From contig RPFO01000165.1 in NCBI GenBank assembly GCA_009746045.1, positions 5,814,085 through 5,878,084 of the forward strand: a stretch of 64,000 nt of DNA, read 5' to 3'. The position numbers were made by a program, and so were the translations under genes. The notes beneath the pieces are model-generated. The model made no database searches and had not been told where the DNA came from. It saw only the letters and a program-made list of their open reading frames with translations. Below, piece after piece: positions 1 through 64,000 of the stretch. The stretch comes from Mesostigma viride. Lineage: Eukaryota > Streptophyta > Mesostigmatophyceae > Mesostigmatales > Mesostigmataceae. Within the stretch, counting starts at the first letter, position 1; each line of letters begins with the position of its first letter.

Positions 1-1191
1 TTGCATCCATTGCCCTAGCAGGAAACTAGCTAATTGAACGCCAGAAACGCTGTCCTGGCTCTTTGAGACCCCCCCCGAAATGATGACTCAAGAATCATTC
101 TGGCCCACAGTCTCCTGGCTAGGCCGGTACATGCGGCGTTGACGCTGGTAGGATTCCATGGAAGCTCTCCTACGGTTGTCGAGATGTCCTCAACACCTGA
201 ACCCGATTTTCGATGGGTGAGGGTTGGGGATTAGGCAACCGATTTTCGACGGGTAAGCTTACAGCAATGGAATGTGCGTCGGCGACTGCGGGAGCATCCG
301 TCGTTGGGTCACGTGCTGCAATCGCAGGCAATTCCCGCGTAAATGCCGGAGACGGCCGGAGCGTAAGTTAAAAGGTCTACTTTGGACTTGTAGCCGAACT
401 TTCCAATCTAATGACTTTTCCGGGGAAATAACTTTGAAATAATGGGTTTATTCCACTTGAGTATGTAACTCTTCTAAAATCTTTGTTTACTCTTGTGCCC
501 AGGTGTCACCTACATATGTACTCTTGACTTGATTCTCGGCTGCCCATGTGCGGCGTGGGACACAACAACAACAACAACAACAACAACATATGTACTCGGA
601 ACGCCAGACCTCTACTGCCGTAGCCACTGCGCTGCATTACACTTGGCACTCCTGCCCGCATGCCGTGCTGCCATTCCTCAACTCAACTCAACTCAACTCA
701 CCTCAACTCACCTCATTCCGGGAGGCGAGTTCAGGCTGAAGGTATCCTACAGTAGCTATCCTAGCTCAGAGAATGACACGTGGCAAATATCCTTACTGTA
801 GACGTAAATATGAGTTGCTGGTTGAGTTGTGTTGAGTTTATTGCCGCGCCGGTGGTCCGACAGGGTACGTAAATACCTGGCGTTGCAGCGCGCAGGGCGC
901 AGATGTGCGTCCTGGCTTGAGATTGGATTTACCGCACTTTTGGCACGTCGCTGGCTCTCTGCCTCGATTCCCTTCCGCTTCTTCGCGCGTTGCATGTGAG
1001 AGAAAAACGATCGCTATCACTTTGAATCCAGTATCGAGCCAAATCTTTCGCTATCTGCTGAGGCGCCCGGGGTCTTCGGGCCGCCATAGCCGCCTGGCCA
1101 CGGACAACATAAGAAGCGAGATGAATTAACCGAGGCCGAGCTTCAGTTTAGAAAGTTTGCATTACCCTCGCTGAAACCTGGCATTGTCAGG
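1..1191. other. Upstream intergenic region, no gene recognised
   Basis: No convincing coding region. Around 526-592 there is a short dispersed-repeat 3' end: the segment TGCCCATGTGCGGCGTGGGA followed by a (CAA)n tract, related to copies near 13.45 and 14.75 kb. At 675-715 a CTCAA-type simple repeat occurs. The last 100 bp should hold the transporter promoter, but no specific element stands out. Confidence 0.5.
526..592 (+). repeat. 3' end of a dispersed retroelement with (CAA)n tail
   Basis: CTGCCCATGTGCGGCGTGGG is followed by about nine CAA/ACA units. The same core with a (CAA)n or (TTG)n tail lies at 14740-14790 (+) and, inverted, at 13440-13490. A shared core plus simple tail is typical of a SINE or a truncated LINE 3' end. 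Confidence 0.5.
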
Positions 1192-2277
1192 ATGAAACGG
1201 GTAGGCAATGTGGCCAAGGCGCCTGGGGAACAGGGGAGGGCGCAGGATGCAAAGCCCGATCCACCGAAGGTTGTTAAGGTTCAGAAAGCAACGAGCTTAC
1301 GTGCCTCGGTGTTCATGGTCCTGCTGGCCCTGCAATTTGGATTTCAGCCCATGCTTACAAAAGCTTTCCTGAAGTCGAGCACTAGTCGAACGGGCACCGT
1401 CGTTGCTTGTGAGCTTGTAAAGCTGGTTGTGGCTTGCCTGGTAGCGTGCTTTAGCGGTAGTAATAATCCTTTTCATGCCCCGGGTTGGACTGTAAAAGAT
1501 TCGGTGAAAGTTGCCGGTCTACCGGCGCTTGTGTACAGTGTGCAGAACATCTGCCTGCAGATTGCGTACCAGCACGTTGATCCAATCATGTTCAACCTGT
1601 TGAACCAAACTAAGCTGCTGTCAACAGCATTCTTCATTTACGTAATGCTTGGTATAAAGCAATCTCCCATGCAGCTCCTGGCGCTCGCCCTCTTGTTAAC
1701 GGGCGCCTGCCTTCTAACCGTTGGCGGGGATTCCGACGCGATATATCGCCTGTTCAGCCGCCCTGGAATCGTCGACACGGCAATGGCAGAGCAGGATGCT
1801 CTTTACATGCTCGGTGTCGGCATGTTATTATTTGCGTCCGCGTCCTCTGGACTGGCCGGCGCTCTCTGCCAGTATGCAATGCAAGACAAAGGGCGCAACG
1901 CTTTGCTCATGTCAACCGAGATGACCATGTTCAGCTTGCTATTTTTGGGCATTTCCCTGCTTGGCTCGTCCGATGGGGTACGCATGCGGGAGGAGGGTCT
2001 ATTCAATAATTTCACGCTCTATTCCATGATCCCGGTCTCGACAAATGCGTTGGGCGGGTTATTTGTTGGGGAGATTACCAAGCACGGTGGCGCTATTCAG
2101 AAAGGGATTGCTATCATCATGGCCCTGTTTGTGACCACCGCACTAGATGTGGTGTTCCAGGGGGCCGCCATGACGTGGAATGTGTGGGTATCACTGTTGC
2201 TGATCATCCTGAGCATTTGGATGCACAGTAATTACCCTGCCCCGAGGGTGCAGAAAACCAAGCCAAAGAAGGCTTGA
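1192..2277 (+). CDS. Nucleotide-sugar transporter (SLC35A / ROCK1-like)
   Basis: A 361-residue, intronless multi-pass membrane protein of the drug/metabolite transporter superfamily. The family exchanges UDP- or CMP-sugars for the matching nucleoside monophosphate across ER or Golgi membranes. Seen here: a charged cytosolic N-terminus of about 40 residues, then about ten hydrophobic segments; the family block LLNQTKLLSTAFF (near residues 139-151), equivalent to the LSQTKI-FFTA motif of UDP-sugar transporters; and STNALGGLFVGEITKHGGA (near 283-301), equivalent to the conserved NA-GG-VGL-TKYAGA block. The C-terminus ends KPKKA, which fits the KxKxx dilysine ER-retention signal, so ER location is inferred. 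The ATG at 1192 gives the usual family length, with no in-frame longer option that adds homology. Substrate cannot be told from sequence. A LINE fragment starts about 125 bp downstream. Confidence 0.9.
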   Translation: MKRVGNVAKAPGEQGRAQDAKPDPPKVVKVQKATSLRASVFMVLLALQFGFQPMLTKAFLKSSTSRTGTVVACELVKLVVACLVACFSGSNNPFHAPGWTVKDSVKVAGLPALVYSVQNICLQIAYQHVDPIMFNLLNQTKLLSTAFFIYVMLGIKQSPMQLLALALLLTGACLLTVGGDSDAIYRLFSRPGIVDTAMAEQDALYMLGVGMLLFASASSGLAGALCQYAMQDKGRNALLMSTEMTMFSLLFLGISLLGSSDGVRMREEGLFNNFTLYSMIPVSTNALGGLFVGEITKHGGAIQKGIAIIMALFVTTALDVVFQGAAMTWNVWVSLLLIILSIWMHSNYPAPRVQKTKPKKA

Positions 2278-2400
2278 CGAATTTTTGGACTATATGTATC
2301 TTTTTATTTGATTTTATTTGAAACACGATCGATCTGAGCAAGAAATTGCAAGGATTGCAGCCCTGATTGAATTGCAGCAACCAGGCAGATTGCGTCCCAT

Positions 2401-3126
2401 GTGTCCAGTTTTCGCCTGTGGTTAAAAGACGTTCTCCAGTCTAGTAAAATACTGGGAACCTACATGCTCGGGCACCTGGGAGCAAACCCCTGCGTTACAA
2501 AATTTTTATCATGGAGGCCCGGCAATCAATATAATGTTGGGTCACTCATTGCATATGGCACCACTTCCATCCAGGTGAATACCGATGTGGGCCCTGCCGG
2601 GGGGCTTAAGACGGGCCAACCAGGTAGACACCTCCTCCTATGGCAGGGTACCCTTGTCCCATCGCAACCCACTGGCAGACTTGCGCGCGCCGGGCACCGG
2701 CGCGGCGCGACCCGGACCTATGTGACACAACTGCTTGAAGATGCAGGGCTTCTGGGACTATCCGTACTCCGCGCCCGCATGATTGACAAGGAGAAATGGG
2801 CTGCCATCTGCGATAAGCACCTCCCCGAGGGGTATGCTCCTGTTTTCTCCCCACGGGCCCCGCGGCCCGTTGCTAGCCAGGGTAGAAGTCCGCAGGTGGA
2901 GGTTATTGGTCCTGAGGATAGCCGCTACACTACCGCCTCGTCTGCCATTACAGTAGAGGACAGCTCGGATGAGGATTACATCCCCATCTAGTGCTTAACG
3001 GTTGGGGGATGATGCAGACGATATTTGTTTAAACTTTTGTGTAATTATTTTTCTAATGAGATTAGCATAGTACTCCGTGGCGTGCCTTTGCGCATGACAC
3101 GCAAGTACTTACTTACTTACTTACTT
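2401..3126 (+). mobile_element. LINE 3' end: reverse-transcriptase ORF C-terminus with (ACTT)n tail
   Basis: The open frame up to the stop at 2989-2991 ends with the usual LINE ORF2 C-terminal pattern: an RG-rich stretch, then TYVTQLLEDAGLLGLSVLRA and DKEKW, matching the TY(V/L)-LL-D-GL-M-DRE-W tail seen after the RT domain in many LINEs. An acidic extension follows. About 115 bp later the element ends in (ACTT)n (3107-3126). It is 5'-truncated; the ATG at the start of the frame is incidental. Tail type differs from the other LINEs here, so it is probably a separate family. Confidence 0.65.
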
Positions 3127-3230
3127 CCATCCATGGCCGGCCTGAACAAGTCGGTAGCGCGGATAGCTTACGAAAGCAGACTTGATGGGATACCTATAAA
3201 TTAATTTACACGTAACTGGGATACCTATTA

Positions 3231-3858
3231 ATGAATTTTAAAAGAGAGCTATGGCCGACCTACCTCCAGCTCCGGCAGACCAAGGCGGGGCAGCCGGTGT
3301 ACTGGAAGGGGGCGGCCATCTACGTCGGCCACAAGCCCGGCCTGGCATGCAACCCCCGCGGCCCCAGCGACTCCAGACGCCCCAGCGACTCCAGACGCCC
3401 CAGCTTAGGGGAATACAGCAGTAGTAGTGTAGAATAGATAGACCGTGGCCATGTACATGTACGCCTCCTACGTACAGGCACTATACCAGCTGACTCACGA
3501 GCATTACTTAGCCATGTACATGTCTGCCTATGATGTGCCACACCCCAGATGATGCCTAGCTTTATTTAGTTATGCTGTGCCCATGCAGAGAGCTGCTCTC
3601 TGCTGAGATGCCACGCTCTAGCTTTTGTATAGCTATGATGATCTTCCCCCACATGACATGCTCCCCCTTAGCTGGGCATAGCGTGATAGATCATGAGGGT
3701 GCAGGTGTCACCTAGAGCAAGTGTCGTTTACATTCCCACCCTTGCAGGAAGTAGCTTAGAATGTATTATAGGCCATATGCCCCTTCTCACGGGCTATGTG
3801 CTACATATACTCCCGGCCAACGGAGTTATGTTCCTAATTAATTAATTAATTAATTAAT
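3231..3858 (+). mobile_element. LINE ORF1 C-terminal remnant plus 3' UTR and (TTAA)n tail
   Basis: Residues ELWPTYLQLRQTKAGQPVYW in the frame starting at 3231 match the C-terminus of the longer ORF1 at 10610-10993 (RDQWPDYIRHKTNPEKPQVY). The shared W-P-Y and (V/Y)YW-G-Y pattern follows the RRM-like region of L1-type ORF1 proteins. No RT sequence lies between this remnant and the tail, so the copy is either internally deleted or belongs to an ORF1-only subfamily. The final 3' UTR (GGAGTTATGTTC then TTAA units) resembles that at 5980-6050. Confidence 0.5.
3836..3858. repeat. (TTAA)n tract shared by two LINE tails
   Basis: Five to six TTAA units. A + strand LINE remnant ends here from the left and a - strand LINE ends here from the right, so two elements meet tail to tail on one self-complementary tract. 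Confidence 0.7.
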
Positions 3859-4790
3859 AGACACGTGACTGCGTCACGTGAGCATAAGTCCTCAGTGGGA
3901 GGGGAACATGGGATGGAATGGATGATGTAAGATATCGAGGTCCTAGTTACAGGGTTGTGGGCACGTACCACAGCCCCAATCGCTATGAATGCCATACGCG
4001 GTCACACGCGGAGCCCCCACAGACTAGGCGGTGGTCGCCTTCATCACTACTTGCCATCTATCCTTGCGTACCATCGATCTGCCTCCATATTACAGACAAA
4101 CCAGGAGGCTGCCCGGGTGTGAGCCCGTCTCGTCTAGGGTAGCACATGTCCGTGGCTAGCCTATCACGGAAAGTCCACCGGCGGCGGCCCTGCCGCGCGC
4201 GGCCTTGGGCACGCCAGGTGAGGACATAACGCCCAGGCTGGGCGGGCTTGGTGCCAGCTAGTCTATCTGATGTGTCTACCTGATCTGTGCGGGCCAGGTG
4301 CCCGGCTAGGGCCAGGCGCCTGTGCCTAAGAAGGTGGGAAACATAGGGAAAATCAGCGTACAAATCCTCATTACTAATCAGTGCAAACCAAAGGGGATGT
4401 TAAGGGCCTTGCGCAGCATTTTGGTGACGTTGCCGTCAAGGCGTTGCTCCAGCTCCTGCGTCAGTGGCCAGGTCTCGGCGCCAAAGGTCAGGAACGTCAG
4501 AATGACGACCTTGAAGAGGTCACGCTTGACGATCCGGGGTAGGGCGAGGTACGTTGCTCCACCAGCGGCGGTGGTCATGGAGTTGCGCCCACGCCATGCC
4601 GATCCGTGTCGTCAAGTCGTCCTCGCAGTCGGGAAGCCAACTACATGCATGCCGAGCAGCTTGAAGTGGCCTGAAGTAGGTTAGTTGACCTCGGTGTCGT
4701 CTAAGAGGCGGAGTGTGGGCGGGGGCCCTGCCATGCCGAGGGCCAGGGCCTCCGTTTTGGGGCTGATTTCCGTTTGGGGATACCAATGGG
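3859..4790 (-). mobile_element. 5'-truncated LINE, ORF2 C-terminal region (- strand)
   Basis: On the - strand, three broken frames read in order: PDCEDDLTTRIGMAWAQL (4786-4520), then VILTFLTFGAETWPLTQELE with QRLDGNVTKMLRKALNI (4578-4378), then HLLRHRRLALAGHLARTDQ (4363-4058). This is the C-terminal region after the RT domain of many LINEs (YLGS..D..IRIGLAWA, LYGAE-W-LT..LE..LDG, RR..FAGH-AR). Frameshifts show it is dead. The 3' UTR runs to a hairpin at 3862-3880 and the (TTAA)n tail at 3858-3836. Confidence 0.75.
3862..3880. other. LINE 3'-terminal palindrome CACGTGAC-N3-GTCACGTG
   Basis: A perfect 8-bp inverted repeat with a 3-nt loop next to the (TTAA)n tail. It recurs next to (TTAA) tails at 11364-11382 and, imperfectly, at 61348-61364, plus a tail-less copy at 61191-61209. 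Likely the RNA stem-loop at the LINE 3' end. Confidence 0.6.
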
Positions 4791-5099
4791 TCAGATCAAT
4801 TATCCTCGCAATGTCAATCATGTGCTGGTTGCCTCGATCATTTGTATGGCATATCGCAGTATTTCATTAATCTCGAATTGAGACAACCCACCGATTGATG
4901 ACATTGTATTGACTTAGCGTAGTCTCATCAGTGTTATGCCAGAAACATATCAAGAAACATATTATTGCATTTATGTAAAGCTGACATCGCTGGGCAAATT
5001 TATGCTTGAAGCCTGGGAACGGATGTACATGATCACGCGGCTCGCAATAAATGCGTGTCAAACTGAGCTAGTGGCTTAACATTGCAGGCAAATTAGGCT

Positions 5100-5605
5100 C
5101 TGACATCAATGTAAAGTCCTGCCTGGCCTTGGTCTGGCCGGCCCCCAGCGGCTTGGCCAACCAAGGCGGCACATCCTGACCTGGCCTGGCCCCAAGGACA
5201 TTCCTAGAAAGCTGGGTAAACCTGCCATGAATTACATCCAGATGTTGCTGGCCGACCTTAGTAGTGGTCCCAGCTCAGTTTGAACACCGCATTCACTCCC
5301 TCTCTCTTCTTTGGACTGCTCAATATGCAGGACAAGAAGAGGTGGTATAGTCTGGCAGAAGATTGTCCAGGCTCACACGCCAGCCCCTGTGGGAAAAACC
5401 CCTCCCCCCAAGCGGAAGGGGCGCTTTGCTGAGCTAGTAGCGTAGTTAGGATCTTCTACTAGACTAGATAGCTTAGATCGGTTAGCTTAGTTCGATTACG
5501 CGGCTTTGCCCACCTCCACCCATCCAGCAAGGAATACGTCATGCTACATGATCTCCCAACGGAGTCATGTTTACATAATTTAATTTAATTTATAATTTTA
5601 ATCAA
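5100..5605 (+). mobile_element. LINE 3' end, same family as the copy at 11.7-12.6 kb
   Basis: The + strand frame at about 5190-5283 reads KDIPRKLGKPAMNYIQMLLA and then a stop; the - strand copy near 12.0 kb reads DIPRKLGKPAMNYTQMLL. The 3' UTRs also match (CTAGATAGCTTAGATC, AAGGAATACGT, CATGATCTCC) and both end in TTTAATTTA-rich tails. This copy is strongly 5'-truncated. Confidence 0.65.
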
Positions 5606-6100
5606 TGTAAACCCATCAATGTAAATATGTGCGCCCATAATGCCCCCCCCCCGTGGATGATGCCTTAAGAATTCATCCACGCTCTGCCTATAATGGGACT
5701 CCCCATGGATGATGATGCGCAGTTGTAGGAATTTAGCCAAGCTCTGCCTATGCATGCAGAGTCTGAGTCACTCTCTGGTGAGATGCCATGCCCTAGCCAA
5801 ATTGTCAATAGCCATGATGATCATCTTCCCCCCTATGTCCAGGCCTATGTCCCGCCGTAGGTGCTGGAATACATAGCGGTAGTGCAGGTGCACTTTGTGC
5901 ACCAGGCTAGAGCAGGTGTAGTTTACACCCTACCCTTGCAGGAAGTAGCCAAGAATGTACTAAAAGCCATATGCCCCGCCCTTCTCATGCAGGGATAAGT
6001 GTGCTATACATGTACTCCCAGCGGAGTTATGTTACAATTTAATATAACTTCAGTTAAGTCAATGTAAACACTGACTTGCAATAAAATAAGAGTTGGGGTT
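5606..6100 (+). repeat. Dispersed LINE-type 3' UTR sequence, no gene
   Basis: Non-coding. The block at 5935-6050 (GCAGGAAGTAGC, CCATATGCCCC, CGGAGTTATGTT, then an AT-rich tail) repeats the 3' UTR found at 3748-3836. It is another retroelement 3' end without recognisable coding sequence. Confidence 0.45.
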
Positions 6101-6419
6101 TCTGGCCTGCGCTGGTTGTCTCCCGGCTTGATAGGGGCAAAGGCCTAAAACAGGCACGGGGTTGAGCCCTCAGTTATACCGCAATAGATACTTTACATTA
6201 TATCACAAGTTATAACAGTCCTTACTACAGCATCTTTTACTGTAGACTGCGGAAAAGTTTTTGAAATGGCGGCTATATGGCGGATTTACGATTTTCACCC
6301 GCCTACTACGCTTCAAGGACTGCATGAGATAAATTTTAGCACATCGAAACTGTCCTACTACGCGATTATGGCCAGCACAGCCATCCAAGAAATAGCCACT
6401 AGCACTGCTCAGGCGGTCT

Positions 6420-7230
6420 CTAGGACCTTCGCCTACCGGGACAACAAATTAAGAGCGGCGCGGGCCGCGCGGCCGCACCATAATTATTCGTAATGTGGCG
6501 GCCCTCGATCCCCCGGAAGACGGGGCTGAGCCTCCGCCTCAAGGTGGAGAAGGAACTCATCACCAACTTCCCCCCAGAGGACAGTGTCACAATTGACACC
6601 GTCCGCCGCCTGCCGGGGCGCGCGGAGCCGCGGACGCGCCGGTGGCGCTCATGCTTACGCGCCTGCCATCGGCAAGCACTATATCCTCCATGCAACACCG
6701 GTACCAAGCTAGTAACCACGCGACTCAGGCTTGGGTTAAGGAGTCTCGACGACGATCTGACATCGAAACCTCCTGCGCGAGACCTTCCTAATGATGAGCT
6801 CTCATTGCGCCACCCATGTCCATGCATGAGCAGCTTTCACAGACTTATCGTCGCCCTGCCAACTGAGCCGACGCCTCGACTCCTTCCGAGGCCCAGCACT
6901 GTACAATTAACAGTATTTATTTCCTCAACCGCTAGCGCAATGTTTCCCTCTTTTACCTCGCCTGCCCATGCCCGTGATTCGAGCTTTCTTGGGTCAATTC
7001 TGTGCAGTTCTCAGATTATTCTATCGACCCCACCAACAATTCAGCCGCCCCTTTGCAGGCTGTTGAGTGATGTCCGACTGGCACGATGGTGGAGAGGCCT
7101 CCATCACATTGGCGACCTCACCAGTGGCCCACATGTACCGACGAGACCTGCATCTCGAGCTCCAGGCTCGGCCCTCACACTGCAGCAGCCTGTCACCATG
7201 CGAGACGCCCTGAGACTCTCGGCGTGATTT
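6420..7230 (+). pseudogene. Possible decayed LINE ORF1 remnant
   Basis: The frame from 6493 contains LRLKVEKELITNFPPEDSVT and later RSLDDDLTS, which recalls the SWSLDDDLTP segment of the ORF1 at 10610-10993. The rest shows no family signal and is rich in rare-looking residues, so any reading frame here is probably broken. This is a weak call based on one short shared motif and the local density of related remnants. Confidence 0.3.
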
Positions 7231-8040
7231 TCCCCATGCAATATCACGCCCTCCATTCGCAGCAAGGCCCGTCTCCTCCAATATATGGCCGACTGCGGGC
7301 TGTGCCGTAACAGGAAATGTCCACTGAGGTATGGCTGGCAGTGCCTACCCATCCCACCGTACGCACCACGTCCAGCAATATTTCCACTGCATTTCCACTT
7401 GCACTGAATCCGCCGCAGCCTGCTGGGCCCGCGGGGCTACTGCCTACATTTCCTCAATCCCTCCATCGCCTCCTCTGGACGTGCATGGTGCCTCGCTCCC
7501 TGCGGCCCCTCCGCCACGCCGGATATCCATGCAGGCGTGCAGCAATCAAGGTCTTCACCTACCGGCTACCACCATACCGGCCATGAGCCCTTGCTGCACC
7601 ACACGATGAGTGTGGCCCTGAATTAAGTTATAAGTACACGCCAGTCCTGACTAGGAACCCCCCGAACTTACATCAGGGTCTCCAATGCATGCAGCCTGCC
7701 GGCGTCACACATCTTGCGAACGTTGTCACAGTGCTGCATGGCAGTTGCCAGTTGCTGAACATTGGTGTTGCATGGTGAGGGTTGCAGATGTTATAGGAAC
7801 AGCTGGTCCAATGTTGCCATGCATGCAGTTACTCTTGCCATCAATTTATATGAGTCCATGTGCCTCCACGAGCCACGAGCCACGAGCCACGAGCGGACAT
7901 GGCTGACGGCGGAGCTCAGAACTTTTGCGTCTGAGCCCCAAATTCAGTCAGGCTACTTGCATCAGATGCGTCTTTTCAAGACGCATCTGCTAGTATAATC
8001 GGTTACGGCTGTAACGCAGTATTTTGCAAATGCCACCAAA
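7231..8040. other. Gene-free stretch with a strong hairpin at 7963-7989
   Basis: No coding region recognised. Positions 7963-7974 (CAGATGCGTCTT) and 7978-7989 (AAGACGCATCTG) form a perfect 12-bp stem with a 3-nt loop. At 7867-7896 a CACGAGC-type short tandem repeat occurs. Confidence 0.5.
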
Positions 8041-8053
8041 ACGCAGCGGCTGG

Positions 8054-9559
8054 CAGTGTTCAATTATACGGCGTATTATACGGTATAATACGGTATAATA
8101 CGCGTTATACAAGGTCGAGCGGATAATTTTTATCCGTTTTATACGATTTGCGTATTTTTACGTATAATACGGCGAATAACACGTATGAGCGCGCGTATAA
8201 TGGGGTTTTCGCGCTCGATCATCCGAGGTCCGGCAGCCAAATTTTTCGGGCGGGAATCAAGGCGGGAAAGCAAGGGAACTTAGAAACACTACGGAAACCA
8301 TCCACTGGTTGACATTTGGCGACCGTGAGACACAAGGATCTTACAAGCAAGCTACACTGTAGCATGGCAAGTTGGCAACCCTCCATGCTGTTTAGGTGCT
8401 CTGCCCTTGCCTCTCGGGCAGCCATGCACCGAATATTTAAGTCATACAGAAAACTGACTGGTACGAGAGCATGGCCACTTTATATTTTCAACTGAAATTT
8501 TGTAGGCATGATCCTTAGGTCTTGAAAAGCTTATTTCCTTGGCCAGGCAACGTTTGGATGTGCGCAGATATGTCTCGACCTTCTGCTCGATGCGGCAACC
8601 TCGTTTCAGCAACCAGGTGGCGACCGTGCATGTGCTAACTGTTGATAGGCGGGAAATGCCCCTACATTTGAACGCGGATAGATGTTTCACGTTATTCCTT
8701 ACATGATTTATAAGCAACGACGGCCAGGAAAGGCTCGCAGCTACGTCCATCAGGTGGGCATGCTGGCTCCGTCAAGAAAGGTAATATGCGGTTTTGATCT
8801 GGTACGTGCTATCCTGTTCACGTGTTCATTGTACTGTATCAAGTTGTTGGGTGGATTGTAAAATAGTCGTAGACCTGTAATGGAGGTTTTCTGCTTGTCT
8901 TTTGGTTGCTTTACTGCCTCTACGCATTATTGGCTTGTGATGGTTGGGGAATACCACTACGACATGCAGATTTTGGACCATATTTGTCTGCTATTAGCTT
9001 ATGCTTCATCGAAAGCAGTGACGTAGTGCTCGGCATTGTTCATAAATATGATAAGCTTGATAACGCGATGTTTTTTCTTGCTAAAAACATCTCGAAACAA
9101 GTGGTTTTCTGGCCAGATCTAGCCACTATTTCTTGTTTTGCTCGCCAAAGTCAGCCTTCTTCTTGTGTGCTCCTCATGCATGCAAGAAACATGGAGATGC
9201 CCAGGACCTGCTTGCATGGAAGCATAGCCATCTTACTTCTTTTGCTTTTTTCATCTTTCCATTTCATTTGGCGTTGTTTTGTAGGGTATAATGCATAGGT
9301 AATCTAGCTCCTCGTGAACCCCGGTTTACACGTCCAGTGTTCCCAAGCACTGCTGAGCAGTGGCAACCCATGTATCATGTGTAATTTAGTGTCAGAAACA
9401 TGTGGACTGCTTGAAATGATATCAAAATGCATGAAACAACCCCAAAAACGATGAAATCCAGTATTTGCGTATAATTTCCGGATAATACCGTATAATACCG
9501 TATTATCCATTATACGGACCCCGCGCGTATAACCGCGTATTGCGTATAATTGAACTCTG
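8054..9559. mobile_element. Non-autonomous DNA transposon with hAT-like termini
   Basis: The ends are near-perfect inverted repeats: CAGTGTTCAATTATACG at 8054-8070 and, reverse-complemented, CAGAGTTCAATTATACG ending at 9559. The CAGTGTT-type start is typical of hAT elements. Both ends carry dense subterminal copies of CGTATAATAC/GTATTATACG (8070-8200 and 9470-9550). An ACGCAGC(G/C) pair at 8041-8048 and 9560-9567 may be the 8-bp target duplication, although five bases separate the left copy from the terminal repeat. No transposase is encoded. Confidence 0.65.
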
Positions 9560-9689
9560 ACGCAGCCTTGACAAACATTTTGAGCTGTCGTCGGCATTCC
9601 CGTCGACAGCAGCACGTGCGACATCAACTCCTGCGGACGCCAACCTTTTTGCGCTGATCGAAGCTCTCCCCCCCGGTCTGCCTCCCTCG

Positions 9690-11400
9690 ACGCAGTGCTC
9701 TACGCCAAATTCGTCGCCCATTCCCAAGAAAACCCGAACTTCCCATACCAAATGGGACGTCCGCCGCTTCGGCGCCGGCCAGCGGGATTTTTGCATCTTG
9801 GAAATCTTTACGCTCACGAAGGAACAATGTGACGATGTTATCAAGTTCCTGGCCCGCCATGACGAACTTTTCCTGCCTACCCCTGGCGACAAGGTCACCA
9901 AGCCCGCCTGGGAATGGCTGCTTCAAGAACCGGAGGCGTACTTGAAGGCAGTCATCATGTGCAGCTACCTGCGCTGCGACGCCCACGACATCACCCAGAT
10001 TGGCTACGCTGGCCTCAGGAGCCTCCTGCATGAGCGCAGACGGGCAGCCACAGCAGCTGCAGCATCCCCGCAGAGCAGCACCTCCCCCAGCACGGACTCC
10101 ATCCGAGCTGCAGTGGCGGAGCAGCTGGCGCCGATGGCTGAGCAGCTCGCCGCCCTGAACGCGCCTGACGGCCCACTCAACACTCTCTCGGCCAAGGTCA
10201 ACAACATTGAAGCCAGAGTCGCCCTTAAGCTCCAGCCTCAGTTTACTGCTACGCAAGAGCACATTGCCACCAAAGTTTCCGAGGCCACAGCCACTGTGAC
10301 CACCCGCCTTAACCAGGTGGAAGGCCGAGTCGGCCAAGGCACCGTGAAACTTGAGGCAGTTGCCGCCAAGGTAGACGCCCTGGCCACGCAGGTCCCCGAG
10401 ATCGCCGAGCGAACGGCATCGCCGCCCAACCTGCTGGTAGGGCTAGTGATGACCCCTCGACTCGCGCCTCCTGGGCGGACCTGCTCAAGAGCCAGGCATC
10501 CTCTACCACGACCGCCATCACCACCAAGCTCCAGGAGCTGGAAGACACGCGCCGCGAGGCCGCTGACCGCGACCGTCGCCGCTGCCGGGTCATCCTCAGG
10601 CGCTTCGACATGCTGCCGGAGGAGACCCCAGACTCTCTTCTCGACGAGCTGAAGAAACAGCTCTTGGCGCGCATGCAGCTGCCAGGTGCGATACTGCAGG
10701 GCGCCTACCGCCTGCCCCATCCACGGGCCAAGGCTGGGCCCCCTCCAGTGGTCCTCACCTTCAGCGACATCACAGCCCGAGTTCGGTTCCTCTCTCGCCG
10801 CAAGAAGCTGGTGGACACCTCCTGGTCGCTTGACGACGACCTGACGCCAGCCCAGCAGCAGCAACGCCGCGATCAGTGGCCCGACTACATCCGCCACAAG
10901 ACCAACCCCGAGAAGCCCCAAGTGTACTGGCGGGGCGGGGACCTCTACGTCAACAAGAAACTGTGGAAGCCCCCCCGGGCTTCCCCGGGATAGAGCACTC
11001 CAGCTAGTTGTCTAGATGGGGGCAATCGATGATGGGATAGCTTAGGCATTCCAGCACTTGAAACGATATTAGCGCACAGCGTTATAGTACCTTCAATTAG
11101 CTCTGGCACCTTGTGGCCATCAGCTTGCGCCTTAATTAGCCGACGTCTTGAGCCCACCTCACATTTGTAGCATAAGCTATGCGTCAGCCTACCTATGGTA
11201 TTGCACTGGTTGTATTGCACCCACAGTGTTGCGCCCCGGCACCATGCCGTGGAGAGAGCGCTCTGTGGCCTGCCCACCTGCGGCAGTGAGAGAAGCTAGG
11301 GCGCCCTCCCTCCTTCTCACTGTGTATATAGGGTTGAAGGTTCCTTTACTCTGTATTGGCACCCACGTGACGCAGTCACGTGCTTATTAATTAATTAATG
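9690..11400 (+). mobile_element. ORF1-only LINE derivative with hairpin and (TTAA)n tail
   Basis: A coding block resembling an L1-type ORF1 (9798-10993) is followed directly by about 400 bp of 3' UTR, the palindrome at 11364-11382 and ATTAATTAATTAATG at 11385-11400. No endonuclease or RT sequence lies between. The same hairpin plus tail terminates RT-bearing copies in the window, so this may be a half-LINE mobilised in trans, or an internal deletion product. Confidence 0.6.
9798..10993 (+). pseudogene. LINE ORF1-like protein, one frameshift
   Basis: First frame, 9798 to about 10440: an N-terminal helical domain (LTKEQCDDVIKFLARHDELF), then an Ala/Ser-rich linker and a long heptad-like coiled coil (SIRAAVAEQLAPMAEQLAAL onward to VDALATQVPEIAERT). 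Second frame, from before 10610 to the stop at 10993: an RRM-like and C-terminal domain (VVLTFSDITARVRFLSRRKK, SWSLDDDLTPAQQQQRRDQW, VYWRGGDLYV). Coiled coil, RRM and C-terminal domain is the order in L1-type ORF1 nucleic-acid chaperones. One frameshift between about 10440 and 10610 separates the halves, so this copy is likely inactive. Confidence 0.6.
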
Positions 11401-11659
11401 TGCCTCCAACCGGCCATCCCGTCACAATGCCAGCACCCTCCATGCCCCATGCACTAACCCCCACTCGCCCCATGCACTCCCCTGCCTGTTCCATAATACC
11501 CACCCCACCAACAAATATACATAATTATTACAGACATCCACATGCCGCTATCGTCTCGCCCCCACACTGAGGTCCCCCACAACACCGTAACACCGCGGGC
11601 CATCCTCCCCAAACTATACGCTGCCCTCCTCCCCAAACCATAATACGCTGACCCACCCG

Positions 11660-12603
11660 ACCATCAAATTAGAAACTAAATTAAATTATAACATGCCTCC
11701 GTGAGGAGATCATGTAGCACATATTCCTTGATGGGGGTTGGAGGTGGAGGAAGCCGCGTTTAATCGAACTAACCTAACTCTAAGCGATCTAGTCCATAAA
11801 ATCCTAACTACACTACTCAGCAAAACGCCCCTTCCTCTTGGGGGGGGGGGTGGTTTGCCCACAGGGGCTGCATGGCGTGTGTGTGAGCCTGGGCAATCTT
11901 CTGCCACCGCTTCTTCATGTTCTGCATGGCAGTCCAAAGAAGGGAGAGGGAGTGGATTCGGTGTTCGAACTGAGCTGGGACCATGCACTAGGTCGGCACC
12001 AGCAACATCTGGGTGTAGTTCATGGCAGGTTTACCTAGCTTCCTGGGAATGTCCTTCTTGGGGCCAGGCCAGGTCAAAATAGTGCCGCCCTGCATGGTTG
12101 GCCAAGCCGCTGGGGGCCGGCCAGACCATTGAAGGGGGGTGTCAACCTGGCTGGTGCGAGCAAGATGTCCTACAAATGCTATCCTACGCTGCCTAAGCTC
12201 GTCCGAAATACGAGGCATACCCTGATACAAAGACTCTAATGACCTACGCTGGGAAAACCCTACATTCAGGACCATCCTGTAAGCCGTGCCGTCGAGCTTA
12301 GCTGCCAGTGTGTCCGTGAGTGTCCACGCCTAGGCGCCATACGTAAGCACCGTAAGGACGATCGAGGACCTTGAAGAGCATGCGCTTGCGGTGCTCGCCC
12401 AGGCCCTTCGAGCGCCAGTAGGTGGTGAGCGAACGGAGCCGGGCCCAGGCCAGGCCGATGCGGATGTCCACATATCGTCGGCGGTGTCAGGGAGCATGCT
12501 CCCCAGCAGTTTGAAGCAGTCACGGAATGGGACCTCCGTCCCGTTGAGCAGGCGCGGCAGCGGGGGGCGACTGGCTCAATCCATCGAGGCCCCATTCACC
12601 ATC
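11660..12603 (-). mobile_element. 5'-truncated LINE inserted in the inverted repeat, with target duplication
   Basis: On the - strand the RT C-terminal region reads AAKLDGTAYRMVLNVG, then GMPRISDELRQRRIAFVGHL, then DIPRKLGKPAMNY. These are the LDG-T-ML-ALN, PRISD-LR-RR-FAGH and terminal LINE motifs, over several broken frames. The 3' tail is TTATAATTTAATTTAG. ACCATC occurs at both borders (11660-11665 and 12598-12603), a plausible 6-bp target duplication. Same family as 5100-5605. Confidence 0.75.
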
Positions 12604-13430
12604 CACCTTGAGTCCCCCTAACTAACCAACCTCATGTGACTACCACCCTTCCGCATTACCTCCACCACGGGCATGCACCACCTTCCACACCAACGGCGCA
12701 AACCACCCTCTAAACCACCCTACCGCCCCACAACGAGGTTCCCCTACACCACTACTGCATCCCCTCCGGGGCAACCAACCATGCACTTGTCCACTCAACC
12801 ATAACTAATAACACTGCTGCACCGGACTCGCCCACCGACAAGCCCGCCTACGTTACTACCATAGAGGCGAGCCACCAACGCAACCCAAGCATCCCCACCC
12901 CTTACACGAACCTGTGACCTACGCACGAGCTACCCACATTGACAACTGCGTCCCACAACTACTACATAATCAACCCCTCATAACAATGTCCCGGCCCTAT
13001 GACACCCGCAAAGGGGGGGGGGGGCGGGGCTCCCCCCAAACACACACACACTACAGTTTACCTCGGACCGGTATTGTAGTAGTCTAGCGACGCACCGGCT
13101 GTGACCGACCTGACTGACCACGACCACAATCAAGCCACCAACCAGACCTGGGCACGCCCCCACCGACCCACCCCCACACGTCCAGGTACATACATACATC
13201 ATGCACCATGCAAGCGCTCGAGGAGACTATTGCCGTTCGATCCGCGTTGCGGTTCCCGGCCACGTCGATGTGCATCCAGGAAATATCCATGTTGTGTCTG
13301 GTAATGTGCAGTGCGCTCAGACTCCCCCCTATGCCACTCCATCAAGGCTGCTTGGCGTGCGATCGATTGCTAGGATACACCTCGCTGTGAGCTCAGGCGA
13401 AGGTATCCGACGATGCAACCGTCCATGTCA

Positions 13431-13545
13431 CAGTGCCCCGATGTTGTTGTTGTTGTTGTGTCCCACGCCGCCCATGGGCAGCAGAGAATCGTTAGTGGCC
13501 GAGGGCCGGATATATTTAGTATCGGTGGTACTATCGGGGCACTGG
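13431..13545 (-). repeat. SINE-like element with (CAA)n tail, centre of the inverted repeat
   Basis: Read on the - strand: CCAGTGCCCCGATAGTACCA, then a conserved body with CGGCCCTCGGCCAC and AGAATCTGC-type sequence, then CTGCCCATGGGCGGCGTGGG and (CAA)5. A second copy in + orientation is at 14688-14790. Confidence 0.5.
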
Positions 13546-13938
13546 GACATGGACGGTTGCATCATCGGATACCTTCGCGTGAGCTCACAACGGGGTGTAT
13601 CCTAGCAATCGATCGCACGCCAAGTAGCCTGTGTCGATGGAGTGGCATAGAGGGGCTGGAGAGCACATTACTAGATACAGCATGGATACTTCCCGGATGC
13701 AGATCGACGTGGCCCCCGACCTCCGCCTGGACGGGAACCGCAACGCGGAACGGCAGTAGTCTCCTCGAGTGCTCGGTGCAGGATGTATGTACCTGGACGT
13801 GTGGGGGTGGGTCGGTGGGGGTGTGGGTCTGGTTGGTGGCTTGTGGTCGTGGTCACTCACGTCGGTCACAGCCGGTGCGTCGCTAGACTACAATACCGGT
13901 CCGAGGTATTGTTGTGTGTGTGTTTTAGTTGTGTGTGT

Positions 13939-13989
13939 GGGGGGGGGGGGGGGGGGGGGGGAGGGGAACCGCCCCCCCCCCCCCCCCCC
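13939..13989. repeat. Poly(G) run followed by poly(C) run
   Basis: About 23 G, a short AGGGGAACC interruption, then about 19 C. The left arm has a shorter version (13011-13035) flanked by the matching (CA)n tract. The runs can pair with each other and could form a G-quadruplex; run lengths may be unreliable in assembly. Confidence 0.7.
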
Positions 13990-14687
13990 TTTGGCCGTTT
14001 GGCGGGTGTCATGGGGACATTATTAGGGGTTGATTATGTAGTAGTTGTGGGACGCAGTTGTCAATGTGGTTCGCTCGTGCGTGGGTCACAGGTTCGTGTA
14101 AAGGGTGGGGATGCAATTGGGTTGCGTTGGTGGCTGGCCTATGGTATACGTAGGCGGGCTTGTCGGTGGGCGACCGGTGCAGCAGTGTTAGTTCTGGTTG
14201 AGTGGACAATTGGTTGGTTGCCCCAGAGGGGGTGCAGTGAGTGGTATACTAGGGGAACCTCGTTGTGGGGCGGTAGGGTGGTTTAGTGGGTGGTTTGTGA
14301 TGTTGGTGTGGAAGGTGGTGGAGGTAATACCGAAGGGTGGTAGTCACATAGGCGGTTGGTTAGGGGGACTCAAGGTGGATGGTCGGGTGGGTCAGCGTAT
14401 GGTTTGGCGGGGAGGAGCGGACGGAGGGCAGCGTACTATGGTTCGGTTTGGGGAGGCGGGAGGGCGGTCATGTTACGGTGCGGTTGTGGGGGACCTCAGT
14501 GTGGGGGCGATCGAGAGTGGTCATCCTGTAGTCACGGGGGGATGGATAGCGGCATGTGGATGTCTGTAATGTATATTTGTGGGTGGGGTGGGTATGGAAC
14601 AGGCAATGGGGCGAGTGGGGGTTAGCGGGGTGGAGGAGGGTGCTAGCATTGTGGCGGGATGGTTGGAGGCACATGGAACAGTGCCCC

Positions 14688-14790
14688 GATAGTACCACCG
14701 ATACTAAATGTATCCGGCCCTCGGCCACCATAGATTCTCTGCTGCCCATGTTCGGCGTGGGACGCAACAACAAAAACTACTACTACTACT
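14688..14790 (+). repeat. SINE-like element, second copy
   Basis: Same body as 13431-13545 in the opposite orientation (AGTGCCCCGATAGTACCACC, CGGCCCTCGGCCACC, TTCTCTGCTGCCCATGTTCG), ending in CAACAACAA followed by (CTA)n. It sits at the outer edge of the right arm. Confidence 0.5.
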
Positions 14791-14799
14791 ACTACAAAA

Positions 14800-16507
<1,708 letters not shown>

Positions 16508-16628
16508 TACCCGGATCGATCCCTCGCCACACTCAGGGTCCGTCGGTGCCTACCTGTATCATTACCGCGACACGCGCTTCGTCGACGCGCTGCTGCAGAC
16601 GCTCTACCACATCCCCTACTTCTGCCGA
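16508..16628 (+). CDS. USP7: USP7-like exon 1 (of those found): Cys-box region
   Basis: Acceptor CTGCGTGCAG, donor CGA|GTAAGT. It encodes HSGSVGAYLYHYRDTRFVDA followed by LLQTLYHIPYFCR. This aligns to the family Cys box (HTGYVGLKNQGATCYMNS then LLQTLYHIPYF) with two extra residues; the catalytic Cys position is Arg. The exon starts inside a codon, so at least one 5' exon is missing from this annotation. Confidence 0.85.
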
Positions 16629-19600
16629 GTAAGTGGTGGCTTTTGCCTCGGCGTGGTGTGCGGGTATAGACCTAACACTCCCTACTTCTGCCGAGTAAGT
16701 GCGCAACTTGATCATTACAGTTTCTCACACCTGCCAGGTGAACTCCACGCGGATGCTCCACCAGATCCCCTGCTTCTGGCAAATAAGTAAAAGTGGTGGC
16801 TATCGCCTTGGTGTCACGTGCGGGCTATAGGCCTCAGGTGTAGGCCCCTACTAGCGCCGAGTGCGTGCGCGGGATGCGGGCTAAAGTATAACATCTGTTG
16901 GGCATAAGCAAACATTACCAACCATCATGAGCATAATTAAAGATTTGGGCACTTCTCGACATGCTTCATGCAAGTGACATATGCCTGCTTGCACCATTTG
17001 TCTGTCTTTCCTGCCAGTTGCCACGGCCACTCATGGCGCACCTCAGCGCGTGAAGGCAGTACTACTGACAAGCCTTCACTGGCTTCCTGTGTGCGCAGTA
17101 GTTTCGTAGCAGTTTGAACTTGCTCACTTGTGTGAACGATGGTCCTTGTGCTCGCACATACTTGGGACAAGCCCACATGCCGCCAGGCATGACACATCAT
17201 GTTATCTTCACAGCTCTGCATATCATCATCACGTCTTCACATAATGCCATGTCACGATTGCGATAGTGCGCGCTATGGTGACCACGCCCAGCAGACCCCA
17301 CCATTGGTCACCATAGTGTGCGCTATGGTGACCGCGCCCAGCAGCGCTCGTCATCGGTCCCGGTAGTGGTCGCTATAGTGACCGTAGCCGCTAGCCTTCC
17401 CCACCATTGTGCCATGCCATCATCGATGCAGGCGGTATTGCAAACGCCATGGGTTAGTATTGACGACCCTCCAAGCAACGTTGCTGCCGAGCTGGGGCGT
17501 ATCGTCAAGCGATTGTCATCATCCTACGGCCTGCGAAAGCCAACGGCGGACCCAATGAGGCTCCTTATGGCCCTCGGGTGGTTCAAGCATCAGGAGTTCT
17601 TCAAGCCCTACATGGGAGATTTCTGCTGCCATCTGTTCGAGAGGGCTGAGCAAGGGCTGAAGGTGCGCTTGCCTGCAGCTAGAGTCTGCAAATGTGGTCT
17701 TGTTGGGTGCCGAGGATATGGCCCAAAGCGTGCGCTGGATGAAGCAGGTGGCTGAACCGTAGGAAAGCGTGGGGTCCTGAGAACGGTGGCTTTCTCGGCG
17801 CGTAGTATATTCATGATGTGCCGGGTGACAGCAGTCATGATGTGCCGGATATGTGTGCTGGCTGAGGCAGAACATCTACTTCAGAATACGCGCAGAGAGC
17901 AGCTTCTCTCCTTGCCGTCCATCCGCCTGTGCTTGCAGCACACCAGCTGGTGTTCCTGTGGTGTTGGTCCCTGCAGAACTGATCACTGTGCAGCTTATGC
18001 TGTCCACACACGCGCGGTTGCTGTGCCGCTCAGGAGTGAAGGTCATTCCATGCCTGTTTGGGCTGCCCATCTTCAGATGGACATAACAGTGTCGGTGTGA
18101 TCTTTCTCACCTTGTATCTTGACTGCAACCAACAACATTGACTCTCCCACAGTGGGCTCTGGAATGCCTGCAAGTTATTCGCTTACGCTCGCAAGTCGTA
18201 TGCACAAGGCTTACCTTTGCACACTATCTGTAATTCTTTTTTGTCTCATTGCCCACCATAACCTGAATGCTGTCTGATCCCCCACTTACTATCTATTACC
18301 CACGCGGCGCAGTCACGTGCATCTAATAATGCTTCCTGCGACTGATGCTTGCTTGCATGGATGCTGTCTGATTCCCATCGCTTGCCATGAGTGGGGCAGG
18401 GCACGACAGCAGAGGGGGCAATACAAAGGCTGTTCCAGGGCAAGGTCTGTGCTGTCAGCGATGGTGCAGGGGTGGGCGACACCGGGGGTGTCACGGAGCC
18501 CTTTTACGTGCTGCCACTCGACATCAAGGGCTGCAAGGACGTGTATGCATCCCTCGACAAGTACACCACGGCGACACACATGGAGGGCCAAGGGGTAAGG
18601 CAGGCACAGCGGTGAGAGAGCGCGTGTGGGTGCGTGCGTAGCGTTGAGGCATGCCGGTCCCCGAAGTAGTATTCAATGTTTAAACTTTTAGAACATGATT
18701 TGAACCACGCCACCCCTTCTGTAGTTCTGGCGACCGCATTTTGTCCTGACCTACGCAAGCTGTTGGGACACACCTCAAGTGCCCCTCCCTGCGTATGTGT
18801 ACGTGTGTGTGTGTGTGCGTAAGTGCAGGTGAAACTCAATTTCCTTGAACTGAAATAACCACCTGTGGATGAAACGTATAAAGTACTACATCACCCTCTA
18901 CTAAGGTTTCAGTATATTTACATACTAAGATCAGTATATTTACATTACTAAGATTTCACTATGGGCACATCGGGTACCTGCGATGGTTTGGTTTGGGAAG
19001 ATTTCCTAGACTCTTTACCCACCCTAATTATAGAGGGCCGGGCACCATATACTCCCGTGGCTTCCCCCCTGCTCACGGATAGGTTGACAGCAGCCATGAT
19101 CCTTGTTGTCATCTTGATGGTCAGTATCCGGATATGTGCACCCGGTGCACATACCCTGAATCCATGCTGTCTGTGCCTTTCTCGTGCGTTTGCATATTGC
19201 CATCGAAGGATAGAGTAACCTCGTTTGCTGTGAGGGTCCTCTGCCAGCCCCCTAAAACCATACCATGGAATAACATGCAGGGCTGACCAGGGGTACCTAC
19301 CCAAGAGATGATTTTGGCATCTAAAAATAGGATATATTGGGGTCCATCCCACCTCTTGTTGAGGGTGGTGCACACTGTTTGTACCGCTATTAAGCTAATA
19401 ATAGCAAGAGACGCCATTTATGACACATTCTGCCTAGGACCATTGGGGCATCATTTCCCCCCCAAGATTCATTCCCATATAAATGCCTGATTTTGAAAAA
19501 ATTCTACCCAATTGGAACTATAAATAATGAGTGTTCATGAAGTTAATTTCCCCCTGAAAGGGTACTATTTGGGCTAGAAAAAATAAAACAAATCAGTCAC

Positions 19601-22600
19601 ACATGGATAAGGGCCAGGGAGTCATAGACAAGTACTAGACATAGGCAAACATCATCCCATGCACAAAGTTTGCACTCATTCTGACAACAAATGTGGGAGG
19701 AGTGGCGTTTGGCAGTGTGCCACCTGTGCAGGCGCTAAGAAAGGCAATAGTGAGTACCAAGGCACACTAACACTTCCTATGCCATTCAAGAGGCTCCACA
19801 CCATACCCAACTCTCAATAGTGAGTACTAAGGCACACTACCACTTCCTATGCCATCCAAGAGGCTCCAGACCATGCCCAATTCGAGCACAACGCACAAGG
19901 AGGTGGCTGGGCACCTCATGTGCCCTTGCCTTACCTCGGCACGGGCAACCTTACGCGTGTGTGCACAGCATTATGAGACAGGTAGCTCTACATGGCTAGC
20001 CAACACTTCAAGAGCATATCCCAGGTTGATGGTGTGAGCACCATACCAAAACCAAGCTGTGCAATGCATATACACCCTAGAAAGCCATATCCACGGATTG
20101 CCCAAGCAAGGGGAACAACAGACAGTCCACAGAGAAAGCATACTTACCATACATGCTGCGTGCCAGGGCTTCTTACCATTGGTACCTTGCCTTGCTAGCA
20201 TATGATAAGGCTCTTCCTTAATTCAGTGGGAGAGAGGCCAACAAAACAATGATAATCCCTACCTACATGCAGCTTCACCCATGCAGTATGCCCCTCAAAG
20301 CACCCACCATCGCCTTTCTTTCCAGCGCAATTGCTTGCTAAGAAACAACCTCAAGCTTTTGAGCCGCTAAGCACAGTGAAGCCGCTGCTAAGAGACGCTG
20401 CGTCAATATTCACATAAAACTGAGTGCTATCATCACAATCCTTCCAAGAAACCTCTCAACAAATCCCTGACAACTTGCCGACATGCCAATTGCCACGGCT
20501 CACGCTTTGGTACGTCCCAGCCATGCAACTTAGATAAAATCACTGAAAGCTGCCAGGAATATGGCGATGTGCAACACGGAATGGGCATGCTACCTGGCGC
20601 TAACTGCGCAGAAAGAAGCCGAAAATTTGCGTTGATAACCCATAAAGGAAGCGAAACATTCATAAGGCGACGCTGAGCACACGATCGTACCATTACCGGC
20701 ATTGTCCTTCGCCCAGCGGCACAAGAAAGACCAACCTTCCATGGAAAGATTAGACGCGCACTCCGCAAATTCCTGGAGAGTGTCTTAGCGATAATGACGG
20801 AAATCTTGCCAAAACCCAGCAAATATTTTTAAGCTTAACTAATAACGATGTAAACGCATCCTTGACGCCTATTGAAGCCCATGATTCCTGACAATCACCG
20901 CCGGTCTGCCGCTAGCGTGCACTCTAATTTATTCCTAGCGACAAAGTTTTCAGATTGGACCCCCGTGGCGATGGTCATCAGCAAATTAATTGACATTGGA
21001 AAACGCACAAACTCCGCCGTGTGATAAGATCATAAAATCATCATCTTTAAGACTCGCTCAGTTTCTCTGCATTCTGCATGCTATCTTTGTCTAGTTTGCC
21101 TGAAAGCACGTCGCCATGGCCAGCTCCAGCAGGGGTGCGCGCCCCGTGCACCACTTTTTCACGGTACGGACGGGTACCGCGAATTTTTTTTGGCGCCAAA
21201 AAATTCGCACCAGGATCGTCACCTCAAGTGAGCTCGTGTTGTGTCAAAAGACATGTTGAGTGGCATCGCCAATCCTTTGGCTAATTATCTGGAATTTGTT
21301 CCGTGAACCCGGCGGTTGCGGTTTCCTGATTATTATTATTATTATATCCTCTTCTATTATTATATCCTCTTCTATTATTATATCCTCTTCTATTATTACA
21401 TCCTCTTCTATTATTATATCCTCTTCTATTATTATATCCTCTTCTATTATTATATCCTCTTCTATTATTATTATTTTATCCTCTTCTAATATCTCCTTTT
21501 CCCGCATGGCATCGTCCACCGCACACTGCCCTCGGCGCGCCCTGCCAGGTCTTGAGCAAGCGCGTCCTATTCCATGACCTGCCACCGGTCCTCTTGCTGC
21601 AACTGGAGCAGTTTGAGTACGTCGCCGCGGGCAGCGCGCTCGTCAAGGTGAGCGCTGGCCATTATAAGTGTGGGGTATGGTAGGTGTGGGTCAAGGTAGC
21701 TAGTCTAAGTCTCCCGCTACAGCCTAAGTGGACACGTGTCATCATTACCGCCTACACCCAAATGGGTATGCGACAGTAATGGTCTAGAGTAGACATGGCA
21801 CGCATACGCGGCAGTTCTCAATATGTGATGAGCCGGTACCTCGGTACCGGGACTGTAGTGGTCATGTTAGGTCTGACCAGATCAGGACGTACCTAATTGG
21901 TCAGTCCGTTTCAGATCAGTAAGTTTAACTTACGTAAACTCTGGCCAGCCATGGTTGAAGGCTGGCCAGCGGACCATATGCCCACCTATCCCAATGCCAC
22001 CGAGTCACGTCGTCGTAATTTGAATATCTTGCAGCCATTTGGCACTCCGCTAGCGCTCGTGGTCTTCGGTCTGTCCACGCTTACTACTTGCATAACCCCC
22101 CCCCAAAAAAAAACACGTGCGCACACATGACGAGCATAACACACTAGCAGTTTTTCCCATCTTTTTCCACGATACTCTCATGGCCTCCGACAATGGCAAA
22201 GCCCCGGCAAGTCGTCAGGAGTCTTCGAGCTCTCTGGGCTCCGAGTCTTCCTGGACATCGGATTCTCAACTGGCCTATCAGCTGGAAATGCTGAGGGCAG
22301 GTCAGGCATATCGGTCGGACCCGGATGTGGAGCCAGACAACGATGACGCGATGAGGATGGTGAGCGGTCGGTCGACGTCAGACAACGACGAGTCGCGGGA
22401 CTCGTACAGCGACGTTGTGCAGCGTGAAGAGTAGCACGCCACCGGCGAGCAGACACGGTTTGCCTGCACTTGCGGCATCAACCGCGGGCGCGGCAGCTCG
22501 CACGTCCCGGGGCAGGAGTTGTCCATGGAGGGAGCCAGGATCCTCCGCAGAAGAGCGCGACGACGCGCGGCACGAGCTGGTGGGGACCGATGCGAGCCTT

Positions 22601-25600
22601 GCCAGGCACCTGGAGAGGCAAGAGAGGTTTCAGAACGCTTGGCTGGACACGCGGGAGAGTGAGGGAGCTCAGCTTCGCGCGGACGCTGAGAAGTTGAAGC
22701 GGGCACTGTTCAAGAGCAAGGAGGCTCCCCAGCCGGAGTACCATGTGGTGCGGGGTCGCGACCTTGCTTGTTTTCAGCACATTCGCCGGGCGCGCGATGC
22801 GCAAGCCATGGTAGACGGGGTTCTCCAGGGGTCTGAATATTCGCTGACAGGGCCGTCAGAGGAGCCGGGGGCTGAGAGGGACCGTGGTCATGATGCCCGA
22901 GATGTCGCAGCGTGACCGTGAGGCTCAGAAGCTGCTGGCTGTTTTCAAAGCCTGTAAGTGCAAGGCGATGGCGTGTCGGGCTGTGATGGATCAGCATCGT
23001 GCCCAGGAGCAGGAGAAGCGCGAGCGAGCAGCTGCTAGTTGGGCGGACTGCATTCGGAAGTTGTCGGGTGCCAACGTCCGGAGGTTGCAGATGCCGCGAC
23101 ACTACCAGGCCTACGAATAGTTTATGAGTGCGCGGTGCTCGCGAAAAGGAGCGCCAGACTTTTTGACGGGGTTTTCGAAAGGCAGGTGCGCCGCGGCATT
23201 TGATTGCCAACAGCTCCAGGCAACGTGAGCCCACGATTTATATTTTGCTTGTCTTACTGGTGGATAGACGAGGTTACACTGTTGAGGGCAAGTTCATGGG
23301 GGGTAAAGTGCCGGGTGCTAGATTACGAAATGATGCAGCTAACACTGTCCCGCGAAGAAACAATCTACATAGGGCTTTATTCATGAAATGGCAATCCTTA
23401 CTTATTTCCTATAACGGTAGTTTCTATGAATTGTTTATGGGCGCCCGCTGTTCACTTTCTCTTACGCACGGGTGAACGTAATTAGCTGTTCATGTTAACG
23501 GATATGTTACACGTGCCTCTGTCACGTGAGGTTCCCCCGGCTTGATACAACGACGTTGTGGCTCGTAGAATTGTTGCATCGACTGTGCATAAAACTTACT
23601 GAGCATAAACACGCCATTCCTTCGAGGGGGGTGATTCTTTATTTTTCATATCCTCGTGGCCATGGACGAGGGGCAAGAGCTGGGGGGTTTCTCTTTTACA
23701 ATGAGATTGTTTTTGAATTTTATCACGTGGTCCAGCACGTTGATTCCCAGATTTGCGTGAGTCATGCACGCTAACTCACTTTGTGTCGCGAATCGCGCTC
23801 GTAGGGCCATCCTGCTGGTTCTAGGCTTGTGCGTGCTCCCGCACAGACATTATTTAACCCCGCATTGTATTCCTCCGGAGAGTTGAGATGAGCTACGGTT
23901 TCTTGAAAACCTAACCAAGTGGCTACACGAATTCAGGACGCGTTAACCCACGGAAAGGTTGCGTAACATAATGGAAAGGGACCTTTCCGTTCATCAATTG
24001 AGGATGTTTCTTGGGCAATAAGTGAGGTAGAGAGAGACGTATTGATCCTGCGGGAAACTTACGCATTGGTATCCTGCCTGATTGGGATGGTGAAAATCAT
24101 TCTGAGGACACTAATGAGAAACATGCACTGGCGAACCTTGCCTGGTGGCAACAGCTCTCCTTGCGCCTCAATTGCTGCCCGGATCATTATATGGACTGGT
24201 AGTCTCATTAGCGTCCTCAGAATGATATTCACCATCCCAATCAGGCAGGATACCAATGCGCAAGTATTCCCGAAGGATCAATACGTCTCGCTCTACCTCA
24301 CTTATTGCCCAACAAACATCCTCACTTGATGAACGGAAAGGTCCCTTTCCATTATGTTACGCAACCTTTCCGTGGGTTACCGCGTCCTGAATTTTGAGCG
24401 ACATTCTGAACCGTTTCAAGCCGTGAGACGCAAAAATTTCGTGACAGCGGCACGTTGGCAGCCATATCTCATTACGCGCGCGCGCGAGCGAAAATTTTCC
24501 GCAAAAATTGGTTGATTTTTAAAGGATCCCAACCACTCATTTCACTTCGGCCGGGCTCCCCGCTAGCCACGTAGATCACCGCCGCGCTCATGGCGAGCGC
24601 GTATCAAATACACGGATAATAACAGGTTTCGCGGCGCTTACGAGTTTTTCGCCGGTGTTGTGCGCAATGCCCAGGAACTATCTAAGAATGTCAATAATGA
24701 ATAAACAAAAAGATCACACAGCCGGCGCAAATCGCTTCGTCGAATCCTGGTCATCACAAAATGTCATGGAAAAGGCCTCAATTGAGGCCTTTTTTTTGTG
24801 GGTGTTACATGTAATTACAATGAGCAAACAAAATTAATTCTTAATATGAGCATAGGCCATGCATTGATATGATTGTTTTGGGGTTCCCAGCACTTAACAT
24901 CAGTCATATAGCCCCAATACCTATTTAATTATGATTTAATAAAACAGGGTGTGGCTGCGGCGGCACCATAAATGCAACATGGCCATGGATACATGCATGA
25001 AAAATGCACTAGTACTGACTTCCCAATGCATTTAACGTAACTTGCGGGCCTTGCGAGGCTTGCCCGCCACGTGGTCAGCATAGCAGGTCCTTGGATGCTT
25101 GCCCGAGGGTGCACACACGTTGACACGGCGGTGGCCGGCCGCGGTGCACTGCACGCAGTAAAACCATGCCTTGAACTCACACTGGCTGCACCCACTTTTG
25201 CAGTCCAGTTTTTGGAGTGTGTGGCCATCGGGGTCATCGCTGTCCGGCTGGAGAGTGGCCACAGTGGCCCTGGCCTCCCTCAAGCGCTCGTTATTTACTA
25301 GGTCCAGCCCTGCCTCCACGAGGTAGTCGCGGTATGACTTGTTGTAGCCGGGGACAAACTGGCGCATGGCAAAGTAGCCGTTGGTGATGAGCATTGACAG
25401 AGATTCGCTAATCTCGCGTACAACTGAGTCCCTGGTACCCCAGATGTCGGACATTGCGACCCCGCCCTGGCGCAAGGCATTGTGGTGGTCAATTACCCCC
25501 ATGTAGGTGCGGTACAGCTCGGCCACCTTGGGCTGCGCGTTCGTGATGCTATGCAGCACACCATCTGAGGTGGTCCAGTTCTTCACCTGGTTCTTCCTGG

Positions 25601-28600
25601 GCAGGGTGGTGGAGCAGGATGCCGCCAAGAGCAGGGGCAGCTTGGGCTGGTGGCCGCATGCAAACATGTTCATGGCCGTCTCGTCGGACAGCGCGGCCGT
25701 CGCGGTGTAGGCCACGTGGTCCCCGCGGCGCTTCAGCCCAGCGAAGAGGGCATCCTTGGGGAAGTTGCGGTGCCCAGCCTTCACGTTCAGCACGCCATAA
25801 AGGCCGTGCTCCCTCAGCGCCACCACCGTCTTCACGCTGCCGAGCCACGAGTCAGCGATGACCACCCCGCCCGTGCCGAAGAGGGGCTTTACAAGGCGAA
25901 GTACCACGCCAGTGGAGTTGCCCCATTCTGCATTGTACTCCTTTCCCCTCATGTGCTCCTTGCCCTCCTGCATCTCCATGCCCAGGAGCATCTTGGAGCA
26001 GCCATCGGCCACCGTCTTCAACTCACGGCCAATGGGCTTGGGCTTGCGGGCCACCACCATCAGCCCCGGCATGCCCTTGCCCAGCCAGGTGATCATCGAC
26101 TCGTCGCACACGACCACCGTGCGAGTGGTGATTCGCTCCGTTAGGTGGGCATGGGCAGTGTCATACCACCTTCTCACGCCAGCAAAAAGGTCGCTCTCGG
26201 AGCCCACATCATGGGCAGGAAACCCGAAAGTCCAGGACAGCTTCTCGAAAAGGGGGCAGGGCATGAAGCGTCCGAAATGGTAGTCTACGACGTTACTTCG
26301 CTCCCATTAAGTGCGCAAGCCGCCTACAGAAGGATACGCCATCATGAGGCACCGAACGCCGATAAATTGCCTGAAAACTGGCAATCGTCACGGTCCAATC
26401 ATCGCCATACCCCTTCTCCCGGCCAGCGGCAGTCATCTTCTCGCAAACCTGCTCGATCCCCGGGACCTTGAAGCGCACAAACGCGCCAGCACTGGAGGTG
26501 GCTGCGTTGGGAAAGCCGTTGAGATGCGGCTTGTTAAAGTTGTCCGAGTACGATGCCGAGCGCTCATCTTCACGGACAGTTGTTGGCGTGGTCGACCATT
26601 GAGGTACGAAGGCGGGGGGGGGGTCTGCGCCATCGGCCATCGTGTATAAGCGCGCCCAGAGCTCGGGCGCGCGCGCGCGCGCTTATCGTGGGAATCGTCG
26701 TCATCTGGGTCAGAAAACCCCTCTTCCTCATCCTCAGGTTCCCCATCAGAATCCGGCAATATAGCCAGTGCCCGCTCATTGGCGTCTGTCCCAGCATCCC
26801 CCCCCTTGGTTCCGCCGGTCGCTGGCCCAGCATATGGGAGCAGCAGCCGGGTGGCAATCACATTCTCATCGCCACGGGCCGCCGACGCCGGCGCCGGGCC
26901 GCCGACCGCCGACCGGGACCCGCAGACTCGTCCCGTGGAGCTCGGCGGTGTTCACGTACCCCGCAAAGCTGCAGACATCTTTGGCATTGATACAGAGGAA
27001 GTAGGTGCCGCAGTCAATCAGCGTGAAGCGCCAGTTGCCGTCGTCTCCGCTGGGCCAGATCGGCCTGCCCAGATCGTTCGGCTTTGGGCCGGCGCTGGCC
27101 TGTCTTGCCTGCATGGATGAAATTAACAATAAAACAAGTGAACCAATGCACCTCACCTTTTTGCAATCCTTGCTGTATGCTGTAAACACTGGCAAAGGTT
27201 TTAGTTGATGTCAAGATTGCTTTAAATTGTTATTCGGATTACTGCCGTCAGCGCCGGCACTCATAGCTTTGGACTTTAAAATTTGGGTGAGAATTGTAAT
27301 TGATCTGGAAATAACAAGAAGGGTTGTCTACTGTTTACCCTGTTTATTTGACCCATCCATAGCCTGTTGACACATTCCTGCCGCCAGCGCCGACCTGCTG
27401 GCCTGTTTATTTGACCCAGCCACAGCGTTCCTGCCGCCAGCGCCGGCCTGCTGGCCTGTTTATTTGATCCAGACATAGCGTTCCTGCCGCCAGCGCCGGA
27501 ATTTTGTACTAAATGGAAGACTCTTTGCCAATGAGATGGACCACCAATAGTGCCAGAGCAGTTGCAAGGCCCCCCTCCCCCCTGGGAGACTTGGCCAAGT
27601 TTGGGGGGTCCATGTTTAGTCTTCCTAGCAGATTTTAGCTCCTGAGAACGCACCTTGCGCTTGTCTGTACTGTAGTGCTCACGCAGGTACTTGTTGAGAT
27701 ACTCGAGCTCCTTGTCCCCCCCCGCGGCTGCGTGTTTGGTCTGCGCCAGTGCGGGACCCGGCTGGCCCGGCCTGTCGGCTCGGCGGTCGGCGGCGCCGGC
27801 CCGGTCTGCGGCGGCGGCTAGCACAGGGCTGCGCGGGGTGCTGGTCTAAATCGCGTGCACGCGGCTGAAATTCCGACACAGGCTGAAATGCCATGCAGTT
27901 AATGCAGGGTTGACATACTGAGTGGCACAGTTTTGACTGAGAAACATTGACTGACACCTGAGCCTGGCAGCAACCTACCTAGACAAGTGGAAAAATGTCA
28001 CTGTCAACCTTGCGCAGGTACACGGCAGAAATCGTTTTTCTTACTTGGTTATATAGGGTTCTTTCTTGGGAATGGCATTGCTGCAGCCCTTTTAGCATTT
28101 GGCCGGCATTGTCTATGGATGCTCCCAGTTTGGTAGCGCTCTGCCGGCAGTGACGAATACTGCTGCAACCCTTTCAGCATTTGGCCGGCATTGTTTGTAA
28201 ATGCTTTCAGTTTGGTAGCGCCCTGCCGGCAGTGACGAATACTGCTGCAACCCTTTGAGCATTTGGCCGGCATTGTTTGTAAATGCTTTCAGTTTGGTAG
28301 CGCCCTGCCGGCAGTGACGAATACTGCTGCAACCCTTTGAGCATTTGGCCGGCATTGTTTGTTGTTAGCGCTCCCACGGTCCTAAATTTAGGACTTTGTC
28401 CTAAATCGTCCTAGTGGTCACTATAACCGAGGTACCGGGGGGGGGGGTCACTATATGGACCGTACCCCATGTGGACCGTACCCGGCATGATGTACCCGAC
28501 CCGTGGTACCGGCACATGGTACCCGGATTCCGTACCCGGGTACCGGGTATAATGGCGGGAAAGTAGGTACCTCGACCAAAAATATAACCGATTTTGGAGC

Positions 28601-31600
28601 GAAAAAGTGGGTGCGGGAATGAAGTGAGGTGGATATGGCGACCTGACAATCGTGGCCGGCGTTTTCACGTGCGTTTATCATTTCGGGCGCCCAGTAGCAA
28701 AAACGAAAGGTTGTTAGTTATGCTTTAAGGCTGTGAATATTATCTGCGCAAGTTTTTATGTGTAGCGCTGTAGCACAGCGGCACAACACAAATGGGTCGC
28801 AGATCGCCTGCTCGCGGAGGGTCGATTTTGGCACAAACATGTTAGTGTATTAGCGATGGTGGTGCGAATCAAGCCCCTGGTGGCCTTCAAGGCTTGCGGG
28901 TAAATGTGATCTCACACGTTTGTTTTTAGCCGGGTGTCGGCGCTGTCATGGACTTTGCATCAAGATCACTAAGCTCCCAAGAAAATCAACATTTGATAGA
29001 ATGCACAAATGCAGCAGTTAACAGTGGCCTTAAGGTTTCTCAATCCGCACGCAGAAGCAAGAAGCCTCCTGGGTCGGAGGGAGGGGAAAGAAACAATTGC
29101 GGATCATGGCCTGCCTAGCTTGCCTAAGGCATGGTCCGCCGACACACAAGTGTCTATTTACCCAGAGGCCTCAATTGAGGCCTTGTGGCTCAATTGAAGC
29201 CTTTTTCACCAAGGTCACCTGGGACGGTTATTTTGGCGGGAAGGACCGGTCCTATGGGTCGTCCGGCCCCAGTGGCGCGAATCTGGTATATGTGCTGAGC
29301 GTCCTAACCCATTGGGGTCGACAGGGGTCGACGGTTACAAAAAGATATGTGAGGTGGAAAAGTACCTATTTTTGTGAAAAATTGTGGTTTTCACGCAACG
29401 AGAGCGTGCAATTTCGTGGATGTGCGGCCATGGAGTCGTTCAGTAAAAACGACCGTGTGTCCACGTTTGCGCGAAATTTTGACGAGCCAGGGGCTCGTCG
29501 TGCAGAGAAATGGTTCGTGCAGCTGGCCCGACGGCTAAAAGTGGAAGTCGATTTGCAGATTCACGGGAGCGTGATTAGCGTGATTAGTGACAGTTTGGTG
29601 AAAGTGCGATGGGACATAGATGGTGATGCGAATGTGATTGCCACCCGGCTGCTGCTCCCATATGCTGGGCCAGCGACCGGCGGAACCGAGGGGGGGGATG
29701 TTGGGGCAGGCGCCAATGAACGGGCACTGGCTATATTGCAGGAGTCTGATGGGGAACCTGAGGATGAGGAAGAGGGGTTTTCTGACCCAGATGACGACGA
29801 TTCCGACGATGAGCGCGCGCGCGCGCCCGAGCTCTGGGCGCGCTTATACGCGACGGACAATCCGGCAGACCCTCCCCCCGTCTTTGTACCTCAATGGTCG
29901 ACCACGCCAGCAACTGTCCGTCAAGATGAGCGCTCGGCATTGTACCTGGACAACTTTAACAAGCCGTATCTCAACGGCTTTCCCAACGCTGCCACCTCAA
30001 GTGCAGGCGCGTTTGTGCGCTTCATGGTCCCGGGGATCGAGCAGTTTTGTGAGAAGATGACTGCCGCTGGCCGGGAGAAGGGGTATGGCGATGATTGGAC
30101 CGTGACGGCGCCAGTTTTCTGGCAATTCATCGGCGTTCGGTGCCTCATGATGGCGTATCCGGCCGTAGGCGGCTACCGTGCGTACCGGGAGAAGGGTAAG
30201 GTCGTCGACTACAACTTCGGTCGTTTCATGACTCGCCGCCCTCTTCGAGAAGCTACAGCTGGTCCATACCACCTAGTAGCGTGAGCTTTTCCTTTATCAA
30301 CCTCCCTGAAAAATAGCACATGATTCCCCACTTCAAACACAGGCCTGACATCGGATTTTATCCGTTTTCGCTAGCAACTTGGCCAAGTGCGACCTTTGTT
30401 GTCTATCTACATGAAAAAAGGCCTCAATTGAGGCCTTTTTGTAATTTGGGTGTTGCATGTAATTACAATGAGCCAACAAACTTTATTCCATATATGAGCA
30501 TAGGCCATCCATTATTATGATTGTTTTGGGGCTCCCAGTCCTTAACATCAGTAATATCACCCCAATACCTATTAAATTATGACCTCATAAAACAGGGTTT
30601 CGCTGCGGCGGCACCATAAATTCAACATGGCCATATAGACATGCATGAAAAATGCACTAGTACTGAGTTCCCTATGCATTTAATGTAACTTGCGGGCCTT
30701 GCGAGGCTTGCCCGCCACGTGGTCAGCATAGCAGGTCCTTGCATGCTTGCCCAAGGGTGCACACACGTTGACACAACGGTGGCCGGCCGCGGTGCACTGC
30801 ACGCATTAAAACCATGCCTTGAACTCACACTGGCTGCACCCACTTTGGCAGTCCAGTTTTTGGAGTGTGTGGCCATCGGGGTCATCGCTGTCCGGCTGGA
30901 GAGTGGCCACAGTGGCCCTGGCCTCCCTCAAGCGCTCGTTATTTACTAGGTCCAGCCCTGCCTCCACGAGGTAGTCCCGGTACGACTTGTTGAAGCCGGG
31001 GACAAACTGGCGCATGGCGCAGAAGCCGTTGGTGATGAGCATTGACAGAGATTCGCTAATCTCGCGTACAACTGAGTCCTTGGTACCCCAGATGTCGGAC
31101 ATTGCGACCCCGCCCTGGCGCAAGGCATTGTGGTGGTCAATCACCCCCATGTAGCTGCGGTACAGCTCGGCCACCTTGGGCTGCGCGGTCGTGATGCTAT
31201 CCAGCACACCATCTGAGGTGGTCCAGTTCTTCACCTGGTTCTTCCCAGGCAGGGTGGTGGAGCAGGATGCCGCCAGGAGCAGGGGCAGCTTGGGCTGGTG
31301 GCCGCATGCAAACATGTTCATGGCCGTCTCGTCGGACAGCGCGGCCGTCGCGGTGTAGGCCACGTGGTCCCGCGGCGCTTCAGCCCAGCGAAGAGGGCAT
31401 CCTTGGGGAAGTTGCGGTGCCCAGCCTTCACGTTCAGCACGCCATAAAGGCCGTGCTCCCTCAGCGCCACCACCGTCTTCACGCTGCCGAACCACGAGTC
31501 AGCGATGACCACCGGGCCCGTGCCGAAGAGGGGCTTTACAAGGCGAAGTACCACGCCAGTGGAGTTGCCCCACTGTGCATTGAACTCCTTCCCCTTCATG

Positions 31601-34600
31601 TGCTCCTTGCCCTCCTGCATCTCCATGCCCAAGAGAATCTTGGAGCAGCCATCACCCACCGTCTTCAGCTCACGCCCGATGGGCTTGGGCTTGCGGGCCA
31701 CCACCATCAGCCCCGGCATGCCCTTGCCCAGCCAGGTGATCATCGACTCGTCGCACACGACCACCGTGCCAGGGGTAATTCGCTCCGTTAGGTGGGCATT
31801 GACAGTGTCATACCACCTTCTCACGCCAGCAAAAAGGTCGCTCTCGGAGCCCACATCATGGGCAGGAAACCCGAAAGTCCAGGATAGCTTCTCGAAAAGG
31901 GGGCGGGGCATGAAGCGGCCGAAATTGTAGTCTACGACGTTACTTCGCTCCCAGTAAGTGCGCAAGCCGCCTACAGAAGGATACGCCATCATGAGGCACC
32001 GAACGCCGATAAATTGCCTGAAAACTGGCGCCGTCACTGTCCAATCATCGCCATACCCCTTCTCCCGGCCAGCGGCAGTCATGGTCTCGCAAAACTGCTC
32101 GATCCCCGGCACCTTGAAGCGCACAAACGCGCCAGCACTGGAGGTGGCGGCGTTGGGAAAGCCATTGAGAGACAGCTTGTTGAAGTTGTCCGGGTACAAT
32201 GCCGAGCGCTCATCTTGACGGACAGTTGCTGGCGTGGTCGACCATTGAGGTATAAAGACGGGGGGGAGGGTCTGCGCCATCGGCCGTCGTGTATAAGCGC
32301 GCCCAGAGCTCGGGCGCGCGCGCGCGCTCATCGTCGGAATCGTCGTCATCTGGGTCAGAAAACCCCTCTTCCTCATCCTCAGGTTCCCCATCAGACTCCT
32401 GCAATATAGCCAGTGCCCGTTCATTGGCGCCTGCCCCAACATCCCCCCCCTTGGTTCCGCCGGTCGCTGGCCCAGCATATGGGAGCAGCAGCCGGGTGGC
32501 AATCACATTCTCATCCCCATCTATGTCCCATCGCACCTTCACGGAACTGTCACTAATTACGCTAATCACAGTTCCGTGAATCTACAAATCCACTTCCGGC
32601 ACTTTTAGCCGTCGGGCCAGCTGCACGGACCATTTCTCTGCACGACGAGCCCCCGGCTCGTCAAAATTTCGTGCAAATGTGGACACACGGTCGTTTTTGC
32701 TGAACGACTCCATGGCCGCACATCCTCGAAATTGCACGCTCTCGTTGCGTGAAAACCACAATTTTTCACAAAAATAGGTACTTTTGCACCTCACATATCT
32801 TTCTGTAACCGTCGACCCCTGTCGACCCCAATGGGTCAGGACGCTCAGCACATATACCAGATTCGCGCCACTGGGGCCGGATGACCCATAGGACCGGTCC
32901 TTCCCGCCAAAATGACCGTCCCCAGGTGACCTTGGTGAAAAAGGCCTCAATTGAGCCACAAGGCCTCCATTGAGGCCTCTGGGTAATTGGACATTGTGTG
33001 TTGTAGTGAGTGTGCACTTCGGGAGCATAGCTGCCTGACGGAAGTCCAATGGGGGTGATTTCCCCCAAAGGAGAGGACATTGGTTTGGCATTCAGCTGGT
33101 TAGTCACGCTAGCAGCCCAATATGCCCTGTCAGCATAGCTACCAGAATCAGCCAGCCTGGATGGCATTTTCTTATCCCGGATGGCTCTCATGGTACGTTC
33201 TATTATCCCCTGACGTTCATGATCTTGTGCCCCAGACACTCCCATCTTGGGCAAACCAAACCTGTCCTCTATGCAGAGAAATGGCTGATCCAACATTACT
33301 TTGTCTATGGGATGGAAACGTCCAGTGCTATCTGTAAAGCTCTGTGCAGATGCTCTTTATCCATTACAGGCAAGGGTTCCACCACCACAAACGTAGACCA
33401 GGCATCCTTCATGACTGGGTAGTATACACTGTCCTTCACCACGTGTATAACGTCCCCAACCGCCTTGCCTCTGGCCAGGGGTGGTGTGGCCACATGCCAT
33501 TTCCTGGGCTTGTGAGCAAACATCTGATCTTGCTCACAGGGCTTACGTACATGCCTGCACACTTGCTCCAGCTCACGGGCTTGTATATTGTTGGCTATCC
33601 TTTCAGCAACAGCCTCATGGCCCATGGCTTTGTGAAACTATTATGCAAGAGCACGTTATTACCTTTTCTGCTGCTGCAGTGAGAGAGGCAAGGGTTGGGT
33701 CGGTCAGCATGTGTGACAGTGTCATGTCAAATGCTAAATCCCAGTCCACTTCACCACAATCAGGCAACACTTGGCAGATAACAGGTGGAAGATGCCCATT
33801 AATGAAATGGGGAGTGGGCAACTTACAGGACTCCTGTGTCCCATCAATCCCAGCGCGGTTATAGCGCCCATGCGTCTGCTCTTGTGGCGTGGGACGGTGC
33901 ACCACGCACCTGTTGGAAGAGTGTGACGGGCTTCGTAGCAACCGGGGCAAACATCAATATCAGATCCATACTCAGGCTTGCCCTTCCAGCAGCCAGCCTT
34001 TTCATGACCTTCGCAGAGGCACCTAGTGCATTTTAGTGTGGAGTCATGTGGTGCTCTCCTGTCACCTTGACCCTTGGTGCTTGCCCCAGTGCCTGCTGGC
34101 TTGCTACCCCCCCCCCGCCCCCCTTCTTACGCCTCTTTTTATCCCCCCCTTCCTTAGCACCTCCCCCTGTTTTGTTTTTGTTTTCATCTCCTGCAAACAC
34201 CGCCTTAACTTGACCCACCAGCTCCCTCTCTTGCTTCTTAGACAGAACAGTCTCTGTATCCCCCTCCCCTTAACCTGCTTCCCCTTAGGTTCTTTGGCAG
34301 CTGCAGCAAATGGCTCCAAGCACTGCTGCACGTATGCCATCGCTGCTAAAAAATCTTCCCACTTGTCCTTCAGACCTGCCAGTATGACTGACAGCAGGGT
34401 AGAATCTAATTCTGCCTTCTGCAGCCGCAAGTGAGCTAGATATTTCTAGCATTGAGCTTCTCCAGCTCATCATCCCATTCAATGTACATGATAAACTTCT
34501 TGCTGTCGCTGACAACGTCGCGCTTGTTCACAATCTTTCTGAAGATCTCAGCCAAGCTCTTTGTTTCGTATCCCTTGCCTTTGTGGTTCCCTTGTTGAAA

Positions 34601-37600
34601 TTTGTATTCGCTAGATCGTCAACGAGTACGAGATTTCACTAGAGTTGGACCTGGATGTTGACGGACGCAAGTACCTGGATCCTAGTGCGGACAAAGACGT
34701 GCGCAACCTGTACGAGCTGCACAGGTATGGCACTGGTTGCCTACTGCTAGTATGGTATAGTAGTGACACATGGTTCTGGGGACCGATGACATTGACCCGA
34801 GCGTGCGCAACCTGTCTGAACTAGCTGTGCAGGTATTAGATGAGCGCCATGGAATGGGCGCCGCTTAATGGTACAGTGACCAGCGTGAGCAGGTTTCCGT
34901 TGCACGGTAATGAAACAAATGCGGTGGTGCTATTGTACTGATGACAATGCAGTGACCAGCATGGACGTTAGTTATATGTGCTGCACAGGTGTGAGATGAA
35001 TGCTGAGAAAGTCTCGCATTAGAAAGTAACCCTGATGGGTCGGTAAACCTTATGATCTACCCTACTCTCCTAATTACTTGGCTACTAGATCACTATGCAA
35101 GACCATCAATAGAAAGTAACCATGATGGGTTGATAACCCTTATGATTTACCCTACTCTCCTAATTACTTGGCTACTATATCACTGTGCAAGACCATCAAT
35201 AGAGAGTGACCATGACGGGTTGGTAACCTTGTTTTTCTAATGATCTGCCCTACTCTCCTTGTCACCTAATATCCCTGAGCAAGGCTGTCGATGCAAGTGC
35301 TATCAGTCTTCTTATTTCCGGTGGCTGCGGTCATTGACGTGGCTGTCATCGCATGTGCTGCCATGACATGGCATGCCTTGCCGCCATGGCATGCCCTGAG
35401 CCGACCAAAAACACACATGTCATGCCTTGTTGTGCTGTCCTCCCCCACCCTGCGTCCGTTTTGGCCCTTCTTCCCCGCACAATCTTGTCCGGTGCCAGCG
35501 TGATCTGCAATCAGGGGAAAGGGCTGCTGGGCCTGCACTCGGCGCTCATCCGGCCCAGCCTGGGCAGTCGCTGGATCAAGTATTACAACGGGCTGACCAA
35601 GGAATACAAGAAAGCAAACATCCTGCAGCCTTTCGGAGGGACCACGGTGAGCTTGGGCGCGCGCAGCATTGTTTCGTTTGGGGGTGAGCCTGTCTCTGCA
35701 GGAGGTTGTGCGGACTTGGAATGCGTGGGAGTCCCATGGTCACCCTGCTCTTCCGGGCAGGATGACAGTGCTTAACGTGCAGTCTTTGCGAACATTGATC
35801 GATGGCCTGGTCGCCGTATCTTGCCGTAACACTGTAGCGTATCCCTTACATGATAGTTCCCCTGACGTAGTAGCATCCTTAACGTAGAAGTGTCCTTTAA
35901 TTAGTTAATTGGTTTACACGTAGACGTTGACAAGTAGCATCCCTTGCGTAGTCGTGTCCTTTATATAGTAGAGTCTCTGTATGGGAGCCTCCGCGCCTAT
36001 TCTCACCATATAGAATGTATTGTTGATTCCGCCTGTCATGCCCAGCACCCAGATACACCCGCGTCTCCTGTACTATTTCCTGACCCTAACCTGTGGTCCC
36101 GGAGGGCCAAGTTACAGCAAGACTGTCAGACTGTTGGCATGCAGGCATACCTGGCACTCCCCATTCTCCTGTCCGCGGGGAAGTGGCCTTGTGGCAGCGT
36201 TGCTAGACAAGAAGCATCTTAATGGGACAGCACCCTGCACCTGCCAGGGTGCAGGTGTGAATCAGCCGTGCACCACGGGGGGAAACGGGCACAGAAGCGC
36301 TGCAGGTAATGCCAGTGGTTAGATATTGTGCGCTCAGCGCCGGCTTCTTGGAAGGTTTTCAACTCCCCTTGATTGCAGTGCGCGTGTTATCTCGACCAAC
36401 CAGTGCGCGCGTTATCTCGACCAGGACTAAGCAGTGCGCGTGTGATCTCGACCAGGACCAAGAAGTAATGATAAGATTTTGTGCATGTATATATATTTTG
36501 TGCATGGTAATTCTCGATCAGGATGTTGGGTGTTTGGAATACGTGCTGGGCCCAGTAACCAGTTAATGCTAGAAAAGCAGTAGCCAGCATCACACATGGT
36601 GGGTTAAGTGAAAGCAATAATAAGTTGAAAAGTTGAATAACTCCGTAATGCAGCACATGTATTGCGTTGGTGTCTTGCATCGCTTCCTTGCACCTGGCCA
36701 TGGCCAGCCTAGAAAGAAAACCTTGCTGCCTCGTCACCTCCTGCGCTGTAACATAATCACATCATGATGCACTGCCTTCATACCCACACGATGATGTGCT
36801 GCCTCGTTACTACCTGCACTGCTTACACTGCCACATCATCCTGTGCCGCCTTCATACGATGCGCTGCCGCTCGTCTCATCCCCCCAGGGCACCCCGACCC
36901 CGGACTTCTGTGGCCGGCTGATCCGCCCATTTGCGTTGGTCTACGTGCGCAAAAGTGACAAGGAGCGCGTGATGTGCCCCTTTGGGGCCCGGGACAAGGC
37001 GCTGTGCGGACCGCTGGTGGATGCGCGGCTGGTAACTATGACAGCAGTGTGCGCGACAGCAGTTGGCAGCAGTTGTCACTCATCGTAGGCAGCGCTTGTT
37101 AAGCACCACAGGCAATGCATTGTCGGACACCATAGGCAGCAGTTAGCACACAGCGTGGGCAGGTGGTAGGCCTTCCTCCCCTTCAACCCACCCACCCACC
37201 CACCCACCCATTCAGAATTCACACGCTGTGTAACACAGTCACGAGATCTAACTTTTTGCTTTGGGGCAGTTAGCACGGCCTCAGGACCAGGGGGCAGTGG
37301 GCATCATTAGCTGTGCGGCGTGGTGTGTGTGTTGGGGGGGGGGGGGGGGGGGCGGGGGCGGGAGCGGGGGCGGGAGCGGGGCGGGAGCGGGGGCGGGAGC
37401 GGGGCGGGGGCGGCAGCGGCGGCGGCGGCGGCGGCGGCGGTGTTGGTGGTGCACATCATGGGCGGTTGCTGGTAGGCATACAGGCGGGGGAGTTAGGCAT
37501 CGTGAGTAGCTGATGGCTTGAACTGGGGGGCACAAGGGGGGTAGCGTATCCCAGAAACCGATGCAGCGCGACGTTTGGCAGCTGTAAATAGCATCGCAGG

Positions 37601-40600
37601 CCATTTTGGCATGCCGCGTTGCGCGGCCGGATTCGGCAATGCCGTGTGCAGGCCGCAAGTCTCTCGCGGCTCATTAAAGGGAGTGTAGCCGTTGCCACTT
37701 TGTCTAACTTAAGTGGATACCACGCAGTCTCGTGATGTCTCTCCTTCTCTGTGTTTATGTATATTATGCCCCATGTCAACCGTGGTCAGCAATGCTTCCC
37801 TATGGCGAGCCATAGGCAACATTGGGGCGTGGGGCTGGCAAGGAGTGCCTTTCTCAGAGGCGCGTAGCCTAGAATCGCACAATTGTCGGGTTATTGCAGC
37901 ACATGTCGGTTTGTTATGTGGAAGGATGCTTCATCTTGAGCGAAGGGACACTTGCTGTTAAATGCTTGAGTGTTTGAGTCTTTGAGACCTGGTAGTTTGT
38001 GTCCTTCTGGGGAGCTTTGGGGCTTCACCGCTGCTTGGCGCAAGTTTGGGCACTCGCGTTTAGCAAATGGACCCTGGGCAAAGTGTGTACCCTTTGACAG
38101 GGAAGAATCTTTTATCTAGTCTTGCATGGTTGCTGAAAGAATAAGGTGCCTTCTATCTTCAATGTTCCGGCCTTTATTGCTGCTAGAATGTTAGCGATGG
38201 GGTGTTACTTACCCAGTCCTCGTATAGTCACTGAAAGCATAACGTGGATCTTCCTTTGCTCTTCTATTTTTGGTGCCTGTGCTGCACAGTCAAGAGGCCA
38301 ACGGTCGCAAAATGCTCCTGTCGACACGGACATGGACCTCGCCCCCCGCACCGTCACCGTGAGGGTGAGTGGATATTTTGCTGGGCTTTTGCCTCATCTC
38401 TACCGCGCGTCGCGGTCGTTGTCAAGCAACAAACTCCTGCTGGTGCATGTGCGAGAATTATCCCTAGATTGGAGCTATCCCATGTTGTGTCTTGTGTGTC
38501 TTTCAGGAGAGCCTCTTAATGATGCCTGGTTGATGCAGTTCTCATAGGCATACTACTATAGTGGTTAATAATTCTTCTACTGGGGGACGGGAGCCATTTC
38601 TTCGGCATCCAGTGGTAAATATTGTACTAATACTACTATCAGCTTTATATCTTTAAACCACTAGACGTGGGGGTGGCAGGGGAAGACAGGACAGCGGGTT
38701 CAACACATGCGCCAAAGGCTGCTTGGAGGAGCCCATGCCGGCACTGACCGCATGAATCGCGCTTACGGCATAATCATCGCCATGACTAGGAGTTAGGTTA
38801 AATAGTGCCGGAACCTTTTGCCGCCTGAGGCAAATCGGTCCGGAACACTATTTTGCCCGGAATAACCACTTCCGAGCACCCAAGTTAATTCGGCCGAATT
38901 GACTTGGATGCTCAGAAGTGGTTATTCCGGGCAAAATAGTGTTCTGGACCGATTTGCCTCAGGCGGCAAAAGGTTCCGGCACTATTTAACCTAACTCTAG
39001 GTGCACACAGCCCGTTGGTTAGTTTTAGGCCTAGTTGGCCTTGCCGTGTTGGCTTGTCGCCGCGTTGGCTGACCACATATCATATAATCATATTAATTAA
39101 ATTTTCAAGGGCTAAAAGATCTTCCTCCTCCTCCTAGAATTTGACATGAATTTGCCTGGAAAAGGCTGCGCCATGTTCATGAATCAACCACCTTGTTCGT
39201 CGCTTCCGAGCCTGAGGCTAAGTATGGCTAGCGCACGACCTTGTTAGCTTGATAGATCATGGGGCTGCAGATGCCCTTCCACGCACCAGGCCACCACACT
39301 AGAGGAGCTGTTGTCCATGGAGAAAGTGCCCCTGGACAAGGTGGCCGCTAAATCTAAATGAAATGGAACGCAAATACCTTGAATAAAACAAATTAAGCTC
39401 CAACAGGCTGCACAAGTCCATCCTGGTAACGTCACACACGCGCCGCTTATCCACCCAGTTTGGCCCTGTCTTGGCGGCCTACAACCTGGGTGCTGACCTC
39501 ACGTGGCGTGAGTACAAGACTGCAGTGGTCAAAACGTGGCCAGCAAGGCCTTTTCCCAACAAGGGCGTTGCCAACAAGACTACAACACTTCGGCCAACAA
39601 GGCTCCAACAAGGTGAAGGTTGGACCAACAAGGTCATGTTACGCTATGAGGGACGCCAACTTTGTAAAAAGGACGGAGCACTAGGGTCGTCCGATGTAAA
39701 AATCTGACGGCATAGGACAGCAGGCATGCATGGCACACAAAGTCCTAGAAGGTGCTAGTTACGTCAACAGTGTGTGGGCGCTAGGGCACCACGCCTCCAG
39801 GGCGGCACAGTACTACACGCGTGAAGCGCAGATTTTTCCTCATAGGTCCAGACGACCAGAATTAACACAAGTACCGAGAGCCATCACAAGTAGTGCCGGA
39901 AAATACATAAATGTCGGCACCTAATATCTTTTTGTATACATTACTGCTTTTACCAAGAAAAGTATTGCTGTAAAGGACACGGCGAGCCCTACCTAGCCCT
40001 GGCAATCTAGGCCAGAAATACGGTGGGCGGAAGCGATTATTAAGGACGCGTTCCTAATTAATCCCCCGTTTACAGAACTTTGGCCACGACATTAAATGGA
40101 CTGGCTAACGGGCACAACGAGGATTGTAAAAAATTCTGACACAAGGTTCTCCTCCTTCAGGCGGAGGACCAGGTGCGCGGCCCCCGCGGGTCGGCCGCGA
40201 CACCTAAGGCATCCGCCTCCGCTGAGCAGCCGGCTGGGGGGGGTTACACGACCCGTACACAACCTCGCCCGTGTCACTGCGACTTCAAGCTCCCCGGACA
40301 GTGCGAGGCGAATTGCTGGACGAAGGATCCCGAGAAGGGCCCCGACGCTGGCGCAGCTGGTGCTGGTGCTCAGGCGCATGCAACCCAAGAAGCCATGGAA
40401 CTTCCTCCGGGGTTTTCTTTCTAGCTTCATGTTTTTTGTAAGCTACTACTTTATGCCATGTGTTCTTTATGGCGTCATTCCATCACCTCAAGTCGGCGTG
40501 ATCCTGTGGTGTGAGTCCCCTCGTGACTAGCCCCGTAGTTGGCTAGTAACTCCCTTGACTGGCCCCGTAGTTGGCTAGTAACTCTCTTGACTAGCCCCGT

Positions 40601-43600
40601 AGTTGGCTAGTATACCTTTGGCTAGCTCTGTAGTTCGCTACCAATGTTTGGGTTGCAAGGCCGACATCCTTGTTATTATTCTCCATAGTTTAAATCACAA
40701 TGGAAAAAACGAATCGGCTAGCCAGGCCAATCGTGAAAAGTTCCTGGATAAACTGGACGTCACAAATCTCAAACGTAAATGTGTCGTCTAAGTAGGTTAT
40801 CGTCACAGCTCGTCGAGGAGTAAACAACATTTGCGTTAGCTTGTATTGACAAAGTAGGCTCCGGCTCTTCGTATTCCCAACCATACGGGAAACATAAAAC
40901 CACGTCGTCTTGAGTTACAGCCGGAAATAAATAATCATCGAGATTGATTGCCGGCTCGACTGGAAATAAATCGGGGTTCTTTGAACGGAGTTTCTTCTAT
41001 GCGTGAATGCGGGAGCAAGAGGCCGCTGATTGAGCGGCTTATAGGTCAAAGTGTTTTCTCGTAGCTTTTTTGCTAGAGCTTTTGTGATTAGTATATGCAA
41101 TATGGTGCATGGTTGAAAAATGAATTAAATAAAATGTGCGTTCCGCGCTTGGGTTGATTATACCGGGGCGGAACGGGGCGTGAGGTGCAGTGCCCCTGAA
41201 AAGAACAACCTACACATTATTTAATACTAGCCATGCAGATTCGGGATATTCTACCCCCGGTCTGTACGGTTAGCGTCTTACTAGCATCACTGAACATAAG
41301 GGTTCATCGAGCTCAGGGAAAAAATCGGCGACGATTATTTATCAGGCTAAGGGAAAAAAAAATTGTCTCCGCCGGGATTTTGGAACGTGACTTCTGACGA
41401 ACTGACAAAAGCTGGTCGCCCGCACCGCCGTGTCAACTGTAAATGATGTTACATCTGCGAATTTGCGCCCTCTTAACCAAAAATGTTTTGCCTGAGCGCG
41501 TAGCTCACGAAAAGTGCTGGCCGGCAAGAGAAATGCCGGCCGTCTGCAAGACTACAACAACGACGGCAGCTGACCAGCAAATATTGGGTGCGCACGCCAC
41601 GAATTAGTGGCTGTGCGGGACGAGGAAACAGGGCTACTCGCTCCACGATACCATGTCAAATTCTAGGAGGAAGAGGAAGATCTTTTAGCCCTTTAAAATT
41701 TCACTGATATGATGATATGATATGTGGTCAGCCAGCGATGCGACAAGCCAACACGGCGAGGCCAACTAGGCCTAAAACTAACCAGCAAGGTAAAAAACGG
41801 ACCAACAAGGTCATGCGTTAGCCATACTTAGCCTCAGGCTCGGAAGCGACCAACAAGGTTTAGGGGCAGCCACACACCGTCTCTCACATGTGTTTGACAT
41901 CTTACGAAAGCAATCAACATCCTTGCGATGTCACCCTTCCTCATAGGCCACAGTTGCCGGCCTACATTGTACTGTGCCGCTTCCTTCTGAGAATGCTACT
42001 GTGCTTGACAAGCACAACACCGTCCTACTGCCTGAAACAATGCCTCGCATGCAGCAGCGTGCATGCGGCCAGTGTGTGCGCACCGTTCCTGCCGTATCTT
42101 CCGCCACCTGTCACGCATATATATATAAATAAATAAATATAATTACTTACAGCAGAGTAAAAACACCCACGTAAAAATAAACAAAGCCAACGCATTTACA
42201 TGTCACGCATATATAGGGGTGGATACAAAGCCCCCATGGGCCACGTGTACACTACGTTCCTCCATCTGTTCCGCCGTCTGTGAACTGCTGCCCATGTACC
42301 TTGCGATGCTCGACCGCAGGTGGCTGCCGCAGAGGACATGGGCAAGGGGCTGGCCGAGGGCCGGCATTTGGACTTGGTGGACTTCAACCAGGTCAAGGCG
42401 TTTGAAGTGGACAGAGATTTGCCCTTCAGTCAGTTCCAGGAGCGGGTGTGTGAATGGAGCTGTGTTATGAAGAACAGTAGGAGCCTGCCTTGTTTGGGTG
42501 AAGGACAGCAGAGGCTGTATGGAGGGTTTCGAGGAGCGGGCGGCTTGGCTGCGTGCATGCTGCTGGCCTCTGACGGTGCACGACATGAATGCGATGCTTC
42601 AGTGGCACTTCTGGATGCTTGTGCGAATGGGGGTGAGGGGGGAGGGCCAAGTTTTGCGGAATTAGTATTTTGTTGTACGAAGGAATTCAGCATGTGGGTG
42701 TGTTATGCTAGGAACCCCATGTACTACTCCCTGTCAGGTTAACAGTGCATGGCCCAGGCCCGTGATGACCGTGGACAGTGAACACTCGTTTGTTACCTCA
42801 GGTGTTATATTGGCTGCTGCATTAGAATATGAGTAACAATTTGGCTGGCCATTTCTCGCAAGTGCCTCACGCAACCCTTCTTGATGTAGTCCACGTTCCA
42901 TTGAACATTACCTGTGGCAGTGGAGGTGCTGAGACAATATATTATCTTCAAATATGTAGTCCGTTAGGAGCGCACACTTGCCTCGCAGTGGAGCCTTGTT
43001 GCATACAGAGAGAGAAAACTTCCTGGTTGCACCACTGGCGTGCAGGTTACGGGCATGGACGATGACGGTAGGAGGCTACAGCTAGATTGGAAGCCGACTT
43101 ACAAGCTACCGTGTGGCTGCTTGTCTGCTGTTTACACGTGCCAGTTGGCAGGAGAGTTCGGCGTGCCGGTGGAGCGGCAGGACTGGTGGCTTTGGGAGTA
43201 TCTGGAGAGTCATGAGGACCGGTACTTGAAGGGTGTGGGGCTTCCGGTGGAGCGGCCCTGGAAGCTCTACCGACCCGTTGTCCGGTGCTCTGTTCCTACA
43301 AGTCTGCCGGTGAGTCTGTCAGCACAAGAGAAGTGAGCGTCTTGCCGACGTGAGAAGCGCAGGGGCTTGCCAGGGAGGGCGCAAAGAGGAAGGAAGTACT
43401 GCGATGACGGCTGGGGCTAGCAACGGCATGCCTGGCTGCCTAAGGTCTTCTATGTCATACGGCTACAACAATTTGGTCTCCTAACTAACCGTGCCTAACT
43501 GCTTGTGCATCAAGCTGCCAGCCGGCCGGCCCGTTGTTTTTGTTTTCTCATCTCTTTCTCTTGAATGAATGGCCAGGAGGGCTCATTGGGGGGAGGAACA

Positions 43601-46600
43601 CGGGATTTCGGCATGTCAGCATGCGCACCGGCATGTGGCTGTGCCAAAGCAGAGCATGTGACTTTGGCCTGCACTAAGGGCGCAAAGCTAGCCCAGCATA
43701 TCCCTACAAGATAGAGGATACTGGCCTAGAGGATGCTGGCCCAGAGGATGCTGGCCCAGAGGATACTGGTCCAGAGGATGCTGGCCTACAGGACACTGGC
43801 CCAGATGATACTGGCCTAGAGGATACTGGCCTAGAGGATACTGGCCTAGAGGATGCTGGCCCAGAGGATGCTGGCCTAGAGGACACTGGCCCAGATGATA
43901 CTGGCCTAGAGGATACTGGCCTAGAGGATGCCGGCCCAGAGGATACTGGCCTTCATGGCTGTCCAAGTTTAGGATTGTAGTCAAGATTCAAGTCATGAAT
44001 ATGCCACGCTCTGTTGAGGAGTGGGGGGATGCTCGCGTGCCGAGACCCCTTTGTCTAGTCCACTGGCCAGGACATACATTTACATTTGCCTCCGTTGGGA
44101 GCTCACAGAATAAGGTCAAGTGAATACCTAACAAAGTGCGGCTGCACACAGTAGTCCAATAGCGCTTTGTGAGTCCTTCAAGCTCTTTGAGTGACCGCGG
44201 AAGGGCTTTGGGATGGGCGTACTCCTCAAATGGACAGGGCATCCTCCCGAAACATGGCCGTTGATGTGCCTAGGTGATTCTGCTTCATTGGCTGGTGGTT
44301 GACTTGAGCAGGGCCTTTTGATGGATGGGGTTATGGTGGGGCGTGGTCTGCGGGTGAGCTATTTGGAACCCGTTTGGCATTAATTGCTCCAGGTGGGAGA
44401 GGTGGCCAGGCTGTATCCGACAAGTTCGACATGCGAGCTCAGCCTGCTTGCGAGCACAGCTCAGCAGGTGGGTTGTGTCTGTTTATGGCTTCAATCCTGT
44501 CCATGCCTATGTGTTGCGATGGTCCTATTCAATACACCAATCATGTCCATTCCTGTGTGTTGCGATGGTCCTATTCAATACGCCAATCCTGTCCATGCCT
44601 GTGTGTTGCGATGGTCCTATTCAATACGCCAATCCTGTCCATGCCTGTGTGTTGCGATGGTCCTATTCAATACACCAATCCTGTCCATGCCTATGGGTTG
44701 CGATGATCCTATTTAATACACCAATCCTGTCCATGTCTATGTGTCGCGATGATGATATTCCATTCACCTCCATGCTCTTATTGGAAGAAGCTGACGATGG
44801 TTCTGTCAAGGTGGGTCAAAGCCTGGGGTTTGGTGGGATGGGATAATTCAAGTTGGGAGGAAAGACTGTTAGGGAGATGGGGGTGGAGGGGGTGGAGGGG
44901 GTGGAGGGGGTGGAGGGGGTGGCGGGGGTGGCGGGGGCTGGGGGGGGAGAAGTACAGGTGCCTCAAATCAACTAGGATTAGTTGCCACCAAAATTTCTGG
45001 ACACGCGAAAATGGTCCTTTGCGTTTGCGCATATTCTGGTTTTCTGTCTTAATGTGCGGGCGTGTTGCGACAGCCTGCTGTATGCGGACAGCTGGGATAC
45101 CGATAGACTGAATCTACGGCCCGCTGGGTTTTGTCCATTCCCTGCTGCTGATGCTGCCCCCTTAAGAAAGCAATCAAGCTTGCTGAACGCATTCTGGCAT
45201 TTTCCAGGTCAGGCCCAATACCTCTGAGAGGCCCTTCATGATCTTCTTCAAGCTGTACGACCCGGTGGAGGAGAAGCTGAGCTACGTGGGACACCTTGTT
45301 GTCGATGGACACTGGACGGTGGTGGACCTGTGGCTGGCCTTGCATCGAATGGCGGCGAATGACCACTTCCAGCCCCTGGAGCTCTACGCAGCTTCCCACT
45401 CATTGTCCGCTCCCTCTCGGTACAGGAGACTGGAGGGATCTCGGACGCTAGATAAATATGAGGTGAGGCCGTGGGAGCGCTGGGCGCTAAGGGCAGGGGT
45501 AGGCGTCGGGCGCGCGCTTCCCCTTCCAGAGTGTCATTTGGTGCTGGAGCCCGTGGTGGGGTGATCGTGATGACAGGGTTTCCCGCCCTCAGGCCTGACA
45601 GGGTGTCCTTACCACCCATGTAGGCCATCTGGATACACAATGGATGAATAGAGAAAGGAGCGAACGGATCATGATGCCTAGGACATCACGGTCTGGATGA
45701 ATAGAGAAAGGAGCGAACGGATCATGATGCCTAGGACATCACGGTCTGGATGAATAGAGAAAGGAGCGAATGGATCAATATGCCTAGGACATCACGGTTT
45801 GGCACGTATAGGTATCTAGTCGTGCTGACTCGGACAGTTTGATGGGCTGATCCACTGATCATCACGGTTTGGCACGTATAGGTATCTAGTCGTGCTGACT
45901 CGGACAGTTTGATGGGCTGATCCACTGATCAAGGCATGCCACGCGAGCAGACGCGGATCGTTCAGCTTGTCGCTGCCGGCGGGTGCTCCTGGGTGTGGTT
46001 GCATGCCTTGTCACCTGTTCCCAGGCTGCCTGGGATGTATGCTGGCTATCAGGTTGGTGACAGGTGACAGAGAGGAGGCTCGTTACTGGGCATACCCTAC
46101 ACCCTAAACCCTAAACCCTAAACCCTAGAACGCCGCGAAGAGGAGGCAGCCCCTGGATAATAGTTGTTTGGGGATTAGAGATCAGCTTGCTTTGGATAAC
46201 GGGAAACGTGGCCTATCTCTGTGAGAATCCTTGTCATTTGTCCGGTTACGACAGCTGAACCTTGACAATACAGAAGGGTTGGTTTTGACCCTAAACCCTA
46301 AACCCTAAACCCTAAACCCTAAACCCTAGCACGGGAGCCGTGGACGTGCACCAACAGGCATTCCCGTGTGCGCCATCGTCTGTTGGCGCCTACAGGCACG
46401 ATGCCGATGGCCGTGTGCTGGCGGTATCCACCATGATGGCGACAAGGCAGGAGCACGCATGGAATACTGTCGCGGAACACTGCAGGAGTGTGTACTTAAA
46501 GAATGTTCCTTTGTTCCTTGCAGACCTTTGCCGCGGATGCAGCAGGGTTTTAGTATTAGGGTTAAGTATCAGGGTTAAGTATTAAGTACTTGCATGTCAT

Positions 46601-49600
46601 GCGCATGGGCATGGCATGGAGTACTATGCTAATCTCATTAGAAAAATAATTACCCGAAAGTTACAAATAGCGTCTGCATCATGCCCCAACCATATAGTAG
46701 CAGGGTTAAGTACACTCATTATGTGGAGGCATAGACTAGTACTACGGGATTGGGTGAGCTATGCTCATTTTATCTATGACCGACCTGCTGTGCTCAGAAT
46801 GCAGCGCCGTATGGCGAAAATAGTGTAGTTTGTATGCACAATATTGTATTCTGGCACTCGTACCCTAGCCAACCCAGGTAGGGGCTGACTTGGACCAGAG
46901 GTAGCCATAAGAGTTGTGCTTCCGTTCTAGGGAAGCAGTTAATTCATTCCCCACCTTTCCGCCATGGCAAACCGGGGTAGAGCTGGGGCACAGCTGCTGT
47001 GGGATGACCCTGTAAATTCACATAGTTTGCTCACCCTAGCATACGGACGGCCGTGTGGTCGTCTGCTAGACATGTCTGTGTTATTCCCCTGTGCAGAGCT
47101 AGCGCACGTATGGTAATAAACTTCAGCTTTTGTGGTGGTGCAAAGCGAACCCGAGGGCCAGAAATGGACTAGAACAACATGTAAAGTGTACTACGGTGTT
47201 CGAATACTGAAGTGGTTTGGTTGGGGAGGAAGACAAGTCATCCCCTGCGTTCAGGTAGCCTAGTCATCCCCTGTGTTCAGGAAACCCTTGCTAAATCACC
47301 TTATCTTTGAACTTCTAGGGGGGGGGGGGATGAGAAAAGAAGTGAGAGCAACATCCTGCACGTTTGGATGCAGACGTTCTAACTGGGTGAACTGGCCGAG
47401 ACCGGAAGGCGTTGCACATAGTGGCCCCCTCAGTGTCTGGTTCTGATTGGTCGGCCATGGCCGGCATGACTTGGCATGTCTGCTTGGCTCTGGGGAATAA
47501 GGACCCTGTATTCTCCACAGCACATAGGTTGCCACAACTTGCCCATGACATGACCCCTGACGCATGCAGGCTTGAGCTTGCCCGTATCCGTGCCTGGGTT
47601 GACTGGCGAAGCCGTAGCAGCTGAAGCTAGGGGGTACGTTCGGATATGCTGAGTCGCAGACTTATCTGCTTGGTGGATTCCTTGATCGATTTAATCTTCC
47701 TTGACCACAGCTGAGGATGGGTGAAATCGTGTTTGTCCAAAAAGCACTCTCGCCCGACGTGGCCGCCACGTGTCGCTTCCCCGATGTCCCTGCCTTCATG
47801 GGCCACGCGCTCAGTCAGCGGCGCGTGCGCTTCTTCCGGCTGGGAGTCCCCACCGAGGAAGGCTTTGTGCTGACGCTGTAAGTGTGTTGGCTGGGAGACA
47901 TTGCTCGAAGCAGCCCTTTGAGAAATTAGCAACGCAGTTTGATAAATAAAGAAACAACGCAGTCTTTTGAGTCTGCAAATGAAGCCACTCTTTATCCAAC
48001 AAAACAGCCCTTTACATGCATGGTGCATGAAGCACTAAGTAAATCTAGTAGGAAAATACTGCTAATTGATTATTTAAACAGTAGCATACTATTATACAGT
48101 TTCTCAAGCAGCCCTGCCTCCCCACCTTGGAATGGGAGGTTTGGACCTAATTTTGCTCCGCTCATACAGTTGGAGGGAAGGCGGCTCTGCATAGGATCGT
48201 CGAGTGCAAGTAGGGTCATCGCATGCCAACATGGCAAACCGTAGCTGCCAGCAACCGCGCTAACGCCTTTGTGTTTGACTTGCTGTGCGGTCCATGGCAT
48301 GCATGGCCTCCCACAGATCCAAGGCAATTTTTTGTTAACTAATACAGGCTGTTGCCGAAATGATGTTTCTTTTCTATCCCTTTTCTATCCCTTTTCTGTC
48401 CCTTTTCTATCTCTTTTCTATCCCTTTTCTATCCCTTTTATATCCCTTTTCTATCTCTTTTCTATCCCTTTTATATCCCTTTTGTATTCCTTTTATATCT
48501 CTTTATATCCCTTTATATCCCTTTATATCCCTTTTATATCCCTTTTATATCCCTTTTATATCCCTTTTATATCCCTTTTATATCCCTTTTCTATATCCCT
48601 TTTCTATATAGGTGCTGAAGCTGAGGTCCATTGGAGTGCCTTCCTACCACAGAAACAAGTTTATTACAGTAAGTGTGTGCTTTAACAGTTGAGCCTAGCC
48701 ACACCCTCAAAATCATTGTTTAAGTCATTGTCAAGTTAGGCTAGTTCACCATGCTGGGGCCCAGCACATGCCCCCTTGGTCCAATCTTGTCCCCAACAGC
48801 AGCGAGGGTGGGTGGGTGGGTGGGTGGGTGGGTGGGTGGGTGGGTGGGTGGGTGGGTGGGTGGGTGGGTGGGTGGGAGCTGCAAAAAGGCCTCCCTACGT
48901 TCACCACACCACTCTAAGTAGGGTGTGAAAATGAAAATACAAAGCACATGTCTCAAGGCGCCGCGCCCCCCTCAATCAAGGGCGGGCACGGTTGCCAGTA
49001 GGCACTAGTACCGGCGCAACGCCGGTCCCCTTCTCTCAAGTCCTATGTAACAATAAGCACCTTACATGGTGTAGGTGACGTACGGTAGAGCCACGCTACA
49101 GACGGCAGATGGCCCCCTTTGAGCCCGCCGCAACACAACTATAAAATGAGCAGATAGCTCAAAAAATAGGTGCTGAAGCTAAGGTCCATTGGAGTGCCTT
49201 CCTACCAGAGAAACAAGTTTATTACAATAAGTGTGTGCAGGCTGTAACAGTTGAGCCCAGCCACACCCTCAAAAACATTGTACAAGTCATTGTCAAGTTA
49301 GGCTAGTTCACCATGCTGGGGCCCAGCACATGCCCCCTTGGTCCAATCTTGTCCCACATCTCCATCTCTGGCCACCCAGGCCGTTTCCAGCCCTGGTGGT
49401 AGGAACGCAACCACTTGGAATGCTGGGCTTTTGTTGGCATGATGATGCCCCCGTCCCGCCCCTGTGTGGCCGCTACGGTTTCCCGGCGGACGCAGGGCGG
49501 AGCCACATGCGTTCCCCTTATTAGAGGGGCGCATCCCAGTGCTGCCACTGTAGGTCTTATGCCACACCACCACCACAACGTCTCCAGCTCAGTGCTCACC

Positions 49601-52600
49601 CAACCACCAGCCCACCGGCAAAGCCGCTGGGATTTCCCGAGGGTAGAGCCACTGCCACCGGCTCTATATCCCCCCCATCGTGATGATAATGATGGCTGCG
49701 GACCTCCTAGCACCAAGGCTCACCATCGCTATGGTGTCATAAGCCTTGACGCAGCCGCAGCCGAGTCGAGCTTTAGTATAATATATAATGCATTTTCTTA
49801 AAACAACCCCCGACCCACGGCAGCCACTGCGATTGGTGCACCCCTTGTTCTGCGTCTTTTTAGGTTGTTATTGACCCCACTCTGTCTGAAAAACGCCCTG
49901 CTTCCCTCGTGCACGCCGCTACAGGGATTAAAATGAACCGGCGGACACTTTACTAGAGGGCAAGTCTAGCGCTTCCTTCAGGGATCGTCACCTCGCGCTG
50001 TCCTTTCGCAGGGCTCTCCACCAAAATCCACCTTCTCTAAAAACCGCCTTCCCTCTTCCTTGACTTTCGAAATTTGAGTCACTACGGGCTCCCAACTGGA
50101 GCCCGGCCAGCGCACCCCAGCGCCATGGGGGAACACCCTAGGACCAGCACTTCAACCCTTCACCAACATTTCGGAAAACAGCGGGTCACCTCTTCGTAAC
50201 ACGGGGAGGCTGGCAGCGTCGACTTACATTGGGCGTAACAGCCATAGTGGCCGCAAAGCGGCCCCCCTAGCGGCCAGCCCACCTTTCCTCACATGGGAAA
50301 GTTGTGAGCTGCAAAAAGGTCTCCCTACGTTCACCACACCACTCGAAGTACGGTGTGAAAATGGAAAACAAAGCACATGTCTCAAGGCGCCGCGCCCCCC
50401 TCAATCAAGGGCGGGCACGGTTGCCAGTAGGCACTAGTAACGGCGCAACGCCGGTCCCCTTCTCTCTAGTCCTATGTAACAACAAGCACCTCACATGGTG
50501 TAGGTGACATACCGTAGAGCTACGCTACAGGCGAAAGATCAGCCCCCTTTGAGCCCGCTGCAACATAACTATAAAATGAGCAGATAGCTCAAACACTCTT
50601 TTATATCCCTTTTCTATCCCTTTTCTATCCCTTTTCTATCTCTTTTCTATCTCTTTTCTATCCCTTTTCTATCCCTTTTCTATCCCTTTTCTATCTCTTT
50701 TCTATCTCTTTTCTATCCCTTTTCTATCCCTTTTCTATCCCTTTTCTATCTCTTTTCTATCCCTTTTCTATCCCTTTTCTATCCCTTTTCTATCTCTTTT
50801 CTATCCCTTTTCTATCCCTTTTCTATCTCTTTTATATCCCTTTTCTATCACTTTTATATCCCTTTTCTATCACTTTTATATCCCTTTTCTATCACTTTTG
50901 TATCCCTTATATATTCCTTTTTCATCCCTTCTTATTTCTTTTATATCCCTTCTTGGATGTGCCGTGCTCCACTGGCACGTGACCCCATGACCCGCACGCA
51001 GGTCCAAGACGGACACCTACGACCAGGTGGCATGCAGGGTGCTGTGTGAGCTGCAGCAGATGGTGGCAGAAGGCCGCATGGACGAAGCAGCCTTGGACAT
51101 GCTGTGCTGCAGGCCAGCGGAGCCGTCCAATATTTGGCTGACGGCGCACGATGCCCGCGCCAATCGCCCTAGATCGCAGCCCATCCAGCGGGGTGTGGCC
51201 ATCTTGAAGGCCATGTTGGCAGACGTGGATGATTGGCGGGGAAGATCGGCGTCGAAGATTGGCGTGGATGATGCGTCGGAGAATGGCGCTGATGATGCGT
51301 TGAAGGACGAGGCTGAGGATCGTAGATTTAACCTTTATGGGCGTGAGGAGGCCATTCTCTACTATGAGGTGGTGGACCCGATGCGGCCGGGGCGGGATTG
51401 GTTCCCCAGGGCCATCGACGTCGCTGTGCAGGACCAGGGGGTGAAGGAGGTGAGCCTGGGAGCACTGGTTGGCATATATAATATGTATATATACAAACAA
51501 CTAATTTCTTAAGGGCTCTTCTTCTTTTCGGGGTTTTCCTTATGTTGCATGCCAATCTCACCTCCGTAATTTATCATTCTCAATGTATATATATAGAGTA
51601 TATGTTTTTGGTACTGTCGGGCATTATGTGGCATTGTCTGGAAGGAGGTGAGCCTGCAGGCTCGGGGCCAAAGTGGGTTGCACTCCCTCAAGTCGTTCTC
51701 AAGTATTTTGCATGATCAGGCGGCTATCTGGAATTATCTTAGAAATATCTGGCATTGTTTCGCATTGTTTCGCATTGTTTCGCATTGTTTCGCATTGTTT
51801 CGCATTGTTTCGCATTGTTTCGCATTGTTTCGCATTGTTTCGCATTGTCTCGCATTGTTTCGCATTGTCTCGCATTGTTTCGCATTGTTTCGCATTGTTT
51901 CGCATTGTTTCGCATTGTTTCGCATTGTTTTGCATTGTTTCGCATTGTTTCGCATGACTTGGCATTTCTGCCACCACCACTCTACTACTTGCGTATCCCC
52001 TTAGGTCTCTAAGCAAAATGCGCCCACCCTACCTTTGGGCATGGATGGCGTTTCCAAGAGACACGCCCCACCCTACCTTTGGGCATGGATGGTGTTTCCA
52101 AGAGACACGCCCCACCCTACCTTTGGGCATGGATGGTGTTTCCAAGAGACACGCCCCACCCTACCTTTGGGCATGGATGGTGTTTCCAAGAGACACGCCC
52201 CACCCTACCTTTGGGCATGGATGGCGTTTCCAAGACACACGCCCCACCCTACCTTTGGGCATGGATGGCGTTTCCAAGACACACGCCCACCGCTCCCTCA
52301 CCAATCAGCAAGGGTTTCCAAGTATGATAATGTCTTGCCGTCCAATGTAACGGCCACAGGTCGCAAACTTCCGCGTCCAGCTGCCCCTTGGGAGCACCGT
52401 GGCCGACGTGCTCAAGCTGGTGAGGGCGGAGCCCGAGTGCGCGGCCATGGGTGAGCTCCGGTTGCTCAAAACACGCGAGGGCCGCATCTACCACGTGATG
52501 CCTCCGGCGGAGGCCCTCGACGGCATCAACGACCACCGCTGGAACCTGCGTCTGGAGGAGGTGAGGCGTTAGTGGCTAAAGTGACCATTAGGCTAGTGAT

Positions 52601-55600
52601 AGTGACCGCTTTGAGCGTATTGGAAACGTCGACACAACTGCGTGTGGAGGAGCTAAGTGGATAGTGACCATTACGCTAGCTGTAGTGACCACTTTGAAAG
52701 CATCGCCCACGTCGATGGCACGTTCTGGAACCCGCGAATGGATGTGAGGGGCCGTGATGTGCAAAGAAACTATCTGGTCCCATGGTGCAGGATGATCTAT
52801 CAGTTGCTCTGTCAATTGGTTTCACAGTCAACGCCTAGCTAGCCATCTCGCGCTGACCTGTTGGCTTACCATGCCACAAATATGAGCCAAAGTTAAAGTG
52901 TACTAATATGAGCTTGGTTGATGCCACACAGTTTAGCATGATATTATAGCCCATGGCTGAGCTCAGCGGGGTTCAATTTCAGCTCTAGAATTTCGCAGAG
53001 AAGTATGTTGGCGCTCTGGAGGCACCTGGCAGTGAGTGGGCCCCGTCCAAGGCTGTCCTGAACAGCTCTTGTCAGGAGGGAATTTCGCGCTTGTAACCAG
53101 CTGGGTGTACAGTTATCCAGCAGCAGCGTTGAAGGGTTTGTGGCTTTTTACCAACCTTTTCTCTTCCCCTTGTCTCCACCATTTGCCCTATTCTCTCTTG
53201 TTCCATGGCTTACTTTCTTGTTCTATAAAGATATGTACTATCATACTGGTTGGTACGGTATAAAGATCTGTAATCTCATACTGGGTGGTATGATATTTTA
53301 TTGCTTCATTCACTTTACTCTCTCTTGTTCCATGTGGTCACAAGGACTTTGGGTGTCACTTCTCACGGATTCGATGCCAGCCATGCATCGCTGGTCACTT
53401 TATTTTTGTATTATTGCTGGTCACTACATTCTTGTATTGTTGCGTGCAGGTCACGGGAAAGGGAAGGTGCGAGGGCCCAGGGTGTGCGCTTCTCCCTGTC
53501 AGCCACGTGAGGAGGGATGAGGCAGGTGACAGCAACGACCTGGTGCGTATGCATCCATGTTTCAGTGCTCGATGTGGGTATCTGGGTGTCCGTGTTCTTG
53601 TCTGGTGCTCACCGCAGATAGGAGCAGCCCTTGTAAGCCCATTAGGTACACCAAGATGTACGATATTATGTATGTGTTTGTGAGACAGCCCTCGAATGTT
53701 CCACGCTGGTCAATAGGCTTGAGAGCATAACCACCAAGGATAAACAGATATCGCGTAACAAATAGTAGTACTATGATTCTTAACTACTGGGATGACGTGC
53801 ATTGAACTTAGAAGGGGTGCCACCTGGCACCCTTGCCCGCCGTGTTGAGGTCCATTGCCTCGCAAGAAGATGATAAGAGAGGCAAGCGCGCTTGGCTTGA
53901 GGCATACTGCTAGTAGAGGTATACTGCTAGCAGTAGAGGTATACTGCTATGCTTTCATAGTAGTACGTGGAATGCATTGGGTAAATGTTGTACTGGGCAT
54001 ATAGGTTACGAAAGAGTTAGCATCACGGGATCCGCTTCCTGTTGCGTTTGTGGCATCACGGGGTCCGCTTCCTGTTGCGTTTGTGGCATCACGGGATCCG
54101 CTTCCTGTTGCGTTTGTGGCATCACGGGATCCGCTTCCTGTTGCGTTTGTGGCATCACGGGATCCGCTTCCTGTTGCGTTTGTGGCATCACGGGATCCGC
54201 TTCCTGTTGCGTTTGTGGCATCACGGGATCCGCTTCCTGTTGCGTTTGTAGCATCACGGGGTCCGCTTCCTGTTGCGTTTGTGGCATCACGGGATCCGCT
54301 TCCTGTTACGTTTGTGGCATCACGGGATCCGCTTCCTGTTGCGTTTGTGGCATCACGGGGTCCGCTTCCTGTTGCGTTTGTGGCATCACGGGATCCGCTT
54401 CCTGTTGCGTTTGTGGCATCACGGGATCCGCTTCCTGTTGCGTTTGTGGCATCACGGGATCCGCTTCCTGTTGCGTTTGTGGCATCACGGGGTCCGCTTC
54501 CTGTTGCGTTTGTGGCATCACGGGGTCCGCTTCCTGTTGCGTTTGTAGCATCACGGGGTCCGCTTCCTGTTGCGTTTGTCAGCCAGGAATTATTTGAATC
54601 AGCCGGCGATACGAAGTACTCGGAGGGAACGCATGCAAGTGACGGCGATGACCACCTGGCAGCCCTCTTTTCACATAGTGTAAAGCTTACAGTCCTCCTC
54701 GCTTTCCCTACCTGACCCGCTTTTGAGCACATTTTCTGCCTGGATGGCCTTTTCTGTCTGCATCACATTTGCTGCACGGATTACTCACCATGCAGGTGAC
54801 CGCGTTCGGCCACCCCTTTATGCTGGCGATCGGCGAGCACGAGAAGCTGGCATCCGTCAAGCAGCGCGTGCAAGCCAAGCTGGGCGTGCCGGACGAGGAG
54901 TTTGCCACGTGGAAGTTTGCCATCGTGGTGGTGGACACGGCGGCGCCCCTCGATGACAACGACGAGGTGGTCCCACGCTACCAGGTACGGTGACCCTGGA
55001 TGGTCGGGTCATGATGGACAGGATGATGCAGTCTCTTGTCACCAGGTACCGCTTGATGGTCGTGTAATGCTGTTGGAGGGCTAGAGCATATGGTGCCATG
55101 TAGCTTAGGGGGCTTGTAGTCAAGGTGGCGTTACCAGCTTTGGATCCGTGGGGGTCCATGAGCCGTGTTCGCTGTATGTACGGTAGTATAGTACTAAAGT
55201 ATTCTAGATTGTAGAATTATAGTGTGGAAGTATAGTATTATAGAAGTCATCAAGGATAGTGAGTTTAGGGTGTGTATGCAAGGGTATGAGACCGGCGACA
55301 TGAACGGCGCGCAACATAGGAACAACACCTAGCACCCTATGAACCGGTCGCCAGCATAAGCTAGCAACTAACAACCAACGCAACTAAAAACGGCAAGCAA
55401 TCGGCATCTCACTTCTTGTGTATTTGTGACGGAGCTAGCATGCCAGTGGCAGATCCGTAATTCTCATCAATTTCTTTGCAAGGCACCGTAACAAGCGCAC
55501 TCCAGTCCATGCATCATGGGGTGCTTACGCCTAGTATGCTGTCAGCATGGACCTGTCTTTGCGACCGTCGGCCCTACCATCCATGAGGTGCTTACGCCTA

Positions 55601-56326
55601 GTATGCTGTCATCATGGACCTGTCTTGACGGCCTACTCTGCTTGACAGGACAGGTCGTTCCATCGCCTCAATTTTGTATACCATGATAACGTAGCCAAAA
55701 ACATAATGTACCTTAATTAAAACGTTACCTAAGAACATGACACACCTTGTAGAGAGCATTACCTAGAAACATGAAGTACCTTGTTAAAAACATTACTTGG
55801 GGAATAGACATGCGCATACCTGTTACAGCATTACATTACTTGGGGAATAGACATGCGCATACCTGTTACAGCATTTACTTGATGCAAGATGATGCCTTTT
55901 ACCTATTAGCATGTGAGGTGTTATGCAAAGGTTGCAGAATTGCAGCAACAGGGTTTTGGCAGCAGGGTAGCTTGAACCATCGTGGCGAATGGAGTAGGGC
56001 CACCCATTTGCAATTGCATGTAGCCAGTGTGTTGACCTCCCCTTTTCTCTCCCATCGACGTCACAAATGGGCCGGACGCGTGCTTTGTGCGTGGCTGGTC
56101 ACGCCAGGCACTGCGGGCAGGGAGGTGGGACGCCTGGCTGGGCATCGAGCACACGGGGGTCCCACAGGCGGAGGCATGCACGCAGAGCTGCAAAGGGGTA
56201 GCTGCGCCTCCAGAGAATTCCACAACCAGATGGTATGACGTGGCCTCCAATGATAGTGGGTTAAAAGTGCTGCCTGTGGTTCGGCAGTTATGCACTGGAA
56301 GAAGAAACAAACACACAAGCAAGCAT

Positions 56327-56357
<31 letters not shown>

Positions 56358-56380
56358 CGGGTTTGCAGGCCATGGGATGA
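16508..56380 (+). CDS. USP7: USP7/UBP12-like pseudo-deubiquitinase, 18 exons placed, 5' end missing
   Basis: USP7-family enzymes remove ubiquitin from nuclear and other substrates; order is MATH domain, USP catalytic core, five ubiquitin-like (UBL) domains. I could place 18 exons totalling about 3115 nt (about 1038 codons). All have GT donors and AG acceptors, and every junction keeps phase (phase 0 except exons 5/6 and 13/14). Exons 1-7 cover the catalytic core, 8-18 the UBL array to the C-terminal DAWLGIEH block. All three catalytic positions are changed: the Cys of TCYMNSLLQ is Arg (TRFVDALLQ, exon 1), the His of GGHYYA-IRP is Leu (GLHSALIRP, exon 6) and the Asp of W-KFDD is Tyr (WIKYYN, exon 6). 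The QHDVQEL motif is also lost (exon 2). With no stops, this is read as a pseudoenzyme rather than a decayed gene. The MATH domain was not found. Introns total about 37 kb and are full of transposons and minisatellites. Expression is untested. Confidence 0.85.
17432..17662 (+). CDS. USP7: USP7-like exon 2: catalytic core
   Basis: Acceptor ATCGATGCAG, donor AAG|GTGCGC; 77 codons, phase 0 at both ends. AVLQTPWVSIDDPPSNVAAE follows directly on exon 1 as AVY-MP does in the family. MRLLMALGWFKHQEFFKPYM replaces the usual [21 protein letters not shown], keeping GW and F but losing the QHDVQEL motif. Confidence 0.85.
18400..18594 (+). CDS. USP7: USP7-like exon 3: catalytic core
   Basis: Acceptor GTGGGGCAG, donor GGG|GTAAGG; 65 codons. 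It encodes GTTAEGAIQRLFQGK and FYVLPLDIKGCKDVYASLDK, matching family EGTIQ-LFEG and FYDLQLDVKGCKDVYASFDKY. The Cys-rich finger insert between them is altered. Confidence 0.9.
18595..21548. other. Intron 3: no other gene seen
   Basis: 2.95 kb. It holds a roughly 70-bp duplication around 19740-19880 (AGTACCAAGGCACACTA units) and an 18-bp minisatellite at 21330-21490. Frames of up to about 130 codons (for example 20433-20822, -) show no family signal. Splicing exon 3 to 4 shortens the family's loop (NKYHAEEHGLQDA) by about 13 residues. Confidence 0.6.
21330..21490. repeat. 18-bp minisatellite (TATTATTATATCCTCTTC)n
   Basis: About eight copies, 58 bp before exon 4. Because 18 is a multiple of three it reads open on both strands. 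Confidence 0.9.
21549..21647 (+). CDS. USP7: USP7-like exon 4: catalytic core
   Basis: Acceptor CCTGCCAG, donor AAG|GTGAGC; 33 codons. RVLFHDLPPVLLLQLEQFEY matches GVLFLDFPPVLQLQLKRFEYD of the family (the beta-strand block before the His box). Confidence 0.9.
22141..23120 (+). pseudogene. Unrecognised retroelement-type ORF remnant (gag-like), frameshifted
   Basis: Three overlapping frames continue each other. First, MASDNGKAPASRQESSSSLG (ATG 22181) with Ser/Asp-rich sequence to 22434. Then 22415-22915, with a charged helical stretch HLERQERFQNAWLDTRESEG. Then 22884-23120, with QRDREAQKLLAVFKACKCKA and a basic C-terminus. Acidic, Ser-rich head and helical, charged tail resemble a gag or ORF1-type protein, but no zinc knuckle or known domain is visible. 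The family is not identified. Confidence 0.35.
23930..24393. mobile_element. 464-bp foldback (MITE-like) element
   Basis: Long inverted repeat: the left arm starts AATTCAGGACGCGTTAACCC (23930) and the right arm ends GGGTTACCGCGTCCTGAATT (24393). The arms stay paired for about 190 bp (GTAACATAATGGAAAGGGAC against GTCCCTTTCCATTATGTTAC; CTGATTGGGATGGTGAA against its inverse) around an 80-bp unpaired centre near 24121-24202. No coding capacity. No clear target duplication was found. Confidence 0.85.
24770..26868 (-). mobile_element. piggyBac-type transposon copy 1, 5'-truncated
   Basis: 3' end at the palindrome AAAAGGCCTCAATTGAGGCC (starting 24770). The coding sequence runs on the - strand and homology to the other copies stops at about 26868, within the transposase N-terminus, where a GC-rich unknown element begins. 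The 5' terminal repeat is missing. Confidence 0.75.
25032..26640 (-). pseudogene. piggyBac-type transposase (DDE_Tnp_1_7), copy 1
   Basis: The longest open part, 26264-25032, gives about 410 residues with the DDD transposase core: VVCDESMITWLGKGMPGL (first Asp), VVIADSWLGSVKTVVALREH (second Asp) and MGVIDHHNALRQGG (third Asp). A C-terminal Cys/His-rich domain follows (CKSGCSQCEFKAWFYCVQC), like the zinc-binding tail of piggyBac transposases. Against copies 2 and 3 there is a stop near 26310 (TAC to TAA) and a frameshift near 26385, so it is inactive. The domains are assigned from motifs seen, not from a search. Confidence 0.75.
26869..27840 (-). mobile_element. Unknown element with GC-rich, partly inverted ends
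   Basis: Both ends are rich in CCGGCGCCGG and CGGCGGTCGGCGGC motifs in opposite orientation (26880-26930 and 27745-27825). On the - strand the frame 27195-26866 contains GNWRFTLIDCGTYFLCINAK and GYVNTAELHGTSLRV; a possible short intron (donor GTGAGG at 27159, acceptor CATGCAG at 27113) joins it to SVYSIQQGLQK. A second frame (27824-27276) contains DKELEYLNKYLREHYSTDKR. None of these is a family I recognise. A 53-bp repeat (TTCCTGCCGCCAGCGCC) recurs three times at 27375-27497. Confidence 0.35.
28094..28365. repeat. 82-bp tandem repeat, about 3.3 copies
   Basis: AGCATTTGGCCGGCATT recurs at 28094, 28176, 28258 and 28340. Units include CAGTTTGGTAGCGC and CTGCCGGCAGTGACGAATAC. Copies 2 and 3 are nearly identical. 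Confidence 0.9.
29161..30284 (+). mobile_element. piggyBac-type transposon copy 3, 3'-deleted (+ strand)
   Basis: 5' end CCCAGAGGCCTCAATTGAGG at 29161, with the palindrome AGGCCTCAATTGAGGCCT at 29166-29183 and a second GGCTCAATTGAAGCC nearby. Homology to copies 1 and 2 ends near 30254. Unrelated sequence then runs to the palindromic terminus at 30415, which is also the 3' end of copy 2 in the opposite orientation. Confidence 0.7.
29430..30284 (+). pseudogene. piggyBac-type transposase N-terminal half, copy 3
   Basis: The ATG at 29430 starts MESFSKNDRVSTFARNFDEP and stays open for about 270 residues: an N-terminal region, an acidic stretch (EDEEEGFSDPDDDDSDDE), and the start of the conserved transposase domain (GFPNAATSSAGAFVRF, DWTVTAPVFWQFIGVRCLMM). 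After GRFMT the frame leaves the family sequence and ends at 30284, before the first catalytic Asp. It is the best-preserved N-terminus of the three copies and shows where the protein starts. Confidence 0.7.
30415..32985 (-). mobile_element. piggyBac-type transposon copy 2, near full length
   Basis: 3' end: palindrome at 30415-30440 (AAAAAGGCC around TCAATTGA). 5' end: AGGCCTCAATGGAGGCCT-type palindrome at 32962-32979 next to CCCAGAGG, as in copy 3. Length is about 2.57 kb. Its right end abuts a degraded copia-like element at about 32986. Confidence 0.8.
30680..32722 (-). pseudogene. piggyBac-type transposase, copy 2
   Basis: On the - strand the N-terminus (MESFSKNDR at about 32720), acidic region, DDD core and Cys-rich tail can all be followed. 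Breaks: a frame change near 32270 in a G-run, a single-base loss in a C-run near 31369 (after GLKRRG), and a stop near 30806 (CATTAAAAC where copy 1 has CAGTAAAAC). Catalytic motifs VVCDESM, VVIADSWFGSV and MGVIDHH are present. Inactive as it stands, but close in sequence to copy 1, suggesting fairly recent activity of the family. Confidence 0.75.
32986..34560 (-). mobile_element. Degraded copia-like retroelement (gag to integrase), truncated
   Basis: On the - strand, in order: gag-like DVVSDSKKFIMYIEWDDELE (near 34500) and KLKDKWEDFLAAMAYVQQCL-type sequence (34430-34104); a middle region (33950-33615); an integrase HHCC-like zinc region with CRHVRKPCEQDQMFAHKPRK and WHVATPPLARGKAVGDVIHV (33625-33305); then an integrase C-terminal part with GIIERTMRAIRDKKMPSRLA and SVTNQLNAKPMSSPLG (33296-33000). 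The ERTMR-IRD-L-DSG pattern is typical of Ty1/copia integrases. Many stops and frameshifts; RT and LTRs are absent. Copy 2 of piggyBac abuts its broken end. Another integrase-bearing element is possible. Confidence 0.5.
34615..34724 (+). CDS. USP7: USP7-like exon 5: catalytic core
   Basis: Acceptor TTCGCTAG, donor CACAG|GTATGG; it ends in phase 2. IVNEYEISLELDLDVDGRKY and DKDVRNLYELH match family INDRYEFPLQLDLDREDGKY and D-SVRNLYTLHS. Confidence 0.9.
35020..35280. repeat. 90-bp tandem repeat, three copies
   Basis: AGAAAGTAACC or AGAGAGTGACC recurs at 35021, 35111 and 35201, each followed by CCCTACTCTCC and GACCATCAAT. Lies in intron 5. Confidence 0.85.
35499..35646 (+). CDS. USP7: USP7-like exon 6: His-box region, catalytic His and Asp replaced
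   Basis: Acceptor GGTGCCAG, donor ACG|GTGAGC. The first base completes the Ser codon begun in exon 5. VICNQGKGLLGLHSALIRP aligns without gaps to VLVHSGGVHGGHYYAFIRP: the catalytic His is Leu (a His follows one residue later), and SRWIKYYNGLTKE aligns to DQWYKFDDERVTKE, with the triad Asp as Tyr and the next as Asn. Confidence 0.9.
35647..36887. other. Intron 6: no other gene seen
   Basis: 1.24 kb without a recognisable element. A short imperfect repeat (GTGCGCGTGTTATCTCGACCA) recurs three times at 36378-36455. Intron 5 (34725-35498) holds a 90-bp tandem repeat listed separately. Confidence 0.6.
36888..37031 (+). CDS. USP7: USP7-like exon 7: end of catalytic core
   Basis: Acceptor TCCCCCCAG, donor CTG|GTAACT; 48 codons. 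LIRPFALVYVRKSDKERVMC matches family SNAYMLVYIRESDKDKIIC, the last strand of the USP fold. Confidence 0.85.
37032..38289. other. Intron 7: G-rich tract, no gene
   Basis: It contains a (CCCA)n-type tract near 37185-37210 and the G-rich tract 37334-37440. No further coding sequence recognised. Confidence 0.6.
37334..37440 (+). repeat. G-quadruplex-prone G-rich tract with (GGC)n
   Basis: A run of about 19 G, then GGGGGCGGGAGC-type units, then (GGC)n. Many G3+ runs with short loops on the sense strand of an intron. Confidence 0.85.
38290..38364 (+). CDS. USP7: USP7-like exon 8: linker to the first UBL domain
   Basis: Acceptor GCTGCACAG, donor AGG|GTGAGT; 25 codons, phase 0. SRGQRSQNAPVDTDMDLAPR then TVTVR occupies the place of the family's charged linker and the strand AHLFTTIKV. 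Sequence similarity alone is weak; splice phase and position support it. Confidence 0.65.
38791..38996. mobile_element. 206-bp foldback MITE
   Basis: Almost perfect palindrome: AGTTAGGTTAAATAGTGCCG at the left, CGGCACTATTTAACCTAACT at the right, paired nearly throughout (AAATCGGTCC against GGACCGATTT) with a few-base centre near 38893. With the adjacent G/C pair the ends read GAGTTAGG and CCTAACTC, flanked by TAG on both sides, a possible 3-bp target duplication of PIF/Harbinger type. Confidence 0.85.
39005..41870. mobile_element. Non-autonomous element with long inverted repeats and CCAACAAGG motifs
   Basis: 39012-39135 (GGTTAGTTTTAGGCCTAGTT through AAAAGATCTTCCTCCTCCTC to GAATTTGACA) is inverted at 41657-41793. 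A second paired block, CGCTTCCGAGCCTGAGGCTA near 39205, is inverted near 41826. The spacing differs between sides, so one end is rearranged. CCAACAAGG-type motifs recur at 39540-39640 and 41800-41860. No transposase seen. Confidence 0.6.
40525..40640. repeat. 32-bp tandem repeat, three to four copies
   Basis: GACTAGCCCCGTAGTTGGCT starts at 40525, 40557 (GACTGG variant) and 40589, with a decayed fourth unit. Confidence 0.85.
42320..42445 (+). CDS. USP7: USP7-like exon 9: UBL1
   Basis: Acceptor CGACCGCAG, donor CGG|GTGTGT; 42 codons. HLDLVDFNQVKAFEVDRDLP then FSQFQER matches family YFDLVDHEKVRSFRIQKQTPF-QFKEEV. Confidence 0.9.
43145..43309 (+). CDS. USP7: USP7-like exon 10: UBL1
   Basis: Acceptor CACGTGCCAG, donor CCG|GTGAGT; 55 codons. 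LAGEFGVPVERQDWWLWEYL continues exon 9 exactly as EVAKEFGVPVQLQRFWIWAK does in the family. Confidence 0.9.
43310..44392. other. Intron 10: 15-bp minisatellite, no gene
   Basis: Non-coding apart from the minisatellite at 43709-43955, which reads open on both strands because of its 15-bp period. Confidence 0.6.
43709..43955. repeat. 15-bp minisatellite (GGCCTAGAGGATACT)n
   Basis: About 16 units alternating GGCCTAGAGGATACT and GGCCCAGAGGATGCT, with a higher-order pattern. Confidence 0.9.
44393..44467 (+). CDS. USP7: USP7-like exon 11: UBL1/UBL2 junction
   Basis: Acceptor TTGCTCCAG, donor CAG|GTGGGT; 25 codons. VGEVARLYPTSSTCELSLLA matches family VGQIREASNKANNAELKLFLE. Confidence 0.8.
44498..44750. 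repeat. 46-bp tandem repeat, about 5.5 copies
   Basis: TGTCCATGCCTGTGTGTTGC recurs at 44498, 44544, 44590, 44636, 44682 and 44728 (intron 11). The array is nearly identical between units. Confidence 0.95.
44880..44948. repeat. GGTGGAGGGGGT-type repeat
   Basis: Purine-rich G tract of 12-bp units in intron 11; potentially G-quadruplex-forming on the sense strand. Confidence 0.85.
45208..45462 (+). CDS. USP7: USP7-like exon 12: UBL2
   Basis: Acceptor TTTTCCAG, donor GAG|GTGAGG; 85 codons. FMIFFKLYDPVEEKLSYVGH and VVDLWLALHRMA match family ILLFFKLYDPE---LRYVGRL and DI--QLNKMAGF. The EEIKFEPCVMCE block after it is replaced by a Ser/Arg-rich sequence of similar length. Confidence 0.95.
45642..45926. 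repeat. 53-bp (three copies) then 67-bp (two copies) tandem repeats
   Basis: GGATGAATAGAGAAAGGAGC begins at 45642, 45695 and 45748. ATCACGGTTTGGCACGTATA begins near 45793 and 45860. The two arrays share the ATCACGG boundary. Confidence 0.9.
46099..46127. repeat. Interstitial telomeric repeat (CCCTAAA)4
   Basis: Four units of the plant-type telomere sequence, C-rich on the + strand. Confidence 0.9.
46288..46328. repeat. Interstitial telomeric repeat (CCCTAAA)6
   Basis: Six units, same orientation as the array 160 bp upstream. The 160 bp between them is unique sequence. Confidence 0.9.
47711..47877 (+). CDS. USP7: USP7-like exon 13: UBL2/UBL3
   Basis: Acceptor TTGACCACAG, donor GCT|GTAAGT; it ends in phase 2. 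LRMGEIVFVQKALSP and FPDVPAFMGHALSQRRVRFF match family IEDGDIICYQKPLS and YPDVPSFLEYVQNRELVRFR. Confidence 0.9.
48368..48608. repeat. (TATCCCTTTTC)n minisatellite, first block
   Basis: 10-11-bp units of TATCCCTTTTC or TATCCCTTTTA, about 22 copies. Confidence 0.9.
48607..50598. repeat. Tandemly duplicated module of unequal length
   Basis: Copy 1 (48607-49166) and copy 2 (49167-50598) share their left part (GGTGCTGAAGCT to TTGTCCC, 48611-48793 and 49169-49354) and right part (GAGCTGCAAAAAGG to GATAGCTCAA, about 48887-49159 and 50308-50592). In between, copy 1 has only a (GGGT)n tract (48806-48876) while copy 2 has about 950 bp of other sequence (49355-50306). Confidence 0.8.
48806..48876. repeat. 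(GGGT)n tract
   Basis: About 17 GGGT units, G-quadruplex-prone on the + strand. Confidence 0.95.
50599..50952. repeat. (TATCCCTTTTC)n minisatellite, second block
   Basis: About 30 units of the same repeat as 48368-48608. The two blocks bracket the duplicated module. It ends 50 bp before exon 14. Confidence 0.9.
51002..51449 (+). CDS. USP7: USP7-like exon 14: UBL3/UBL4
   Basis: Acceptor CCGCACGCAG, donor GAG|GTGAGC. The first base completes a Leu codon from exon 13. SKTDTYDQVACRVL, LCCRPAEPSNIWLTAHDARA and EEAILYYEVVDP match family SKLHTYDDVVERVA, D-SKLRLTSHN and SDILYYEVLDIPL. About 149 codons; an acidic insert (residues coded near 51225-51320) replaces the family's SDMLVHYNQ region. Confidence 0.95.
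51755..51958. repeat. 10-bp minisatellite (CATTGTTTCG)n
   Basis: About 20 units, a few with TC or TG variants, in intron 14. Confidence 0.95.
52018..52292. repeat. 44-bp tandem repeat, six copies
   Basis: ACCTTTGGGCATGGATGG recurs at 52031, 52075, 52119, 52163, 52207 and 52251, ending 67 bp before exon 15. Confidence 0.95.
52360..52560 (+). CDS. USP7: USP7-like exon 15: UBL4
   Basis: Acceptor CGGCCACAG, donor GAG|GTGAGG; 67 codons. FRVQLPLGSTVADVLKLV and INDHRWNLRLEE match family IRLPKQSTVGDVINEL and INDQYWTLRAEE. Confidence 0.95.
53450..53542 (+). CDS. USP7: USP7-like exon 16: UBL4/UBL5 junction
   Basis: Acceptor TGCGTGCAG, donor CTG|GTGCGT; 31 codons. GPGCALLPVSHVRRDEAGDS lies where the family has GPNDRLIHVYHFTKEAGQN. 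Moderate similarity, correct phase and position. Confidence 0.75.
54022..54582. repeat. 33-bp minisatellite, 17 copies
   Basis: ATCACGGGATCCGCTTCCTG plus TTGCGTTTGTGGC, repeated 17 times (54022 to 54550 at 33-bp steps) in intron 16. The period is a multiple of three, so several frames stay open on both strands (ITGSASCCVCG on +, NATGSGSRDAT on -). Variation is mostly A/G in GGGATCC or GGGGTCC. Confidence 0.95.
54796..54984 (+). CDS. USP7: USP7-like exon 17: UBL5
   Basis: Acceptor CACCATGCAG, donor CAG|GTACGG; 63 codons. VTAFGHPFMLAIGEHEKLAS and LGVPDEEFATWKFAIV match family VQNFGEPFFLVIHEGETL and LHVPDEDFAKWKFASF. One of the best conserved exons. Confidence 0.95.
54985..56107. other. Intron 17: no other gene seen
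   Basis: 1.1 kb. Two short duplications: CATGAGGTGCTTACGCCTAG-type (55515-55625) and TTACTTGGGGAATAGACATG (55793-55870). No coding sequence recognised. Confidence 0.6.
56108..56380 (+). CDS. USP7: USP7-like exon 18: C-terminus
   Basis: Acceptor TCACGCCAG, phase 0. ALRAGRWDAWLGIEHTGVPQ matches family RRDVYGAWEQYLGLEHIDNAP. The frame continues to TGA at 56378-56380. The last 40 residues come partly from an (ACGC)n(AC)n microsatellite (HARTHARTHTHT), so an unseen intron or earlier end is possible. The usual basic C-terminus is not visible. Confidence 0.75.
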
Positions 56381-56883
56381 TCCTTGATGTATTCGCTGGC
56401 AGTATTTGGATGCTGGGACTTGATGCCAGCCACCGGGGCATGCTGGCTCGCCCTAGCTACCTGTTCTGATGCCTGCGGCCTGCCCTTCACTTCCTCTGTT
56501 TTCTTTGTTGCAATGACTGTCTTTGTTGCCATTACTGTGGGAAAGTTGCGGGCAATTTTTTTTTGTTCCTGACAGAGTAAGTGTCCGCAGCACACCTGCA
56601 GCCACAGCTGCGTGATGATGGACATGCTAAAGACTGAGCTTTTATGTAACTTGTATTGCTCGCTAGCGCAGTAAGAGGAAGGCGGCCTTCGCTAGGGTCT
56701 GTTCGTGCTACTATTCTTCTCTTGCTATTACTTCCCTTGCCAAGCGCTACATTTCTCGACTTTTTTTTAGCTGATTCCTTGCTGCCTCTAATTTAGTTTA
56801 TTTGACTCGCATGATTCTGTTCTCTTCGGTTGCTGGCTCTCTTCTTTGTCTATTTGTTCTCTTGTCTTCATTGCTCCTTTATA
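56381..56883. other. Intergenic region between USP7-like and kinase-HECT-RZ genes
   Basis: About 500 bp for the 3' end of one gene and the promoter of the next. The final 120 bp are pyrimidine-rich (TTCTCTTGTC-type). No TATA box stands out. Confidence 0.5.
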
Positions 56884-59800
56884 ATGTCTGCCCGGGCGAA
56901 TGCCTGGCCACCCATCAGGTCGCCCCATGATCATCGATGGGGACACGAGCGTGAGGGCCAAGAAGGCAAGCGCGTTTCGACCTGCGCCATCTGCAAACGG
57001 GAGCGCAGGACGTTGAAGGGACTCGACTGGAAACGCGAGCTCTTCTCGCCCACAGTCGCCGAGTCGCCGCAGCTGCCCGCGCAAGACGCCTGCGCGGAGC
57101 TCCAGCGCGCCTTGTCTCTCCGCCCCGTTGACACCTGGCAGCTGGCAGGGGTCACCCAGCGTGATGGCCGTGTCCTGTGGGACACGTTGCTACAGATGCC
57201 AGCATTATGCACGGACATCACCGCCGCCGACGAGGAGGGGCGCCGGCTGTCGTCCGTGTGCCAGCAGAAGGAAGCCGCGCTGATGGAGGCCATCGTGGCC
57301 GCGCGTGCAAGCCCCCTGGATGACGCGGCGCTATCTGCCAGGGACCGGGCGCTGGCGGACCAGGTGGCGGCGCTCCAGCAGCTGGAGGAGGCCTACGAGA
57401 GAAAGGCGGCGCTGTCCGCGGAGAGGGCGGCGCAGAAGGAGAGGTTGGAAGCTGTTTCGGAGACCTCGGCGGTGGCCATGGATGTGGGGGGGAATTCTGT
57501 CGGGGGAGAAGGGAGTCTTTCTGTCCATCGGCCACATGAGCAACGAGAGCCAGAGGAGGTTGCCGGGTCGAGGGACCACATGAGCGGCATCATCGATGGT
57601 ATTATGAGTGAAGCACTCAATGGCAGGAGTCACCCTCTGGCCGCCCTCACCCTCTCTACTGAGGCCGCTCCCGCCCCTTCTAGTGTGGCCGAGGATACTG
57701 ATGGGCCCCCAGAACGGATGGCCCTGGGTGCACAACAGAAGCAACGCCCGGTGGTGGGCGCGATGGCAGGAGCATCAGGCAGGGGAAGTTCCAGCGGTGG
57801 CGCGGCGGGTGATCCCACGGGCAGGGCGCACGGGGCTGACACGGGCAGGGTCCGTAAGGCCTTTGCCTTGGCGGGTAGCGCGATCCGCGAATTCAACAAC
57901 GAGATGTATCCTGCGGCGCAAGCCACCAAGGCGGCGATGGAACAGCTAGCACAGTGCCTGGTCCGGGAGCGCGCGGTGGCCGAGAGGCTCCGCGAGCGGC
58001 TGGATCGGGCGCACCAGGTGGCGGGGGATGCGATGGGTGACGCGATGAGGAGCCTTGAGGACGCGACACCTGGCGAGGACGCGGAGCAGGCGCGCGTGCT
58101 GCGGGCGCTCGTGCAGCAGAAGAGGCAGCAGGTGGCGGACGCCATCGCCGCGCGCAAGGGCCTCCAGCCGACCGAGGTGCGCATGGGCATGCTGCAGCGC
58201 GACCTGCTGGAGGTGCGCAAGAAGATGGCGCTGGCGGAGGCACACCTGAAGATCGCTGAGATGTCCGATAGCGAGAGGGAGGCGGCCAATCAGAGGGTAG
58301 AGCTGGGGTCGCTGGAGGAGAAGCAGAGGGCGATCGTGGCAGCTTTGAACCGGCTGACAGCAGAAGGCCAGGAGTCGGCGAGGAGACTTGCGCACTTTTA
58401 CCCGGAGGCATCCGCACTGCCCGAGCGTGCCAGCCAGTTGAGCAAGGCACTCCCAGGGTCTAGCTCTCAAGGCAAGGCGCTTCCTGCGGGCGGCGGCGAG
58501 GGTGGCGATGACGTCATCGACCCTGACTGGTCCCTGTCGAGGTTCCGCAACATCGGGCGGCCGCTGGGCAACTCCAGGGTGCGCCTCGTGGAGGACGCGC
58601 AGGGGACCCCCTGGGTGATCAAGGAGCTGTGCCACGAGAGGGAGCTGAGGAGGGAAGGCGGGCGGCTGCAGGCGCTGCGGCACCCGCTGGTGATTCGGCT
58701 GGAACGGATCTTTTTCGACAGCGGTGTGGCGTACCTGCAGATGCCCTACTGCAAGAATGGAAGCCTGCGCGCCTGGTTCGAGCGCATCAAAGGCAGGGCG
58801 AGGGAGGGGCAGCCCCTTGGCCTGGAGGAACGCCAGCAGGTGTGGGTGACCATGCGGCAGGTCTTCCAGGCGGTCGCCTTCATCCACCGCAAGGGCGTGG
58901 TCCACCGGGACCTGAAACCAGAGAACATTCTTCTGCAGGACGATGGCCAGATCGCCCTCTGTGACTTTGGCGTCAGCCATGACGTCAGCAGGACCTTCCA
59001 GACCACCCTGGCCACCCAGCTTGGAGGCTTCACCACGGCCTACGCCGCCCCAGAGGTGCTCACCAACCAGCCGTCGGCCAAGCAGTGGCCCTTTGCGCAG
59101 GACATGTGGTCCCTGGGCGTGATGCTGCTGGAGATCCTGACAGGGTTCCTGCCCCACTGGAACGCCGTCGCCGGGCGCCTGGAGGACGCCCAGGGCGAGG
59201 CGGTGGCCATCGATGCCGGCTTGGCAGGCGGCCAATCCCAGGGTGACCCCTGGACGACAGCGTTGCGCCAGCTGGCGTCTTCCCTCCTCCAGGTGGACCC
59301 TGCAGGGCGCCCCACTTCTGAGGACGCCCTAAGCGACCCGCACGGTTTCCTGGCGCGGGACCTGACGCTGGTGGAGATGGATCAGCAGCGGCGCATGCAC
59401 GCGCTCAGCAGCTTTCTGGAGAGCCTGCGACGCTGCCCCGCACGTGCAGGGCGTGCGCATGTCCTGCAGGTGGCCGACCTAGACAACCGGCCGCAGCTGG
59501 TGCAGCAACTGCTGGAGGCGTTTCAAGCCGATGGGCTTGATATGCGCATGGTTTTTTCGGTGGAGTGTGGCGGCATAAGGGTCCCCTTGGCTGAGGTGCT
59601 GGACCGGTTCTTCCCAGCCGTGGTGCTGCCAGAGGTGGGTCTGTTCGAGCAAGGGCGGGAGGGCCGAGAGGATGTGCTTCCGGACACTCAACTGCAGGAA
59701 GGGGTGGCGTTCTTGCCTCGCAAGGCCCTGCAGGGTGGCCCGGCGAAGCAGCAGCACCTGAGGGACCTGAGGGCGGTGGGCAGGGTCCTCGCCAAGGCCG

Positions 59801-60813
59801 TCCTCGAGTTCCTGCACGTCCCTGTCAGGTTCGCGACCGCCCTCTGCTGCTTCCTGGTGGGGGACGAACAGCTGTCGCACGCCACCCCCTCGCGTTGCCT
59901 GGAGCTGATGGCGGAGTTTGACCCGGTTGTGGCGGGCCAGATGCGGAGTGTGCTGGCCATCGCCCACGGCAGCGGCCAGGAGCATGGCATGATGGCATCC
60001 ATGCTGACACGGTGCGCCGCCAAGGACGATTTCGCAATCACCGACGCGAACAAGGGGGCGGTGGTCCGGCAGGCGGTCCAGCGGCGGCTGGTTGAATACC
60101 GCAGGGAGGAGCTGGGGGCTCTGCGCGAGGGTTTCCTGTCCCTGGACGACCTGATGGCAGACCACTTGAAGGTCATGACGGGCGAGGTCTTGGTCACGCT
60201 GTTTTTTGGCCAGGACTACTTGGACGTGGACAAGGCAGTCAAGGCTTTTGTGTTTCCGGATGATGCGTGGAGGGGCGCCAAGAATGGGAAATCGTTCAAG
60301 GAATGGCTGCACCGCTTTATCCGGGAGGTTTCCGAGACAGGACTGCGGCTGCTGTGCCTGCGGGCACTGGGCAGCGTGGATGGCCACCAGTCGTGCCGGG
60401 TGCTGCCAGGAGGCAAGACACGCGAGTTGCCTACGTTCGAGCTTGGGACTGGCTGCATGTATGTGCCGGAGGGGTGCCCGGATTACACCATCTTCCAGGC
60501 GAGGATGCACCGCGCGTTGCGGGCTGGGGAGTATGGCGTCCGCACCGATGCCCAGCAGGGGGAGAGGCTGGCCAGGGAGGAGATGGATGCGGTGGTGGGC
60601 GCCATGAGGGGTCAGGTGAGGGCGGGAGGGTGGTACCGCTGCCCCAACGGCCACCCCTACGCCATCGGGGACTGTGGGGGGGCCATGCAGGAGGCCAGGT
60701 GCCCCACTTGTGGGAGCGCCATCGGCGGCGGGCAGCACCGGCTTCGGGCAGACAACCAGAATGCTCTAGAGATTGATGGCGCCGCCGCACCCGCCTGGCC
60801 ACCGCAGCAGTGA
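56884..60813 (+). CDS. Protein kinase - HECT-like E3 - RZ zinc finger fusion protein
   Basis: Single exon, 1309 residues from the first ATG (56884); the frame opens 18 codons earlier only at a TTG. Order: N-terminus with CAIC (34-37); coiled-coil-prone regions about 140-190 and 335-510; kinase domain about 553-830 with IGRPLG, K580 (WVIKEL), HRDLKPEN (D676), D694 of DFG, and APEV near 722, so it looks catalytically competent; HECT-like region about 855-1235 with GLFEQ, DLRAVGRVLAKAVLEFLHVP, YLDVDKAVKAFVFPDD and LRLLCLRALGS. ELPTFELGTGCMYVP then PDYTIFQARMHRAL resembles the HECT LPTA-TCFN-L-P-Y-S box, with Cys1191 the likely acceptor. The C-terminal RZ finger, residues 1250-1286, has C1253, H1257, C1264, C1273, C1276 and H1285 in the WYRCPNGHPY and CPTCGSAIGGGQH motifs of RNF213/ZNFX1. 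A ubiquitin ligase controlled by its own kinase is inferred. HECT assignment rests on motifs. Confidence 0.88.
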   Translation: MSARANAWPPIRSPHDHRWGHEREGQEGKRVSTCAICKRERRTLKGLDWKRELFSPTVAESPQLPAQDACAELQRALSLRPVDTWQLAGVTQRDGRVLWDTLLQMPALCTDITAADEEGRRLSSVCQQKEAALMEAIVAARASPLDDAALSARDRALADQVAALQQLEEAYERKAALSAERAAQKERLEAVSETSAVAMDVGGNSVGGEGSLSVHRPHEQREPEEVAGSRDHMSGIIDGIMSEALNGRSHPLAALTLSTEAAPAPSSVAEDTDGPPERMALGAQQKQRPVVGAMAGASGRGSSSGGAAGDPTGRAHGADTGRVRKAFALAGSAIREFNNEMYPAAQATKAAMEQLAQCLVRERAVAERLRERLDRAHQVAGDAMGDAMRSLEDATPGEDAEQARVLRALVQQKRQQVADAIAARKGLQPTEVRMGMLQRDLLEVRKKMALAEAHLKIAEMSDSEREAANQRVELGSLEEKQRAIVAALNRLTAEGQESARRLAHFYPEASALPERASQLSKALPGSSSQGKALPAGGGEGGDDVIDPDWSLSRFRNIGRPLGNSRVRLVEDAQGTPWVIKELCHERELRREGGRLQALRHPLVIRLERIFFDSGVAYLQMPYCKNGSLRAWFERIKGRAREGQPLGLEERQQVWVTMRQVFQAVAFIHRKGVVHRDLKPENILLQDDGQIALCDFGVSHDVSRTFQTTLATQLGGFTTAYAAPEVLTNQPSAKQWPFAQDMWSLGVMLLEILTGFLPHWNAVAGRLEDAQGEAVAIDAGLAGGQSQGDPWTTALRQLASSLLQVDPAGRPTSEDALSDPHGFLARDLTLVEMDQQRRMHALSSFLESLRRCPARAGRAHVLQVADLDNRPQLVQQLLEAFQADGLDMRMVFSVECGGIRVPLAEVLDRFFPAVVLPEVGLFEQGREGREDVLPDTQLQEGVAFLPRKALQGGPAKQQHLRDLRAVGRVLAKAVLEFLHVPVRFATALCCFLVGDEQLSHATPSRCLELMAEFDPVVAGQMRSVLAIAHGSGQEHGMMASMLTRCAAKDDFAITDANKGAVVRQAVQRRLVEYRREELGALREGFLSLDDLMADHLKVMTGEVLVTLFFGQDYLDVDKAVKAFVFPDDAWRGAKNGKSFKEWLHRFIREVSETGLRLLCLRALGSVDGHQSCRVLPGGKTRELPTFELGTGCMYVPEGCPDYTIFQARMHRALRAGEYGVRTDAQQGERLAREEMDAVVGAMRGQVRAGGWYRCPNGHPYAIGDCGGAMQEARCPTCGSAIGGGQHRLRADNQNALEIDGAAAPAWPPQQ

Positions 60814-61276
60814 TGTGTTCGCCGTTCGTGTGCCCTAGATGTTGATGGGATGGCTGCACCCGTGCCTGGCTAATTATCGCGTAGACTGCTTCACGTGGGT
60901 ACCAATAAAGGAACCTTCAGCTAGATGCATAGTTAACAACCGCAGGCTAGCTGCATAGGGCATGCACACGTGCCATCTACACGTCAAACGTGACATCGGG
61001 AGGTTGTGTTAAAGTATGCCAGCAATAGGGCCAGCTGCTGTAAATTTGTGCTCACGTGGCGCAATGATGTCCTATGAACTAATCAGTTTAATATAATTAT
61101 ATTATTAATCTAGACTTATACTTAGCATCGGAATATAGTATTGAGATATGCCAGCAAGTATGGCCGGCAGCTACAATTTCATTCAATTTACACGTAACTG
61201 CGTCACGTGAGTGTTACGTCCAGGCCTGGTTAACTTGGATTGCATGAGATTGGCCGTAACAATGTGTCTACATGAT
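60814..61276. other. 3' flank of the kinase-HECT-RZ gene
   Basis: AATAAA at 60905-60910 is a plausible polyadenylation signal. A tail-less copy of the LINE-type palindrome (CACGTAACTGCGTCACGTG) is at 61191-61209. No gene recognised. Confidence 0.5.
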
Positions 61277-61411
61277 TAGCTATTAATTAATTAATTAATT
61301 AATTAATTAATTAATTAATTAATTAATTAATTAATTAATTAATTAGACACGTGACTGTGTCACGAGCATAAGTCCTCAGTGGGAGGGGAACATGGGATGG
61401 AATGGATGGAT
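61277..61411 (-). mobile_element. LINE 3' end with 68-bp (TTAA)n tail
   Basis: About 17 TTAA units (61277-61344), then the imperfect hairpin (61348-61364) and GAGCATAAGTCCTCAGTGGG to GGAATGGATGG, nearly identical to 3876-3921. It is a very short, severely 5'-truncated - strand copy of the same LINE family. Confidence 0.75.
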
Positions 61412-61600
61412 TAGCTATTATACCCCTTTATTGGGTTGGGTACTTTTCCTACAGCTATGTTTTACTAGCATTGGTCACGTAGGAATAGAGCCGGCACCGA
61501 CCTGTGGCGCCGGCGTGTTTGGCTGAGACACCTTTTGGGCTGTACCTAGTCTAGGACTTTTTCAAATGTTCGACTATTAGTAGCCAGTCACGTGGGGTTC

Positions 61601-61800
61601 CACCCATTGGACTTTCTGTCTAGGCACGTCATGTTACTGGCTTAATTGGTGGGTCGTTTTGGGGTCGTTGGGTGCATGTCGGCTTGGGTCGTTGGGTCCC
61701 ACCCATTGGACTTTCTGTCTAGGCATGTCATGTTACTGGCTTTATTGGTGGGTCGTTTTGGGGTCGTTGGGTGCATGTCGGCTTGGGTCGTTGGGTCCTA
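61601..61800. repeat. 99-bp tandem duplication
   Basis: CACCCATTGGACTTTCTGTC at 61601 and 61700, each followed by GGTGGGTCGTTTTGGGGTCG. Two copies, nearly identical. Confidence 0.9.
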
Positions 61801-62285
61801 GACCAACGAGCCAGCCGACACACATTTATGCCACAACGGGTGAATTGTTTGTTCTCTCTCGGATTATTGCCAACGGCATAAGTGTGACTAACGTCTACTT
61901 TACCGAGGGGGATCTGCCCGCGGGTCGGAAGAAAGCATGGCTTCTAATTCCTGTCGTCTACTGCTACATGTCGGTATCTTGATAAATAACGTCTTGATGT
62001 TCGTATGAAGTGTTCTATTCCAGGGATGCGAGTTCTGGTTACAAACGACCACTGTCCATGACAATCAGTCGTGGATCAGGTGTAGGTATTCCAGCCGACG
62101 TAAAACTGGTATCGGAGGAAAATCATCTGAGTCGCAGATTGTTAAGGCCAGTCAGGCCTGAGACCGCGCCGTTCCAGGCGGCGGTTTAGGGTTTACCTAC
62201 CAAGAACCTGCAGACGGGGTGGTCCAACCCCCCTGCAGTCGACTATACGTGGGGCGGGGTGGCTGGAGAGCGTTCGAGGGAAAGT
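61801..62285. other. No gene recognised
   Basis: A short open frame near 61830-61982 shows no family signal. The last 100 bp before 62286 could be a 5' UTR of the candidate exon. Confidence 0.4.
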
Positions 62286-62372
62286 ATGTCGGCGTCCGCA
62301 GCTCCTTCCATACCGGCGGCGTGCTCCAAGGACGAGGCGGTGGGCGGTCAGCCTGAAGCGCCAAGGAACAAG
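62286..62372 (+). CDS. Candidate first coding exon of an unidentified gene
   Basis: The ATG at 62286 opens 29 codons, MSASAAPSIPAACSKDEAVG then GQPEAPRNK, ending exactly in phase 0 at AAG|GTGAGC (62373). An N-terminal Ala/Ser-rich start, GC-rich codons and a consensus donor make a first exon plausible, but no downstream exon could be joined and the short length leaves chance possible. It could belong to a gene continuing beyond the window. Confidence 0.3.
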
Positions 62373-62893
62373 GTGAGCACGCACGCATAGGAGCAGAGCG
62401 GCAGCCTTAGCCTCGCCTTTCTCTTGCTTTCTTGCAACCCTGCGTTAGGTATAGTTAGGCTGGTCTGACCTAGACCTTATCAAGGTCAACGGTGTTTTGA
62501 GAATCAGGCCGCTTTGCCGGCCCGGGGTTTTCCTCTTCCGGCAATGGCCGAGGCTTCAGGGTTTTTTTTTTCATGCGGTTTTCTAGGCGTCGTAATGCAA
62601 AAATTTTCTAGAACCTTGCTCTCATAGGGGAGGGGGACTCTCTGTGGCCCAGAGCAGGCAGGATAGTGCAATCAGCACCGTGGCTATTCCTCAATGAAAA
62701 GCACCCTCTTTTTGCTCTTGCAAAGTACGATCAGCACTAGGCCTTCAGCCCTTGAGCTCTTAGTATTATTATTAATATAATTTGGGTTCAACCAAAAACT
62801 GGGGGGCCTCAGCACCACCCTTTAAAACAAGTCTTGGTATTTCTATCTGTGATTGTCTTCCCTCGTAATTTAGAATGCAACATGCCTCCTCCC

Positions 62894-63212
62894 TATCATG
62901 CTGTAGCAGTGGGTAGGTGGTGTGGCATCTTTTACACGTAGGATGCTATATTTGCCATAAATCAGGCTCCTGAGTACCCAGATTTATTTCTGTATCAGGA
63001 TTTCCAGAGCCTAGAGGCAGCAGAACAATACATCCTTCGCAACACGACGATCAGTAGGGGGCTAGTGTTACATGGCCAGGGGGCGTGCAGTAGGAATATA
63101 CTTCACGTGGGAGGAGTGTGAAGAGGCAATCAGGGGGTAACAAGGGGCTGCGTTTAAGGGCTTTGCGGACCTGCGTAGCGCTGAGGCTTACATCCTTAGG
63201 CGCGCAGGGATT
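62894..63212 (+). pseudogene. Decayed pair of RNase H1-type hybrid-binding (viroplasmin-like) domains
   Basis: Copy one (62894 on): YHAVAVGRWCGIFYT, a stop, then further down in the same frame QDFQSLEAAEQYILRNT. Copy two (about 63087-63212, another frame): AVGIYFTWEECEEAIRG, a stop, then QGAAFKGFADLRSAEAYILR. Both match the YYAV-VGR-PGIY-TW-EC--QV-G--GA-FK-F----EA pattern of the domain that binds RNA/DNA hybrids at the N-terminus of RNase H1 and in some retroelements. In-frame stops and a frame change mark it as dead. The RNase H catalytic domain was not seen. Confidence 0.6.
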
Positions 63213-64000
63213 ACCAGGCAGGTAGTACCGCAGGCCTCACCCCCACGCCTTCCTCGTCCCTCCTCTGGTCCTAGTGTCCCACTCCTTCTACCACCCCTCT
63301 AGCCATCTCTGTCCAGAGCCTCTTTATCACCTCTCCTTCCACTACCCGGGGTGGGGCCAGCTCCTCAGAGCAGGCAGGGTAGGAGTGCGTGGTAGGGCAG
63401 AGATTGTACCTGGGTTAGGTATCTGCAATCAGCAGTCGTGTGTGGGAAGACCAAGATAAAATCTGGGTTAGGTATCTGCAATCAGCAGCCCTATTCCCTT
63501 CCCTCAAACGTGTGGGACGTGTGCTAGCAATCAGCAGCACCACAAAAAGTTATTTTATTGACAGATTAGCTCTGTGATTTGTCGTCACCTAGTTGGTACA
63601 ATAGTTGCTGGTCAGGACCCAGTTGGGGCTGTTCCAAGCCCCGTGTTGACAGCAGCTAGCAGTCGGTAGTACAGCACAAGCAGTGCAAGGTGACGACCAT
63701 CAGTAGGATGGCGGATAATCCGGTAGAGCTGGATGCAGAACATGAGTCTCCCTTCCAGTTGACTCCATCGGTAGGCGGGCCACGTCGGCGGTGACCGTGC
63801 AGGAGGGTAAGAGGCGGGTCCAGGTGGGGTTGAGGCTGCATCCATCACGCACCTTTCCGGTGGTGTTGGAGCGTCCCTCCCGGTCTGGCAAGTCGCGATG
63901 AGCGACTGAGCCGCCGCCACCGAGTGACCTAAGGTTCGAGGGGGATGTCTGGGACCCCACCCCTGACGGGTACTACTGCCCCGGCATCCGGGCGGTGCGT
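63213..64000. other. Window end, no gene recognised
   Basis: A duplicated AATCTGGGTTAGGTATCTGC-type segment occurs near 63410-63490. The last frame near 63940-64000 reads GDVWDPTPDGYYCPGIRAVR and is open to the window edge, possibly the start of an exon, but it has no recognised family. Confidence 0.35.

Follow-up and report, generated by a model that had tools for sequence, protein, structure and literature searches.

An open frame with kinase, HECT-like and RZ regions

The window, a 64,000-nucleotide stretch of the Mesostigma viride genome, contains an uninterrupted frame on the forward strand (56815-60813). From an ATG at 56884 it runs for 1309 codons plus a stop (56884..60813, +) and encodes a 1309-aa product with a variable N-terminal region, a protein kinase domain, a HECT-like region and an RZ finger, in that order. 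The initial annotation had read these as parts of one protein, and this was borne out, as all three matches lie above the Pfam cut-offs in a single frame and many paralogues are built alike. The frame is single and open, but it may be only the last exon, at the 3′ end of a larger gene. In many of the 25 copies that were displayed, a YAG acceptor was apparent by eye at the start of the large exon, and in three copies (L010, L011 and L012) a conserved N-terminus is found without a preceding ATG. A candidate poly(A) signal, AATAAA (60904..60909, +), lies about 90 bases past the stop of the frame; only 7 of the 35 copies have an AATAAA within 600 bases.

The kinase domain covers residues 585-819 (58636..59340, +; Pfam Pkinase, E 2.6e-41), with K580 located just before the match. 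The VAIK-type Lys580, the HRD within HRDLKPEN and the DFG, all named in the initial annotation, were present and invariant in 35/35 aligned copies, as were Glu587 and Glu591, which are candidates for the alphaC Glu. The residues expected of a eukaryotic kinase (VAIK Lys, HRD, DFG and an alphaC Glu, either E587 or E591) were found in every aligned copy, and the kinase is predicted from them to be catalytically complete. The closest solved kinase relative among the best 60 of 2416 matches was 9gmp, which is MAPKK-like (E 1.3e-22).

The HECT-like region was matched by Pfam HECT at residues 916-1155 (59629..60348, +) with an E-value of 3.5e-9 and 37.2 bits (cut-off 23.9), over positions 10-232 of the 306 in the profile. 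The match stops before the cysteine block, and hhalign extended the similarity to about residue 1221. The same Pfam family hit 17/17 members scanned at E 0.1 or better (best E 5.6e-13), and the similarity to HECT is therefore no accident of a single copy. A profile of the region matched NEDD4 at E 6.4e-5, and with the single sequence the best HECT chain in the PDB was found at E 0.18. A structure model computed from the single sequence was poor (mean pLDDT 40), so the assignment of a HECT fold rests on sequence profiles. Both the GR-L-KA block (here VGRVLAKAV) and the DVD block were located as proposed; the G, L, A, K and first D were invariant in the 17 aligned members, but the R varied. HECT E3 ligases carry the HECT domain near the C-terminus, according to PMC9547173, and here about 90 residues, including the RZ finger, follow the HECT-like region, placing it near the C-terminus and not at the end.

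The RZ zinc finger spans residues 1240-1292 (60601..60759, +; Pfam E 1.7e-22). It matched RNF213 at an E-value of about 4e-8, in agreement with the earlier assignment to the RNF213/ZNFX1 type.

Cysteine positions in the HECT-like region and the RZ finger

What defines the HECT class is a Cys in the active site onto which the E2 transfers its ubiquitin (PMC12075652). Two canonical HECTs from the same genome were compared, and both have this Cys in an LPTxxTC block. With these two sequences as templates, profile-profile alignment in hhalign, in local as well as global mode, placed the canonical Cys at G1188 (60445..60447, +), which is three residues before C1191 (60454..60456, +). The hhalign probability was 36-41% with shallow profiles (12/33 rows past the filter) and E-values that apply to one comparison, and the register could be a few residues off. 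The column of G1188 held Cys in none of the 33 readable copies (35 rows minus two that were gapped at C1191), but instead E in 27, G in 3, N in 2 and R in 1. At the position of C1191, 10 of these copies have Cys, 20 have Ser, two have Arg and one has Tyr. Divided by clade, it was Cys in 10/13 clade-A rows and Ser in 20/20 clade-B rows. The proposal that the terminal Thr-x-Cys, with C1191, forms the HECT active site was consequently rejected, both on the alignment and on the replacement of C1191 in 23/33 copies. What stood of the HECT claim was the similarity of the region, above the Pfam cut-off and common to all members scanned. Measured against the class definition, the family has no active-site Cys at the aligned column, and the alignment shows that the HECT-like region has lost its canonical cysteine.

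The residues of the RZ finger gave a different picture. A gapless alignment placed RNF213 C4451, H4455, C4471 and C4474 on C1253, H1257, C1273 and C1276, and the RNF213 dyad C4462/H4483 on C1264/H1285. The RNF213 dyad is described as catalytic and distinct from the zinc ligands in PMC12075652. C1264 (60673..60675, +) is the equivalent of the catalytic Cys4462, and H1285 (60736..60738, +) is the equivalent of His4483, the proposed general base. The four zinc ligands (C, H, C, C) and both residues of the dyad were invariant in 33/33 readable copies. The RZ finger is conserved throughout, and the invariance of these six residues is thus by itself no proof of catalysis. The absence of Cys from the canonical HECT column and the replacement of C1191 in most copies make RZ Cys1264/His1285 the likely E3 centre, and we consider it probable that these proteins are active E3s whose catalytic cysteine lies in the RZ finger and not in the HECT-like region.

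Two other readings of these residues were weighed. The HECT-like domain might still be catalytic, with its nucleophile shifted to Cys1198 (or to Cys1191 in some members), and the RZ finger might serve as an accessory that binds substrate or ubiquitin. C1198 (60475..60477, +) is invariant in 33/33 copies and lies just past an LP motif, close to the canonical HECT site without coinciding with it, which makes it a candidate for a HECT nucleophile that has shifted; most clade-A rows also retain C1191. However, C1171 in the same lobe is just as invariant, so an invariant Cys there need not be catalytic, clade B has Ser at 1191 throughout, the canonical column lacks Cys and the RZ dyad is complete. 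The Ser at 1191 is no strict bar to function, since the RNF213 C4462S mutant retained autoubiquitination (PMC12075652). Taken together, we regard a catalytic HECT-like domain as improbable. We give about the same low weight to a pseudo-ligase, in which the kinase would be the sole enzyme, with the roles of the HECT-like region and the RZ finger confined to targeting through the binding of ubiquitin, E2s or metal. The invariant kinase residues and the lost HECT cysteine are in keeping with such a protein, but the dyad, whose residues are not zinc ligands in RNF213, is invariant over two clades.

Upstream USP7-type exons and the copies in the genome

Upstream of the frame, an exon with an AG acceptor and a GT donor (54796..54984, +) encodes the last of the ubiquitin-like domains of USP7 type; its splicing to the frame is putative. 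It is followed by a probable USP7-type terminal exon that runs to its own stop (56108..56380, +), about 0.5 kb before the frame, with a similar exon in 11/11 copies. A previous candidate, in which the start of the large exon was the USP7 tail, was dropped once this terminal exon had been found. A Pfam search for further upstream exons, of USP7 or other origin, in the three forward frames of 35.1-45.1 and 25.2-35.2 kb returned 0 families.

These exons suggest a third reading, which is compatible with any of the others: a larger gene in which splicing joins exons for USP7-type ubiquitin-like domains to the kinase-HECT-RZ exon, so that a single protein would combine parts of deubiquitinase, kinase and E3 type. 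A USP7_C2 exon precedes 11/35 copies and ends in CAG followed by GT in the 10 where this was read, and the apparent YAG acceptors and the three copies without an ATG point the same way. On the other hand, the USP7-type tail reaches a stop of its own before the frame in all 11 copies, and the other 24 copies had no nearby USP7_C2 match (22/22 candidates scored). The ubiquitin-like exon ends in phase 0 and the clade-A acceptor was judged by eye to be in phase 2, so a direct join would be out of frame. With this mismatch and the intervening stop, a direct in-frame join was thought unlikely. A search of the window for a USP cysteine-box motif found none, although an intron inside the box could have hidden it from the pattern used. 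We consider the larger gene improbable, and the least probable of the three.

At least 42 loci in the same 440-Mb genome carry a HECT-like region together with an RZ finger. The genome is that of a photosynthetic organism, as 33 matches to the chlorophyll-binding domain show. They fall into two clades, and most are under purifying selection. Pooled pN/pS, sampled from 17 of the 22 C1107 loci, was lowest in the RZ finger (0.03), followed by the HECT-like region (0.18), the kinase (0.22), the region before the kinase (0.31) and the N-terminus (0.50). The number of loci excluded a chance co-occurrence of the domains and likewise an assembly fusion or single-copy oddity. The family has expanded, with tandem copies and a faster-evolving N-terminus; this is compatible with a role in sensing but does not demonstrate one, and both the phosphorylation gating and the RNA or pathogen sensing suggested in the initial annotation are putative.

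A viral or phage origin was also rejected. The protein itself had no relative in viral_contigs, and when the family alignment was compared with that collection, 46 stretches fitted a pattern and 0 were confirmed. Phage records gave 30 matches, all below 60% identity and none covering more than 80% of the query; those listed, 10 in number, were confined to residues 600-826, which is the kinase. Retroposed or element-borne copies were judged by flank comparison only, in which close pairs shared 1-2 kb and distant pairs had nothing in common except the USP7-type exon and some short segments.

A proposed mechanism and comparison with known systems

The reading that we favour, with the RZ finger as the catalytic centre of a lineage-specific multi-copy E3 family, would work as follows. 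A ubiquitin-loaded E2 would dock on the HECT-like region, and ubiquitin would be passed by transthiolation to RZ Cys1264 and from there to the substrate with the assistance of His1285, as in the mechanism mapped for RNF213. The kinase would phosphorylate its own protein or a target and perhaps switch or mark ubiquitylation, and the variable N-terminus may contribute to target choice or assembly. More tentatively, and at somewhat less than even odds, the family may represent a hybrid class of E3 in which a cysteine-less HECT scaffold docks the E2, the RZ finger catalyses and the kinase couples phosphorylation, with at least 42 loci and an N-terminus that evolves fast on a constrained kinase-HECT-RZ core, a pattern to be expected of an algal set of cell-autonomous immune ligases.

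If this is true, RZ catalysis would be modular and attachable to a HECT scaffold, beyond proteins of the RNF213 type, and the family would show one E3 mechanism replacing another inside one chain. The RZ domain of RNF213 has no clear density in the cryo-EM maps described in PMC12075652. RNF213 is a giant protein, and a natural relative of about 1300 residues that has a candidate domain for E2 docking would open RZ chemistry to direct tests. The large family and its variable N-terminus also raise the question of whether RZ ligases act in cell-autonomous defence outside animals. Among the matches listed in the open-licence literature, a kinase-HECT-RZ protein was the subject of no title or abstract.

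The protein shares its RZ zinc ligands and Cys/His dyad with RNF213. However, RNF213 combines an AAA core and a RING with its RZ finger, whereas Pfam found neither AAA nor RING in the present frame, which instead has a kinase and a HECT-like region. RNF213 is a giant, in contrast to the 1309 codons and dozens of copies in one genome here, and its E2 docks on its CTD (PMC12075652), which counts against the proposed docking on the HECT-like region. ZNFX1 also has an RZ finger with a Cys/His dyad (PMC12075652) but differs in its helicase and NFX1 fingers, as Pfam matched neither a helicase nor an NFX1 finger in the frame studied here. With NEDD4, UBR5 and HUWE1 there is significant profile similarity, mostly over the N-lobe part, but the canonical catalytic Cys is absent here and an RZ finger follows the HECT-like region. 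Compared to protein kinases, the protein has the full set of catalytic residues and a general CAMK/STE-like similarity, and it differs in that the kinase is fused to domains of the ubiquitin system.

The kinase, HECT-like and RZ frame and its surroundings

The window contained a single unbroken frame on the forward strand (56815-60813), in which the ATG at 56884 gave a protein of 1309 residues. Pfam matches to a protein kinase (residues 585-819, E 2.6e-41), a HECT domain (residues 916-1155, E 3.5e-9; 40.7 bits with the region scanned alone) and an RZ zinc finger (residues 1240-1292, E 1.7e-22) all lay in this frame, as the initial annotation had proposed when it joined the three in one protein. 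Residues 1-549 gave no Pfam match above the cut-off. When 25 copies of the gene were displayed, the large exon seemed by eye to begin right after a splice-acceptor-like YAG in many of them (uncounted). No such YAG was visible by eye in the window or in the copy L009, where an ATG was present, and three copies with the conserved N-terminus (L010, L011 and L012) had no ATG upstream of it.

A USP7_C2 exon was identified with Pfam about 1.9 kb 5' of the frame (54796-54984, +), and its CAG/GT donor was conserved in all 10 copies read at this site. Further upstream, two exons resembled USP7-type C-terminal ubiquitin-like exons (45211-45387, +; 47708-47881, +, the latter with an E of only 0.044), and between the USP7_C2 exon and the frame a terminal exon resembling the USP7 C-terminus was found at 56108-56380 (+). 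No USP cysteine-box motif was found in the 64-kb window. Searching the genome for USP7_C2 gave 17 matches (22 of 22 candidates scored). Six of these belonged to three sites where the domain was more complete; the other eleven were isolated, and each lay upstream of a different family copy (the window gene, L009-L016, L020 and L021; 11 of 35 copies). Since the USP7_C2 exon was separated from the frame by a USP7-type terminal exon with its own stop in 11 of 11 copies, we take the USP7_C2 exon as the tail of a neighbouring co-duplicated gene and not as a proven part of the kinase-HECT-RZ protein. The pooled pN/pS of the USP7_C2 exon was 0.53 (8 of the 11 copies), a weaker constraint than on the kinase, HECT-like region or RZ finger.

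Elsewhere in the window, a piggyBac-type transposase domain (DDE_Tnp_1_7) was present in two frames (25032-26306, -, E 1.8e-24; 31318-32502, -, E 2.4e-25) and a nucleotide-sugar transporter in one open frame (1090-2277, +, E 9.9e-24). There were interior telomere-like ACCCTAA repeats (46094-46127, 46288-46328 and 54020-54579) and many minisatellites, one of them made of 17 copies of a 33-base unit. A sequence of about 100 bases 3' of the frame (~61323-61418) was seen again 3' of L011, L014, L015, L016, L021 and L041, in forward or reverse orientation, and is perhaps a dispersed repeat.

Copies in the genome and their divergence

The genome (440 Mb in 2243 contigs) was searched with the protein, and 33 loci, the window's own included, gave a single-row match that began near residue 340 or before it and reached at least residue 1304. 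A 34th locus had its match divided over two rows, and a 35th locus, which was broken, matched as far as residue 937; stops were present in two rows. The locus count is a lower bound, because scoring covered 35 of 723 first-look candidates. The RZ profile gave 52 matches (73 of 73 candidates scored), of which 42 fell, by position, in loci that also had a HECT-like region (41 from profile searches and one, L022 on contig C113, from a Pfam scan of members). The RZ finger lay in a frame of at least 1131 codons in 35 of these 42 loci and of 110-655 codons in the other 7, and some copies are therefore broken or only partial. Of the 66 matches to the HECT profile (68 of 68 scored), 41 belonged to family loci and 25 lay outside them. 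Contig C1107 carried 22 of the 42 loci, every one on the + strand, in the stretch from 0.65 to 1.31 Mb; just past this stretch, at 1.385-1.388 Mb, were four HECT-profile matches, apparently one canonical multi-exon gene. Two other loci, L046 and L047, had an RZ finger of another type within long open frames of 1391 and 1355 codons; by eye, the 1.5 kb read from each resembled RNF213. Neither profile matched in 14 control genomes, a weak control that included at least one cyanobacterium. Chlorophyll-binding proteins gave 33 matches (53 of 53 scored), and thus the host is photosynthetic.

The longest frames of 34 loci were aligned with that of the window (35 rows), and midpoint-rooted trees were built from 33 rows, excluding L016 and L021, whose longest frames were incomplete. 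The rows split into clades A (13) and B (20) with support of 100/100, whether the tree was built from the N-terminal part, the kinase or HECT plus RZ. Mean identity between A and B was 0.22 in the N-terminus, 0.25 before the kinase, 0.54 in the kinase, 0.43 in the HECT-like region and 0.74 in the RZ finger; the corresponding pooled pN/pS values were 0.50, 0.31, 0.22, 0.18 and 0.03 (17 of the 22 C1107 loci). Among 26 pairs, the kinase and HECT-like values were below 1 wherever defined, the RZ value reached 0.83 in one pair (L018/L019), and the N-terminal value rose above 1 for L018/L019 (2.10) and L031/L037 (1.95), both close pairs. By this pattern, pooled and pairwise, the gene is by and large kept up as a protein. 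Between the window gene and L010, the N-terminal half had diverged (synonymous distance 0.61-0.69, with 0.69 for the N-terminus), but the distance was 0.04 for the nearly identical kinase and 0.14 for the HECT-like region, a difference suggestive of gene conversion in the conserved 3' portion.

Active sites and a proposed mechanism

The VAIK-type Lys580, HRD and DFG of the kinase, which the initial annotation had singled out, were unchanged in 35 of 35 aligned copies, as were Glu587 and Glu591. The same annotation had placed the HECT active-site cysteine at C1191, and this did not hold. We compared 33 family rows (12 after the program's filter) by hhalign with two canonical HECT proteins from this genome, their exons joined by hand. 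In both local and global modes, the family ELPTFELG was paired with RLPTAATC, placing the canonical catalytic cysteine on G1188, with E values of 3.8e-4 (local) and 4.5e-5 (global), each for one comparison only, and probabilities of 36 and 41%. Position 1188 was never a cysteine (E in 27, G in 3, N in 2 and R in 1 of the 33 rows). In clade A, 10 of the 13 rows had Cys at residue 1191; all 20 rows of clade B had Ser there. By this alignment, the canonical HECT cysteine is shown to be lost from the HECT-like region. Only C1171 and C1198 were invariant cysteines between 1160 and 1235.

Most likely, Cys1264 of the RZ finger would accept ubiquitin from an E2 and pass it on with His1285, an order of reaction that we infer. 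The HECT-like region would serve as a scaffold to which the E2 may bind, and the kinase may act on the protein itself or on a target, with putative gating of the ligase. The strongest points against this proposal are the poor single-sequence structure model of the protein, the modest HECT scores and the low hhalign probability of the HECT alignment, together with C1198, an invariant residue that might be a displaced nucleophile. The preferred reading, transfer through the RZ finger, follows a mechanism already known from RNF213. The order of kinase, HECT-like region and RZ finger was seen in this genome; it did not appear in the titles and abstracts listed by a literature search.

With phmmer, residues 1249-1286 aligned without gaps to residues 4447-4484 of an RNF213 chain (7oik). 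In mouse numbering, the zinc ligands of RNF213 are C4451, H4455, C4471 and C4474, the nucleophile is C4462 and the probable general base is H4483 (PMC12075652), and the 7oik chain carries the named letter at each of these six positions. They correspond, in that order, to C1253, H1257, C1273, C1276, C1264 and H1285, all unchanged in 33 of 33 rows. The family matches the zinc ligands and the Cys/His dyad of the RNF213 RZ finger position by position. Its similarity to the HECT profile is real, but, judged by the catalytic cysteine, it falls outside the HECT ligases.
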